DNA of 56,121 bases from Pseudomonadota bacterium. GTDB lineage: Bacteria; Pseudomonadota; Gammaproteobacteria; Burkholderiales; Rhodocyclaceae. The stretch lies in NCBI GenBank assembly GCA_026399515.1, contig JAPLQT010000093.1, positions 1 through 56,121 of the forward strand. The letters are read 5' to 3'. Below the pieces are notes generated by a model. The model ran no database searches, was not told where the DNA came from, and saw nothing but the letters and a program-made list of their open reading frames with translations. Position 1 is the stretch's first letter; every line of letters starts with the position of its first letter. Position numbers and translations under genes: made by a program. Positions 1-56,121 of the stretch are shown here, in pieces.

Positions 1-1
1 G

Positions 2-721
2 CAACTGGGCGATGATGTTGAAGTCATGATTCTCGAGATTGACGAAGAGCGTCGCCGGATTTCACTGGGCATGAAGCAGTGCCTTGCCAATCCGTGGGAC
101 GATTTTTCAATGAATTACAAGAAGAACGACAAAGTGAAGGGCCAGATCAAATCGATCACCGATTTCGGCATTTTCATTGGCCTTGCCGGCGGTATCGACG
201 GTCTTGTGCACTTGTCGGATCTGTCATGGAGCGTTCCTGGCGAAGAGGCTGTGCGCAACTTCAAGAAGGGCGACGAAGTCGAGGCCGTGGTGTTGTCGAT
301 CGACGTCGAGAAGGAGCGCATTTCCCTGGGTATCAAGCAGATGGATGGCGACCCCTTCACAAGCTTCGTGGCGACTCACGACAAGAACAGCATGGTCAAG
401 GGCGCGGTCAAGAGCATCGACGCACGCGGCGCGGTGATCGATCTCGGCGGCGACGTGGAGGGCTATCTGCGTGCCTCCGAGGCTACTCGTGAGCGTGTCG
501 AAGACTTGCGCACCTTGTTCAAGGAAGGCGATGTCGTCGAAGCCATGATCATCAACGTGGATCGCAAAACGCGCGGCATCAACCTCTCGATCAAGGCCAA
601 GGATCAGGCCGAGCAGAGCGAGGCGATGCAGAAGCTGGCTTCCGAGAGTGGCTCCGCCTCGACTGGCACCACCAGCCTGGGCGCGTTGCTCAAAGCGAAG
701 CTCAACAACCCGCAACCCTAA
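2..721 (+). CDS. rpsA: 30S ribosomal protein S1, C-terminal part (5' end outside window)
   Basis: The reading frame is already open at base 2, so the gene begins upstream of the window. About 239 codons remain, covering the last S1 RNA-binding repeats: an end of one repeat, a complete one from about nt 119 ([18 protein letters not shown], then HLSDLSW) and a final, more diverged one from about nt 392 ([18 protein letters not shown]). S1 binds mRNA leaders on the 30S subunit and helps initiation. The Ser/Gly-rich tail is usual for the family. ihfB follows 16 bases after the stop, the normal rpsA-ihfB order in Proteobacteria. Confidence 0.97.
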
Positions 722-737
722 GCGCATTGAGTTGGAT

Positions 738-1022
738 ATGACCAAGTCCGAGTTGATTGACCGATTGGCGGCGCGATTCCCGCAACTGGTGGCGAAGGAT
801 GCCGATTTCGCCGTGAAGATGATTCTCGATGCCATGGCTGCCGCGCTGTCGCGCGGCGACCGCATCGAGATCCGCGGCTTTGGCAGCTTTGCGCTCAACT
901 ACCGGCCACCGCGCATCGGCCGCAATCCCAAATCGGGCGAGAAAGTGCAGGTACCGGAGAAGCATGTACCCCACTTCAAGGCCGGCAAGGAACTGCGCGA
1001 GCGCGTCGATTTGAGTCATTGA
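738..1022 (+). CDS. ihfB: integration host factor subunit beta
   Basis: A 94-residue protein of the HU/IHF family, which forms a heterodimer with IhfA, bends DNA sharply and assists recombination, replication and transcription. The start MTKSELID is the family's usual N-terminus, and the DNA-minor-groove arm [19 protein letters not shown] is present around residues 46-65, with the proline that intercalates into DNA. The ATG at 738 is chosen because the longer reading frame from 648 would overlap rpsA and carry a non-family extension. A strong terminator follows, so rpsA-ihfB likely end transcription here. A second HU-type protein is encoded at 51736. Confidence 0.96.
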
Positions 1023-1081
1023 TCGACTGTTGAACACCGGTTGATTCTTGCATATGGGCAACCGGCAGGCTTGATAGTACC

Positions 1082-1122
1082 GGGCGGTATTCGTTGCCAG
1101 CGCTGCGAATACCGCCCTTTTT
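1082..1122 (+). terminator. Rho-independent terminator after ihfB
   Basis: A perfect 12-base inverted repeat (1082-1093 with 1106-1117, starting GGGCGGTATTCG) encloses a 12-base loop and is followed by five T. It lies 60 bases after the ihfB stop and 22 bases before lapA, so it should separate rpsA-ihfB from the lapAB unit. Confidence 0.9.
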
Positions 1123-1143
1123 CGTTGTGGGGCATGGAGTCCG

Positions 1144-1422
1144 ATGCGTATTCTGATCTGGTTATTGCGGGCGATCGTGTTTGTGGGCTTATTCGGCTTG
1201 GCCATCAAGAACAGCGGTCCGGTCGAACTGCGCCTGTATTTCGATACGCTCTGGCAGGCGCCCCTGTCCTTGGTGGTGCTCGGCTGTTTCGCCGCCGGCG
1301 CCTTGATCGGTGCCACGGCGGCCTTCGCCACCCTGGTTCGCCAACGGCGCGAGATCGGTCGATTACATGGTCAGTTGAAAGACCAAGCCAGGCGCACTGC
1401 GGATTCTCCCGAGGCGGTCTGA
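1144..1422 (+). CDS. lapA: lipopolysaccharide assembly protein LapA domain-containing protein
   Basis: A 92-residue inner-membrane protein of the LapA (DUF1049) family. Two hydrophobic segments are visible, about residues 3-22 and 38-62, with the family motif around IKNSGPVELRLYF between them, followed by a short basic cytoplasmic tail that looks able to form a coiled coil (RQRREIGRLHGQLKD). LapA works with LapB in the control of LPS synthesis through LpxC turnover. The gene ends one base before lapB starts (TGA, A, ATG), so the two are translationally coupled. Confidence 0.92.
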   Translation: MRILIWLLRAIVFVGLFGLAIKNSGPVELRLYFDTLWQAPLSLVVLGCFAAGALIGATAAFATLVRQRREIGRLHGQLKDQARRTADSPEAV

Positions 1423-1423
1423 A

Positions 1424-2623
1424 ATGAGCGGCGGCTTCGAAATCCAACTTTGGTGGCTGCTGGCGTTGCCCTTGTTTTTCGTCCTCGGCTGGATCGCGGC
1501 GCGCATCGACATCAAGCATCTGGTGCGCGAATCCCGTGCCCTTCCTCGCTCCTATTTCAAGGGCCTCAACTTCCTTCTCAACGAACAGCCCGACAAGGCC
1601 ATAGAAGCGTTTCTCGAAGCGGCCAGGGTCGATCCGGAAACCATCGAATTGCATTTCGCCCTGGGCAGCCTGTTTCGGCGACGCGGTGAAAGTGATCGCG
1701 CCATACGCATACACCAGAACCTGATCGAGCGCGACGGTTCGCAGAACCAGTTGACGGATGTGCAGCGCCTGCAAGCCTTGGCGGAACTTGGCCAAGATTA
1801 TCTTAAGGCAGGCCTGCTCGACCGCGCTGAAGAAGTCTTTCTCAAACTCCGCGGCACCGCCCGCGACGAGGAGGCTTTGCGTTTCCTCCTGGAAATCTAC
1901 CAGCAGGAAAAGGAGTGGCAACGGGCCATAGCCATTGCGGAGAGCCTTCCAGAGCATGCCGGCCACCTTTGGCAAAAGGAGATTGCCAACTTTCATTGCG
2001 AATTGGCGTCATTGGCGCTACCGCGCGGCGATACGGCGGAAGCGCGCCGGCAACTCGATGCGGCGCTCGCCGGCAACCGCAAGTGCGTTCGGGCGACTCT
2101 CCTGCTCGGTGAACTGGCGCTGGCCGAAGGCGATACGGCCGCGGCGATCGAGGCCTGGCAGCGTGTCGAGCAGCAGAATCCGGTATATCTGTCCCTGGTG
2201 GCGGCCAAGCTGATCGAGGCTTTCCGCAAGGAGGGGCGCGAAGAGCAGGGCATACTGTTGTTGCGCAACTGGTTCGAGGCGCATCCTTCCCTCGACTTGC
2301 TCGATACCGTATTCGATTCCGAATTGCAGGGCGGTGGCGCGGAAGCCGCCTACCAACTGGTGCGCGACGAATTGCGCCGCAACCCGACGCTCTTGGGCCT
2401 GGACAAATTGCTCGAAGCGCAGATTATGCTGGCACCGGCGGAGCGCCGTCCCGACCTGGAACTCATCAAGAACCTGATCCACAACCACACCCGGCGCGTT
2501 GCCCGCTATCGCTGCGACAGTTGCGGCTTCAAGGCGCGGCAGTTCTACTGGCGCTGCCCGGCCTGCGGCGGCTGGGAAAGCTATCCACCGAAGCGCACCG
2601 AGGAATTCGACCTGACACCATGA
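1424..2623 (+). CDS. lapB: lipopolysaccharide assembly protein LapB (YciM)
   Basis: A 399-residue protein with the LapB plan: one N-terminal membrane anchor (about residues 8-28), a string of TPR helices (about 35-340) and a C-terminal rubredoxin-type metal-binding module with CDSC at 364-367 and CPAC at 378-381. LapB acts at the inner membrane, where in enterobacteria it promotes FtsH-dependent degradation of LpxC and so balances LPS and phospholipid synthesis. All four metal-ligand cysteines are present. It is followed closely by ugd and heptose genes, so the whole run serves the outer envelope. Confidence 0.95.
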
Positions 2624-2645
2624 TGCGACGATTTGGAGTATTGAC

Positions 2646-3962
2646 TTGAAAATTACCGTGATCGGCACCGGCTATGTAGGCCTGGTCGGTGGCGCCTGTC
2701 TCGCCGAAGTCGGCAACGACGTGCTTTGTGTTGACGTCAACGCCGAAAAAATTCGCCTGCTCAATGCCGGGAGCATCCCGATCTACGAACCGGGGCTGGC
2801 AGATATGGTGGCCCATAACCGTGCCGCCGGCCGCCTGCATTTCACCACCGATATCGCTGGCGCGGTGGCCTTCGGCGGCGTCCTGTTCATCGCCGTGGGT
2901 ACCCCGCCTGACGAAGACGGTTCCGCTGATCTCCAGTATGTGCTGGAGGCCGCGCGCGACATCGGCCGGCACATGAGCGACTACAAAGTGGTGGTGGACA
3001 AGTCCACGGTACCCGTCGGGACCGCCGATAAGGTCAACGCTGCAATCGCCGAGGTGCTTCGCGAACGTGGTGTGAAGATGGACTACAGCGTCGTCTCCAA
3101 CCCGGAATTCCTCAAGGAGGGCGCGGCGGTCGAGGATTTCATGAAGCCCGACCGCATCATCGTCGGCGCCAACGACGCGCGCGCCATCGACATGATGCGC
3201 CAGTTGTATGCGCCATTCCAGCGCAACCATGAACGCCTGATCCTCATGGACGTGCGCTCGGCCGAACTGACCAAGTATGCGGCCAACGCCATGCTGGCGA
3301 CGCGCATTTCCTTCATGAACGAACTGGCCAATCTTGCCGAGAAGCTCGGCGCCGATATCGAGCTGGTGCGTTCCGGCATCGGTTCGGATCCGCGCATCGG
3401 TTACCATTTTCTGTATTCCGGCTGCGGTTACGGCGGATCCTGCTTTCCCAAGGACGTGCAGGCGCTGATCCGTACCGCCGACGAAGCCGGGCAGAAGCTG
3501 AAAATACTCACCGCCGTCGAGTCCGCCAATGAAGCGCAAAAACATGTTCTGCCGGCGAAGATCGTCAAGCGTTTCGGCGAGAATCTCACCGGCCGCAGAT
3601 TCGCCTTGTGGGGATTGGCGTTCAAGCCGAATACCGACGACATGCGCGAAGCACCCAGCCGGGTGCTGATCGACGAATTGCTGGCGCGCGGCGCCAGCCT
3701 CTGTGCTTATGACCCGGTGGCCATGCCCGAGGCGCTGCGCATCTATGACGCACGCATAAGCTATGCCGCCAACCCGCAGGCTGCCCTGGAGGGCGCCGAC
3801 GCGCTGGCGATCGTCACCGAGTGGAAGGAGTTCCGGAGTCCAGATTTCGCCGCGATCAAGGCCAGCCTCAGCCAGCCGCTGATCTTCGATGGCCGCAATC
3901 TTTACGATCCCGCGCAACTGCGCGCATCGGGCATTGAATACCATCCCATCGGCAGAATGTGA
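2646..3962 (+). CDS. ugd: UDP-glucose 6-dehydrogenase
   Basis: A 438-residue enzyme that oxidises UDP-glucose to UDP-glucuronate with two NAD+, feeding polysaccharide and LPS sugar synthesis. The N-terminal Rossmann motif [11 protein letters not shown] is at residues 5-15, the catalytic cysteine lies in GGSCFPKD at residue 266, and the C-terminal UDP-binding domain is complete. The start is TTG at 2646, seven bases after a GGAG site at 2635-2638; no ATG gives the family N-terminus [12 protein letters not shown]. The stop overlaps the rfaE1 start by four bases. Confidence 0.95.
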
Positions 3963-4897
3963 GCGACGACATGCTGATTCCGGGTACATCGCAAGCCCGC
4001 ATTCTCATCGTCGGCGATGTCATGCTCGATCGCTACTGGTTCGGCGAAGTCAGCCGCATTTCCCCCGAGGCACCGGTGCCGGTGGTCAAGGTCGAAAAGG
4101 TCGAGGAGCGCCCTGGCGGGGCCGCCAACGTGGCGCGCAATGCCGCCGCGCTGGGCGCGCAGGTGATGTTGCTGTCGGTAGTCGGCGAAGACGAGGCCGG
4201 ACGGACGCTGGCAAGGCTGCTGGATGCCGAAGGCATCGCCACCGGTTTGCACAAGGACGCGCAACTATCCACCACCGTCAAGTTGCGCGTCATCGGCAGG
4301 CGGCAGCAACTGCTGCGCATCGATTTCGAAACCTGGCCGGCCCACGAAGTGCTCCGCGCCAAACTGAGCGAATTCGAACAGCGCCTGGCGCAATGCGACG
4401 CGGTGATCCTCTCCGACTATGGCAAGGGCGGCCTGGCGCACATCGCCGACATGATCCGGCTGGCGCGTGCCGCCCGCAAGCCGGTATTGGTCGACCCCAA
4501 GGGCGACGACTTTACCCGCTATGCCGGCGCCACGCTGCTGACACCCAATCGTGCCGAATTGCGCGAAGTGATCGGCCGCTGGGCGAACGACGCGGAACTG
4601 GCGGAAAAGGCCCAGCAACTGCGTACCCAACTGGGACTGGATGCACTGCTGGTGACCCGCTCAGAGGAAGGCATGACCTTGTTCAGCGCCGCAGGCATGT
4701 GGCACGAACCGGCTGTGGCGCGTGAGGTTTATGATGTCAGCGGCGCCGGCGACACGGTGATCGCCACCCTGGCGGTGATGCTCGGCAGCGGCGTCGACCT
4801 CGCCGGCGCGATGCGCTGCGCCAATCGCGCCGCCGGCATCGTGGTCGGCAAGTTCGGCACTGCAACCTGCACCCTGGCGGAATTGCAGGCAGAATAG
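3959..4897 (+). CDS. rfaE1: D-glycero-beta-D-manno-heptose-7-phosphate kinase
   Basis: A 312-residue PfkB/ribokinase-family sugar kinase corresponding to the N-terminal half of HldE; the adenylyltransferase half is absent, as is common in betaproteobacteria, where it is a separate gene. It phosphorylates heptose 7-phosphate at C1 on the way to ADP-heptose for the LPS inner core. The PfkB signature [11 protein letters not shown] with the catalytic Asp lies near residues 259-269, and the [11 protein letters not shown] substrate motif lies near residue 54. The start is GTG at 3959, overlapping the ugd stop; an in-frame ATG at 3971 is the alternative. hldD follows after repeat copy 1. Confidence 0.94.
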
Positions 4898-4914
4898 CGC
4901 TTTGAAAAACCGGG

Positions 4915-5093
4915 CTAACTCGCATGGTCGTCAGATCACCCCTCGTGCCATGAAAATGCTCAACGACAGAATTGACGCCCCCACCCCCGACCCCCGCCCA
5001 GGCGGGGGCCACAAATCGCTCGCGACGCTCGTGGGTTACTGGTGCCCGACTTTGGGGTTAGGGTACGGGGCGCTTCGTCACTGTGTTTCAAAG
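4915..5093 (+). repeat. intergenic repeat family, copy 1
   Basis: First of three related intergenic elements. It opens with CTAACTCGCAT, has the shared block GTGCCATGAAA, then a C-rich/G-rich inverted repeat (CCCCCGCC...GGCGGGGG around 4992-5008), then a GCTCG-type motif near 5019 and GGGGCGCTTCGT near 5076. Compared with copy 2 it carries an extra 25-30 bases just before the GGGGCGCTTCGT block. It fills the whole gap between rfaE1 and hldD. No reading frame of interest lies in it; function unknown. Confidence 0.75.
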
Positions 5094-5105
5094 TAAGGAA
5101 AATTA

Positions 5106-6095
5106 ATGTACACCATCGTCACCGGCGCTTGCGGATTTATCGGCGCCAATCTGGTCAAGGGGTTGAATGCGATTGGCATCGATAATGTCATCGCCGTGGA
5201 CAACCTCAGCAACGCCGACAAATTCAGGAATCTCGTAGACTGCGAGTTGGCTGACTACCTAGACAAACAGGAGTTTCTCGACCTGCTCGCGCAAGGCTAT
5301 TTCGATGGTGGTGTCGACGCCGTGCTGCATCAAGGAGCTTGTTCCGACACCATGGAAAGTGACGGCCGCTACATGATGGATAACAATTATCGTTATTCGG
5401 CGACCCTGCTGGATTTCTGTCTCGACCAGGAAGTGCCTTTTCTTTATGCCTCCTCGGCCTCGGTGTATGGGGGCGGCGAGGTGTTCCGTGAGTCGCGCGA
5501 ATTCGAGGCGCCGCTCAACGTTTACGGCTACTCGAAATTTCTCTTCGATCAGCGGGTGCGGCGGCGTCTGCCGGATGCGGCTTCTCCGGTCGTCGGCTTC
5601 CGCTACTTCAATGTGTATGGTCCGCGCGAGCAACACAAAGGGCGCATGGCCTCGATGGCCTATCATTTCTTCAACCAGTTCCGGAGCGAAGGTCGCGTCA
5701 AGCTGTTCGAAGGCTTGGATGGCTATGCCGATGGCGAGCAGCGGCGCGACTTCGTATTCATCGACGATGTGGTCAAGGTCAACCTGCATTTCCTGGAGCA
5801 TCAGCAATCCGGGATATTCAATCTGGGCACCGGCAGGGCGCAATCCTTCAACGAGGTTGCCGTCGCAACCGTCAATGCCTTCCGCGCCGCTCAAGGAACG
5901 GCGGCCTCGTCGTTGGCTGAGTTGCGGGCGCAGGGCATGATCGAATACGTGTACTTTCCGGATGCATTGAAAGGCAAGTACCAGAGTTTTACCCAGGCCG
6001 ATTTGACCCTCCTGCGGGCGGCCGGCTATCGTGGAGAGTTCGCCACGGTGGAGCAGGGCGTAGCCGAGTATGTCAAGCACTTGTCGCAGCACTAA
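5106..6095 (+). CDS. hldD: ADP-L-glycero-D-manno-heptose 6-epimerase
   Basis: A 329-residue extended short-chain dehydrogenase that converts ADP-D-glycero- to ADP-L-glycero-manno-heptose, the last step in making the LPS inner-core donor. The NADP-binding motif [10 protein letters not shown] starts at residue 7, and the catalytic Tyr140/Lys144 pair is in YGYSK. The domain ends in the family-typical AEYV near the C-terminus. A GTAAGGAAA site sits just ahead of the ATG. It acts directly downstream of the rfaE1 product. Confidence 0.96.
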
Positions 6096-6115
6096 ACTTT
6101 AATCGAGGAGATACC

Positions 6116-6505
6116 ATGAAGAAACTGTTGTTTGTGTTGTTCGCCTTTCTTGCCGCCGTCCAGTTCGCGTTTGCCGCCGTCAACATCAACACGGCGACCG
6201 AAGCCGAACTCGACCAGCTACCGGGCGTCGGCCCGGCCCAGGCCAAGGCCATCGTCGAGGATCGCAAGAAGAACGGCCCTTTCAAGACCACCGACGATCT
6301 CAAACGCGTCAAGGGCATTGGCGACAAGAATTTCGAAAAACTGAAGAGCGAAATCACTGTCGGCGGCGCCAGCGCCGCACCCAAGGCCGACGTTAAGCCC
6401 GCCGCTGCGCCCGCCCCCGCCGCCAAACCTGCTGTAGCTCCGGCGCCCGCAGCCAAGCCGGCTGACGCCAAGAAGGACGAAGCCAAGAAAGACGCGAAGA
6501 AGTAA
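6116..6505 (+). CDS. ComEA-like helix-hairpin-helix DNA-binding protein
   Basis: A 129-residue exported protein: signal peptide at about residues 1-20 (ending FAFAA), a ComEA-type helix-hairpin-helix pair at about 22-80 (VNINTATEAELDQLPGVG and VKGIGDKNFEKL), and a low-complexity Ala/Pro/Lys tail. ComEA proteins bind incoming DNA in the periplasm during natural transformation. The basic AKKDEAKKDAKK tail could add DNA or envelope affinity. No other competence gene is in the window, so a role in uptake is inferred from the domain alone. A GAGGAG site precedes the ATG. Confidence 0.88.
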   Translation: MKKLLFVLFAFLAAVQFAFAAVNINTATEAELDQLPGVGPAQAKAIVEDRKKNGPFKTTDDLKRVKGIGDKNFEKLKSEITVGGASAAPKADVKPAAAPAPAAKPAVAPAPAAKPADAKKDEAKKDAKK

Positions 6506-6524
6506 GCTTCTTAAAGACGCTGCG

Positions 6525-7442
6525 ATGACCACCAGGGGCTCAAAAATCAAGACTCTCGAAGACTTTGTCGGCAACACGCCCCTGGTGCGTCTAAAGCGCA
6601 TCCCCGGGCCTCAGAACGAGGCGCGCGGCAATCTTATCCTGGCCAAGCTGGAAGGCAATAATCCGGCCGGCTCGGTCAAGGACCGGCCGGCGCTGGCGAT
6701 GATTTTGAACGCCGAAGCGCGCGGAGAGATCCGTCCCGGCGACACCTTGATCGAGGCCACCAGCGGCAACACCGGCATCGCCCTGGCGATGGCGTGCGCG
6801 ATGCGCGGCTATCGCCTGATCCTGCTGATGCCGGAGAACCAGAGCGTCGAGCGGCGCCAGACCATGCGCGCTTTCGGCGCCGAGTTGATCCTGACCTCCC
6901 AGGCCGGCGGCATGGAAGCCGCCCGCGATCACGCCGAAAGCCTGCGCGACCAGGGCCGCGGCATCATCCTCGACCAGTTTGCCAATCCCGACAACCCGCT
7001 TGCCCACTACCAGGGCACCGGCCCGGAGATCTGGCGCGACACGCAAGGCCGTATCACCCACTTCGTCAGCAGCATGGGCACCACCGGCACCATCATGGGC
7101 GTCTCGCGATTCCTCAAGGAGCAGAACCCGGCGGTGCAGATCATCGGCTGCCAGCCCGAGGAAGGCTCGCAGATTCCAGGCATCCGCAAATGGCCGGAAG
7201 CCTACCTGCCGAAAATATTCGAGCGTTCCCGCGTCGACCGGACTGAATCAGTCGGCCAGGCCGTCGCCGAGGACATGACGCGGCGCCTGGCGCGCGAAGA
7301 GGGCATCTTCGCCGGCATTTCCTCTGGAGGCGCGCTGGCAGTGGCCTTGCGCGTGGCGGCGGAAGTAGACAATGCCGTCATCGTCAGCATCGTCTGCGAC
7401 CGCGGCGACCGCTATTTGTCCACGGGTATCTTCCCGATATGA
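6525..7442 (+). CDS. cysM: cysteine synthase B
   Basis: A 305-residue PLP enzyme of the O-acetylserine sulfhydrylase family, making cysteine from O-acetylserine and sulfide or thiosulfate. The PLP lysine is K52 in SVKDRP, the substrate loop TSGNTG follows near residue 77, and the phosphate-binding GTTGT loop is near residue 186. The N-terminal KLEGNNPAGSVKDR favours CysM over CysK. It overlaps the next gene by four bases. Confidence 0.94.
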   Translation: MTTRGSKIKTLEDFVGNTPLVRLKRIPGPQNEARGNLILAKLEGNNPAGSVKDRPALAMILNAEARGEIRPGDTLIEATSGNTGIALAMACAMRGYRLILLMPENQSVERRQTMRAFGAELILTSQAGGMEAARDHAESLRDQGRGIILDQFANPDNPLAHYQGTGPEIWRDTQGRITHFVSSMGTTGTIMGVSRFLKEQNPAVQIIGCQPEEGSQIPGIRKWPEAYLPKIFERSRVDRTESVGQAVAEDMTRRLAREEGIFAGISSGGALAVALRVAAEVDNAVIVSIVCDRGDRYLSTGIFPI

Positions 7443-8227
7443 CCTCCACCCTGGTCTTCGACATCGAGACGATTCCCGATGTCGCGGGATTGCGCAGCTT
7501 GCACGAACTCGATGCGGCGCTCTCCGATGCCGAAGTGGCGGAGTTCGCTTTCCAGAAACAGCGCGCCAGGAGTGGCAACGACTTCCTGCCGTTGCACTTG
7601 CAGCGCGTCGTGGTGATCTCTTATGTGCTGCGTGACAGCGAGAAATTCCAGGTGCGCTCGCTGGCCGAGCCCGAATCGAACGAGGCGCAGATCATCCAGC
7701 GCTTCTTCGACGGCATCGAGAAATTCACGCCGCAACTCGTCTCCTGGAACGGTGGCGGCTTCGACCTGCCGGTGCTGCATTACCGCGGCTTGATCCATGG
7801 CGTCGTCGCACCGCGCTACTGGGAGATGGGCGAAGGCGACTATCGCGACAGCCGCGACTTCAAGTGGAACAACTACATCAGCCGTTATCACGCACGCCAC
7901 CTCGACTTGATGGACCTGCTGGCGCTGTACCAGCCGCGCGCTTCCGCGCCCCTCGATCAGCTCGCCAAGCTGATGGGCCTGCCCGGCAAGCAGGGCATGG
8001 CTGGCGATGCGGTGTGGGGGGCATGGCTGGAGGGCCGGATAGACGAGATCCGCGACTACTGCGAAACCGACGTGGTGAATACCTATCTGGTCTACCTGCG
8101 CTTCCAGAAGATGCGCGGCGTGCTGACTGCCGGCGAGCACGAGACTGAAATCGCCTTTGTGCGCAGCCAGCTCGCTGCGTTGAACAAGCCGCACTGGCAG
8201 GCATTCCTTGCCGACTCCCCCGGCTGA
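7439..8227 (+). CDS. predicted 3'-5' exonuclease related to the PolB exonuclease domain
   Basis: A 262-residue DnaQ/RNase H-fold nuclease of the PolB-like family (DNA_pol_B_exo2). The acidic metal ligands are in place: FDIETIPD (D8, E10) for Exo I, SWNGGGFDLPVL for Exo II, and YCETDVVNTY for Exo III. There is no polymerase domain. The biological substrate is not known for the family; DNA or RNA 3' ends are expected. It overlaps cysM by ATGA and is followed closely by dbpA. Confidence 0.88.
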   Translation: MTSTLVFDIETIPDVAGLRSLHELDAALSDAEVAEFAFQKQRARSGNDFLPLHLQRVVVISYVLRDSEKFQVRSLAEPESNEAQIIQRFFDGIEKFTPQLVSWNGGGFDLPVLHYRGLIHGVVAPRYWEMGEGDYRDSRDFKWNNYISRYHARHLDLMDLLALYQPRASAPLDQLAKLMGLPGKQGMAGDAVWGAWLEGRIDEIRDYCETDVVNTYLVYLRFQKMRGVLTAGEHETEIAFVRSQLAALNKPHWQAFLADSPG

Positions 8228-8240
8228 AAGCCGACCCGCC

Positions 8241-9638
8241 ATGACCCACGCGCAGAACAAGGATGGTTTTTCCAGCCTGGGCTTGTCGCCGGCCCTGCTG
8301 AGCAATCTCGACAGCCTCGGCTATCACGCGATGACCACCATCCAGGCGGAGAGCCTGCCGGTGATCCTGGAGCGGCGCGATCTGATCGCCCAGGCCAAGA
8401 CCGGCAGCGGCAAGACGGCGGCTTTCGGCATCGGCATCCTGCACAAGCTCAATCCCAGCCTCCTGGCGATACAGGCACTGGTGCTCTGTCCGACACGCGA
8501 ACTGGCCGACCAAGTGGCGAAGGAATTGCGCCGCCTGGCCCGCTTCACCGACAACATCAAGGTGTTGACGCTGTGCGGTGGCACACCGATGGGTCCGCAA
8601 ATAAACTCGCTGGAGCATGGCGTGCACGTTGTCGTCGGCACCCCTGGACGGATACGCGATCACCTGGGGCGCGGCAGCCTCGATCTGACCCGCGTGCAGA
8701 CACTGGTACTTGATGAAGCCGATCGCATGACCGATATGGGCTTCTACGAAGAGATCAGCGGTATCGTCAACGCCTGCCCAGCCCGCCGCCAAACCCTGCT
8801 GTTTTCGGCCACTTACCCGGACGATATTCGCCGGGCGACGGCGCCGTTCCTGATTCAGCCGGTCGAGGTGAAAGTGGAGGCCCAGCACGACGCCAGCCGC
8901 ATCGAACAACGCTTTTACGCGGTGACGCCGGAAGGGCGCAACGCCGCCGTGGCGAAGTTGCTGAATCACTTCCGGCCGGTATCAACGCTGGCGTTCTGCA
9001 ATACCAAGATACACTGCCGCGAACTGGCTGCCGAATTGCGCGCCCAAGGTTTTTCGGCGCTGGCGCTATACGGTGATCTTGAACAACGCGAGCGCGACGA
9101 AATCCTGGTGCAGTTCGCCGGTCGCTGCTGCTCTGTGCTGGTCGCCACCGATGTGGCGGCGCGCGGCCTGGATATCCAGACCCTGGACGCTGTGATCAAT
9201 GTGGATGTGTCCAAGGATACCGAAGTGCATATCCACCGCATCGGCCGCACCGGCCGCGGGCATGAGCGCGGTTTGGCCTTGAGCCTGTGCGCGCCGAACG
9301 AGAAGAAGTGGGTCAAGTTGATCGAGGCGTATCAGGGCGGGCTGGCCGACTGGTACGACCTGTCCGAGCTTGGGCCCGCTACCGGTGGTCCGTTGCAGGC
9401 TCCGATGGTGACGCTGTGCGTCATGGGCGGAAAGAAGGACAAGCTGCGGCCGGGCGATCTCCTGGGCGCGCTGACCGGCGACGTCGGCCTCGCCAAGGAA
9501 CAGATCGGCAAGATCAGCGTGTTTGAATTCATGACTTATGTGGCGCTGGATCGCCGCATCGCCGAGCGGGCTGTGGCTCGCCTCTCCAGCGGAAATATCA
9601 AGGGCCGCAATTTCAAGATGCGCTTCTTAACATCGTAA
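8241..9638 (+). CDS. dbpA: ATP-dependent RNA helicase DbpA
   Basis: A 465-residue DEAD-box helicase. Motifs appear in order: Q motif near residue 30, AKTGSGKT near 52, PTRELADQ, TPGR, DEAD at about 158-161, SAT and HRIGRTGR. The C-terminal ~75 residues form the DbpA RNA-binding domain (KDKLRPGDLLGALTGD), which targets the enzyme to 23S rRNA hairpin 92 in ribosome assembly. I chose ATG 8241 because the longer frame starts at a TTG (8208) inside the upstream gene and adds residues not usual for DbpA. Confidence 0.94.
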   Translation: MTHAQNKDGFSSLGLSPALLSNLDSLGYHAMTTIQAESLPVILERRDLIAQAKTGSGKTAAFGIGILHKLNPSLLAIQALVLCPTRELADQVAKELRRLARFTDNIKVLTLCGGTPMGPQINSLEHGVHVVVGTPGRIRDHLGRGSLDLTRVQTLVLDEADRMTDMGFYEEISGIVNACPARRQTLLFSATYPDDIRRATAPFLIQPVEVKVEAQHDASRIEQRFYAVTPEGRNAAVAKLLNHFRPVSTLAFCNTKIHCRELAAELRAQGFSALALYGDLEQRERDEILVQFAGRCCSVLVATDVAARGLDIQTLDAVINVDVSKDTEVHIHRIGRTGRGHERGLALSLCAPNEKKWVKLIEAYQGGLADWYDLSELGPATGGPLQAPMVTLCVMGGKKDKLRPGDLLGALTGDVGLAKEQIGKISVFEFMTYVALDRRIAERAVARLSSGNIKGRNFKMRFLTS

Positions 9639-9654
9639 ATGGGAGACGATTCTG

Positions 9655-10110
9655 ATGCGAAATTCAATCTCTATCTTCGTTGTCTGCTTGACGCTACTCG
9701 CGGGTTGTGCGTCTGCTCCACCAGCGCCCAGAGTCGCCGAACTCAGGCAGCAGGTAGCCGATACCGAGCGCGCTTTCGCCCGGACCATGGCGATGCGCGA
9801 TCATGCCGCCTTTACGGACTTCCTTGCCGAGGAGACGGTGTTCTTCTCCGGACCGACTCCATTACATGGCAAACGCCAGGTGAGCGATTGGTGGAAGCGC
9901 TTTTATGAAAAAACCGCCGCGCCGTTCTCCTGGGAACCTGAACAGGTGGAAGTGCTGGATTCAGGAAAACTGGCGCTGAGCACCGGACCCGTGCGCAATC
10001 CGCAAGGCAAGCTGATCAGCACCTTCACCTCGATCTGGCGTATGGAGGCGCCTGGCGTCTGGCGCATCATTTTCGATAAGGGCAACGAGGTTTGCGATTG
10101 CCCGAAGTGA
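9655..10110 (+). CDS. lipoprotein with SnoaL/NTF2-like (DUF4440) domain
   Basis: A 151-residue protein with a lipoprotein signal (lipobox LLAGC, Cys18) followed by a single NTF2-like cone-shaped domain: VADTERAFARTMAMRD at the N-terminal helix, HAAFTDFLAEETVFF, and the closing strand STFTSIWRMEAPGVWRII. Proteins of this group are often annotated DUF4440; many bind small ligands and no activity can be assigned here. A GGGAGACG site precedes the ATG. It converges on the next gene with only six bases between them. Confidence 0.82.
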   Translation: MRNSISIFVVCLTLLAGCASAPPAPRVAELRQQVADTERAFARTMAMRDHAAFTDFLAEETVFFSGPTPLHGKRQVSDWWKRFYEKTAAPFSWEPEQVEVLDSGKLALSTGPVRNPQGKLISTFTSIWRMEAPGVWRIIFDKGNEVCDCPK

Positions 10111-10116
10111 AGCGTA

Positions 10117-10473
10117 TTACTTGTCGATGACCACGCGAGTAGTGAACAGGACGTTGGTGAATTCACGATTCAACGAAGCGCTTTGGTACTTGGCCTGTAT
10201 CGGGCCATCCGCGTAGCTGATGGTGTTGCCGGCTTTTACCGCGACGCTCGGCGACACGACCCAGAACTTCTTTCCGCCGTCCTGAACTTCCATGTACGTA
10301 AATTTCTTGGCGTCGATGAAGGAGAGCACTTTGCCTTTCTTGGTCAGCGGGGCATCGGATTTGCTCATGTCGGCCGGGCCTCCGGCGGCATGGCCGGGCG
10401 GTGGCGCCGGGGGACTGGCGCCGGCGCCAAGTGACAAACCGGTGAGTACGAGTAGCGCGGCTAGGGTTTTCAT
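10117..10473 (-). CDS. small exported protein, NrfJ-like OB-fold
   Basis: A 118-residue protein with a signal peptide (residues 1-19), a Pro/Gly/His-rich linker (PPAPPPGHAAGGP) and a compact beta domain: GKVLSFIDAKKFTYMEVQDG, KKFWVVSP and GNTISYADG. The pattern resembles periplasmic NrfJ-type proteins found near cytochrome c nitrite reductases, but no such genes are here. Function unknown. It is the last gene on the minus strand after fumA, separated from it by a 130-base inverted-repeat element. Confidence 0.75.
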   Translation of the reverse strand: MKTLAALLVLTGLSLGAGASPPAPPPGHAAGGPADMSKSDAPLTKKGKVLSFIDAKKFTYMEVQDGGKKFWVVSPSVAVKAGNTISYADGPIQAKYQSASLNREFTNVLFTTRVVIDK

Positions 10474-10525
10474 GGTTGATTTCCAGTGCAGGTGAGTTGT
10501 GGAGTGACTCAGGATATACAGTGTT

Positions 10526-10655
10526 AATTCCGATTCGCATTAGAACCGAGACGCGAAGATGACCAACGGAAATCCCTGTGGGACAAGCCGAAGACAGTGC
10601 TGTCGCACGGCGAGGCGCAGTCGACAAAGTATCGGTTCTAATTCGATTCGAAATT
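10526..10655. repeat. imperfect inverted repeat element between fumA and the OB-fold gene
   Basis: Two 24-base arms, 10526-10549 and 10632-10655, match as inverted repeats at 21 of 24 positions (core TTAGAACCGA / TCGGTTCTAA is perfect) and enclose 82 bases with no reading frame of note. The right arm overlaps the fumA stop codon. This could be a miniature terminal-inverted-repeat element or a long RNA stem. No second copy was noticed in the window. Confidence 0.65.
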
Positions 10656-12186
10656 AGGCCGCGGTGACCGGTATCTTGCCGATCTTCGCCTGCCATTCTT
10701 TCGGGCCGGTCTGATGAACCGAGCTGCCTTTCGAGTCGACGGCGACCGTGACCGGCATGTCCTTGACGTCGAATTCGTAGATTGCCTCCATTCCCAGGTC
10801 GGCGAAGCCCACCACCCGTGAAGCCTTGATGGCCTTGGAGACCAGATAGGCGGCGCCGCCGACGGCCATCAGGTAGGCCGAACGGTGTTTCTTGATCGCC
10901 TCGATGGCGACTGGACCCCGTTGGGCTTTGCCGACCATGGCGATGATGCCGGTCTGCGCCAGCATCATTTCGGTGAACTTGTCCATGCGCGTGGCTGTGG
11001 TCGGGCCGGCCGGCCCCATCACTTCATCGCGTACCGGATCGACCGGGCCGACGTAGTAGATGACGCGGTTGGTGAAATCCACGGGAAGTTTCTCTCCCTT
11101 GGCCAGCATGTCCTGGATGCGTTTGTGCGCGGCGTCCCGGCCGGTGAGCATCTTGCCATTGAGAAGCAGGGTCTGGCCCGGCGTCCAGGCGGCGACCTGG
11201 GCGGGGGTCAGGGTGTCGAGATCGACGCGCGTCGAGGTTTTGGTGTCGGGCTGCCAGGTGACCTTGGGCCAGTCCTCCAGGCTCGGCACTGGCAGCTTGG
11301 CGGGGCCGGAGCCGTCCAGCTCGAAATGGATGTGGCGCGTCGCGGCGCAGTTGGGGATCAGGGCGACCGGCAGGTTGGCGGCATGGGTCGGGTAGTCGAG
11401 CACCTTGACGTCGAGCACCGTGGTCAGGCCGCCGAGTCCCTGCGCGCCTATGCCCAGCGCATTGACCTTGTCGTAGAGTTCGAGGCGCAGCTCTTCGGTG
11501 CGCACCAGCTTCTCGCCGCGCGCGGCTTTGGCTTTGAGCTCGTGAATGTTCACCGGCGCCATGATGGACTCCTTCGCCAGCAGCATGGCCTTTTCCGGCG
11601 TGCCGCCGATGCCGACGCCGAGGATCCCCGGGGGGCACCAGCCAGCCCCCATGGTCGGCACAGTCTTAAGTATCCAGTCGACGAGATTGTCGGAAGGATT
11701 GAGCATGGCGAACTTGGCCTTGGCTTCCGAGCCGCCGCCTTTGGCGGCGCAGATGACTTCGACATGATTGCCGGGGACGATTTCGTAGTGGACCACGGCC
11801 GGCGTGTTGTCCTTGGTGTTGCTGCGTTTGCCGGCGGGATCGGCCAGCACCGATGCGCGTAGGGGATTGTCGGGGTTGCCGTAGGCTCGCCGCACGCCTT
11901 CGTTCACCATCTCTTGCACCGAGAGTTTGGCTTCCCATTGCACCTGCATGCCCACTTTGAGGAACACCAGGGCGATGCCCGTGTCCTGGCAGATGGGGCG
12001 GTGGCCTTCGGCCGACATGCGGCTGTTGGTGAGTATCTGGGCAATGGCATCCTTGGCGGCGGCTGATTCCTCGCGCTGGTAGGCTTCGCCCAGCGCCTGG
12101 ATGTAGTCCACGGGATGGTAGAAGCTGATGTACTGGAACGCATCGGCGATACTCTGGATGAAGTCTTCCTGGCGGATGGATGTCAT
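10654..12186 (-). CDS. fumA: fumarate hydratase, class I (iron-sulfur)
   Basis: A 510-residue single-chain class I fumarase of the oxygen-sensitive type, hydrating fumarate to L-malate in the TCA cycle. The three cluster-ligand cysteines expected for the [4Fe-4S] centre are seen in ICQDTGIA, GAGWCPPGI and PNCAATRHIHF. Alpha and beta domains are both present, the beta part covering the last ~180 residues (GPTTATRMDKF). The ATG at 12186 has GGAAA seven bases upstream; a TTG at 12198 would add four residues. Its stop is inside the inverted-repeat element at 10526-10655, and repeat copy 2 lies just upstream. Confidence 0.94.
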   Translation of the reverse strand: MTSIRQEDFIQSIADAFQYISFYHPVDYIQALGEAYQREESAAAKDAIAQILTNSRMSAEGHRPICQDTGIALVFLKVGMQVQWEAKLSVQEMVNEGVRRAYGNPDNPLRASVLADPAGKRSNTKDNTPAVVHYEIVPGNHVEVICAAKGGGSEAKAKFAMLNPSDNLVDWILKTVPTMGAGWCPPGILGVGIGGTPEKAMLLAKESIMAPVNIHELKAKAARGEKLVRTEELRLELYDKVNALGIGAQGLGGLTTVLDVKVLDYPTHAANLPVALIPNCAATRHIHFELDGSGPAKLPVPSLEDWPKVTWQPDTKTSTRVDLDTLTPAQVAAWTPGQTLLLNGKMLTGRDAAHKRIQDMLAKGEKLPVDFTNRVIYYVGPVDPVRDEVMGPAGPTTATRMDKFTEMMLAQTGIIAMVGKAQRGPVAIEAIKKHRSAYLMAVGGAAYLVSKAIKASRVVGFADLGMEAIYEFDVKDMPVTVAVDSKGSSVHQTGPKEWQAKIGKIPVTAA

Positions 12187-12209
12187 GGCGGTTTCCAATC
12201 GAGAAGGGG

Positions 12210-12364
12210 GTTAACGTGAAATACGGTTACGAAGCGCCCCGCAACCCCCGAGCGTAGCGAGCAATTTGTAGCCCCCGCCCGGGCGGGGGTTGGGGGTGGG
12301 GGCATTAATTCGGGTTTTGAGCAATTTCATGGCACGGGGGTGGTCTGACGACGATGCGAGTTAG
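12210..12364 (-). repeat. intergenic repeat family, copy 2
   Basis: Read on the minus strand it begins CTAACTCGCATCGTCGTCAG at 12364, continues through GTGCCATGAAATTGCTCAA, a C/G inverted repeat (CCCCCGCC CGG GCGGGGG, about 12270-12287), TTGCTCGCTACGCTCG, GGGGCGCTTCGT and ends TATTTCACGTTAA near 12210. The TAA in its first bases is the stop codon of the YqhA-family gene; the fumA start follows 24 bases after its end. This copy has the most complete set of shared blocks. Confidence 0.8.
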
Positions 12365-12885
12365 TGTTTGGGTGTCGCGGACAAGGTGCTGATCATGATC
12401 TTGTCGGTGTAGGCCAGGGCCAGCGCCGAAACCAGGAAGGTCAGATGGATTGAGATGCGCCACAATATTACGCGATCTTCCAACTGGGCCGCGTTGATGA
12501 AGGTTCTCAGCAGGTCGATGGACGAGATGCCGATCAGCGCCATGGCCAGCTTGACTTTAAGGACACTGGCATTTACGTGCGACAGCCATTCCGGCTGGTC
12601 GGGATGGCTTTCCAGGTCGAGGCGGGAGACAAAGGTCTCGTAACCGCCGACGATGACCATAATCAACAGGTTCGCGATCATCACAACGTCTATGAGACCC
12701 AGCACGATCAACATGATGTCGGTCTCGCCCAGACTGCCGATCTTGGTCACGAGGTGTATCAGTTCCAGCATGAACTGGTACACATACACGCCCTGTGCCA
12801 CGATCAGGCCAAGATACAGCGGCGCCTGTAGCCACCTGCTGGCGAAGATCAGGGATTCCATGGACTTGACGAATCGGGGCAGCAT
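12361..12885 (-). CDS. YqhA/UPF0114 family membrane protein
   Basis: A 174-residue integral membrane protein of the UPF0114 (YqhA) family. Four hydrophobic segments are visible at about residues 12-36, 58-82, 108-128 and 142-162, and the family motif [19 protein letters not shown] is at the N-terminus. The biochemical role is unknown. Its TAA stop lies within the first bases of repeat copy 2, which leads into fumA on the same strand, so the two genes may be co-transcribed through the repeat. Confidence 0.88.
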
Positions 12886-13068
12886 GCATGACTCCGGTTT
12901 GTGTGTTTGCGGACGTAAACGGTCGCAGGGATGAGCTCCGGCGTTTGTGCCGGCTATTCTAACATTCGTGCTGCACTGCGTCAGATGAGTGCGGCGGCGC
13001 CTGCGTAAGACGGGTGTAAGATAGCCGCCGTCTAATGTCGCATGTTTTCATGACGAGAGGAGATGCAA

Positions 13069-15044
<1,976 letters not shown>

Positions 15045-15069
15045 CGACAAGATCTTGGAGGAGGAGGGG

Positions 15070-15095
15070 AGGGCGCCTACGGGCGCCCTTTTTTT
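15070..15095 (+). terminator. Rho-independent terminator after acs
   Basis: An eight-base stem, AGGGCGCC paired with GGCGCCCT around a four-base loop, is followed directly by a run of T. It lies 25 bases after the acs stop and 28 bases before the nitroreductase start, so the next gene probably has its own promoter or depends on read-through. Confidence 0.88.
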
Positions 15096-15123
15096 CAGCG
15101 TTCTTGTTCAACGAGGATTCCGC

Positions 15124-15849
15124 ATGAATACCGTTTCTTCCAAGCATGATTCTTCAGAATTGCCAGACGCCGAATGTGATGCCTTTCAGGCCTTGTCCAG
15201 CCGCCGCTCGATGCGCGCCTTTTGTCCCGATAAACCGGTCGAGCGTCGGGTAGTTGAGCAGATACTGGAACTGGCCGCCCGTGCGCCCAGCGGCACAAAC
15301 ACCCAGCCCTGGAAGGTTCGGGTGGTCGCGGGCGCGACGCGGGACAGGTTATGCGCCCGGTTGATGCAAGCCCACGAGACTGAGGAGGCGGATTGCGAGG
15401 AGGAGTATCACTACTACCCGGAGCAATGGTTCGAGCCTTATCTGTCGCGACGTAGACAGCTCGGGAAGGCCTTGTATGCGGTCGCGGGCGTGGCCAAGGG
15501 AGACCACGCCGCCATGAAACAACAGCTCGGCCGCAACTACCGGTTTTTCGACGCGCCGGTCGGTTTGCTGGTCTGCATCGATCGCCGGCTGGAAGTCGGC
15601 AGTTGGCTCGATCTGGGCACGTTCCTCATGGGCATCATGGTGGCAGCCCGTGGCTTCGGCTTGCATACCTGCCCGCAGCAAGCCTTCGCCAGGTTCCATA
15701 GGCTGATCCGGGCGGAACTCGACATTCCGCAGCAGGAGTATGTCGTCTGCGGCATGGCGCTTGGCTATGAAGACAGCGCCGCCGAGGTTAACCGTCTCGC
15801 CACTATTCGGGAGCCGGTCGATGCTTTCGCTACTTTCTTCTGGGATTGA
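15124..15849 (+). CDS. nitroreductase family protein
   Basis: A 241-residue FMN-dependent nitroreductase-fold protein. The FMN-binding start SSRRSMRAFCPDKP is at about residues 27-40, AARAPSGTNTQPWKV near 55-69, and the C-terminal GMALGYED motif is typical of the NfnB/NtnA group. Substrates of the family include nitroaromatics, quinones and flavins; the actual one cannot be told. ATG 15124 is used because the longer frame runs back into acs. It ends next to a hairpin shared with the convergent bamC. Confidence 0.88.
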   Translation: MNTVSSKHDSSELPDAECDAFQALSSRRSMRAFCPDKPVERRVVEQILELAARAPSGTNTQPWKVRVVAGATRDRLCARLMQAHETEEADCEEEYHYYPEQWFEPYLSRRRQLGKALYAVAGVAKGDHAAMKQQLGRNYRFFDAPVGLLVCIDRRLEVGSWLDLGTFLMGIMVAARGFGLHTCPQQAFARFHRLIRAELDIPQQEYVVCGMALGYEDSAAEVNRLATIREPVDAFATFFWD

Positions 15850-15901
15850 GCATTCGGAGATTGCCACGCTGCATGCAGCGTGAGAGGCAATCCAAGATGC
15901 A

Positions 15902-15926
15902 AAGAGCCCGGATTCACCGGGCTCTT
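15902..15926. terminator. bidirectional terminator-like hairpin between nitroreductase and bamC
   Basis: A perfect ten-base stem (AAGAGCCCGG with CCGGGCTCTT) around a five-base loop lies between two convergent genes. There is a short T run only when read on the minus strand (after the hairpin TTTG), so it suits bamC somewhat better than the nitroreductase gene. Confidence 0.7.
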
Positions 15927-15963
15927 GGGCGGGTTTCGAGACGACCCTAGACGACGCGATAGA

Positions 15964-17106
15964 TCACTTGAGCTGATCCAGCAACAACCCGAGGATCTTC
16001 TTCGCGGTGTCTGACTTGTCGACACCACCCTCACGTGTCATTACCTGTACGGTGCTGACATCGGCATTGCCCTTGACGTAAATGCGGAACTGGGGCAATT
16101 GACTGGGGTCCTTCTTGGTATTCCAGAAGGCCAGTTTGGAGAGGAAGCTCTGATCTTCTTTCTTGCTGTTGTCGATCTCCGGATCGACGTAGCGGACAAA
16201 ATACATGCCCTGCACGCGGTCGCGATCCTCCACCGTAAAGCCGACACGATCCAGCACCAGTCCGACGCGGCGCCAGGACCGGTCGAAGGCTTCCTGCAAT
16301 TCGAGACTATCGCTGCCGTCGGCGGTCTTGGTCAGCTTGGCGCGCTGGGTTTTCGTGTCGTCCGCAAAGAGCGCCTTGGCTTGCTCCTCGGTGCTTCCGA
16401 GTCGCACCATCAGGCGCCCCAGCATTTCAGCCTCAAGTTCCGGGTTCGCTGGAGTCGGCTGCCAGCGGGTCTCGGTCTTGCCTTCGTTGATGTAGAGTTC
16501 ATTCATGCCGCGATGGCTGATGTAGATTTCCGTGGTGCCCGCTTCCATCCCCTTCTCCAGGCGGGTGCGGAACTTGTCGCGCTCCGGGGTGGAATAGAGG
16601 GAATCCAATACTTTGCTAAGCTGGCTACGCAAGAATCCCTGTGGCAGCTTGGCGCGGTTTTCGGCCCAGTCGGTTTCCATGATGCCGGCTTCGGGTAACT
16701 CGAGGTTCACGATGAACCCGGTCTCCTGCCAGAACTCCTTGATGGCGGGCCAGAGTTTATCGGGTGCGCCATTTACGACCAGCCAACGCTGACTGCCGGC
16801 GCGTTCCAGGCGGGCCTTGTCGAGTTTCGGCAGTACTTCCGACGAGCCGCTGGCGCGTCCCTGGCCGGCGCGTTCGCCGGAATAGGCGGAAAAAGTCGCC
16901 GTGCTCTTGGCGCTGATGTCCGGCACCGAGTAACGATCGTCGCGGCTGGGCGTGGTGAGATCGGGCGGGATTTCCAGGGACGGCAACTTGCCGGCCGACT
17001 TGTAATCGATCTTTTTCGATTCGAAGAGGGTGCCGCCGCAACCGGCCAGGGCCAGCATGGCCAACATGGCCAATGGCAATGAAGACAGAAGATGCTTACG
17101 TATCAT
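15964..17106 (-). CDS. bamC: outer membrane protein assembly factor BamC
   Basis: A 380-residue lipoprotein of the BamC (NlpB) family, a component of the BAM complex that inserts beta-barrel proteins into the outer membrane. The lipobox LALAGC places the lipidated Cys at residue 23. It is followed by an unstructured, BamD-binding-like stretch (SLEIPPDLTTP, residues ~45-60) and two helix-grip domains. Start ATG 17106 has AGAGG ahead of it. It follows dapA by 30 bases, the usual dapA-bamC pair. Confidence 0.93.
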   Translation of the reverse strand: MIRKHLLSSLPLAMLAMLALAGCGGTLFESKKIDYKSAGKLPSLEIPPDLTTPSRDDRYSVPDISAKSTATFSAYSGERAGQGRASGSSEVLPKLDKARLERAGSQRWLVVNGAPDKLWPAIKEFWQETGFIVNLELPEAGIMETDWAENRAKLPQGFLRSQLSKVLDSLYSTPERDKFRTRLEKGMEAGTTEIYISHRGMNELYINEGKTETRWQPTPANPELEAEMLGRLMVRLGSTEEQAKALFADDTKTQRAKLTKTADGSDSLELQEAFDRSWRRVGLVLDRVGFTVEDRDRVQGMYFVRYVDPEIDNSKKEDQSFLSKLAFWNTKKDPSQLPQFRIYVKGNADVSTVQVMTREGGVDKSDTAKKILGLLLDQLK

Positions 17107-17136
17107 GCGTACCTCTGGAATGTGCATCAATGGGGA

Positions 17137-18015
17137 TTAAACAACGATGTCCGCCTCGCTCAAGGCGATGCGCACACGTTCGTGGAACTCCGGGGAAAGC
17201 GGAGTCATCGGCAGGCGAATGCCGTCGCTCATCAGTCCCATGCGGGCCAGCGCCCACTTGACCGGTATCGGGTTGGCTTCCAGGAAAAGGTTGCGATGCA
17301 GGCCGAGCAGCCGGAAGTTGATTTCCCGCGCGGTTTTGACATCGCCGGCCCGGGCCGCCGCGCACATCGCGTGCATCAATCGCGGCGCGACGTTGGCGGT
17401 GACCGAAATCGCGCCTTGGCCGCCCATCAGGATCAGGCCGAGCGCGGTGGCGTCGTCCCCGCTGTACCATGCAAAGCCGGGCGGCAGGCGCTTGATGAGA
17501 TCGCTGCCGCGCTCGATGTTGCCGGTGGCGTCCTTGATGCCGACGATGCCGGGTATCCCGGCCAGGCGCAGCGTAGTGTCATTGGCCAGATCGGCGACCG
17601 TGCGCCCAGGCACGTTGTAGACGATCATCGGCAGGTCGACGGCTTCGGCGATGGCCTTGAAGTGGCGGTAGAGGCCTTCCTGGCCGGGTTTGTTGTAATA
17701 GGGGACGACCGACAGGTGCGCCGAGGCACCGACTTTCTTGGCGAAAGCGGCATACTCGATCGCCTCGTCCGTCGAGTTGGATCCGGTTCCGGCGATCACC
17801 GGGATGCGGCCGGCGGCTTGCTCGACGGCAGTGCGTATCAAGGTGCAATGCTCGTCGTGGTCCACCGTCGGCGATTCGCCGGTGGTGCCGACCACGACGA
17901 TGCCGTCCGATCCTTCGGCGATGTGCCAGTCGATAAAGTCGCGCAGCCGCGGGAGGTCTAGGCCGCCGTCTGCCAGCATCGGCGTGGCGATGGCGGGAAT
18001 TGATCCTGTAATCAT
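17137..18015 (-). CDS. dapA: 4-hydroxy-tetrahydrodipicolinate synthase
   Basis: A 292-residue TIM-barrel aldolase that condenses pyruvate and aspartate semialdehyde, the first committed step to lysine and diaminopimelate. The Schiff-base lysine is K161 in GIKDATGN, the proton-relay tyrosine is Y133 in VYNVPGR, and the GTTGES substrate loop is at 43-48. The length is standard. With bamC downstream this is the conserved betaproteobacterial pair. Confidence 0.96.
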
Positions 18016-18094
18016 GGACTGCTGTCCGAAGCGAAAAGAATGATTTTACCCGAACTACCGATCGGGAACTAATACCCTTGACCAATGGCGGGCA

Positions 18095-19018
18095 CTAGAG
18101 ATCGGCGAGCACTTTGATGTGGGCGGCGACGCTGCGGGCCAGGGCCGACAATGCGTAGCCGCCTTCCAGCATCGAAACGATGCGACCCTGAGCTGTCTGC
18201 GCCGCCAACTCCTTGAGTTGCATCGTCACCCAACTGTAGTCGGATTCCACGAGGCCCAGCGAGGCCATGTCGTCTTCATAATGAGCATCGAAGCCGGCGG
18301 AAATATAGATCAGCTCGGGGGCGAATTCGCGCAATCGCGGCATCCAGATGTCGGTGACGACCTGGCGAAAAACGTCTCCGTGCGTTCCCGCCGGCAGCGG
18401 AACGTTGAGCATGTTGGACGCAGGATTATCGGTGCCGGAGAACGGATAGAAGGGATGCTGGAAGGTGCTGACCATCAGCACCTTGTCGTTGCCGGAAAAG
18501 ATGTCCTCGGTGCCGTTGCCATGGTGCACATCGAAATCGACGATGGCGACGCGTTTCAATCCCCACGCCTCGATGGCGTGCATGGCGGCGACGGCGATAT
18601 TGTTGAAGAAGCAGAAACCCATCGCCTTGGCTTGTTCCGCGTGATGCCCCGGCGGGCGTACGCCGCAGAACGCCGTGCTCACTTCGCCGCGCATGACCAG
18701 GTCGGTGGCCAGGATGCCGGCGCCGGCGGAGCGCAGCGCGGCATTCCAGGTGCCGGGACTCATCGCGGTGTCCGGGTCGACATGTACGATGCCGTGCTGA
18801 GGGGCGCTTTGCTCGATCATCTCGACATGGCTGCGCCGATGTACGCGCAGCAACTGTTCCATGTCGGCCAGTGGCGCGTCGTGAAACACCAGGTGGAGAT
18901 CCAGCCCCGCGGAAATCAGCCGATCGTTGATCGCCCCGAGGCGATCGGGGCATTCCGGGTGGTGGGCGCCCATATCATGTTGCCAGCAATCGCGGTGGGT
19001 GATGAAGGCGGTCGTCAT
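18095..19018 (-). CDS. histone deacetylase family protein (AcuC/acetoin utilisation type)
   Basis: A 307-residue zinc hydrolase of the class II HDAC-like family. Visible motifs are RPPGHHAEQ (catalytic His pair), FDVHHGNGTE (zinc ligands Asp and His), SAGFDAHYED (third zinc ligand) and LEGGY. Bacterial members remove acetyl groups from proteins such as acetyl-CoA synthetase or from polyamines; the partner is not shown here. ATG 19018 is preferred; a TTG at 19036 would add six residues. It is divergent from the moxR operon with an 86-base shared upstream region. Confidence 0.9.
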   Translation of the reverse strand: MTTAFITHRDCWQHDMGAHHPECPDRLGAINDRLISAGLDLHLVFHDAPLADMEQLLRVHRRSHVEMIEQSAPQHGIVHVDPDTAMSPGTWNAALRSAGAGILATDLVMRGEVSTAFCGVRPPGHHAEQAKAMGFCFFNNIAVAAMHAIEAWGLKRVAIVDFDVHHGNGTEDIFSGNDKVLMVSTFQHPFYPFSGTDNPASNMLNVPLPAGTHGDVFRQVVTDIWMPRLREFAPELIYISAGFDAHYEDDMASLGLVESDYSWVTMQLKELAAQTAQGRIVSMLEGGYALSALARSVAAHIKVLADL

Positions 19019-19104
19019 GCGAATTTGGGACTTCAATGGGTTTACAATTGAATGAGATCATACATTATTCTTCAGTTCACCTCTTTGACATAAACTCCCG
19101 GACC

Positions 19105-20040
19105 ATGCGATCCCCCATTTCCCAGCCCCCCCTCGCCGAAGTCATCCGTCAGGCGGGTGGTGTCATCCTCGGCAAGCAACACCAGATACGCTTGTCCCTG
19201 GCCTGCCTGTTGGCGCGAGGCCACCTCTTGATCGAGGATCTGCCCGGCGTCGGCAAGACCACCCTGGCGCATGTGCTGGCGCAACTGCTGGGTCTGCAAT
19301 TCCAGCGTATCCAGTTCACCAGCGACATGCTGCCGGCCGACATCATCGGCGTCTCGGTTTTCGATCGCGCCACCGGCGGTTTCACTTTTCATCCCGGGCC
19401 GATATTCGCCCAGTTGATACTCGCCGACGAAGTCAATCGCGCCACCCCAAAAGCCCAGAGCGCCTTGCTGGAGGCCATGGAGGAACGCCAGGTCACCACC
19501 GAAGGCGCGACGCGGCCGCTGCCGTCGCCATTTTTCGTCATCGCCACGCAGAATCCCTCGCATCAGATCGGTACTTTTCCCTTGCCGGAATCCCAGCTTG
19601 ACCGCTTCCTGATGCGTATCGAGCTGGGCTATCCCGATCACGCGGCCGAGCGCGAACTGTTGAGCGGCGCGGACCGGCGCGCCATGATTGCGGATCTGGT
19701 CCCTTGCATGGCGGTTGGGGAGATCGCGCTATTGCAGCAGTCCGTGACGCGAGTACACGTTGCCGATGCCTTGATCGACTACACCCAGGCCCTGGTCGCC
19801 CATACCCGCCAGTCGCCCGATTACCAGGTCGGCCTCTCGCCACGCGCGGCGCTGGCGCTGCTGGCCGCGGCACGCGCCTGGGCGCTGCTGGACGGTCGCG
19901 ACCATGCCCTGCCGGAAGACATCCAGGCGGTACTGCCGGCGGTGGCGCCGCACCGCCTGCGTCAGGCGGGCGAGACGCTGCTGCGATTGAATGCCGCCCA
20001 GATTGCCGCACGCCTGATCGAGGCCGTGCCCTTGCCTTGA
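19105..20040 (+). CDS. MoxR family AAA+ ATPase
   Basis: A 311-residue AAA+ ATPase: Walker A LPGVGKTT near residues 45-52, Walker B LADEVNRATPKAQ near 108-120, sensor 1 IATQNP, and the arginine-finger region SQLDRFLMR. MoxR proteins act as chaperone-like partners for VWA/DUF58 proteins. Start ATG 19105 fits the family; the longer frame from 19036 adds residues unlike it. The next three genes overlap in series, making a MoxR-DUF58-transglutaminase-MltB operon typical of betaproteobacteria. Confidence 0.92.
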   Translation: MRSPISQPPLAEVIRQAGGVILGKQHQIRLSLACLLARGHLLIEDLPGVGKTTLAHVLAQLLGLQFQRIQFTSDMLPADIIGVSVFDRATGGFTFHPGPIFAQLILADEVNRATPKAQSALLEAMEERQVTTEGATRPLPSPFFVIATQNPSHQIGTFPLPESQLDRFLMRIELGYPDHAAERELLSGADRRAMIADLVPCMAVGEIALLQQSVTRVHVADALIDYTQALVAHTRQSPDYQVGLSPRAALALLAAARAWALLDGRDHALPEDIQAVLPAVAPHRLRQAGETLLRLNAAQIAARLIEAVPLP

Positions 20041-21005
20041 GCCTCACCGCGACCCTACAGGAGCGTTTCTTCCGTTGGGCGCTGCGCGGGCACGCTCCCG
20101 AACCTTCTCCGGTCATCCTCACTCAGCGCCGCGTGTATGTGCTACCGACGCGGCAAGGCCTCGCCTATGCGGTCTCCCTGCTGGTGATGCTGGTCGGGGC
20201 CATCAATTACAATCTGAGCCTGGGCTACGCGCTGGTGTTCCTGCTCACCGGGCTGGGCCTCACGGCGATCCTCCACACCTTCCGCAATCTCGTTCAACTG
20301 CGCATCGCACCGGGGCGTTGCGAACCGGTATTTGCCGGCGAGCTCGCCAGCTTCGGCATCGTGCTGACCAACCGGCGCGATGAAACGCGGCCGGCGATAC
20401 GCCTGCGCCTGCCGGGGCAAACATCGATCGAGATCGAGGTTCCGGAACAGTCCAGCCTCGAAGCCCGGCTAACGCTGCCCGCGCCGCACCGGGGGTGGTT
20501 GGCGCTGCCGCGTATCACCCTGGAGACCAATTACCCGCTCGGCCTCATCCGGGCCTGGAGCTATGCCGCGCCGGATCAGCACTGCCTGGTTTATCCGGCC
20601 CCCGCCGAAACGGCGCCCCCAGTGCCGGCAATGCCGGGCGAGGATGGCGGGGCCGCTCGCGTGGCCGCCGGCATGGAGGATTTCGCCGGCTTGCGCCGTC
20701 ACCAGCCTGCGGATCCTCCGCGCCATGTCGCCTGGAAGGCCGCCGCCCGCCAAAACGCCGGACCCTTGCTGACCAAGTTGTTCACCGGCGCCGCGGCGCA
20801 TACGCTGTGGTTCGACTGGGACATGCTGCCGACGAGCCAGGACGTCGAGGCACGGCTCTCGGTGCTGACGCGCTGGATTTGCGATGCGCATGGCGCCGGC
20901 CTGGCCTGGGGGCTGAGCCTGCCGGGAAGCGAATTGGTGCCTGCCGGGGACGACGACCACTTTCACGCCTGCCTGAAACTGCTGGCGCTGTATGCCCAAG
21001 AGTAA
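20037..21005 (+). CDS. DUF58 domain-containing protein
   Basis: A 322-residue protein with two close membrane segments (about residues 41-85, YAVSLLVMLVGAINYN... and YALVFLLTGLGLTAI) followed by a DUF58 region; the signature RHQPADPPRHVAWKAAAR is near residue 222. DUF58 proteins pair with MoxR ATPases. No ATG exists near the family N-terminus; TTG 20037 overlaps the moxR stop by three bases (TTGA), which I take as the start. It overlaps the next gene by 14 bases. Confidence 0.88.
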   Translation: MSLTATLQERFFRWALRGHAPEPSPVILTQRRVYVLPTRQGLAYAVSLLVMLVGAINYNLSLGYALVFLLTGLGLTAILHTFRNLVQLRIAPGRCEPVFAGELASFGIVLTNRRDETRPAIRLRLPGQTSIEIEVPEQSSLEARLTLPAPHRGWLALPRITLETNYPLGLIRAWSYAAPDQHCLVYPAPAETAPPVPAMPGEDGGAARVAAGMEDFAGLRRHQPADPPRHVAWKAAARQNAGPLLTKLFTGAAAHTLWFDWDMLPTSQDVEARLSVLTRWICDAHGAGLAWGLSLPGSELVPAGDDDHFHACLKLLALYAQE

Positions 21006-23019
21006 AATTACTTCTCCATCGCTGGTGGCCAAGCAGTCGCTATGGTTGTTCGGATCGGCGCTGCTGGTGCTTGCGCCGCTGATGCCTCATCTGCCGCAGT
21101 GGTTGGTCGCACTGACCACCCTGACTTTGCTCTGGCGCGGCATCTTGTTGTGGCGCCATTTGCCTTTGCCTTCGCGCTGGCTATTGGTATTTACCGGCAT
21201 TGCCGGTGCGGCGGGAATCGGACTGCATTTCCACAACCTGTTCGGCCGCGATCCCGGTGTCGCTTTGCTGGTATTGCTGTTTTCCCTGAAGCTTCTTGAA
21301 ATGCGCACTCGGCGCGACGGCTTTGCGGTGGTGCTGCTGGGCTTCTTCCTGAGCCTGACCCAGTTTTTCTATGCACAGAGCATCGTCAATGCCGCCTTGA
21401 CGATGGCGGGAGTGACCTTCACCACCGCGGCGCTGGTGGTCCTCAACCACTGGCGGCAAGCCCCGGCACGCACCCTGCGCCTGGCCGGACTGATGTTGCT
21501 GCAGGCCATCCCCTTCATGTTGCTGCTGTTTGTCCTGTTTCCGCGCGTTCAAGGCCCGCTGTGGGGCCTGCCGATCGACGCTTATGGCGGGCTCACCGGC
21601 TTGTCGGACAGCATGACGCCGGGATCGATCAGCCAGTTGAGCCAGTCGGAGGCGATCGCCTTTCGGGTCAAATTCGCCGGCAAATACGAGAACAAGGCAC
21701 CGCCGCAGACCACCCTCTATTGGCGTGGCCCGGTATTGAGCCAGTTCGACGGCCGAAGCTGGAGGATAGGACGCGTGTTCGTCAGCAGCCGGTTGCCCTA
21801 CCAGGCCAGCGGGGAAGCCATCGACTACGTGGTGACGCTGGAGCCGCACTTCAAACCCTGGCTGTTCGCCCTGGAGTTCCCGGTGTCGATTCCCGCCGAA
21901 GGTCTCATGGCCAGCGACTATGAAATATTGGCCAAGACCCCGGTGCGAGCGCGGCTGCGCTACGAAATGCGCTCCTATCCGGGGATCGTGACCGGGGCGG
22001 ACGAGTCGCCCGCCATCCTGCGCGAGGCCTTGCAACTGCCACCGCTCTCCAACCCGCGCGCCCGGGCCCTGGCGGTCCGTTGGCGCGCGGACTTCGGGGT
22101 CGATGACGGCGCCATCGTCAGAAGCATGATCGAGTTCTACCGTCGCCAGTCCTTCGTCTACACGCTGTCTCCGCCGTTGCTGGGCGAACATTCGGTCGAC
22201 GAGTTTCTCTTCGATACTCGGCGCGGTTTTTGCGAACACTACTCGGCCGGATTCGTTTTCATGATGCGTGCCGCGGGCATCCCGGCGCGGGTCGTGACCG
22301 GCTACCAGGGAGGAGAAGTCAATCCGGTGGACGGCACGCTGGTCGTCCGCCAGTCCGATGCCCACGCCTGGGCCGAGGTCTGGCTGAAAGGGCGCGGCTG
22401 GATGCGGGTCGACCCGACCGCGGTCATCGCCCCGACGCGCATTGAGCTCAATCTCGCCCAGGCGCTGCCGGCGGGCGAGGCGCGCCCGTTGATGGCGCTT
22501 CCCGGCTTCGTCTGGCTGCTACAGATGCGTTATCGCTGGGATGCCCTGGCGAATGTCTGGAACCAGTGGGTGCTCGGCTACAATCCGCAACGCCAGCGCG
22601 ATCTGCTCGCCAGCCTGGGTATGCGCTCTCCCGACTGGCAGCAGATGACCGTGGTCCTGACGGTGATTTCAGGCGCCCTGCTGCTGGGATTTACCGCCTG
22701 GGCGCTGTATCAACGACAGCGACTGGTCCCGGCCCAGGCCGCCTGGAACCGCCTTTCGAGGATGCTCGCCCGCCATGGCTTGGCGCGAAAACCCTGGGAA
22801 GGCCCGTTCGATTACGCCGGACGGATTGCCGCGACGCTGCCACCTGAAAAAGCGGCGCTGGCCATCGAGGCCGCCAGGATTGCTGAGATCTATGCGGACT
22901 TGCGGTATGGGGAAAACACTCCGGCACTCGCCGCCGAGCTCTTGCAGGAAATGAAAATGCGGATTTCACGTATCAGGCGACTCGAACCACTACTGCCCGC
23001 GGGTGTTTCCAGGGTATGA
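20992..23019 (+). CDS. transglutaminase-like membrane protein (TgpA family, DUF3488)
   Basis: A 675-residue inner-membrane protein: about six hydrophobic segments in the first ~190 residues, a periplasmic transglutaminase core, one more membrane segment near residues 545-567, and a short DUF4129-like tail. The papain-like triad is complete: C414 in FCEHY, H458 in DAHAW and D474 in VDPT. TgpA is essential in Pseudomonas aeruginosa, but its substrate there is not settled. The MoxR and DUF58 partners are immediately upstream; MltB overlaps at the end. Confidence 0.92.
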   Translation: MPKSKITSPSLVAKQSLWLFGSALLVLAPLMPHLPQWLVALTTLTLLWRGILLWRHLPLPSRWLLVFTGIAGAAGIGLHFHNLFGRDPGVALLVLLFSLKLLEMRTRRDGFAVVLLGFFLSLTQFFYAQSIVNAALTMAGVTFTTAALVVLNHWRQAPARTLRLAGLMLLQAIPFMLLLFVLFPRVQGPLWGLPIDAYGGLTGLSDSMTPGSISQLSQSEAIAFRVKFAGKYENKAPPQTTLYWRGPVLSQFDGRSWRIGRVFVSSRLPYQASGEAIDYVVTLEPHFKPWLFALEFPVSIPAEGLMASDYEILAKTPVRARLRYEMRSYPGIVTGADESPAILREALQLPPLSNPRARALAVRWRADFGVDDGAIVRSMIEFYRRQSFVYTLSPPLLGEHSVDEFLFDTRRGFCEHYSAGFVFMMRAAGIPARVVTGYQGGEVNPVDGTLVVRQSDAHAWAEVWLKGRGWMRVDPTAVIAPTRIELNLAQALPAGEARPLMALPGFVWLLQMRYRWDALANVWNQWVLGYNPQRQRDLLASLGMRSPDWQQMTVVLTVISGALLLGFTAWALYQRQRLVPAQAAWNRLSRMLARHGLARKPWEGPFDYAGRIAATLPPEKAALAIEAARIAEIYADLRYGENTPALAAELLQEMKMRISRIRRLEPLLPAGVSRV

Positions 23020-24056
23020 AGACGTGGTGGCCTGTCGTTCCCTTCCTGCTCGCCTCCGGCGCGGCAAGCGTCGCATGCGCGGCCTTGCCGGTCGGAAGCT
23101 ACGCCACGCGTCCCGAGGTGCGGGCTTTCGTCGCCGAGATGCACGAGAAACATGGTTTCCCGACCAAGAGCCTGTTACATGCCTTTTCCCGCATCAGGCC
23201 GATCCCGGCGGTGATTCAAGCCATCCTTCCCCCGCGCGATCCAGGGGTGCGATCCTGGCAGGCTTACCGGGCCCGCTTCGTCGAGCCTAAACGCATTGCG
23301 CTGGGCCTGAAATTCTGGCGTCAACACCGCGCCGCTTTGGCGGCCGCTCGCGAACAGACCGGTGTGCCGGAAGAAATTGTCCTGGCGATCATCGGGATAG
23401 AAACCATATTCGGCCACCACACCGGCAACTTCGGAACTCTTGGAGCACTGGCGACGCTGGCTTTCGACTACCCGCAGGCGAATTCGCTCATAGCTGCTCC
23501 CAACGCGTTATCCCGCGCCGCGCTGTTTCGGGGCGAGTTGGAGCAGCTATTACTGTTGGCGCGCGAGATGCATCGCGATCCGCTTTCCTACAAAGGCTCG
23601 TATGCCGGCGCCTTGGGCTTGCCGCAATTCCTGCCGAGCAGCGTGCGGCGCTATGCAGTCGATGGCGACCGGGACGGCCGAATCGACCTGGCGGCCAGCC
23701 CCGAAGATGCCATCGCCAGCGTGGCGAATTTTCTCAAGGAGCATGGTTGGGAAAAGGACGGACCGGTGGCTGTTGCCGCCAGCACGGATGGGGAAAAGTT
23801 TGCGACGCTGATCGATGAGGGCATCCTGCCGCGCCGCACCCCCGGCGAGATGGCCAGCTATGGTGTGATCAGCGGCGATGCTCCCGATCTGCCGGCCGCG
23901 TTGATCGACTTGGTCACGCCGCAACGGCCGGTCGAGTATCGCCTCGGCTATCGCAATTTCTACGTACTGGCGCGCTACAACCGCAGCAGTTTCTATGCGA
24001 TGGCAGTGCTCGATCTGGCCCGCGAACTTCGTGCCGGGCAGTCACCGCTTCAATGA
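23016..24056 (+). CDS. mltB: membrane-bound lytic murein transglycosylase B
   Basis: A 346-residue lytic transglycosylase of the MltB/SLT family 3, cleaving glycan strands to 1,6-anhydro-MurNAc ends. The catalytic glutamate is E129 in IIGIETIFG, followed by the substrate groove motif GNFGTLGALATLAFDYP, and GALGLPQFLPSS near residue 197. A signal peptide occupies residues 1-23; the SVAC site is a poor lipobox, so the protein may be periplasmic rather than lipidated. It overlaps tgpA by four bases, which ties it to peptidoglycan remodelling with that operon. Confidence 0.92.
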   Translation: MKTWWPVVPFLLASGAASVACAALPVGSYATRPEVRAFVAEMHEKHGFPTKSLLHAFSRIRPIPAVIQAILPPRDPGVRSWQAYRARFVEPKRIALGLKFWRQHRAALAAAREQTGVPEEIVLAIIGIETIFGHHTGNFGTLGALATLAFDYPQANSLIAAPNALSRAALFRGELEQLLLLAREMHRDPLSYKGSYAGALGLPQFLPSSVRRYAVDGDRDGRIDLAASPEDAIASVANFLKEHGWEKDGPVAVAASTDGEKFATLIDEGILPRRTPGEMASYGVISGDAPDLPAALIDLVTPQRPVEYRLGYRNFYVLARYNRSSFYAMAVLDLARELRAGQSPLQ

Positions 24057-24104
24057 CTTGTATTGAAAAAGGTCTGAGTTCCGGACTTTCTTGAACATCC
24101 TCAC

Positions 24105-25169
24105 CTAAAAAAATCCGTCCATTCTGATGCCGTCGCGCGAGAGTTTCTTCCTCAGCTTGCTCAATGCTTCGATCTGTATCTGCCGCACCCGTTCACGCGT
24201 CAGGTCGAGATCCAGGGCGAGTTGTTCGAGGGTGAAGACTTCGCATCCGTTCAGCCCATAGCGCCGCTCCAGCACATAGCGTTGCTTCTCGGAAAGCTGA
24301 ACCACCCACTCGCGGACGCGTTTTCCGGTTTCGGTATGCTGGAGATGGTTTTCCGGGCTGTAGCCTGGATCGGCGGCGATGGCGTCTGAAATCGACAATT
24401 CGGGATCGATGTCCAGCGGCGCATCGAGGGAGGAGGTGCCGTCGTTGAACGACAGTATCCGCAGAATTTCTTCCACCGGCTTGTCGAGCAGGCGCGCCAC
24501 CTCTTCGGCGCAACTCAGCGGGCTGTGGGGGCCATTGTCTTCCAGGTGACGCAGGGCGCGCAGGACCAGATTCAATTCCTTGACCATATGCACCGGAAGG
24601 CGGATGGTCCGCGATTGGTTCATGATGGCGCGTTCGATATTCTGGCGTATCCACCACGTCGCATATGTGGAGAACCGGAAGCCGCGTTCGGGATCGAATT
24701 TCTCCAGGGCATGGATCAAGCCCAGATTGCCTTCCTCGATCAGGTCGGAGATCTGGATGCCGCGATTCAGATAATGCTTGGCGATGCTGACGACCAGACG
24801 CAGGTTGGAGACTATCATTTTCTGCCGCGCCTCGAAATCTCCGGCGCGAACTCGTCTCGACAGAGCCAGTTCCTCGGCTGCCGAGAGCAGGGGGTTGACG
24901 CCAATGTCATTCAGATAAATCTGGGTGACATCATTGAGGAATCCGCTCTTCGGGATATCGACGCTTTCTGCCGCATCGGCGGTATCGGGGGTTTCTTCCG
25001 GCTCTGGAGTTTCAACCGGATCAAGCATGTCTTCAACCGCCTCAAGAAACCCGGATTCACCCCGCAGGTGGATATTGGGATGGTCGGACTGCTCGCCGCC
25101 AAAGCCGAAGGCGGCTGCCGGGTTGCTTGACGCGACGCGGGTCGTGGACTGGTTGTGAGTGGATTTCAA
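24105..25169 (-). CDS. rpoS: RNA polymerase sigma factor RpoS
   Basis: A 354-residue sigma-70 family factor for stationary phase and stress. Region 1.2 ([15 protein letters not shown]), region 2 ([18 protein letters not shown], then [19 protein letters not shown]) and region 4 ([18 protein letters not shown]) are complete, and its place after nlpD identifies it as RpoS. I prefer TTG 25169 since AGGGGG lies seven bases ahead; ATG 25217 would add 16 residues without a good site. A short stem (25316-25331) and AT-rich bases lie in the 220-base nlpD-rpoS gap. Confidence 0.93.
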
Positions 25170-25391
25170 GATTGAGCCCCCTGATGCAGTCCAATATCGG
25201 GCGAATGCCGCCGTCATTAAGCGCTTTTTGTCGCCTGGACAGGAATATCTTTATTCGATATGAGTATATCTATTCTGGGTGGGGGGCAGATATACCGCGA
25301 AACACTTAAATTCGTTACCGTAAAACCGGTATTCAGAACTGCCGCCGGATGGTCTCGGCGTGCTCAAAAAGATATCGGGACTATGCGCGGC

Positions 25392-26378
25392 TCAGCGGGC
25401 CGGCAGGAATTTGAGAGGATCAACCGGTTTGCCCTGATAGCGTATCTCGAAGTGCAGCTTCGCTTGATCGCTATCGCTGCTGCCGATTTCAGCGATCTTC
25501 TGGCCTTTGGCTACCTGTTGCTCTTCCTTGACCAGGATGCGACTGTTGTGGGCGTATACCGAGAGATAGGCGGCGTTATGCTTGACGATGACGAAATTGC
25601 CGTAGCCGCGCAGGGCGCTGCTGACCAGGATCACTTTGCCTGACGCGGCGGCCAGTACCGGTTCGCCCGTGGCGCCGGCAATGTCGAGCCCCTTGTTGCT
25701 GCCTTCGACAAAATTCGCGATCAGCTTTCCATTGGCCGGCCAGGCCCATTCGGGGGCGTCGTCACCGACGGGCGGCAGGGCCGGTTTGTCGATGGGTTTC
25801 TCCAGCGGTGCCGCCTTCACCTCAGGTTTTGACTCAGCCGCGGGCGTTGATTCAGGCTTTTGCAGACGTGCCAGATTCTCTTCGGAATAGGGCAGTTTGC
25901 CGCCCCGAGGTTCACGTTTGAGGGTTTCCGTGTTGGGAGTGGCGCTTGCACCGGGTTGACGGGTTTCGATAGGCGCCGGCAAGGCGATGGGCTTGCTGAC
26001 CGCCACAGGTGCGGCGTCGTCGGATCCGGCCGGCTTGACGCGCAACTGCTGGCCGACTTTTATTTTGTTCGGATCCTCGAGATTGTTCCAGGCGGCGAGA
26101 TCCCGATAGGACTGGCCGTTTTCGAGGGCGATGCTGTAAAGCGTGTCGCCTTTCTTGACGGTGTATAAATCGGCTCCCCCATTCGGGATCAACACCGCTT
26201 TGGGCTCGGTGGAAGTGGCGGCAGGCGCGACGGGCGCGACAGGCACCGCAACGGGTGGGCTGCGCTCGATCACCGGCGCGGGTGCCTGGCTGGCGCAGCC
26301 GCTGAGCAGGGACACCGCCGCCAGCAACATGGTAGTGGCGGCGACCGCTATGTTTCTTGAAAAGAATCCAATGATCAT
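25392..26378 (-). CDS. nlpD: murein hydrolase activator NlpD
   Basis: A 328-residue outer-membrane lipoprotein: lipobox LLSGC with Cys28, a LysM domain at about residues 71-113 ([17 protein letters not shown]), a Pro/Ala/Lys linker, and a C-terminal M23/LytM domain at about 225-325. The usual catalytic HxxxD and HxH zinc ligands are not both present (GLDIAG replaces the first), so the domain is degenerate, as expected for an activator of AmiC-type amidases in cell separation. Its start overlaps the pcm stop by four bases. rpoS promoters often lie within nlpD. Confidence 0.93.
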
Positions 26379-27067
26379 TCGACCCCCATTACCAATGGCA
26401 CGAAGCGTACCGCGTCGTAACGTTTCTCTGAGTATCCCTGGCCTTCGGCATTGCGTGAGAACAGGCTGAGGAATTGCTCGCCGCCGCGCGCGCCGCCTAG
26501 TGGCAGGATCAGGCGCCCGCCCGGCGCCAACTGGTCGATCAATGCCTGGGGCACGCGCGTCGCCGCCGCCGCGACGATAATGGTATCAAAAGGCGCCGCT
26601 TCCGGCAGCCCCAGATTGCCATCGGCATGTTTCAGGCGGACCTGGGTCAGGCGCAGTTGCGTCAGGTTCTTGCGGGCTCTCGCCAGCAGCGGTTCGATGC
26701 GTTCGACGGCATACAACTCGCGTGTCAGCATCGCCAGCACTGCGGCCTGGTAGCCGCAGCCGGCGCCGATTTCAAGCGTCCTGCCGAGCGCACGCCCGGC
26801 GTGTTCCGCCGCGTCTTCCAACAGCAGTTCGATCATGCGAGCCACTACATAGGGCTGCGAGATGGTCTGCTGGAAGCCAAGCGGCAGGGCGGTATCTTCG
26901 TAGGCGCGGGAAGCCAGCGCCTCTTCAACGAAGATGTGGCGCGGCACCGAGCCCATTGCCGCCAGCACCCGTTCGTCGCGGATGCCCTGCTCGCGCAGGC
27001 GCTCGATCATGCGCTCGCGCGTCCGCAGGGAAGTCATGCCGATACCGCGCAGCATCGAGGCGCTCAT
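26375..27067 (-). CDS. pcm: protein-L-isoaspartate O-methyltransferase
   Basis: A 230-residue SAM-dependent enzyme that methylates L-isoaspartyl residues to start repair of aged proteins. SAM motif [16 protein letters not shown] is near residue 92, the substrate motif [12 protein letters not shown] near 65, and the closing LILPLGG is typical. The start at 27067 overlaps the surE stop (ATGA); a longer open frame upstream lies inside surE and is discarded. The order surE-pcm-nlpD-rpoS is the classic stress cluster. Confidence 0.95.
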
Positions 27068-27825
27068 GTTTCGAACCAGCCTTGCACCGAGGCGATACGC
27101 GCGGTGTGGGTCAGGTCGATCTGCAAAGGGGTGAGCGCCGCATAATCCCGCGCCACGGCATGAAAATCCGTGCCTTCGCCGGCGTCCTGCGCGGCGCCGG
27201 CGGCGCCCACCCAATAGACCGTCTCGTTGCGCGGCGTCAATTGCTTGACGACGGACTCCGCCTTGTGGCGTTTGCCCAGGCGGGTCACCCGCAGACCCTT
27301 GAGCTGCTCGTAAGGGATGTCCGGCACGTTCAGGTTGAGCAGCAACGGTTCGGGGCCGAAGTTGGCCGAGTCGCCCCGCTGGAAGCGTTCGACGATCTGC
27401 CGGGCCACCCGCGCCGCCGTCTCGAAATGGGCACCAATGCGGCCGCGGCTGGCCAAGGATACCGCCAGGGCCGGTACACCAAGCAGATGGCCTTCGGTGG
27501 CGGCCGCGACGGTGCCCGAGTAGATGGTGTCGTCGCCCATGTTGGCACCCAGGTTGATGCCCGAAACCACCATGTCGGGCAGGTGGTCGAGCATGCCGGT
27601 CACCGCCAGATGCACGCAGTCGGAAGGTGTGCCATTGACATAGTAAAAGCCGTTGGCGGCGCGACGCAGCGACAAGGGACGATCGAGGGTCAGGGAATTG
27701 CTGGCGCCGCTGCGTTCGCGTTCAGGAGCGACCACGGTGATTTCGGCGATCTCGGCCAAAGCGCGGGCCAGTGCCTCGATTCCCGGGGCGAAGTATCCGT
27801 CGTCGTTGCTTAGCAGGATGCGCAT
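27064..27825 (-). CDS. surE: 5'/3'-nucleotidase SurE
   Basis: A 253-residue metal-dependent phosphatase of the survival protein SurE family, acting on nucleoside monophosphates and short polyphosphates. The metal-binding [13 protein letters not shown] is at residues 3-15, with a second ligand in [18 protein letters not shown] near residue 90. It heads the surE-pcm-nlpD-rpoS operon. The 137 bases between it and the divergent lipase gene show no clear promoter to my eye. Confidence 0.95.
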
Positions 27826-27962
27826 GACGTCAGGATACGGTCGATGAATGCCATGGAGTACTACGGAGTGAACATCTCGGCCGCCAGTTTACAACAGAGC
27901 AGCGCAAAAGTCGCAGGCAGTTTGAGCCGAAGTCCGGCCATTTCGCGTTTATCATTCCAATC

Positions 27963-28862
27963 ATGCTGGCGCGTTTGCTGAGACTGCTACTGTTGTTCGA
28001 ACTGTTCGCCTATCTGGCGTGGGGCATCATCTTGGTCAAATTCTTCGCTTGGCGACCGGGCGGGGCGTTCTTGTTGATGTCATTCCTGGCGCTGGCATGG
28101 CGGACCGGGTTGATTTTGGTGACCTATTTCTTCGCCTTCGTCCACCAGACCAAAGTGCCGGACCAGTATCGAATCGGCGTCAAGCGAGGCTTGCTCGAAT
28201 GCTTGCGTGAAGTGACCGCCTATGCTGCGCTTGCTGTCATCCACCCGTTCGAGCGGATGATGCTGAAACGGGACGCACCCTCCAGGCCGTCCGCGGATCA
28301 AGTTCCGCTGCTGCTGGTTCACGGTTATTGCAGCAACCGGGGTTTCTGGTGGTGGCTCAAGCCGCGCCTCGAAGTGCATGGCCGCAGTGTCGGAACCCTC
28401 AGCCTGGAGCCGGTATTCGGCAGCATCGACGGCTATGCCGAGCAGGTCGCGCGGCGCGTCGAAGCATTGTGCCGCGAGACCGGCGCGGATCGGGTGATGC
28501 TGGTCGGCCATAGCATGGGAGGTCTGGTGAGCCGCGCCTATTTGCGCCGCTATGGGGAGGTCCGGGTGGCCCGGCTGGTGACCCTGGCCACGCCGCATCG
28601 CGGCAGCGTCCTGGCCCGATTCGGCATGGGCCGCAATGCGCGGGAGATGGAACCCGGCAACGCTTGGTTGAGGGCGTTGGAATTGGCACCGCTTCAAGTG
28701 CCCTGCGTTGCCTATTACGCGACACACGACAACTATGTCATGCCACAGGCCGGTGCCATGTTGATGGGCGCCGAGAATCGTCCTCTAGCGGGCGTCGGTC
28801 ATCTGGCGATGTCGATCTCGCCGATGGTCCTCGAAGCGCTGCTTGAGGCGACATCGGCTTAA
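27963..28862 (+). CDS. membrane-anchored alpha/beta hydrolase (lipase family)
   Basis: A 299-residue protein with two N-terminal membrane segments (about residues 5-30 and 35-62) and an alpha/beta hydrolase domain. The oxyanion motif LLLVHGYCSNRGFW is near 117-130, the nucleophile is S184 in GHSMGG, and a likely catalytic His is in GVGHLAMS near residue 278. It resembles bacterial EstA/PGAP1-type lipases. The substrate is unknown. It stands between divergent surE and the dinG-like gene, probably as the first gene of that unit. Confidence 0.85.
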   Translation: MLARLLRLLLLFELFAYLAWGIILVKFFAWRPGGAFLLMSFLALAWRTGLILVTYFFAFVHQTKVPDQYRIGVKRGLLECLREVTAYAALAVIHPFERMMLKRDAPSRPSADQVPLLLVHGYCSNRGFWWWLKPRLEVHGRSVGTLSLEPVFGSIDGYAEQVARRVEALCRETGADRVMLVGHSMGGLVSRAYLRRYGEVRVARLVTLATPHRGSVLARFGMGRNAREMEPGNAWLRALELAPLQVPCVAYYATHDNYVMPQAGAMLMGAENRPLAGVGHLAMSISPMVLEALLEATSA

Positions 28863-28937
28863 GCCCGCTTCTGCTATCATGGCCATGTCCCGGTATACCT
28901 GTTGAACCTGTTGAATCTGCCGATCCGCTCTACTCCA

Positions 28938-30923
28938 ATGTTGCGGCGGGCGCCCTGGGTGACCGCCATCGATCTCGAATCCGTCTTCGCCGCTGATGGC
29001 CCGCTGGCTTGCGCCATTCCGGGTTATCGCCTGCGCCCGCAGCAGATCGAAATGGCCGGGCGCATCGCCAACGCCATCCGGAACAACCAGGTCCAGGTCG
29101 CCGAAGCGGGAACCGGCACGGGAAAGACTTTCGCCTACCTGGTGCCTGCGCTGCTCTCGGGCGGCAAGGTGATCATTTCCACAGGCACCAAGACGCTCCA
29201 GGACCAGTTGTTCCAGCGCGATTTGCCGGCAGTGCGCGAGGCGCTCAAAGTCTCGGCCAGCATCGCGTTGCTCAAGGGCCGCGCCAATTACGTCTGCCAT
29301 TACCACCTTGAACGGGCGGTCGCCGATGGGCGTTTCCAGTCGCGCGAGGAGGCCGGCCATATCCGCACCATCGCACGCTTCGCCAAGACCAGCAAGAGCG
29401 GCGACAAGGGCCAGTTAGGTGCGGTGCCCGAGGATTCCGGCGCCTGGGCAGCGGCAACCTCGACGCGTGAGAATTGTCTCGGCCAGGAATGCCCGCAACA
29501 CAAGGATTGCTTTGTTCTGGCTGCGCGACGTGAAGCGTTGGCGGCCGACATCGTGGTGGTGAATCACCACCTGTTCTTCGCCGACGTGATGCTGCGCGAC
29601 GACGGGCTGGGCGAGTTGTTGCCGGCGTGCAACACGGTGATTTTCGACGAGGCGCACCAGCTTCCGGAAATCGCCGGACTGTTTTTCGGTGAAAGCCTCG
29701 GTACCGGCCAAGTCGTCGATCTTATGCATGACACGCGTCTTGAAGCAGTTGCCGCCGCCAAGGATTATCCGCCCTTGCAGGACGCCACGCGCGCCGTTGA
29801 GAAGGCGGCGCGCGATGTGCGGCTTGCCGTCACGGTCGAAAATGCCCGTCTCGCTGCCACGCAACTGGCGCACAACGACGCCTTTCAGCGGGCCTTGCAA
29901 GTCCTCGCGGACGAGTTGTCCGGCTTCGAAAAACATCTTGAAAGCCAGGCCGGGCGTTCGGAAGGACTGGGTAACTGCCTGCAACGTGCACAGGAGATTT
30001 CGGCGCGCCTGAAGCGCTGGCGGACACTGGAAGACGCGACGCAAGTCCGCTGGCTGGAGGTGTTCAGCCAGGCGCTGGCGCTGAACCTGACGCCACTGGA
30101 TGTCGCCGAGATCTTCAGGAAACAGTTGCAAGGCCATCCGCGCGGTTGGGTGTTTACCTCGGCGACGCTGGCCGTCGGCAGCGATTTTTCACACTATTGT
30201 GGCGAGATGGGGCTGACCGACGCCGGGACCGATTGCGGTTTCTGGGGTAGCCCCTTCGACTATGCCGCCAACGCCTTGCTGTATGTGCCCAAGGGCATGC
30301 CTGATCCGAACAGCGTCGATTACCCCGACGCGGTGACGGAAGCGGCCTATCCGGCCATCGTCGCGGCCGGCGGCCGGGCATTTGTCCTATGCACGTCGCT
30401 GCGCGCCATGCGGCGCATTCATGCCCTGCTTCTGGAACGCTTCGCGCGCGACGGCTTGGTGTTTCCGCTGTTGCTGCAAGGCGAGGGGGCAAAGGCCGAA
30501 TTGCTGGCGCGCTTTCGCAGCCTCGGCAACGCCGTGCTGGTGGCCAGCCAGAGCTTCTGGGAAGGCGTCGATGTGCGCGGCGAGGCGTTGTCGCTGGTGG
30601 TGATCGACAAGCTGCCGTTTTCGCCGCCCGACGATCCGGTGCTGGCCGCGCGCATCGAGCAGTTGCGCAAGGCCGGCAAGAACCCTTTCATGGACTACCA
30701 GTTGCCGCGCACCGTGATCAGCATGAAGCAGGGCGCCGGGCGGCTGATCCGCGACGAGACGGATCGCGGCGTGCTGATGGTGTGCGATCCACGCCTGGTG
30801 AACAAACCCTACGGCCGGCGCGTCTGGCAATCCTTGCCGCCGATGCGGCGCAGCCGGGAAATCGCCGATGTCGTGGCGTTCTTTGACGAGACTGCGCCAG
30901 GAGCGGGTAAACTGCCGGAATGA
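28938..30923 (+). CDS. ATP-dependent DNA helicase, DinG/YoaA (XPD-like) family
   Basis: A 661-residue superfamily 2 helicase with an iron-sulfur cluster. Walker A AGTGTGKTFAY is near residue 57 and the DEAH box (IFDEAHQL) near 235. The four cluster cysteines appear as NYVC and then ENC-LGQEC-PQHKDC (Cys-x4-Cys-x5-Cys). The C-terminal motif QGAGRLIRDETDRG is motif VI. Such helicases resolve damaged replication forks and R-loops. The start is uncertain: ATG 28938 is used, TTG 28902 adds 12 residues. It overlaps the next gene by ATGA. Confidence 0.92.
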   Translation: MLRRAPWVTAIDLESVFAADGPLACAIPGYRLRPQQIEMAGRIANAIRNNQVQVAEAGTGTGKTFAYLVPALLSGGKVIISTGTKTLQDQLFQRDLPAVREALKVSASIALLKGRANYVCHYHLERAVADGRFQSREEAGHIRTIARFAKTSKSGDKGQLGAVPEDSGAWAAATSTRENCLGQECPQHKDCFVLAARREALAADIVVVNHHLFFADVMLRDDGLGELLPACNTVIFDEAHQLPEIAGLFFGESLGTGQVVDLMHDTRLEAVAAAKDYPPLQDATRAVEKAARDVRLAVTVENARLAATQLAHNDAFQRALQVLADELSGFEKHLESQAGRSEGLGNCLQRAQEISARLKRWRTLEDATQVRWLEVFSQALALNLTPLDVAEIFRKQLQGHPRGWVFTSATLAVGSDFSHYCGEMGLTDAGTDCGFWGSPFDYAANALLYVPKGMPDPNSVDYPDAVTEAAYPAIVAAGGRAFVLCTSLRAMRRIHALLLERFARDGLVFPLLLQGEGAKAELLARFRSLGNAVLVASQSFWEGVDVRGEALSLVVIDKLPFSPPDDPVLAARIEQLRKAGKNPFMDYQLPRTVISMKQGAGRLIRDETDRGVLMVCDPRLVNKPYGRRVWQSLPPMRRSREIADVVAFFDETAPGAGKLPE

Positions 30924-32248
30924 ATACGCATACCGATTCGCCCTCCCGCTATCACGACTGCGTCGAACTGGCCGCGCGCTTGAACGCCGATTGCCAGTGC
31001 ATCTCCCTCGACAGGGATTCGCTGCGCGCGGAACTGGAGAAGACCAGCCCGGGTTTCTACGCCGAAGTGATCGAGGGCCGGCCGCATTTGTTCGCCGATT
31101 CGCTGGTGTTCGTCAGCGGCGCCCATGTTCGGGCGATGGCAGCCACCATCGCGGCGATAGAGCGCGTGGTCGCCCTGCCGGCCTATCGGGCGCAAGTGCT
31201 GGCACATGCGCCGGAGATTGCCCGGCATGAGAGCACAGCCCGCGGAGTGTTCCTGGGCTACGATTTCCATCTGGGAGAGGCCGGACCGCAACTCATCGAG
31301 ATCAACACCAATGCCGGAGGCGGCATGCTCAATGCGGTGCTGGAGCGCGCCCAGCAACACTGCTGCGAGGCGAAGGCGGTGTTCCTGCCCGGTCAGTTGG
31401 GTGGGGACACGCCTGAGCATCTCTTCCTCGACATGTTCCGCTCTGAATGGAATGTAGCGAACAGCGGAACCGGCCTGCCCTTGCGCACCGTCGCCATCGT
31501 TGACGACGATCCCGCCACGCAATACCTGCATCCGGAATTCGTACTGTTCCAGCGTCTCTTCGAACAACACGGCATCCAAGCCTTGATTTGCGATCCGGCC
31601 GAGCTGACGCTCCGTGATGGCCGGTTGTGGCACGGGGATACGCAGGTCGACCTGGTGTATAACCGGCTCACTGATTTCGCCCTGGAGACGCCTGCGCATG
31701 CGGTGTTGCGCGAGGCGTATCTCACCGATGCTGCAGTGCTGACGCCACACCCCCAGGCGCATGCCTTGTACGCCGATAAGCGCAACCTGGCGCTGCTGTG
31801 CGACGACGAGCGCCTCGCAGCCTGGGGTGTGGATGCCGAAACCAGAAGAGTTCTGGCGAACGGGATACCGAGTACGGAATGCGTCGACGCTAGCCGCGCC
31901 GAGGATTACTGGGCCCGCCGCAAGCAACTGTTCTTCAAGCCGGCGGCCGGTTACGGCAGCAAGGCTGCGTATCGCGGCGACAAGCTGACACGAAGGGTGT
32001 TCGATGAAATTCTCTCCGGCGCGAACGCCCACGAATACGTCGCTCAGGCACTGGTGCCGCCGTCGGCGCGGCGCCTTGAAGTGGGGGGGGTCAATGTGGA
32101 ACTGAAGCTGGACCTGCGCAACTATGTTTATGCTGGCCGTGTCCAACTGATCGCGGCGCGGCTGTATCAGGGCCAGACCACCAACTTTCGCACCCCCGGC
32201 GGCGGATTTGCGCCAGTGCTGGCGGTACCCTGCAAGGAAGACACATGA
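30920..32248 (+). CDS. ATP-grasp-like protein of unknown specificity
   Basis: A 442-residue protein that reads like an ATP-grasp carboxylate-amine ligase. The stretch PQLIEINTNAGGGMLNA (about residues 124-140) and the later FKPAAGYGSKAAYRG (about 339-353) with VELKLDLRNYVYAG suit nucleotide and metal binding. I do not recognise its substrate. The gene is coupled to the dinG-like helicase by a four-base overlap, and an 82-base gap with a long hairpin separates it from mobB. A run of eight G (near 32083-32090) within the gene is a possible slippage tract. Confidence 0.65.
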   Translation: MNTHTDSPSRYHDCVELAARLNADCQCISLDRDSLRAELEKTSPGFYAEVIEGRPHLFADSLVFVSGAHVRAMAATIAAIERVVALPAYRAQVLAHAPEIARHESTARGVFLGYDFHLGEAGPQLIEINTNAGGGMLNAVLERAQQHCCEAKAVFLPGQLGGDTPEHLFLDMFRSEWNVANSGTGLPLRTVAIVDDDPATQYLHPEFVLFQRLFEQHGIQALICDPAELTLRDGRLWHGDTQVDLVYNRLTDFALETPAHAVLREAYLTDAAVLTPHPQAHALYADKRNLALLCDDERLAAWGVDAETRRVLANGIPSTECVDASRAEDYWARRKQLFFKPAAGYGSKAAYRGDKLTRRVFDEILSGANAHEYVAQALVPPSARRLEVGGVNVELKLDLRNYVYAGRVQLIAARLYQGQTTNFRTPGGGFAPVLAVPCKEDT

Positions 32249-32305
32249 GGATTTTTAGTTCCGGCCGCTCGCTTAACCTCCCTGGCGCGAGCTTAGCCTG
32301 CTCTG

Positions 32306-32341
32306 AAAACTTCCATCGCGAGTCTTCGCGATGAAAGTTTT
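32306..32341 (+). promoter_or_regulatory. long stem-loop covering the mobB start codon
   Basis: Two 16-base arms, 32306-32321 and 32326-32341, pair with one mismatch around the tetraloop GTCT. The ATG of mobB (32331-32333) is inside the right arm, and there is no purine-rich ribosome site just before it. The right arm ends in five T (32338-32342), so the same structure could also act as a terminator for the upstream gene. Confidence 0.7.
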
Positions 32342-32825
32342 TGGTTTCGCAGGTTATTCCGGCGCGGGCAAGACGACGCTGATCGAGCAACTGATTCCGC
32401 GCTTCGTCATGGAAGGCTTGCGCGTTTCCTTGATCAAGCATGCCCACCACGACTTCGACCTCGACCGTCCAGGCAAGGATTCGTATCGTCATCGCGAGGC
32501 GGGGGCGACCGAAGTGTTCCTGGTTTCCAGGCAACGCTGGGTCTTGATGCATGAGTTGCGCGGCCAGCCCGAGCCGTCGCTGGACGAGCAACTGGCGCAT
32601 ATGTCGCCCTGCGACCTGGTGCTGGTGGAAGGCTTCAAGAATACCGCCATTCCCAAGATGGAGGTGCATCGCCAGGCCAACGGCAAACCGCTGATCTATC
32701 CCGAAAACGTCCATATCGTGGCGCTGGCCAGCGATTGTCGCCAGGAGTCGCCGCTGCCCTGGCTAGCCCTCGATGACGTCGACGGTATTGCCGCTTTCAT
32801 CCTTCACCACCAGGGCCTGATATGA
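32331..32825 (+). CDS. mobB: molybdopterin-guanine dinucleotide biosynthesis protein MobB
   Basis: A 164-residue P-loop GTPase-like protein, starting MKVFGFAGYSGAGKTTL with the Walker A at about residues 8-16. MobB helps MobA attach GMP to molybdopterin, making the bis-MGD cofactor. The N-terminus fits the family exactly, so ATG 32331 is secure even though no Shine-Dalgarno is visible and the codon is in a predicted stem. It overlaps moeA by ATGA, and moaD/moaE follow after repeat copy 3. Confidence 0.93.
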   Translation: MKVFGFAGYSGAGKTTLIEQLIPRFVMEGLRVSLIKHAHHDFDLDRPGKDSYRHREAGATEVFLVSRQRWVLMHELRGQPEPSLDEQLAHMSPCDLVLVEGFKNTAIPKMEVHRQANGKPLIYPENVHIVALASDCRQESPLPWLALDDVDGIAAFILHHQGLI

Positions 32826-34057
32826 GTCTGCTCATCTACGAAGAAGCGCTGCTGCAACTGCTGGCCGGCGCGCGGCCTTTGACCGAGATCGAATCGATGA
32901 CGACGTTTGCCGCGGCTGGCCGGGTGCTGGCTGCGCCCATGGTCTCGTCCATCGACGTGCCACCGCTCGACAATTCCTCCATGGACGGCTACGCCCTGCG
33001 CAGCGCCGACGTCCCTGCGCCGGGAATCGGCCTGGCGGTCGCCCAGCGCATTTCCGCCGGTAGTGTCGGCCACAGCCTGGCGCCGGGGACAGCAGCGCGC
33101 ATTTTCACCGGCGCGCCGATCCCCGCCGGCGCCGATGCAATTGTCATGCAAGAGATGTGCGCCCATGCCGGCGACAACCGGGTGATCATCAATCATGTAC
33201 CCAAGCCCGGCGACTGGCTACGACGCGCCGGACAGGATATCCGCTCCGGCACGGAGATTATCGGCGCCGGCACACGCCTGTCGCCGGCACAACTCGGACT
33301 TGCGGCATCGGTCGGCTTTGCGACGCTGCCGGTGTATCGCCGCCTGCGCGTGGCCTTGTTCTCCACCGGCAACGAACTGGTGATGCCGGGTGAGATCGCT
33401 CCCGAAGCCTTGCCGCCGGGAGCCATCTACAACTCCAATCGTTACCTGTTGCGCGGATTGTTGCAGCAACTGGGTTGTGACGTCGGCGATCTTGGCATCG
33501 TGCCGGACAACTTGGCTGCGACGCGCGCCGCGCTTCGCGAAGCGGCGGCCGATCACGACCTGATCCTGACCAGCGGCGGGGTTTCGGTCGGCGAAGAGGA
33601 CCATGTCAAGCCTGCCGTAGAGCAGGAGGGTGCGCTGGCGCTGTGGAAGATCGCCATCAAGCCGGGCAAGCCCCTGGCATTTGGGCACGTCACCAGCGCG
33701 GGGACGCAACGCGGCCAGTGCGCCTTCATCGGCCTGCCGGGCAATCCGGTGTCGAGTTTCGTCACATTCGTCATGCTGGTACGCCCTTTCATCCTCAAGA
33801 CTCAAGGCGCGCTCCAGCTGACGCCCTTGGCCTTGTCCTTGCGTGCCGATTTCGACTTGGCCCGGACGGATGCCCGGCGCGAATTCCTGCGGGCGCGTCG
33901 CAATCAGGCGGGCGGGCTCGACCTGTTTCCGAAGCAGGATTCCGGCGTGTTGACCTCGGTCGCCTGGGCCGACGGGCTGATCGATAACCCGCCTGGGCAG
34001 GCGATCAAGAGCGGCGATGCGGTAAGCTTTCTGCCATTCTCCGAGTTGCTATACTAA
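32822..34057 (+). CDS. moeA: molybdopterin molybdenumtransferase MoeA
   Basis: A 411-residue enzyme that inserts molybdenum into adenylylated molybdopterin. Family signatures include SSMDGYALRSAD (about residues 53-64), IFTGAPIPAGADAIVMQE (near 95-112), STGNEL (near 180), and TSGGVSVGEEDHVK (near 255). The last four bases of mobB overlap its start. Its TAA stop is inside the opening CTAACTCGCAT of repeat copy 3. Confidence 0.95.
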   Translation: MSLLIYEEALLQLLAGARPLTEIESMTTFAAAGRVLAAPMVSSIDVPPLDNSSMDGYALRSADVPAPGIGLAVAQRISAGSVGHSLAPGTAARIFTGAPIPAGADAIVMQEMCAHAGDNRVIINHVPKPGDWLRRAGQDIRSGTEIIGAGTRLSPAQLGLAASVGFATLPVYRRLRVALFSTGNELVMPGEIAPEALPPGAIYNSNRYLLRGLLQQLGCDVGDLGIVPDNLAATRAALREAAADHDLILTSGGVSVGEEDHVKPAVEQEGALALWKIAIKPGKPLAFGHVTSAGTQRGQCAFIGLPGNPVSSFVTFVMLVRPFILKTQGALQLTPLALSLRADFDLARTDARREFLRARRNQAGGLDLFPKQDSGVLTSVAWADGLIDNPPGQAIKSGDAVSFLPFSELLY

Positions 34058-34210
34058 CTCGCATCGTCGCCAAGCCCACCCCTGTGCCATGAAATCGTTC
34101 AAAGCAATAAACACCCGCCCCTCCCGTCCTCCCCTCGCGGGGAGGCGACTGACTTGCTCGCTACGCTCGTCGAGTGACTCGGCGATCAATTTCGCTATTT
34201 CACGTTAAAT
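34054..34210 (+). repeat. intergenic repeat family, copy 3
   Basis: It begins CTAACTCGCATCGTCGCCA, keeps GTGCCATGAAAT, and later has TTGCTCGCTACGCTCG and TATTTCACGTTAA near 34198-34208. The central stem differs in sequence from copies 1 and 2 but is still a stem: CCTCCCC with GGGGAGG around TCGC (about 34131-34148). The GGGGCGCTTCGT block is missing. It fills the moeA-moaD gap; moeA's stop codon is in its first bases and moaD starts three bases after its last block. Confidence 0.75.
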
Positions 34211-34212
34211 TC

Positions 34213-34467
34213 ATGACGATCAAACTGCTTTATTTTGCCAGTCTGCGCGAGACGCTGGGCATCAGCGGCGAGGAAGTAACCCTCCCCGATGACGTGTCCA
34301 ATATCGCCGGATTGCGGATCTTTCTCGCCGCGCGTGGCGATGCTTGGCAAGTCCTGATTCGATCGCAAAACCTGCGGGCGGCGGTCAATCAAAAAATCGC
34401 CGGCTCGGAGGCGGGAATCTCCGATGGCGACGAAGTGGCGTTTTTCCCGCCGGTCACGGGTGGCTGA
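34213..34467 (+). CDS. moaD: molybdopterin synthase sulfur carrier subunit MoaD
   Basis: An 84-residue ubiquitin-fold protein ending in VTGG; the terminal Gly-Gly is thiocarboxylated and donates sulfur to precursor Z. The start MTIKLLYFASLRETLG is family-like, so ATG 34213 is used rather than the upstream in-frame ATG at 34174, which lies in the repeat. It is immediately followed by moaE, its synthase partner. Confidence 0.95.
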   Translation: MTIKLLYFASLRETLGISGEEVTLPDDVSNIAGLRIFLAARGDAWQVLIRSQNLRAAVNQKIAGSEAGISDGDEVAFFPPVTGG

Positions 34468-34944
34468 ATGTCCGTCAGCGTCCAGAGCGAAACCTTCGAT
34501 GTCGGCCACGAAATTGCCTTGCTGACCAGGGACAACCATGGCGTCGGTGCCGTCGCCAGCTTCGTCGGCCTGGTGCGGGATCTACACGGAGGACGTGCCG
34601 ATGATAACCGGGTCGGCGCGATGACCCTGGAACACTATCCTGGCATGACCGAACACGCCTTGGAGGAAATCGTTGCGGAAGCCCGGCGCCGCTGGGAGTT
34701 GCTGGCAGTCCGGGTGATCCACCGCTTCGGCCGCTTGCTGCCGGGCGAAGCCATCGTGCTGGTGATCGTCGCCGGCGCCCATCGCGGCGAGACCTTCGCC
34801 GCCTGCGAGTTCATCATGGATTATCTCAAGACCCGCGCTCCCTTCTGGAAGAAGGAAGAAGGTACGGACGGCGCGGAAAGTGCGCGCTGGGTCGATGCGC
34901 GGTTAAGCGACGAGACGGCGGCGCAGCGCTGGAAAAAACAATAG
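34468..34944 (+). CDS. moaE: molybdopterin synthase catalytic subunit MoaE
   Basis: A 158-residue subunit that converts precursor Z to molybdopterin with sulfur from MoaD. The motifs VGAVASFVGLVRD (about residues 28-40), VRVIHRFGRLLPGE (near 85-98) and APFWKKEEG, with the conserved active-site lysine, are present. The ATG directly follows the moaD stop with no gap. It converges on the phasin gene; a weak six-base hairpin (34945-34960) is the only terminator-like feature. Confidence 0.95.
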   Translation: MSVSVQSETFDVGHEIALLTRDNHGVGAVASFVGLVRDLHGGRADDNRVGAMTLEHYPGMTEHALEEIVAEARRRWELLAVRVIHRFGRLLPGEAIVLVIVAGAHRGETFAACEFIMDYLKTRAPFWKKEEGTDGAESARWVDARLSDETAAQRWKKQ

Positions 34945-35011
34945 CTCCCTCGAAAGGGAGATAAAGGCCTTGGCGCAGGAGGTTCAGGCTGTGCTACTTA
35001 CAGGCGGCACA

Positions 35012-35512
35012 CTACTTTTTCTTCCTGGCAGGCTTCGCAATGTCGAAACCGGCGGCTGAAGCCTTGGCGATCTGCTCGAAAGCGTTATTGGCGGTCGCCA
35101 TGGCCTTCTGCATGGTCTCCAGGACATTGTTGTTCTGGCCGGGCAGGGTGCTGAAGAACGACTGGAAGGTTTCCATCATGTCCTTGCTGCCACTGGCGAG
35201 TTGTTCGGTCATCATGTGGCTGAATTCGGTGCGCGAGGCGTTGCCGATTTCGGCAATCTGACGCGCCGTTTCCATCATCATCTCGGCGGTGGCCTTGGTG
35301 TACTGGGTGCGCAAGGCGACCGCATCCTGCGGATCCTTGATCGAGCTCAATGCCTTGGCGCTCTCGGTGCTCTCCTTGAATAACTTCTTGGCGGCCTCCA
35401 CTTGCAGGGCAATGATGCGCTGCGAGTTTTCTATCGACATTTGCGCCAGTTTCATGGCGGCTTCCATGTTCTTGCGGTGAAGCTCGCTGAACTGCTCAGT
35501 TTTCATGGTCAT
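35012..35512 (-). CDS. phaP: phasin family protein
   Basis: A 166-residue, all-helical protein of the phasin family, coating polyhydroxyalkanoate granules. The phasin_2 pattern runs from about residue 25 to 125 (IENSQRIIALQVEAAKKLF, SIKDPQDAVALRTQY). The tail PARKKK is basic, which is common and may aid granule or DNA contact. AGGAG lies six bases before ATG 35512. No PHA synthase gene is in the window, but the protein implies the cell stores PHA. Confidence 0.92.
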   Translation of the reverse strand: MTMKTEQFSELHRKNMEAAMKLAQMSIENSQRIIALQVEAAKKLFKESTESAKALSSIKDPQDAVALRTQYTKATAEMMMETARQIAEIGNASRTEFSHMMTEQLASGSKDMMETFQSFFSTLPGQNNNVLETMQKAMATANNAFEQIAKASAAGFDIAKPARKKK

Positions 35513-35681
35513 GACTTTCTCCTGGGTGGGGTGCCGAATGGTTGCATGAAACCGCCCGTGGTCACCATGACGTGGATCAAATAAGGCGACTTCGTTGCTT
35601 CAAAGCATAGCAATTCAACAGAAAACTGCAAGCTTCAACAAATTAAGCCAGTTAAGTTGAGGTTATTCTCTTCAGGATACG

Positions 35682-35707
35682 CTTGAAATGCCGGCTATGG
35701 TCCCCAT
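35682..35707 (+). promoter_or_regulatory. sigma-32 heat-shock promoter of clpB
   Basis: CTTGAAA at 35682-35688 and CCCCAT at 35702-35707 are separated by exactly 13 bases, matching the RpoH consensus. It ends 34 bases before the clpB ATG at 35742. The position also rules out the longer open frame that begins at 35688, inside the -35 element. Confidence 0.9.
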
Positions 35708-35741
35708 TTCCTGGGTAGAGATCATTTCCCGGGCTATCGCC

Positions 35742-38297
35742 ATGCGCTACGATAAATTGACCACCAAATTCCAGCAGGCGCTAGCCGACGCCCAGAGCAT
35801 CGCCGTCGGCAGCGACCAGCAGTTCATCGAACCGTTGCATCTGCTGCTGGCACTGCTGCAACAGGAGGACGGCGGCACGCTGTCGCTGCTTGCCCGCGCC
35901 GGTGGGAATGCCGCACCGCTGAAGGCAGCGCTGGAAAAGGCCATCGCCCGCTTGCCCAAGGTCGAGGGCCACGGCGGCGAGGTGAGTGTCGGCCGCGATC
36001 TGTCCAATCTGTTGAACGTAACCGACAAGGAGGCGCAAAAGGCCGGCGACCAGTTCATCGCCTCGGAGATGTTCCTGCTGGCGCTGATCCAGGACAAGGG
36101 CGAAGCCGGGCGTCTGCTGAAAGAACACGGCGTTCAGCGCCAGGCGCTGGAAGAAGCCGTCAAGGCGGTGCGCGGCGGCCAGAATGTGGGCAGCCAGGAG
36201 GCCGAAGGCAGCCGCGAGTCGCTGAAGAAGTATTGCCTGGACCTCACCGAACGCGCCCGCCAGGGCAAACTCGATCCGGTGATCGGTCGCGACGACGAGA
36301 TCCGCCGCGCCATTCAGATTCTGCAGCGCCGCACCAAGAACAATCCCGTGCTGATCGGCGAACCCGGCGTCGGCAAGACCGCCATCGTCGAAGGCCTGGC
36401 GCAGCGCATCATCAACGACGAGGTGCCGGAAACGCTCAAAGGCAAACGCGTCCTGAGCCTGGACATGGCGGCGCTGCTGGCAGGCGCCAAGTACCGCGGC
36501 GAGTTCGAGGAGCGCCTCAAATCAGTGCTGAAGGAGATTGCTCTGGATGAGGGGCGCATCATCGTCTTCATCGACGAGTTGCATACCATGGTCGGGGCGG
36601 GCAAGGCCGAGGGCGCCATCGATGCCGGCAATATGTTGAAGCCTGCGCTGGCGCGTGGTGAGTTGCATTGCATCGGCGCCACCACGCTGGATGAATACCG
36701 CAAATACATCGAGAAGGACGCCGCCCTGGAACGGCGCTTCCAGAAAGTGCTGGTGGACGAACCGAGCGTCGAGTCGACCATCGCCATCCTGCGCGGATTG
36801 CAGGAGAAATACGAGATCCACCATGGCGTGGACATCACCGACCCGGCGATCGTCGCCGCGGCCGAGCTTTCGCACCGCTATATCACCGACCGTTTCCTGC
36901 CGGACAAAGCCATCGACCTGATCGACGAGGCGGCGGCGCGCATCCGCATGGAGATCGACTCCAAGCCGGAAGTGATGGACAAGCTGGACCGTCGCCTGAT
37001 CCAGCTCAAGATCGAGCGCGAGGCGGTGAAGAAGGAGAAAGACGATGCTTCGAAAAAGCGCCTCGGACTGATCGAGGACGAGATCAGCAAGCTCGACAAA
37101 GAGTATTCCGACCTGGAGGAAATCTGGAAAGCCGAGAAGGCCCAGGTGCAAGGCTCCGCCCACATCAAGGAGGAGATCGACCGGGTGCGCGCGCAGATGG
37201 CCGATTTCCAGCGCAAGGGCCAGCTCGACAAGGTGGCCGAACTGCAATATGGCCGGTTGCCCCAGCTCGAAGCGCAATTGAAGGCGGCGGAGAAATCCAA
37301 TGAAGGCAATCAGCCGAACCGGCTCCTGCGCAACCAGGTCGGCGCCGGCAAGGCCGAAGGCGCCATCGATGCCGGCAACATGCTGAAGCCGGCATTGGCG
37401 CGCGGCGAACTGCACCTGCACGCCCGGGTGGTCGGACAAGACGAGGCGGTGAGGATGGTTTCCGATGCCATCCGCCGCTCGCGCGCCGGTCTGTCGGAAG
37501 AGAGCCGGCCCTACGGTTCCTTCCTGTTCCTCGGCCCCACCGGCGTGGGCAAGACCGAACTGTGCAAAGCCCTGGCGGAATTCCTGTTCGACGCGGAAGA
37601 TCACCTGATCCGCATCGACATGAGCGAATTCATGGAGAAACATTCGGTGGCACGGTTGATCGGCGCTCCTCCTGGATATGTCGGCTACGAAGAAGGTGGC
37701 TACCTGACCGAGCAGGTTCGCCGCAAGCCTTATAGCGTGATCCTCTTCGACGAAGTCGAGAAGGCGCATCCGGATGTCTTCAACGTGCTGCTACAGGTGC
37801 TTGATGACGGCCGCATGACCGACGGGCAGGGCCGCACGGTGGATTTCAAGAACACCGTGATCGTGATGACTTCTAATCTCGGCTCGCAGATGATCCAGCA
37901 GATGAGCGGCGACGATTACCAGGTGATTAAGCTGGCGGTGATGGGGGAGGTCAAGTCCTATTTCCGTCCCGAGTTCGTCAACCGCATCGACGAGATCGTG
38001 GTGTTCCACGCCCTCGACGAGAAGAACATCGCCGCCATCGCCAGGATCCAGCTTGGTAACCTGGAAAAACGGCTGGTGAAGATGGACATGAAGATCGAAG
38101 TCTCCGATGCCGCGCTAGCCCATCTGGCCCAGGCCGGTTTCGATCCGGTGTTCGGTGCGCGGCCGTTGAAGCGGGCGATCCAGGAGCATATCGAGAATCC
38201 GCTGTCCAAGCTTATCCTCGAAGGCAAGTTTGCCGCCAAGGATTGCATACGTATCGATGTCGCGCGCGGCAAGCTTAGCTTCGACAAACAGCGCTAA
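35742..38297 (+). CDS. clpB: ATP-dependent chaperone ClpB (variant linker before NBD2)
   Basis: An 851-residue Hsp100 disaggregase: N-domain (1-145), NBD1 with GEPGVGKT near 206 and FIDELHTM near 275, a middle coiled coil (about 400-525), and NBD2 with GPTGVGKTE near 597 and LFDEVEKAH near 668. Between the middle domain and NBD2 the usual ~35-residue linker with the TGIPV motif is missing. In its place is a copy of residues 284-309 ([14 protein letters not shown] to GELH) at residues 533-558. Both copies are identical in protein but differ by 13 silent bases in 78. The frame stays open and the length is close to normal (E. coli 857). The effect on nucleotide binding by NBD2 is unknown. Confidence 0.94.
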
Positions 38298-38319
38298 CCT
38301 GCAATCGTGATTGGCTATT

Positions 38320-38343
38320 CATGTACCGGAACATCGGTACATG
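38320..38343. repeat. short perfect palindrome after clpB
   Basis: Nine-base arms CATGTACCG and CGGTACATG flank GAACAT, 22 bases after the clpB stop. There is no following T run, so it is a weak terminator candidate; an operator-like site is the other reading. Confidence 0.5.
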
Positions 38344-38461
38344 TCTCATATGCCATATTCATGATAGAGTTTGACCAGGACAAGGCATGCACCGCATGTT
38401 GCTCGGATAGATCAAACGCGATGGAAAACCAGTTACTCAATCGGGTTATGGGGGCCACCCC

Positions 38462-40708
38462 ATGACGCTCCGCCTGCGGCTACGCGCTTGGCTGGTGGCG
38501 GCGACAGCGGCGACGTTGTTGACCGCATGCGGTGGAGGAGGGCCGGGAAACAGCATGAGCGCTCCGGCGCCTGTGGAAACCGTGCCTGGTGGCGGATCGG
38601 GAGGAGGGACGAATACCACGCCCGGAGGTGGCTGGTCAGGCGGCGGAACAAGTGGTCCGTCACCAGTCGAAACAGCGCCTCCGCCCGGCATTTCCCTACT
38701 GGCCGGGTTCCTAAGTGGGGACCGTTACGTTGACGCGATAGGCACGGCGGCGCGGTTCAATCGACCTGGCGCGATGGTGGTCGATAGCCTGGGCAACATC
38801 TGGGTCGAGGACATCGATCCCGGCGTCGATGCTTCGTACGGCGACGGAAGGGAGACGGTGTTGCGGGCGATCGATGCAACGGGCGCCGTCAAGACGGTGG
38901 CGAGAAATAACAGGCCGACCGGATCGGCCAATGCGAACAGCTACGCCGGGTTGACCGCAGATGGCTATGGCAATGTCTACGAGTTGGTTGATCGTATGAC
39001 AGTATTCGAAATTGGCTCGAGGGCAGCATCCAGCGGCGTCAGCCAGGCGTTCAGCACTCTGAATCCGCCTGTGCCAGGCCCCGATTTGCCTGACAGTCGA
39101 TCTTGCGAGACTCGAAGCTTAGAGGCTCAATTTCACGAGAACAACCTGGCTGGGGTGGATCACCGTGGAGCCCTGTACTGCGCGCACCGCGAGCCACTAT
39201 GGGGGCTGTTCAAGTATGCCGCTGGGCAGCCTGCGGTGAGGGTGGCGCGTAGCCTGGGTCCTGGCTGGGTCGATGGTGATGCATCGATTGCGAGTTACGC
39301 CTCCATGTCATCTCTGGTGTTTGACCCTAACGGCAATGGATACTTCGTCGACAGGTATTCAGTTCCAGGGCATGGTTCAGGAACCTACATTGGGATACGA
39401 CGCATCACCCAGCAGGGCATCTTCTCCACCCAATTTTCGAACAGATCTCAACCGGGTTATGTCGACGGCGGTCCTGATGTTGCCCTCGTCAACACGCCAG
39501 CGGAGTTGCAGGTCGATGGCGCGAGCAACGTCTATTTCAGCGATACACCCCTGCTCGACAGGACCGGGACAACGCTCCTCTATATCCGCAAGCTCATTCC
39601 GTCCGGCGCCGTGGCGACGGTGGCGGGCTCTTTCCCCGTAGTATCAATTGGGAGCGGCGTTCCGAAGGTGAATTTCGTCGTCGATGCGCCCGGGAACATC
39701 TACCGTTTCGATCAATCGCAATTGACCAGGATTGCCCCGGACGGCAGCAAGAGCGCTTTCGCAGGCGTTGTCGACGAGACTGCCAGTCAGGATGGCATCG
39801 GCAGCCAGGCGCGCTTCACGCATCCGCTCGGCGTTGCCGCCGATGCCGTAGGCAATGTCTATGTCGCCGATTGCGGCGCCCACACGGTGCGCAAGATCGA
39901 CGCTAAGGGCAACACCACAACATTGGCCGGAAAGCCTGGTGAATCGGGTAACGAGGATGGGATCGGCGCGGCGGCGCGATTCAAGTGTCCGCGCGCCATC
40001 GTTGCCGATGCCTTCGGTAATCTCTACGTCACGCATGACTGGGGGATGACATGGAACGGCTCTCTGCGCAAGATCGACGCCAAGACCGGCGCTGTCACGA
40101 CGATAGCGGCAACTAGGGCTTTAACGGCTTCGGGATTGGCGGTTGACGCCGCCGGGAGAGTTTATACGAACGATCTCGTGAACAATGCTTTGCGCGTCTA
40201 CGATCCGCACACCGACACATTCCCCTTCATTGCGCCGCGCGGTTTCGTGTATTCAGTATTGAATGCCACGAGCGCTCGCGGCGAATTCGCGGGTATGACG
40301 GTGGACGAGAAAGGCAACATCTATCTGATCGATCCTCAGGACGGGAAACTCCGCAAGGTTGATTCGCGCGGCACCGTCTCAGACCTGTATGGTGCACCTG
40401 GGGGGGGCAACGTCTCAAACCTACCGGGAGCAGGCGGGGCGATGTCGTTCCCTGCCACCGCCGGCCTCGCCATCGACTCCGCAGGCAATCTCTATGTTGC
40501 CGATAGTTGGCGGCATGTCATCCGCAAGATTGCGCCCGACGGCACGATGATCACCGTGGCCGGCGTGCCGAGCTCCTATTACGCCAAGCCCGGCGCGCTG
40601 CCCGGGTTCCTGGGAAGCCCTGTCGGAATTGCGTTGAGACCCGGCGTCAGCGGCACGCAACTGTTCGTCAGCGACGAGAACTCCGTGCTCTCGATCGTCT
40701 TGCCTTAG
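38462..40708 (+). CDS. NHL-repeat lipoprotein
   Basis: A 748-residue protein with a lipoprotein signal (LLTAC, Cys23), a low-complexity Gly/Pro/Thr linker to about residue 75, and then repeated NHL/beta-propeller motifs, for example GVAADAVGNVYVADCGAHTV followed by RKIDAKGNTTTLAGKPGE, and GLAIDSAGNLYVADSWRHVI near the C-terminus. Two fused propellers would fit the length. NHL propellers bind proteins or ligands; with a lipid anchor it is likely at the outer membrane. It shows no enzyme motif. No operon partner is seen. Confidence 0.85.
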   Translation: MTLRLRLRAWLVAATAATLLTACGGGGPGNSMSAPAPVETVPGGGSGGGTNTTPGGGWSGGGTSGPSPVETAPPPGISLLAGFLSGDRYVDAIGTAARFNRPGAMVVDSLGNIWVEDIDPGVDASYGDGRETVLRAIDATGAVKTVARNNRPTGSANANSYAGLTADGYGNVYELVDRMTVFEIGSRAASSGVSQAFSTLNPPVPGPDLPDSRSCETRSLEAQFHENNLAGVDHRGALYCAHREPLWGLFKYAAGQPAVRVARSLGPGWVDGDASIASYASMSSLVFDPNGNGYFVDRYSVPGHGSGTYIGIRRITQQGIFSTQFSNRSQPGYVDGGPDVALVNTPAELQVDGASNVYFSDTPLLDRTGTTLLYIRKLIPSGAVATVAGSFPVVSIGSGVPKVNFVVDAPGNIYRFDQSQLTRIAPDGSKSAFAGVVDETASQDGIGSQARFTHPLGVAADAVGNVYVADCGAHTVRKIDAKGNTTTLAGKPGESGNEDGIGAAARFKCPRAIVADAFGNLYVTHDWGMTWNGSLRKIDAKTGAVTTIAATRALTASGLAVDAAGRVYTNDLVNNALRVYDPHTDTFPFIAPRGFVYSVLNATSARGEFAGMTVDEKGNIYLIDPQDGKLRKVDSRGTVSDLYGAPGGGNVSNLPGAGGAMSFPATAGLAIDSAGNLYVADSWRHVIRKIAPDGTMITVAGVPSSYYAKPGALPGFLGSPVGIALRPGVSGTQLFVSDENSVLSIVLP

Positions 40709-40811
40709 CCGCTGAATTTCAGGACGCGGCTTTGGCCGACTATCGCCGACGCGGCGAAGATCAATCAGGCTGAGGCGATAGCGATCCGAACGGGGTGTTC
40801 GGCGGGGTCGA

Positions 40812-41052
40812 TCAGCTCATGCAGAAAGCGTTAACTTTGTTGCCGTCGAGGTCGCGGAAATAGCCGGCATAGAAACCACTATCGCCGCGTGGTCCTGCGG
40901 CGCCTTCGTCCTTGCCGCCCAGAGCCATGGCTTTCGCGTGCAGGGCGTTGACCTTGGCGGGGCTATCGACGACCAGTGCCACCATCACCCCGTTCCCCAC
41001 ACTTGACCGCGCGTTCGAGGTCGTTGGTTCCTAGGGTTACATATCCAATCAT
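40812..41052 (-). pseudogene. VOC (glyoxalase) family protein, internal deletion
   Basis: The start (ATG 41052, preceded by GAGGAGAG) encodes MIGYVTLGTNDLERAVK, a normal VOC N-terminus. It then joins at about 41002 to a C-terminal part, GNGVMVALVVDSPAKVNALH ... GYFRDLDGNKVNAFC, in a different frame. About half of a ~125-residue protein is missing in the middle, and the join is one base out of frame, so no functional product is expected. The ends are well preserved, suggesting a recent deletion. Confidence 0.85.
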
Positions 41053-41314
41053 GGGTCTCTCCTCGTTTGGTTTTCGGTGTGGGGAACTACGCTGAACATG
41101 ATATCCCATTCGGCGGAACCGTCACCGGCCTGCATTCAATCGATGCGCGCTCGTCAAAGCACCAACGGTGTGGATCTTTCTCACGAAATCCGTCTTTGAT
41201 ATACGTGATTCGTGCCGCATTTCCTGTAGTCCGTCGCAACTGCCTCGTAGTGTGGATTGCTGTCTCCTATATTTCGATCAACGGCGGATTCGCGCCGGTT
41301 GATAGGAGAAGAAA

Positions 41315-41506
41315 ATGAACTCATTTCCGGCAATCAATAAGCTTACGAAATCCCTGGCCGGTGTCTTGGCCATGTTGGCAACGGTTGTGGTGCTGGGCGC
41401 TCCGTTGACGCTCGCGGAGTATTATGCCCACACCGGCTCAATTGAATACATTGCTGCAAACACCTTGGCCGGCCAGGCGGTTTCAGCCCTCCCGCGGAAT
41501 TCCTGA
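41315..41506 (+). CDS. small exported peptide of unknown function
   Basis: A 63-residue reading frame with an AGGAG site six bases ahead of its ATG. It has a clear hydrophobic signal (residues 12-33, ending LTLAEYY), leaving a mature part of about 30 residues with no cysteine. I do not recognise the family. It stands alone between a VOC pseudogene and a DUF4389/LytS/LytTR run on the same strand. The ribosome site and signal argue that it is real, but codon statistics over so few codons prove little. Confidence 0.5.
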   Translation: MNSFPAINKLTKSLAGVLAMLATVVVLGAPLTLAEYYAHTGSIEYIAANTLAGQAVSALPRNS

Positions 41507-41611
41507 GAGATCGCGTCGGCCCGAACAACTTGGCACGGCGAACTCCAGAGGCAATACGGTGGCGGGAATCTGCCTGGACCTATCATAGTTTCACCAGATT
41601 GGAGAATATTC

Positions 41612-41884
41612 ATGGATCAGCTTCCAGTTGAAACGACCGCCAGACGCAGTTTGTTCACCCGCATACTATTGATGATCCTGATGGCGATTGCCTATTCGTT
41701 ATCGGGCACGGTCTTGTTTATCGTCGCGGTGATCCAAATTGCTTTTACATTATTCACTGACATGCCTAACTCGCACCTAATCCCCTTCAGCCGCAGTCTG
41801 GGCCTGTACTTTCAACAGATTGTGAGTTTCCAGACGTTTGTCACCGAGGAACTGCCATTTCCTTTCAACGATTGGCCTTCCTGA
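41612..41884 (+). CDS. DUF4389 domain-containing membrane protein
   Basis: A 90-residue protein with one long hydrophobic segment (about residues 16-50) and the DUF4389 tail pattern: FTDMPNSHLIPFSRSLGLYFQQIVSFQTFVTEELPFPFNDWP in outline, with FxRSL and PFPFxDWP. Function unknown for the family. A TTGGAG site is ahead of the ATG. It is 87 bases upstream of the LytS-like kinase on the same strand. Confidence 0.85.
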   Translation: MDQLPVETTARRSLFTRILLMILMAIAYSLSGTVLFIVAVIQIAFTLFTDMPNSHLIPFSRSLGLYFQQIVSFQTFVTEELPFPFNDWPS

Positions 41885-41971
41885 TCGAGCAGCCGGTGTC
41901 CGGGTTTGGCGCTTAGGCCGTCGGCACCATCCCACCAAAGATGTAAATCAAGCATTCGATTCGGATTGAAT

Positions 41972-44038
41972 ATGTTCAAAGCCTTCGGAAATTTTTTGCA
42001 CCGTACGCCTTGGTGGGCTTTGATCCTGCTTGGCTTCTCCATGCTCATTCTTCTCGGTTTGTTCGTCACGCCCTTTCATGTGATCAATCTGCAACGAAGC
42101 GGCAATACGCCGGAGCAGAATCGGGCCATCAAGCGTGAAATCGATGTGAACTTCGGCCAGAGCGCACTGGGTATCGCCGAAGAAGTCGTGAAGGCGCTGC
42201 AACGCAGCAGTAAAGACCCTGCTCGCGTCGCTGAACTCGACCGAGCCATCCAGGAAATCGACCGGGCGCGCCGGGAAATCCAGGCCGACCTCGGCACTGG
42301 CGAATCGTCACGGTCGGATGCAGGTGAAGCCCGTCGCGCGGCCAGGGAAGCCGCGCTCGAAGCCGCGCAAGATAGCTACGAAGCCGCTGTCGAAGCGCGT
42401 GAGGCGATCGAGGAATCTCAACAGGAAATTCGACGCACGCTACAGGAAGGAAAGATTCCCGTCTCGGAATGGCCGAAGTCGCTGGATAAAGAACTCCAGG
42501 CGGCAAAGAAGGTGGAAGAAAAAGCCAAGCTCAGGGTCGAGAAAACCAGGGCCAAGCTGAAGGATCGCCGGGTCTCGATTGCGATCGCTACGGATACCGA
42601 GCAGCCAGTAGTCGATATCAAGACGGACGAATTGCCGTTGCCGCCCGAATCGGCAACGCCTCCGGAACCACCCGGCAACACGCTGGAAATCGCACCGCCT
42701 GCAATACCTCTTCCGCCGCCGCTGCCAAACGAACTGAAGCAGGACATCCGCTCCAAGGTCTCCAGCGACCTGTATCGCATCGGCGTGGGTTCCATCGTCA
42801 TCCTGCTGTTCATACCACTGTTCATGATCGCCCTGATCGCCAAATACTTCATCGGCCGGGCGCGACGGATGCAGGAGTTAGCGGAACTGAAAAAGAAGGA
42901 AGCCGAATTCCACAGCTTCAGCCGCCAGATCACCGAAGCCAAATTGCAGGCGCTACAGGCGCAGGTTGAACCCCACTTTCTGTACAACACGCTGGCAAAC
43001 GTACAGGCCCTGACCGAGGTCGATCCAGCCGCGGCCAACACCATGGTCGGCAATTTAATCCAGTATTTGCGCGCCTCGCTGCCCAAGATGCGTGAGACCG
43101 GCTCTACAGTCGAGCAGGAAGTCGAGAGGGTTGAAGCGTTTCTCAATATCCTCAAGATGCGCATGGGCGAACGCCTGGAATTCGCCATCGATGTCGCCGA
43201 AGACGCCAAATCGCTGTCGTTCCCGCCGCTGATATTGCCGACGCTGGTCGAAAACGCCATCAAACACGGGCTGGAACCACTGCGTGAAGGTGGTCGAATC
43301 GACATCGTTGCGAAAGTCGAAGACGGCCAATTGGTGGTGAGCGTCAGAGACAATGGCCGAGGTTTAAGCACAGGCACCGATACCGTGGGCGGCGGGGTTG
43401 GCCTGTCGAATATCCGCGAAAGACTTGCGGCGCTGTTCGGCGGATCAGCCACCATGACCCTGATGGAGCATCAACCCCGAGGGGTGGTGGCAAGGATAGC
43501 CGTGCCGATTTCGAAGCCAGTGACCGCTGCCCTCGACGCGAACGGGAATGCTTCACCGAGCGGCCCACTCGATACGGGGAAGAATGAAGCGATCGCTAAC
43601 GGAGTCGCCGCGAAGGCCTGGTCCAAGGTGAAGAAGACCCATAGCGTGTGGGGCAACATCATTTCGTTTACTTTCATCGCGCTGATGGTTTTGCTGGCGG
43701 TCGTGTTCGGCGTTGCCCTGGCGGCGATGCTGGCTGGAGCCATGCCCGTTATGATTGGTGGTATGCAGTTGGAGGGTATGGAGGGACTGGCTCTTGGGTC
43801 GTTGGGCCTCCTGGTCGGCTTCACGGTAGTTACCTTGGCCATCATTGTGGTTGTTGCGGTGATCTACGGTCTGGGTGTGTTGTTTGCAGGATTGCTGATT
43901 TTTATTCCTGTCGTTATATTGATCGCCATTTTCCCGGCCTTGGCACCGGGAGTTCTGGTGGGATTGCTGATTTATTGGTTTGTTCGCAAGAAAAGGAAGC
44001 ATGACGCTCCATCCGGAAACGATCAGCGTCCGCATTGA
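41972..44038 (+). CDS. LytS-like sensor histidine kinase with C-terminal membrane domain
   Basis: A 688-residue kinase: membrane segment at about 14-34, a long periplasmic helical, Ala/Glu/Arg-rich region (about 45-200) and a Pro-rich stretch, second membrane segment at about 268-292, His_kinase domain with the phospho-acceptor in VEPHFLYNTLANVQAL near 332-347, and HATPase (LVENAIKHGLEP near 425, NGRGLS, GVGLSNIRERL). Unusually, after the HATPase there is an Ala/Gly-rich linker and about four further hydrophobic segments (about 552-670) ending in a basic tail. Start ATG 41972 fits; the longer frame lacks a site. The LytTR regulator follows 31 bases later. Confidence 0.88.
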   Translation: MFKAFGNFLHRTPWWALILLGFSMLILLGLFVTPFHVINLQRSGNTPEQNRAIKREIDVNFGQSALGIAEEVVKALQRSSKDPARVAELDRAIQEIDRARREIQADLGTGESSRSDAGEARRAAREAALEAAQDSYEAAVEAREAIEESQQEIRRTLQEGKIPVSEWPKSLDKELQAAKKVEEKAKLRVEKTRAKLKDRRVSIAIATDTEQPVVDIKTDELPLPPESATPPEPPGNTLEIAPPAIPLPPPLPNELKQDIRSKVSSDLYRIGVGSIVILLFIPLFMIALIAKYFIGRARRMQELAELKKKEAEFHSFSRQITEAKLQALQAQVEPHFLYNTLANVQALTEVDPAAANTMVGNLIQYLRASLPKMRETGSTVEQEVERVEAFLNILKMRMGERLEFAIDVAEDAKSLSFPPLILPTLVENAIKHGLEPLREGGRIDIVAKVEDGQLVVSVRDNGRGLSTGTDTVGGGVGLSNIRERLAALFGGSATMTLMEHQPRGVVARIAVPISKPVTAALDANGNASPSGPLDTGKNEAIANGVAAKAWSKVKKTHSVWGNIISFTFIALMVLLAVVFGVALAAMLAGAMPVMIGGMQLEGMEGLALGSLGLLVGFTVVTLAIIVVVAVIYGLGVLFAGLLIFIPVVILIAIFPALAPGVLVGLLIYWFVRKKRKHDAPSGNDQRPH

Positions 44039-44069
44039 TTGACCAGCCGATGACAACGGAGATACCTCT

Positions 44070-44846
44070 ATGGTCTTGACGGCCATCATTGCTGAAGACG
44101 AGCCGATACTCAGGGCCCAACTCAAGACCAAGCTGGGCAAGCTGTGGCCGGAGTTGCAGATCCTGGCGGACGTAGGCGACGGCGAGGCCGCCCTACAGGC
44201 GATCAGCACGCATCAACCGTCCCTGGCGTTTCTGGATATTCAGATGCCCGAAATGACGGGCGTCGAGGTCGCCAGGCGTTTGGCGGGCAACAAGGACATG
44301 CGTTGCCATGTGGTCTTCGTCACCGCCTTCGATCAATATGCCGTGGAAGCCTTTGAAACCGGCGCGATCGACTATGTGCTGAAACCGTATAGCGACGAGC
44401 GTCTCGCCGCAACCATAGCGCGCCTGAGGGCCCGATTGGATGTCCAGTCACCTTCCGGACCTGGGCAGGATCTGACGGCGCTGCTCGAACGTCTCGCCGC
44501 GAAGCTCACTCCACAGTCAGACCGGCTGAAGTGGATCAAGGCCAACATAGGCGCAAACCTGAGTTTGATCCCGATCGACGACGTCCTGTTTTTTCAAGCC
44601 GATGAAAAGTACACGTTGGTAGCCACCAGGGAAAAGGATGCCTTGATTCGGACCCCGATCAAGGAGTTGCTGGTCGGACTCGATCCCGAGAAGTTCTGGC
44701 AAATTCATCGTTCGACCGTCGTTAACGCCACCTCGATCGAATCCGTTTCCCGCGACATTCACGGACAGGCCACGGTCAAGATCCGCGGACGCAAGGAAAA
44801 CCTTAGCGTCAGCCGTCCCTTTTCCCATCTATTCAAGCAAATGTAG
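44070..44846 (+). CDS. LytTR family response regulator
   Basis: A 258-residue regulator with a receiver domain (residues 1-120; phospho-acceptor Asp in LAFLDIQMPEMTG near 56, switch Lys in YVLKPY) and a C-terminal LytTR DNA-binding domain (about 150-256; VLFFQADEKYTLVAT, FWQIHRSTVVN). It should be phosphorylated by the LytS-like kinase just upstream. Its DNA target is unknown; LytTR proteins often bind direct repeats ahead of membrane or secreted protein genes. Confidence 0.93.
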   Translation: MVLTAIIAEDEPILRAQLKTKLGKLWPELQILADVGDGEAALQAISTHQPSLAFLDIQMPEMTGVEVARRLAGNKDMRCHVVFVTAFDQYAVEAFETGAIDYVLKPYSDERLAATIARLRARLDVQSPSGPGQDLTALLERLAAKLTPQSDRLKWIKANIGANLSLIPIDDVLFFQADEKYTLVATREKDALIRTPIKELLVGLDPEKFWQIHRSTVVNATSIESVSRDIHGQATVKIRGRKENLSVSRPFSHLFKQM

Positions 44847-44891
44847 GGGTATTTCCGGACTCGTAGGTTTGGAGTGGCGAAATTCGAAATA

Positions 44892-44944
44892 TAAGTTGAC
44901 CAATTAAGTCGGATTTATTATAGTTGACTGTATTAGTCAGGTAA
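44892..44944 (+). promoter_or_regulatory. SUF operon promoter with two IscR-like type 1 boxes
   Basis: A sigma-70 promoter is visible: TTGACC at 44896-44901, 17-base spacer, TATAGT at 44919-44924. Overlapping it are two matches to the E. coli IscR type 1 consensus. The downstream one (44920-44944, ATAGTTGACT...TAGTCAGG) mismatches only at the last position; the upstream one (44892-44916, GTTGACC...AAGTCGG) is weaker, with five or so mismatches. This placement would allow repression by [2Fe-2S] IscR. iscR is not in the window. Confidence 0.8.
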
Positions 44945-45031
44945 GTTGAGTGGTGCCTGTCCAATAAGCTATATTAGGAGTAGCTAATAGCTGGTCCTCT
45001 GTTCGTGGTACATGACAATGGCGATTTTGAA

Positions 45032-46468
45032 ATGAGTGCGGTACTGCAAAACCTGGTTAACCAACCCTACAAGCACGGTTTCGTCACCGACATCGAGTCC
45101 GATGTGGCGCCGCGGGGGCTCAGCGAAGAGACTATCCTGATGATCTCCGCCAAGAAGCAGGAGCCCGAATGGCTGCTCGACTTCAGGCTCAAGGCATACC
45201 GACAATGGCTCACCATGGTCGAACCGGCTTGGCCGAACGTCAAGTATCCACCGATAGATTTCCAGGAGATCAGCTATTACGCGGCCCCCAAGCCAAAGAA
45301 GAAGTTGAGCAGCATGGACGAGGTCGATCCGGAGTTGTTGCGCACCTTCGAGAAGCTCGGCGTGCCGATGCACGAGCGTGCCGCCCTGGCCGGCGTGGCG
45401 GTCGATGTAATTTTCGACAGCGTTTCGGTGACGACCACCTATAAACACAAGTTGGCCGAAGTCGGCATCATTTTCGGTTCGATCTCGGAAGCGGTGCATG
45501 AACATCCCGAGCTGGTAAAGAAGTACCTCGGCAGCGTCGTGCCGGTCGGCGACAATTTTTATGCGGCACTCAATTCGGCCGTGTTTACCGACGGTTCCTT
45601 CTGCTTCATCCCCAAGGGCGTCAAATGTCCGATGGACTTGTCCACCTATTTCCGCATCAACACGGAAGGCTCGGGGCAATTCGAACGCACCTTGATCATC
45701 GCCGAAGAAGGGGCGTCGGTCTCTTATCTGGAGGGCTGCACGGCGCCCCGATTCGACACCAACCAACTGCATGCCGCGGTGGTAGAGCTGATTGCGCTGG
45801 ACAACGCCGATATCAAGTACTCGACGGTGCAGAACTGGTATGCGGGTGACGAATCCGGCGTCGGCGGCATCTACAATTTCGTCACCAAGCGCGGCTTGTG
45901 CCGGGGCGTCAACTCGCGCATTTCCTGGACTCAGGTCGAAACCGGCTCGGCGATCACCTGGAAGTATCCGTCCTGTGTGCTGCTGGGGGACAACTCGGTC
46001 GGCGAGTTCTATTCGGTTGCCGTCACCAACCATCATCAGCAGGCCGATACCGGCACCAAGATGATTCATATCGGCAGGAACACCCGCAGCACCATCGTCA
46101 GCAAAGGCATCTCCGCGGGTCTATCGAACAACAGCTATCGCGGGCTGGTGAAGGTCGCGCCGAGTGCGGAGGGAGCGCGCAATTATTCGCAATGCGATTC
46201 GATGCTGATCGGCGACCGGTGCAGCGCCAATACCTTCCCTTACATCCAGGTGCGCAACAACCGCGCCAAGGTCGAGCACGAGGCGTCGACCTCGAAGATC
46301 GGCGAGGACCAGTTGTTCCTTTTCGCTCAGCGCGGCATTGGCGCTGAGGAGGCGGTATCGATGATCATCAACGGATTCTGCAAGGACGTATTTCAACAAT
46401 TGCCGATGGAGTTCGCCGTCGAGGCGACCAAGCTGCTCGGATTCAAACTCGAAGGGAGTGTCGGATGA
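45032..46468 (+). CDS. sufB: Fe-S cluster assembly protein SufB
   Basis: A 478-residue scaffold subunit of the SufBCD complex, which builds Fe-S clusters. Family landmarks include [12 protein letters not shown] at the N-terminus, SYLEGCTAP with a conserved Cys, and [20 protein letters not shown]. The beta-helix core and the C-terminal [15 protein letters not shown] are complete. ATG 45032 gives the normal N-terminus. It is the first gene after the IscR-like promoter and overlaps sufC by four bases. Confidence 0.96.
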
Positions 46469-47268
46469 TTTATCAGGACAGCCGGACGCTGCTGGAAGTG
46501 CGCGGCTTGCGTGCCACCGTAAGCGGCATCGAAATCCTGAAAGGGCTGGACTTCACGGTGAACAGCGGCGAAGTGCATGCGATCATGGGGCCGAACGGTT
46601 CGGGCAAGAGCACCTTTGCCAAGGTGCTGGCCGGTCACCCGGCCTATACCGTGACGGGCGGCACGGTGAGCTTCATGGGACGCAACCTGTTCGATCTGGC
46701 GCCCGAAGAACGGGCGCGGGCTGGGGTGTTCCTGGCTTTTCAGTATCCGATCGAGATCCCCGGCGTCGCCAACAGCCAGTTTCTGCGCCTGGCCTACAAC
46801 ACCCTGCAGGCGCAGCGCGGCAAGGATGAACTCGACCCGCTCGAGTTCGACGACTTCGTGCGCGAAAAGATGAAGCTGCTCGAAATGAACCCGGATTTTC
46901 TCGACCGCAGCGTCAATGAAGGATTTTCCGGCGGCGAAAAGAAGCGCAACGAAATCTTGCAGATGGCGATACTCGAACCGAGGCTGGCGATTCTCGATGA
47001 GACAGATTCCGGCCTCGACATCGACGCTCTGCGGATCGTTTCCCAAGGTGTCAACCAGCTTGCCAACCCGGAGTCTGCGACGGTGCTGGTGACCCACTAC
47101 CAGCGGCTGCTCAACTATATCGTCCCTGATTTCGTGCATGTCATGGAGGCGGGCCGCATCATCAAGACCGGCGGCAAGGAGTTGGCGCTGGAGCTCGAGA
47201 CGCGCGGCTACGACTGGGTCGGCGCCGAGCACCTGGAACAAGAGGCGGCGGGGCGGGTGGCGGCATGA
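46465..47268 (+). CDS. sufC: Fe-S cluster assembly ATPase SufC
   Basis: A 267-residue ABC-type ATPase: Walker [10 protein letters not shown] near residue 44, the family-specific [13 protein letters not shown] near 92, signature [10 protein letters not shown] near 155, and Walker [13 protein letters not shown] near 174. It drives the SufB-SufD scaffold in the cytoplasm. Its stop overlaps sufD's start by four bases. The C-terminus is a little longer than the E. coli protein (248). Confidence 0.96.
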
Positions 47269-48575
47269 ACGCAATCGCCGCCGCCGGCTACCTGGAGAGC
47301 CTGCTGGCCGGACAACCGCATCTTCCAGCCGCATCGCCGGCCTTGGGATGGATCAACGAATTGCGCGCCGAGGCGGTGGACCGCGTCGGCGAGTTGACGG
47401 TCCCCAGCCTGCGCGACGAGGATTGGCGCTTTACCGATATTTCGCAACTCACCAGGCTATCGTTCCAGCGGGCGCAGGCGCTTACCCCGCTACTACCGGC
47501 GGATATCGAGCGCTTTCATATCGCGGAAGCGTCCAACCGCCTGGTGTTTGTCGATGGCCTGTATGCACCTCGGCTCTCCAGCATTGCCGCGGACAGCGGC
47601 GTGGTGGTGACTCACCTGACGGAGGGAGGGGCGGAGCATGCTGCACTTATCGAGGCGCATCTGGGACGTCATGCGAACTTCGGCAACAATGTGTTCGCCG
47701 CGCTGAATACGGCGTTTCTGCAGGATGCCGCGCTGATCCTGGTACCACGCAACACCACGGTTTCAGGACCGCTGCATGTGCTGTTCATCGCGACGCAAGC
47801 CGGGGTGGCTAGCTATCCGCGTTGTCTCCTGGTCGCGGAAACCGGTAGTGCCGTGACGCTGATCGAAGACTATGTCGCGCTACAGGAAGCCGCCTATTTC
47901 ACCGACGCCGTGACCGAAATCTCCGTTGCCGACGATGCGCAGGTTAGTCATGTCCGGGTGCAGCGCGAAGGCACCCAGGGCTTTCACATCGCCAATTGCG
48001 CGGTGTCCCTGGCCCGCGCCAGTCGTTACCACTCGGTGAGCGTTGCGCTGGGTGCGCGGCTATCGCGCTACAACCTGAACGTGTTGCAAACAGGCGAAGG
48101 CGCCGAGTGCAGCGTCGACGGGCTGGCTCTGATAGCCAGCCGCCAGCTTGCCGATACCCATACCTATATCGACCACGCCCGGCCGTTTGGGATCAGCCGG
48201 CAGTTGCACAAGTGCATCGTCGGCGGGGCCGCACACGCGGTATTCAACGGCAAGATCATGGTCCGTCCGGGTGCGCAGCGCACCGACTCTGCCCAATCGA
48301 GCCGTAACCTGCTGCTGAGCGACAAGGCGTACATCGATACCCAGCCTCAATTGGAGATTTTCGCCGATGACGTGAAATGCACACATGGTGCGACAGTCGG
48401 CCAACTCGACAACGAGGAAGTGTTTTACCTGACCAGCCGCGGCTTGTCGGACGATGTCGCACGAAAGTTGCTGACCTATGCATTCGGCGCCGAGATCATC
48501 GAGCGCATTCCCGTCGCCTCACTCCGACAGCAGCTCGCGCAGACGGTACTGGCGCAGACCTCGGGCCAGCCATGA
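47265..48575 (+). CDS. sufD: Fe-S cluster assembly protein SufD
   Basis: A 436-residue paralogue of SufB. The N-terminal RDEDWRFTDISQLTR (about 44-58) and the C-terminal VKCTHGATVGQLDNEEVFYL, where Cys and His face SufB in the known complex, are typical. SufD is needed for iron entry into SufBCD. Start and stop both overlap neighbours by ATGA, so translation is coupled through sufC-D-S. Confidence 0.95.
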   Translation: MNAIAAAGYLESLLAGQPHLPAASPALGWINELRAEAVDRVGELTVPSLRDEDWRFTDISQLTRLSFQRAQALTPLLPADIERFHIAEASNRLVFVDGLYAPRLSSIAADSGVVVTHLTEGGAEHAALIEAHLGRHANFGNNVFAALNTAFLQDAALILVPRNTTVSGPLHVLFIATQAGVASYPRCLLVAETGSAVTLIEDYVALQEAAYFTDAVTEISVADDAQVSHVRVQREGTQGFHIANCAVSLARASRYHSVSVALGARLSRYNLNVLQTGEGAECSVDGLALIASRQLADTHTYIDHARPFGISRQLHKCIVGGAAHAVFNGKIMVRPGAQRTDSAQSSRNLLLSDKAYIDTQPQLEIFADDVKCTHGATVGQLDNEEVFYLTSRGLSDDVARKLLTYAFGAEIIERIPVASLRQQLAQTVLAQTSGQP

Positions 48576-49825
48576 ACGCGCCTTTGCCTAAGAATCGCAG
48601 CGCGCCGGCATTCGACGTTGCGCGTATCCGCGAAGATTTTCCGATACTCAAGCTCAAGGTCCATGACCAGCCGCTGGTCTATCTGGATAACGCCGCCACC
48701 AGCCAGATGCCGCAGCAGGTCATCGATCGCCTGGTACGCTATCAGACCACGCAGCACGCCAATATTCACCGGGCGGTGCATTACCTGTCGGAAACCGCCA
48801 CCGCCGAATATGCCGATGCCCGCCGCAAACTTCAGAAATTCATCCATGCCCGCGAGGACCGTGAGGTGATTTTCACCAGCGGTACCACCGACTCGATCAA
48901 CCTGGTGATGCACGCCTACGGACGCAAGTTCATCGGCGCCGGCGACGAAATCATCCTCACCACACTGGAACATCATTCGAATATCGTGCCCTGGCAGATG
49001 TTGGCCGAAGAGCGGGGTGCGAAGATACGCGTGGTGCCGATCAACGACGATGGCGAGTTGCTGATCGACGAATATGAGAAGCTCTTCAACGAGCACACCC
49101 GCTTCGTCGGCGTGACACATGTCTCGAATGCGCTGGGCAGCATCAATCCGGTCAAGCGGATGATCGCCTTTGCGCACGAGCGCGGCGTGCCGGTGCTGGT
49201 CGATGGTGCCCAGGCGGCTCCCCACATGCCGATCGACGTGGTGGACCTGGATTGCGACTTCTATGCATTCTCAGGCCACAAGCAGTGCGGCCCGACCGGC
49301 ATAGGCATCCTGTATGGCAAGGCGGCCTTGCTCGAGCGCATGCAGCCTTTCAAGGGCGGCGGTGACATGATCCTGTCGGTCACTTTCGAGAAGACCACCT
49401 ACAGCACTATTCCGCACAAATTCGAGGCGGGCACGCCGCCGATCGCGGCTGCGATAGGCTTCGGGGCCGCGGTCGACTACCTGTCGGCCATCGGCATGGA
49501 CAGGATCGCTGCCCACGAACTGGAGCTGCTGAATCACGCGACCGAGCAGATGCAAGGACTGTCCGGCGTGCGCATCGTCGGCAATGCGCGGAGCAAGGCC
49601 GCCGTGCTGTCTTTCGTGATCGACGGCATACACCCTCACGACGTCGGCACCCTGCTCAACCAGGAAGGCGTGGCGGTGCGGACCGGCCATCATTGCGCGC
49701 AGCCGGTGATGCAGCGTTATGGCATACCGGCCACCTCGCGCGCCTCGTTTGCGTTCTACAACAGCCTGTCGGAAGTGGACGCGTTGATAGCCGGCATACG
49801 CAAGGTGCAGAAGGTGTTTGCATAA
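48572..49825 (+). CDS. sufS: cysteine desulfurase SufS
   Basis: A 417-residue PLP-dependent desulfurase that takes sulfur from cysteine and passes it to SufU. The PLP lysine is K237 in SGHKQCGPTG and the persulfide cysteine is C375 in RTGHHCAQP. ATG 48572 overlaps the sufD stop; the longer frame upstream is inside sufD. The SufS group (type II) often needs a dedicated sulfur acceptor, here SufU, encoded next. Confidence 0.95.
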   Translation: MNAPLPKNRSAPAFDVARIREDFPILKLKVHDQPLVYLDNAATSQMPQQVIDRLVRYQTTQHANIHRAVHYLSETATAEYADARRKLQKFIHAREDREVIFTSGTTDSINLVMHAYGRKFIGAGDEIILTTLEHHSNIVPWQMLAEERGAKIRVVPINDDGELLIDEYEKLFNEHTRFVGVTHVSNALGSINPVKRMIAFAHERGVPVLVDGAQAAPHMPIDVVDLDCDFYAFSGHKQCGPTGIGILYGKAALLERMQPFKGGGDMILSVTFEKTTYSTIPHKFEAGTPPIAAAIGFGAAVDYLSAIGMDRIAAHELELLNHATEQMQGLSGVRIVGNARSKAAVLSFVIDGIHPHDVGTLLNQEGVAVRTGHHCAQPVMQRYGIPATSRASFAFYNSLSEVDALIAGIRKVQKVFA

Positions 49826-50310
49826 TGGCGGACCCAAGGACGCTGTACCAGGAAGTCATCCTCGACCACAATCGCAAGCCCCGCAATTATGGCGTGCTGG
49901 AACACCCCAGCCATCATGCGGAAGGCGTGAACCCGCTATGCGGCGATCACATCACGGTGGCGCTCGACGTCGCCGGCGAAACAGTCGCCGGCATCGCGTT
50001 CCAAGGCGAGTCGTGCGCGATCTGCAAGGCGTCGGCGTCGATGATGACCGCCGCGATCAAGGGCAAGACGCGCGCCGAAGCCGAAATCCTGATACAGGAG
50101 TTTCTCGATATGGCGACCGGCAAACGTGATCTGGGCCAACTCTCTCATATCGGGCGGCTGACAGTATTCGCCGGGGTGCGTGAGCTCCCGATGCGCGTCA
50201 AATGCGCGATCCTGCCCTGGCACACGCTGCATGCCGCGTTCCACTCGGTGGCGAGCGTTTCGACCGAGGCGGACGCCGATCCGATGCCGGCGCCGATCGG
50301 AAACGGATGA
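49825..50310 (+). CDS. sufU: SUF system sulfur relay protein SufU
   Basis: A 161-residue IscU-fold protein of the SufU type. Key cysteines are C39 (NPLCGDH), C64 and C67 (SCAICKAS) and C127 (VKCAIL), with the insertion between the second and third ligand regions that marks SufU. In Gram-positive bacteria SufU is a zinc-dependent sulfur transfer partner of SufS; sufE is not seen here, so the same role is inferred. The stop of sufS and the start share one base. Confidence 0.93.
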   Translation: MADPRTLYQEVILDHNRKPRNYGVLEHPSHHAEGVNPLCGDHITVALDVAGETVAGIAFQGESCAICKASASMMTAAIKGKTRAEAEILIQEFLDMATGKRDLGQLSHIGRLTVFAGVRELPMRVKCAILPWHTLHAAFHSVASVSTEADADPMPAPIGNG

Positions 50311-50338
50311 ATATGCAAGATCGTTTTAAGAGATCGAG

Positions 50339-50899
50339 ATGCCAAAAATAGCCGAAATCGAGGGCACGCCCAACCCCAATGCGATGAAGTTCATCCTCAA
50401 GGAACCGTTGACTTGGGGAATATCCCGCTCCTACGAGAATGCCGAGCAGGCGAAAGGTGACCCGCTCGCCTCGGCGTTGTTCGACATCGAGCACGTCACC
50501 AATGTTTTCTATGTCGAGCACTGGATCACGGTCACGCAGGATGGTGGCGCCGACTGGCAGGAGTTGAAACGCCGGCTCGCCGAGCCGATACGCGCTGCTC
50601 CGGCGGCGGATGTGGAATCGGCTGCCTTGGCGGAGGCGGCGACGGAGTCGATATCCAAACTCGCTCCCGAGGACCGACTACGCCTTGACCGGATCAACGC
50701 CTTGTTGGACGAGGATATCCGTCCTTACCTGCAAAGCGACGGCGGCGATCTTTATGTGCTGGGCCTCGTCGGCAATACGCTCAACGTTCATTACCAGGGA
50801 GCCTGCGGCAGTTGTCCCAGTTCGATGTCGGGAACACTGAGCAGCATCCAGAGACTGGTGGAAACCATTGAACCGGACCTTGAAGTCGTGGCTGTCTAG
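50339..50899 (+). CDS. NifU family Fe-S scaffold/carrier with Nfu N-terminal domain
   Basis: A 186-residue protein with an Nfu_N domain (about 1-90; IEGTPNPNAMKFIL) and a C-terminal NifU domain (about 105-186) with the cluster CxxC at C156/C159 in GACGSCPSS. The two parts are joined by an Ala-rich linker. Nfu proteins carry [4Fe-4S] clusters to targets. It sits between sufU and the Rieske gene, which suggests a delivery role in the same operon. Confidence 0.92.
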   Translation: MPKIAEIEGTPNPNAMKFILKEPLTWGISRSYENAEQAKGDPLASALFDIEHVTNVFYVEHWITVTQDGGADWQELKRRLAEPIRAAPAADVESAALAEAATESISKLAPEDRLRLDRINALLDEDIRPYLQSDGGDLYVLGLVGNTLNVHYQGACGSCPSSMSGTLSSIQRLVETIEPDLEVVAV

Positions 50900-50901
50900 G
50901 A

Positions 50902-51222
50902 ATGAGTGAATGGGTGACGGTTGCGCGTGTCGGCCAATTCGCGCCGGGCGAGTGGCAAGCCGTGGATGTCGACGGCGCACATTTGGCGGTGTTCAATCTC
51001 GATGGTGAATATTTCGCCATCGAGGATGTGTGTACCCATGACGGCGGACAACTCACCGGCGGTTTGGTAGAAGGCGACCAGGTCATCTGCCCGCGCCACG
51101 GCGCCCGTTTCTGCATCCGCACCGGCGCGGCGCTCTGCGCGCCCGCTTACGAGCCCACCGCCAGTTTTCCGGTGCGCATCGAAGACGGTGAAGTCCAGGT
51201 CCGCGACAACCGCTGGGATTGA
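50902..51222 (+). CDS. non-haem Rieske-type ferredoxin
   Basis: A 106-residue Rieske [2Fe-2S] protein, ligands C44-x-H46 (CTHD) and C63-xx-H66 (CPRH). There is no signal peptide or membrane anchor, so it is a soluble cytosolic ferredoxin like those at the end of many suf operons, or in aromatic dioxygenase systems. Two bases separate it from nfu. A role as electron donor for cluster assembly is inferred. Confidence 0.92.
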   Translation: MSEWVTVARVGQFAPGEWQAVDVDGAHLAVFNLDGEYFAIEDVCTHDGGQLTGGLVEGDQVICPRHGARFCIRTGAALCAPAYEPTASFPVRIEDGEVQVRDNRWD

Positions 51223-51735
51223 TTCCTCGATAGAGAAAAGCCGAACCGCAACCGCACCACCTTACCGAATGGCTAATATGACATCGTCTCAGCCCGCAGC
51301 GGAAACGTCGGCGGTGCCTGCCGAGGTGGCGGCAGAGGGGACCATGTCGTCATCGTCCGTATCGCCGAACCGGATTACTTGAACCCATGGAGGAATGGCT
51401 CGTGTCTTTCCCTTCAGGATGGACTGTAGCCAGGGGTTGGCAGGGGGTGAAATGATGTCAATCAATGTCGGACTAAGCATTTTCATTCTACGGTCCTTGT
51501 GTAAAATCTAAATCGACGTTTGGATGATGCAGTTGTAGATGGGTACGCCAATGTAGAAGTTCAACCGGCATTTGAAATATATATTGTCTGGATACAAGGG
51601 TAACGGTGCATTAGCTGCGAAGAGCCATGAAAGTAAAGGGGTCATAATTTGGAAATATCTGTAGTTGATGCTAGCGATACCTGAAAGCGTTACAATCTTT
51701 CTGCCGTTTTACTTAAATCAACCAAAGGGGAAGCC
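51223..51735. other. 513-base gap with no secure gene
   Basis: The gap between the Rieske gene and hupB is AT-richer than its surroundings, mostly over 51480-51720. It holds one plausible small frame on the minus strand (51289-51486, listed separately) and probably the hupB promoter near its right end; a TACAAT at about 51690 is a candidate -10, but no -35 at the right spacing is visible. I see no repeat or hairpin of note. Confidence 0.6.
51289..51486 (-). CDS. candidate 65-residue peptide, unknown
   Basis: A short frame on the minus strand starting MKMLSPTLIDIISPPANPW, with AAGGA nine bases ahead of the ATG. It has two Pro-Pro pairs, two Trp, an acidic run GDTDDDD and an Ala/Ser/Gly/Thr tail, no Cys and no signal peptide. 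I do not recognise it. It could be a small regulatory or modified peptide, or chance; a longer frame on the plus strand (51188-51382) is likely its shadow or also chance. Confidence 0.35.
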   Translation of the reverse strand: MKMLSPTLIDIISPPANPWLQSILKGKTRAIPPWVQVIRFGDTDDDDMVPSAATSAGTADVSAAG

Positions 51736-52038
51736 ATGAACAAGTCTGAACTTATCGATGTTGCGGCCAAAGCCGCCGATGTTTCCAAAGCTGCTGCCGG
51801 CAAGGCGCTCGACGCCATCATCGATGCGGTCACCAAAGCCGTTTCCAAGGGAGAGAGTGTGACTCTGGTCGGTTTCGGTACATTCAGTTCATCCAAGCGC
51901 GCAGCACGTGTCGGGCGCAACCCGCAGACCGGCAAGGAACTCAAGATCGCGGCGACCACCGTGCCCAAGTTCAAGGCAGGCGCGGGATTCAAGGCGGCTG
52001 TCGGCGGCAAGAAGAAGGCGCCAGCCAAGAAAAAGTAA
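51736..52038 (+). CDS. HU family DNA-binding protein
   Basis: A 100-residue histone-like protein of the HU family. [21 protein letters not shown] begins the usual dimerisation helices; the arm [21 protein letters not shown] is at about residues 46-66. The tail [11 protein letters not shown] is an added lysine-rich extension seen in some betaproteobacteria. It binds DNA non-specifically and compacts the nucleoid. An AAAGGGGAAG site precedes the ATG, and a strong hairpin follows. Confidence 0.93.
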
Positions 52039-52049
52039 TTCGTTTCAGA

Positions 52050-52075
52050 GCTGCCGCCGATCGCACGGCGGCAGC
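52050..52075 (+). terminator. terminator-like hairpin after the HU gene
   Basis: A perfect ten-base GC-rich stem (GCTGCCGCCG with CGGCGGCAGC) around a six-base loop lies 11 bases after the stop. It lacks a T run, so termination is likely but may be incomplete or Rho-assisted. Confidence 0.65.
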
Positions 52076-52146
52076 CTGGAGTTGGCTCGATTCGGCCCGT
52101 ATGGCCGATAGAGTTCGATTCGTCATATACCAGCACGGAAATCACC

Positions 52147-53178
52147 ATGGGCCACGCCCTGTTGCAAACGACGATAGCCGGGAGTCTTCCGAAGCCTTCC
52201 TGGTTGGCCGCTCCAAAACAATTATGGGCGCCCTGGCTGCTTGAGGGCGAAGCGCTTGAGGAAGGCATGAAGGATGCCGTGCGGCTGGTTCTGTATGACC
52301 AGAATGCCGCTGGCATAGATATCGTCAGCGACGGCGAACAAACGCGTCGGCACTTCGTGACGACCTTCATCGAAAGCCTGGAAGGCATCGACTTCGAGCA
52401 CAAGCGCACGATGCGCATCCGCGATCGTTACGACGCCGAGGTGCCTGTCGTGGTCGGTCCGGTGTCCCGGCGCAAACCGGTGTTCCTGGAACACGCACGA
52501 TTTCTTAGGGCGGAAACCAGCAAGCGCATCAAATTCACCCTGCCCGGTCCGATGACCATGGTGGATACGCTGTTCGACGGCTATTACAAGAGCCGGGAAA
52601 AACTGGCCGGCGTATTCGCCGATATTCTCAATGCCGAGGCGTGCGAGCTTGAAGCACTGGGCATCCACATCATCCAGTTCGACGAACCGGCCTTCAACGT
52701 TTTCATGGACGAGGTGCGCGACTGGGGCATCGCAAGCTTGGAGCAGGCCGCAGCCGGCCTGAAGTGCAGGACCGCGACGCACATTTGTTACGGCTATGGC
52801 ATCAAGGCCAATATCGACTGGAAGAATTCCATCGGTTCGGAATGGCGCCAATATGAATCGACTTTTCCATTACTGGCCAAATCGACGATAGACCAGATCT
52901 CGCTTGAATGCGCCAACTCCAAGGTTCCCTTGGAGTTGATCTCACTCCTCGGTGGCAAGGACATCATGGTTGGGGCCATCGACGTGACCACCGAACAAGT
53001 GGAGACTCCCGAACAGGTCGCCAAAGTGATACGCGCGGCGATGAAGTATGTGGCGCCGGAAAAGCTCTACCCCTGCACCAACTGCGGGTTGGTTCCCCTC
53101 TCGCGGGAAGCCGCGCGTGGAAAATTGCGCGCCCTGGCCGCAGGTGCAGCCATCGTCAGGAAAGAACTCGCAGGCTGA
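52147..53178 (+). CDS. core MetE-type methionine synthase (MetE C-terminal domain only)
   Basis: A 343-residue TIM-barrel protein equivalent to the C-terminal catalytic half of cobalamin-independent methionine synthase. Zinc ligands can be placed: H212 and C214 in HICYG, E254 in SLEC and C313 in TNCGL. The N-terminal half that binds polyglutamylated folate in full MetE is absent. Such core MetE proteins exist in bacteria and archaea and may use another methyl donor, such as a corrinoid protein; the donor cannot be told here. No metal or folate partner gene is nearby. Confidence 0.87.
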   Translation: MGHALLQTTIAGSLPKPSWLAAPKQLWAPWLLEGEALEEGMKDAVRLVLYDQNAAGIDIVSDGEQTRRHFVTTFIESLEGIDFEHKRTMRIRDRYDAEVPVVVGPVSRRKPVFLEHARFLRAETSKRIKFTLPGPMTMVDTLFDGYYKSREKLAGVFADILNAEACELEALGIHIIQFDEPAFNVFMDEVRDWGIASLEQAAAGLKCRTATHICYGYGIKANIDWKNSIGSEWRQYESTFPLLAKSTIDQISLECANSKVPLELISLLGGKDIMVGAIDVTTEQVETPEQVAKVIRAAMKYVAPEKLYPCTNCGLVPLSREAARGKLRALAAGAAIVRKELAG

Positions 53179-53298
53179 GCTCGATGCGAGGAAGCATCCT
53201 CGACCAGCTTGACAACTCAAACGTTTAGGATTCATATGCAATCCATGCGCGCAAGTGCATGGATCGCCATTCCACAATAACGCCAATAAGGAGGAGTC

Positions 53299-53715
53299 AT
53301 GTCTATTTCAGCGAGAAAACTGGCAACAATTGCGATGGGTGCCGGAACATTGATGTTCGCGGGGGGGTTGGTCGCCCAAGCGCCTGCTCTGCAGCGCACC
53401 ATCGTCCAGAAGGCCGATGTTTCCGTCGCAGGCAGGGAAGCCGTGGTGGCGCGTGTGGAAGTGGCTCCCGGAGGTGTGGCCGGTTGGCATACCCATCCGG
53501 GTGACGAAATCAGCTACGTCATGGAAGGCGAAGGCGAGGTGATGATCGCGGGTCAGCCGAACCGGATCTACAAGTCAGGAGAGGCGTTCGTGATCCCGGC
53601 CGGTGTGGTTCACAATGCAAGAAATCCAGGCACCGTTCCTGTCAAGCTCGTGGGCGTTTATGTGGTCGAAAAAGGCAAGCCGCTGGCCACACCTGCGCCT
53701 GCTCCCGCCCAATAA
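53299..53715 (+). CDS. exported cupin domain protein
   Basis: A 138-residue protein with a signal peptide (residues 1-26, ending VAQA) and one cupin domain: motif 1 GWHTHPGDEISYVMEGEG (metal ligands His, His, Glu) and motif 2 IPAGVVHNARN (His). It ends in a Pro/Ala tail. Substrate unknown. A strong AAGGAGGAG site precedes the ATG. The exported methyltransferase gene follows by 24 bases, so the two may form an operon. Confidence 0.88.
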   Translation: MSISARKLATIAMGAGTLMFAGGLVAQAPALQRTIVQKADVSVAGREAVVARVEVAPGGVAGWHTHPGDEISYVMEGEGEVMIAGQPNRIYKSGEAFVIPAGVVHNARNPGTVPVKLVGVYVVEKGKPLATPAPAPAQ

Positions 53716-53739
53716 AGCGATACGCCGCGAGGTCTTGAT

Positions 53740-54498
53740 ATGAAGAAGCATTCCATGGGTTTTTCGCTGACCGACTTGTCTTCAGCGCTTGTCATTTACG
53801 CCGCGGCTATCTTCGTGAGCGCCTGTGCGTCCTTGCCGGCAGCGGATACGGAAAGCTACAAACGGGCCATCGCCAGCCCGGTCCGCACCGACGCCGATAG
53901 GCTCGCCGACGCAACGCGCAAGCCTCTGGAATTGCTCGAGTTCGCGCAATTGCGTTCGGGCCAGCAGGTGCTGGATATCGCTTCCGGCGGTGGATTTTCC
54001 GCGCAGCTGCTGGCGCTGGCTGTCGGCAATTCTGGCAAGGCCTGGGCGCAAGTGACGCAATTGCGCCCGGCCCTGGAAAAGCGGCTGGCCGATCATCCGG
54101 ATTCGAATATCACGTTGCTGGTTCGTCCCTTCGATGATCCCTTTCCCGCCGATGCGCCGAGGCTGGATCTGGTGACATTGATCCTCTCCTACCATGACAT
54201 CGTCAATACAACCGTGGATCGCGCCAAAATGAACCGCGGCATCTTCAATGCCTTGAAATCCGGCGGGCACCTGATCCTGATTGACCACAGCACCAAGCCG
54301 GGCATGGGCCTCAGGCAGACCAAGACCCTGCATCGCATCGATGAGGCAACGCTGATCGAGGAAATCCGCCAGGCCGGATTGGTACTGGAGGCGTCTGGCG
54401 ACTTCTTGCGCAACTCTGCCGATCCGCGCGAACAGGCCTACTTCGATATGAAGGGCACGCCGTCCGACAAGTTTGCACTGCGCTTTGTCAAGCCATGA
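53740..54498 (+). CDS. predicted exported SAM-dependent methyltransferase
   Basis: A 252-residue protein that resembles the COG4798-type predicted methyltransferases. The N-terminus has a hydrophobic signal ending VSAC (Cys29), a good lipobox. SAM motif I VLDIASGGGFSAQLL is near residues 77-91, and LILIDHSTKPG near 183. A secreted methyltransferase is odd because SAM is cytoplasmic; the fold may bind something else, or the protein may stay inside. It is in line with the cupin gene and converges on amrS with 18 bases between. Confidence 0.82.
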   Translation: MKKHSMGFSLTDLSSALVIYAAAIFVSACASLPAADTESYKRAIASPVRTDADRLADATRKPLELLEFAQLRSGQQVLDIASGGGFSAQLLALAVGNSGKAWAQVTQLRPALEKRLADHPDSNITLLVRPFDDPFPADAPRLDLVTLILSYHDIVNTTVDRAKMNRGIFNALKSGGHLILIDHSTKPGMGLRQTKTLHRIDEATLIEEIRQAGLVLEASGDFLRNSADPREQAYFDMKGTPSDKFALRFVKP

Positions 54499-54516
54499 TG
54501 GCGGTTCGGAAGGCGG

Positions 54517-55611
54517 TCAGGCGTCTTCCTGCATAGCCATCCTGACCGGAATCCGACGCGCGCCGAAAGGCTGCCGGTAGTCGCCGTAGCGTCCGGAAAT
54601 GCGCCTGCCGCAGTGCTTGCAGCGGCCATCGTCGGTGATCGCATAACTGAAGATCTCATACCAGTCGCGCTCGATTACCGCCTTCTTGCATCCTGGGCAG
54701 TAGGTGGTGTCGCCTTCACTGTCATGCACATTGCCCGTATAGACGTAATGCAAACCCTGATCGATGGCAATGTGGCGCGCCCTGGCTAGCGTCGCCTGCG
54801 GTGTCGCAGGCGCATCGAGGAGCTTGTAGTCCGGGTGGAAGGCGGAGAAGTGCAGGGGAACGTCCGGGCCGAGTTCCTTTGCCACCCATTTCGAAAGTTC
54901 CGTGATCTCCTGCTCGGTATCGTTGTGACCGGGGATCAGCAGCGTGGTGATTTCCAGCCAGCATTGGGTTTCGTGATGAACATAGGCGAGGGTGTCGAGC
55001 ACGTCCTTGAGATGGCCGACACAGAGCTTGAAGTAGAACTCCTCGGTAAACGCCTTCAGGTCGATGTTCGCCGCGTCCATCTTGGCATAGAACTCGCGGC
55101 ACGGCGCGGCGTGCATGTAGCCGGCGGTGACTGCCACCGTCTGGATGTTGTTCGCATGGCAGGCGTCGGCGCAGTCCATGGCATATTCGGCAAAAATCAC
55201 CGGGTCGTTATAGGTAAAGGCGACGCTCCTGCTGCCGTGCTCGACCGCCGCTTTAGCGATGGCTTCAGGCGTGGCGGCGTCCATCAGCGTGTCCATCTGG
55301 CGGGATTTCGAGATGTCCCAGTTCTGGCAGAATTTGCATGCCAGGTTGCAGCCGGCCGTGCCGAAGGAGAGCACGCTGGAGCCGGGATAGAAATTGTAGA
55401 GAGGCTTCTTCTCGATCGGATCGATGCAGAAGCCGGAACTCCGTCCGTACGTGGTCAACACCAGCTTGCCATCACGCATGGCGCGGACGAAGCAGGCGCC
55501 GCGGTTACCTTCATGCAGCTTGCAGTCGCGCGGGCAGAGATCGCACTGGATACGGCCATCTTCAAGCGTGTGCCACCAGCGTGCCGGATATTTGCTCTCG
55601 GCGATGCTCAT
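54517..55611 (-). CDS. amrS: AmmeMemoRadiSam system radical SAM enzyme
   Basis: A 364-residue radical SAM protein of the AmrS family. The cluster motif is CNLACKFCQNW (CxxxCxxC), preceded by an extra N-terminal cysteine cluster (CDLCPRDC) and followed by C-terminal CPGC and CKHCG, suggesting more metal sites. The reaction is unknown; the family occurs with AMMECR1 (AmrA) and Memo (AmrB) proteins. ATG 55611 is used because GGAAGGAA lies just ahead and it overlaps the amrA stop by ATGA. amrB would be expected further upstream, outside the window. Confidence 0.93.
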   Translation of the reverse strand: MSIAESKYPARWWHTLEDGRIQCDLCPRDCKLHEGNRGACFVRAMRDGKLVLTTYGRSSGFCIDPIEKKPLYNFYPGSSVLSFGTAGCNLACKFCQNWDISKSRQMDTLMDAATPEAIAKAAVEHGSRSVAFTYNDPVIFAEYAMDCADACHANNIQTVAVTAGYMHAAPCREFYAKMDAANIDLKAFTEEFYFKLCVGHLKDVLDTLAYVHHETQCWLEITTLLIPGHNDTEQEITELSKWVAKELGPDVPLHFSAFHPDYKLLDAPATPQATLARARHIAIDQGLHYVYTGNVHDSEGDTTYCPGCKKAVIERDWYEIFSYAITDDGRCKHCGRRISGRYGDYRQPFGARRIPVRMAMQEDA

Positions 55612-56121
55612 GCCGGTTCCTTCCATTTTTCGACCTGATAGCGCGACAGCTTGATATCCTCGTGCCAGAAATCCGGCGGCAAACCGGCCTTGCGTTTCAG
55701 TTGGTTCATGAACTGGCGGGGCTCAGTCAGGCTCTCCCAGACCTGAGGCAGAAAAGTGCCGCGATGTCCGCCCCATTCGAGGATGACGCCGTCGATGTTG
55801 GGCCTGAGTTGTCCGATGGCATCGACTTCGCTGGAGAAGGACATGGGCTGGGACGGACTGAGCAGCGAGACTTCGACGCGGATCTTGGACAGTTCCTCAG
55901 CCCGTAGCGGTGGGAAGCGTGGATCGTTGAAGGCCGCGGCACGGGCGTTGGCGACGACATCGTCGCGCAACGGGCGCCACGCCTCGAGCGAACCTATGCA
56001 CCCGCGCAATTCACCGTGTTCCGTCAGCGTCACGAAAACGGCGCCGGGCCGAGTCAACTCGGGCAGCATTGCCGGTTCGGCGGAGTGGGCTATTCCGAGT
56101 TTGTCGGCGATGGCGTTGCGT
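55608..56121 (-). CDS. amrA: AmmeMemoRadiSam system protein A, partial (5' end outside window)
   Basis: The frame runs open to the window edge, so the N-terminus is missing; at least 170 residues are present. The AMMECR1 core is clear: FVTLTEHGELRGCIGSLEAW, then RFPPLRAEELSKIRVEVSLL, and GHRGTFLPQVWE. The function is unknown in all organisms, though human AMMECR1 is a disease gene. An ATG at 56069 exists but the preceding residues (IADKLGIAHS) fit the family, so it is not the start. It is coupled to amrS by a four-base overlap. Confidence 0.93.
   Translation of the reverse strand, partial: RNAIADKLGIAHSAEPAMLPELTRPGAVFVTLTEHGELRGCIGSLEAWRPLRDDVVANARAAAFNDPRFPPLRAEELSKIRVEVSLLSPSQPMSFSSEVDAIGQLRPNIDGVILEWGGHRGTFLPQVWESLTEPRQFMNQLKRKAGLPPDFWHEDIKLSRYQVEKWKEPA

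Follow-up and report, generated by a model that had tools for sequence, protein, structure and literature searches.

A chimeric clpB linker in a Rhodocyclaceae draft genome, probably a local assembly error

The ClpB disaggregase, described by the family model TIGR03346 (chaperone_ClpB), has a D1-D2 connector that carries the motif TGIPV. In short-patch double illegitimate recombination, a short foreign segment replaces a stretch of the recipient at microhomology or at blunt ends. Harms et al. (2016), as cited in PMC7192050, described segments that enter a genome with relaxed identity needs, as the clpB patch reported here would have done; that process acts on cellular DNA, whereas the patch is known here from one deposited draft. 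Local errors in metagenome-assembled genomes were described by Chen et al. (Chen et al., 2020, PMC7111523). According to that paper, Ns were inserted despite overlap in IDBA-UD and CLC assemblies, and local consensus stretches without read support are also described. In PMC9661791, conserved sequences common to several organisms are stated as a cause of misassembly.

The gene analysed here lies in the window, by which is meant the whole stretch of 56,121 nucleotides (contig JAPLQT010000093.1) from a Rhodocyclaceae draft genome (GCA_026399515.1). This genome is called G000, and the other G numbers stand for the genomes compared with it; feature positions are collected in Table 1. A box upstream of clpB, which we take to be a sigma-32 promoter from its consensus, overlaps the first ATG (35688), so the ATG at 35742 is the likelier start. 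A scan for sigma-70 promoters upstream of clpB, which does not cover sigma-32, gave no match. Using TIGR03346, the whole protein scores 1363.3 bits against a cut-off of 1232.1, split over three stretches, and the best stretch stops at residue 551 of the 869-residue ORF, which is where the patch starts. Both AAA modules match in Pfam, and the frame is intact through the patch in the translation from ATG 35742. The protein thus shares with the ClpB disaggregase its domains and its highly conserved positions outside the patch: among columns conserved to at least 95% (row L115 left out), all 8 departures of G000 fall inside the patch and none outside. What it lacks is the TGIPV connector. Among named loci, the closest are for the most part betaproteobacterial: an uncultured beta proteobacterium MAG (85%), a Gammaproteobacteria-labelled MAG (81%), Gallionellaceae (80%) and Methyloversatilis (79%).

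Residues 284-309 and 533-558 of this ClpB, numbered from ATG 35742, are identical at all 26 positions, and chance is far too weak to explain an exact repeat of 26 amino acids. At the DNA level, 13 of 78 bases distinguish the two copies without changing a residue, 10 in third positions and 3 in first positions of Leu codons. The second copy stands where the linker should be. Between VGA and LHAR, about 32 residues are out and 23 are in, which corresponds to about 96 bp of linker exchanged for 69 bp; across this stretch G000 is usually short of its relatives by 9 or 10 codons. TGIP[VI] is present at the linker in all 106 other ClpB-like ORFs (loci L001-L114) and absent in G000, and none of the 106 has VGAGKA twice; under the motif filter, 6 of the 114 loci gave no ClpB-like ORF (L002-L004, taken from elsewhere in G000, and L023, L030 and L096). 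The genus mates G002 and G003 do not have the patch, and G001 has no complete clpB. The ORF, its coordinates, the residue numbers and the identical repeat had been given in a preliminary description made from the sequence alone, and all of these were correct. The silent nature of the 13 differences was recounted without finding a changed residue, the missing TGIPV linker was borne out by the relatives, and the claimed sigma-32 promoter could be located as the pattern listed in Table 1.

Table 1. Positions of features in the window and in other sampled loci of G000
Feature	Position	Strand	Remark
Sigma-32-like box, CTTGAA-N14-CCCCAT	35682..35707	+	Pattern found in the sequence; consensus presumed to be that of sigma-32
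clpB coding sequence	35742..38294	+	851 codons from likely start ATG 35742; ORF listing begins 35688
NBD1 segment after Walker B, codons 284-309	36591..36668	+	First copy, at its usual place
Codon 531, Asn	37332..37334	+	Two codons before patch; Thr in 69/69 family/betaproteobacterial panel rows
Left join, 11-nt word GGTCGGCGCCG	37337..37347	+	Common to relatives' normal linker start (e.g. G113) and donor-like NBD1 segment
78-bp patch, codons 533-558	37338..37415	+	Second NBD1-segment copy replacing TGIPV linker; base-identical to G265 clpB from codon 284
Right join, CTGCAC head-to-tail repeat	37410..37421	+	Donor-like sequence and relatives' linker have at most 1 nt in common across the exact join
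miaB ORF	L167:1109-2566 (G000:C60); repeat ~2030-2251		TIGR01574 above cut-off
N run with duplicated overlap	L147:17305		24 nt
N run with duplicated overlap	L244:10125		16 nt
N run with duplicated overlap	L143:700		11 nt
N run with duplicated overlap	L161:4565		9 nt
13-N gap in presumed nrdR-like gene	L251:2088 (G000:C16)		MLALRKRPV encoded on both sides with silent differences

The patch was found to resemble the clpB of another genus more than its own first copy. It is matched in 364 of 395 family genomes, G000 included. The best match outside the window is identical at 78/78 bases and lies in a different genus (G265), in a clpB whose linker is normal, from codon 284 on; since the segment is highly conserved, this match is no proof of G265 or its genus as the source. 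Two further genomes reach 97% and the genus mate G002 92%, while the window's own first NBD1 copy agrees at 65/78 bases. By these base identities, the patch is the homologous NBD1 segment of some other clpB rather than a duplicate of the NBD1 that this gene now has. At the right join, donor-like sequence agrees through GAACTGCAC and the linkers of relatives agree from (C)CTGCACGCC onward. A degenerate pattern of this junction, the one junction searched, had no match in genome_contigs (one genome per species, 84,980 species), a collection that may omit the window's own genome or a very near one. In the whole panel of 98 rows, 18 have Asn at residue 531, all of them outside the family/betaproteobacterial set.

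The chimeric clpB linker is most probably a local assembly error of a scaffolded short-read draft, with a probability of about 0.8. Two pieces of clpB meant to meet in the D1-D2 linker would have been joined via a short NBD1 stretch from the clpB of a related organism, the left side by the 11-nt common word and the right side almost bluntly. As the overlap at the right join is below that of a k-mer, this reading requires a step of gap filling or scaffolding. The living organism would then have an ordinary ClpB carrying TGIPV. Residue 531, just before the patch and odd for the family, is a supporting sign. We infer that the clpB join shares its cause with other faulty joins in the assembly, and we take the draft to have been assembled from short reads. 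Further joins of this kind were found in G000 at 4 of 15 N runs, at an nrdR-like gap and in miaB.

The draft is rated 95.3% complete and 0.6% contaminated, and the sample taken from it comprised 1,476,631 bases (80 stretches and the window). Not counting three short all-N contigs, it contains 15 internal N runs of 1-79 nt, interpreted here as gaps left by scaffolding; some may instead be masked sequence. At 4 of the 15, an exact overlap is duplicated across the gap (Table 1); the control, some 20,000 positions drawn at random without those containing N, yielded a single one with at least 9 nt. The gene around the 24-nt case is presumably SRP54/ffh-like. At another gap, in a gene which we take to be nrdR-like, the same nine residues are encoded on both sides with silent differences, and the ends of diverged homologues were joined there. 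By two tests, 10 of the 15 N runs have neither an exact nor a silently diverged duplicated flank, and the complete relative G025 has no N run in 800,000 bases. The 4 duplicated overlaps, repeated and not merged, are of the error type described by Chen et al. (PMC7111523). The clpB patch differs from the errors described there in having neither an N nor a simple overlap, and it would need a fill from a homologous segment whose proper place is elsewhere in clpB.

Repeats without any gap were also searched for in G000. In miaB, 37 residues stand in tandem twice with no gap; between the two copies there are 12 silent differences over the first 23 codons, then a swap of two residues, and finally 12 codons (36 bases) without any difference. 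Residues 317-353 of PDB chain 7mjv_A align to both copies, and this partial duplication is probably a second assembly error like that of clpB. On contig C48 (L161:14044), a 17-nt word, AGATCGGAAGAGCGTCG, ends a silently diverged repeat; we take the word to be similar to an Illumina adapter and the repeat to be PAS-like. Diverged PAS repeats alone would be ordinary, and a second form of the adapter had no match across the whole G000 genome. The remaining amino-acid repeats of G000 (two ORFs in L157, one in L237 and one in L244) look ordinary.

The same amino-acid repeat scan, run on 800,000 bases of G025, picked up only tandem repeats that are nearly identical and a low-complexity locus, and no repeat with silent divergence comparable to those of G000. 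A scan for diverged repeats at the DNA level returned 43 rows for G000 and 88 for G025, the latter mostly from one low-complexity locus, and does not separate the two genomes. When 677,262 bases of the G000 sample (window included) were compared with the G025 sample, 94 orthologue-like pairs were obtained and 3 blocks were flagged, with clpB alone clear. Replaced blocks are therefore rare, and such errors are not frequent.

Several observations count against an artefact. There is no N run at the clpB join, the right join is almost blunt, the frame is kept through the patch, which has a chance of 1 in 3, and only one other gap-free case, miaB, was judged unnatural. The balance is tipped towards assembly error over recombination by the other joins of silently diverged homologues in the same draft. 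The preliminary description had favoured recombination with a related clpB and had used the silent differences as an argument against an assembly problem. Its view of the patch as foreign stands, on the full match to G265 and the lower identity to the gene's own copy. Its argument from the silent differences fails, as these exclude a simple repeat collapse only; diverged homologous ends were also joined at the nrdR-like gap and in miaB.

The genes flanking clpB are syntenic with those of the genus mates G002 and G003, and the stretches upstream and downstream match genus mates best, which rules out a gross join of two organisms at clpB. From clpB to the gene that follows it in G003, the window has about 16 kb (38298-54536), where the same spacing is 173 bp in G003 and 8.6 kb in G002; either G000 has gained this stretch by insertion or the other genomes have lost it. 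In the genus mate G001, the contig ends within the 5' part of clpB (L127, G001:C19:12000-17085), so clpB breaks the assembly there too. In sequence identity and in quick trees, the NBD1 half of the G000 gene looks closer to other genera (G113, G025) and the D2 half closer to genus mates. These trees suggest a mosaic gene, its NBD1 half foreign and its D2 half native, but AU tests do not establish it: the genus clade is not rejected in NBD1 (p 0.197) and in the N-terminal part (p 0.345), and pairing with G113 is rejected in the N-terminal part (p 0.003) and borderline in D2 (p 0.056).

A real event is unlikely, in which a short single strand of a foreign clpB would have entered by natural transformation and replaced the linker by short-patch double illegitimate recombination at short or no homology. 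The foreign-type patch, whose left join has the short common word of 11 nt and whose right join is almost blunt at no more than 1 nt, resembles a product of such recombination, but assembly can give the same picture. Short-patch double illegitimate recombination is named in PMC7192050, where it is also supposed to be insignificant in natural populations. The dprA and comEC families are present in G000 and permit transformation, but they are common among the 14 control genomes (dprA in 11, comEC in 10) and therefore prove little. A recent recombination event would agree with the lack of change at conserved residues beyond the patch, and the apparent nearness of the two gene halves to different genomes points the same way, but the mosaic is not established by the AU tests. 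Recombination would also have to hit miaB, and it has to stand beside artefactual joins of diverged homologous ends in the same assembly and a right junction that is in no other species searched.

It is quite improbable that the bacterium lives with a sole ClpB whose D1-D2 connector came from the NBD1 of another genus by short-patch recombination. clpB is dispensable under mild conditions. Whether relatives share the variant, whether the genome has a second clpB and what a structure model gives had been put forward in the preliminary description as checks; the first returned neither a relative among the 106 nor another species with the right junction, and the second found no further clpB in G000, the draft being incomplete. 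The other matches in G000 are two adjoining ones on contig C112 (46-48% identity), which we take to be ClpA-like, and a weak one on contig C60.

A functional variant, in which the NBD1 helix would form a new D1-D2 connector and the disaggregase would work with an armless NBD2, is very improbable. The frame, the sigma-32-like box and the conserved positions outside the patch are all intact, and no other clpB was found in G000, all of which would fit such a protein. Against it, none of the 106 relatives has the variant, and T546, G547, I548 and P549 are invariant in 47 normal ClpBs (alignment A2, whose rows were selected with TGIP as one filter; 7 rows dropped had a stop or X). According to the alignment, residues 545-555 (numbered in the reference protein) are the residues replaced in the variant. 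As for the structure model, AlphaFold2 gave the variant a mean pLDDT of 57, 38 and 73 for residues 531-540, 541-550 and 551-560 (pTM 0.42), and the normal relative L095 82, 70 and 67 over the same blocks (pTM 0.55). Confidence is not high for either model. The variant also stays below 50 pLDDT over residues 303-339 of its NBD1, where the self-repeat may confuse the prediction. NBD2 of the variant would be expected to be impaired, and a ClpB without its interdomain arm would probably be impaired as well.

A further reading, that the gene long ago duplicated its NBD1 segment internally and the copies later diverged at silent sites, would explain the same peptide within the same gene but is close to negligible. 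The copies differ by 13 silent and 0 replacement changes, although nothing would have held the second one to the NBD1 sequence; neither G002 nor G003, both genus mates, has the patch; and the match to G265 at every base, well above that to the own copy, contradicts this reading.

As an artefact, the chimeric clpB is a warning, since an in-frame, stop-free chimera with silent differences passes for a good gene in a draft, and the same signature recurs in miaB and at the nrdR-like gap of G000. Should the patch be genuine, it would represent the natural loss of an interdomain arm from ClpB and one of the rare cases in which short-patch recombination between genera can be seen. A bacterium living with such a ClpB would then be a natural experiment on the dispensability of the TGIPV swinging arm.
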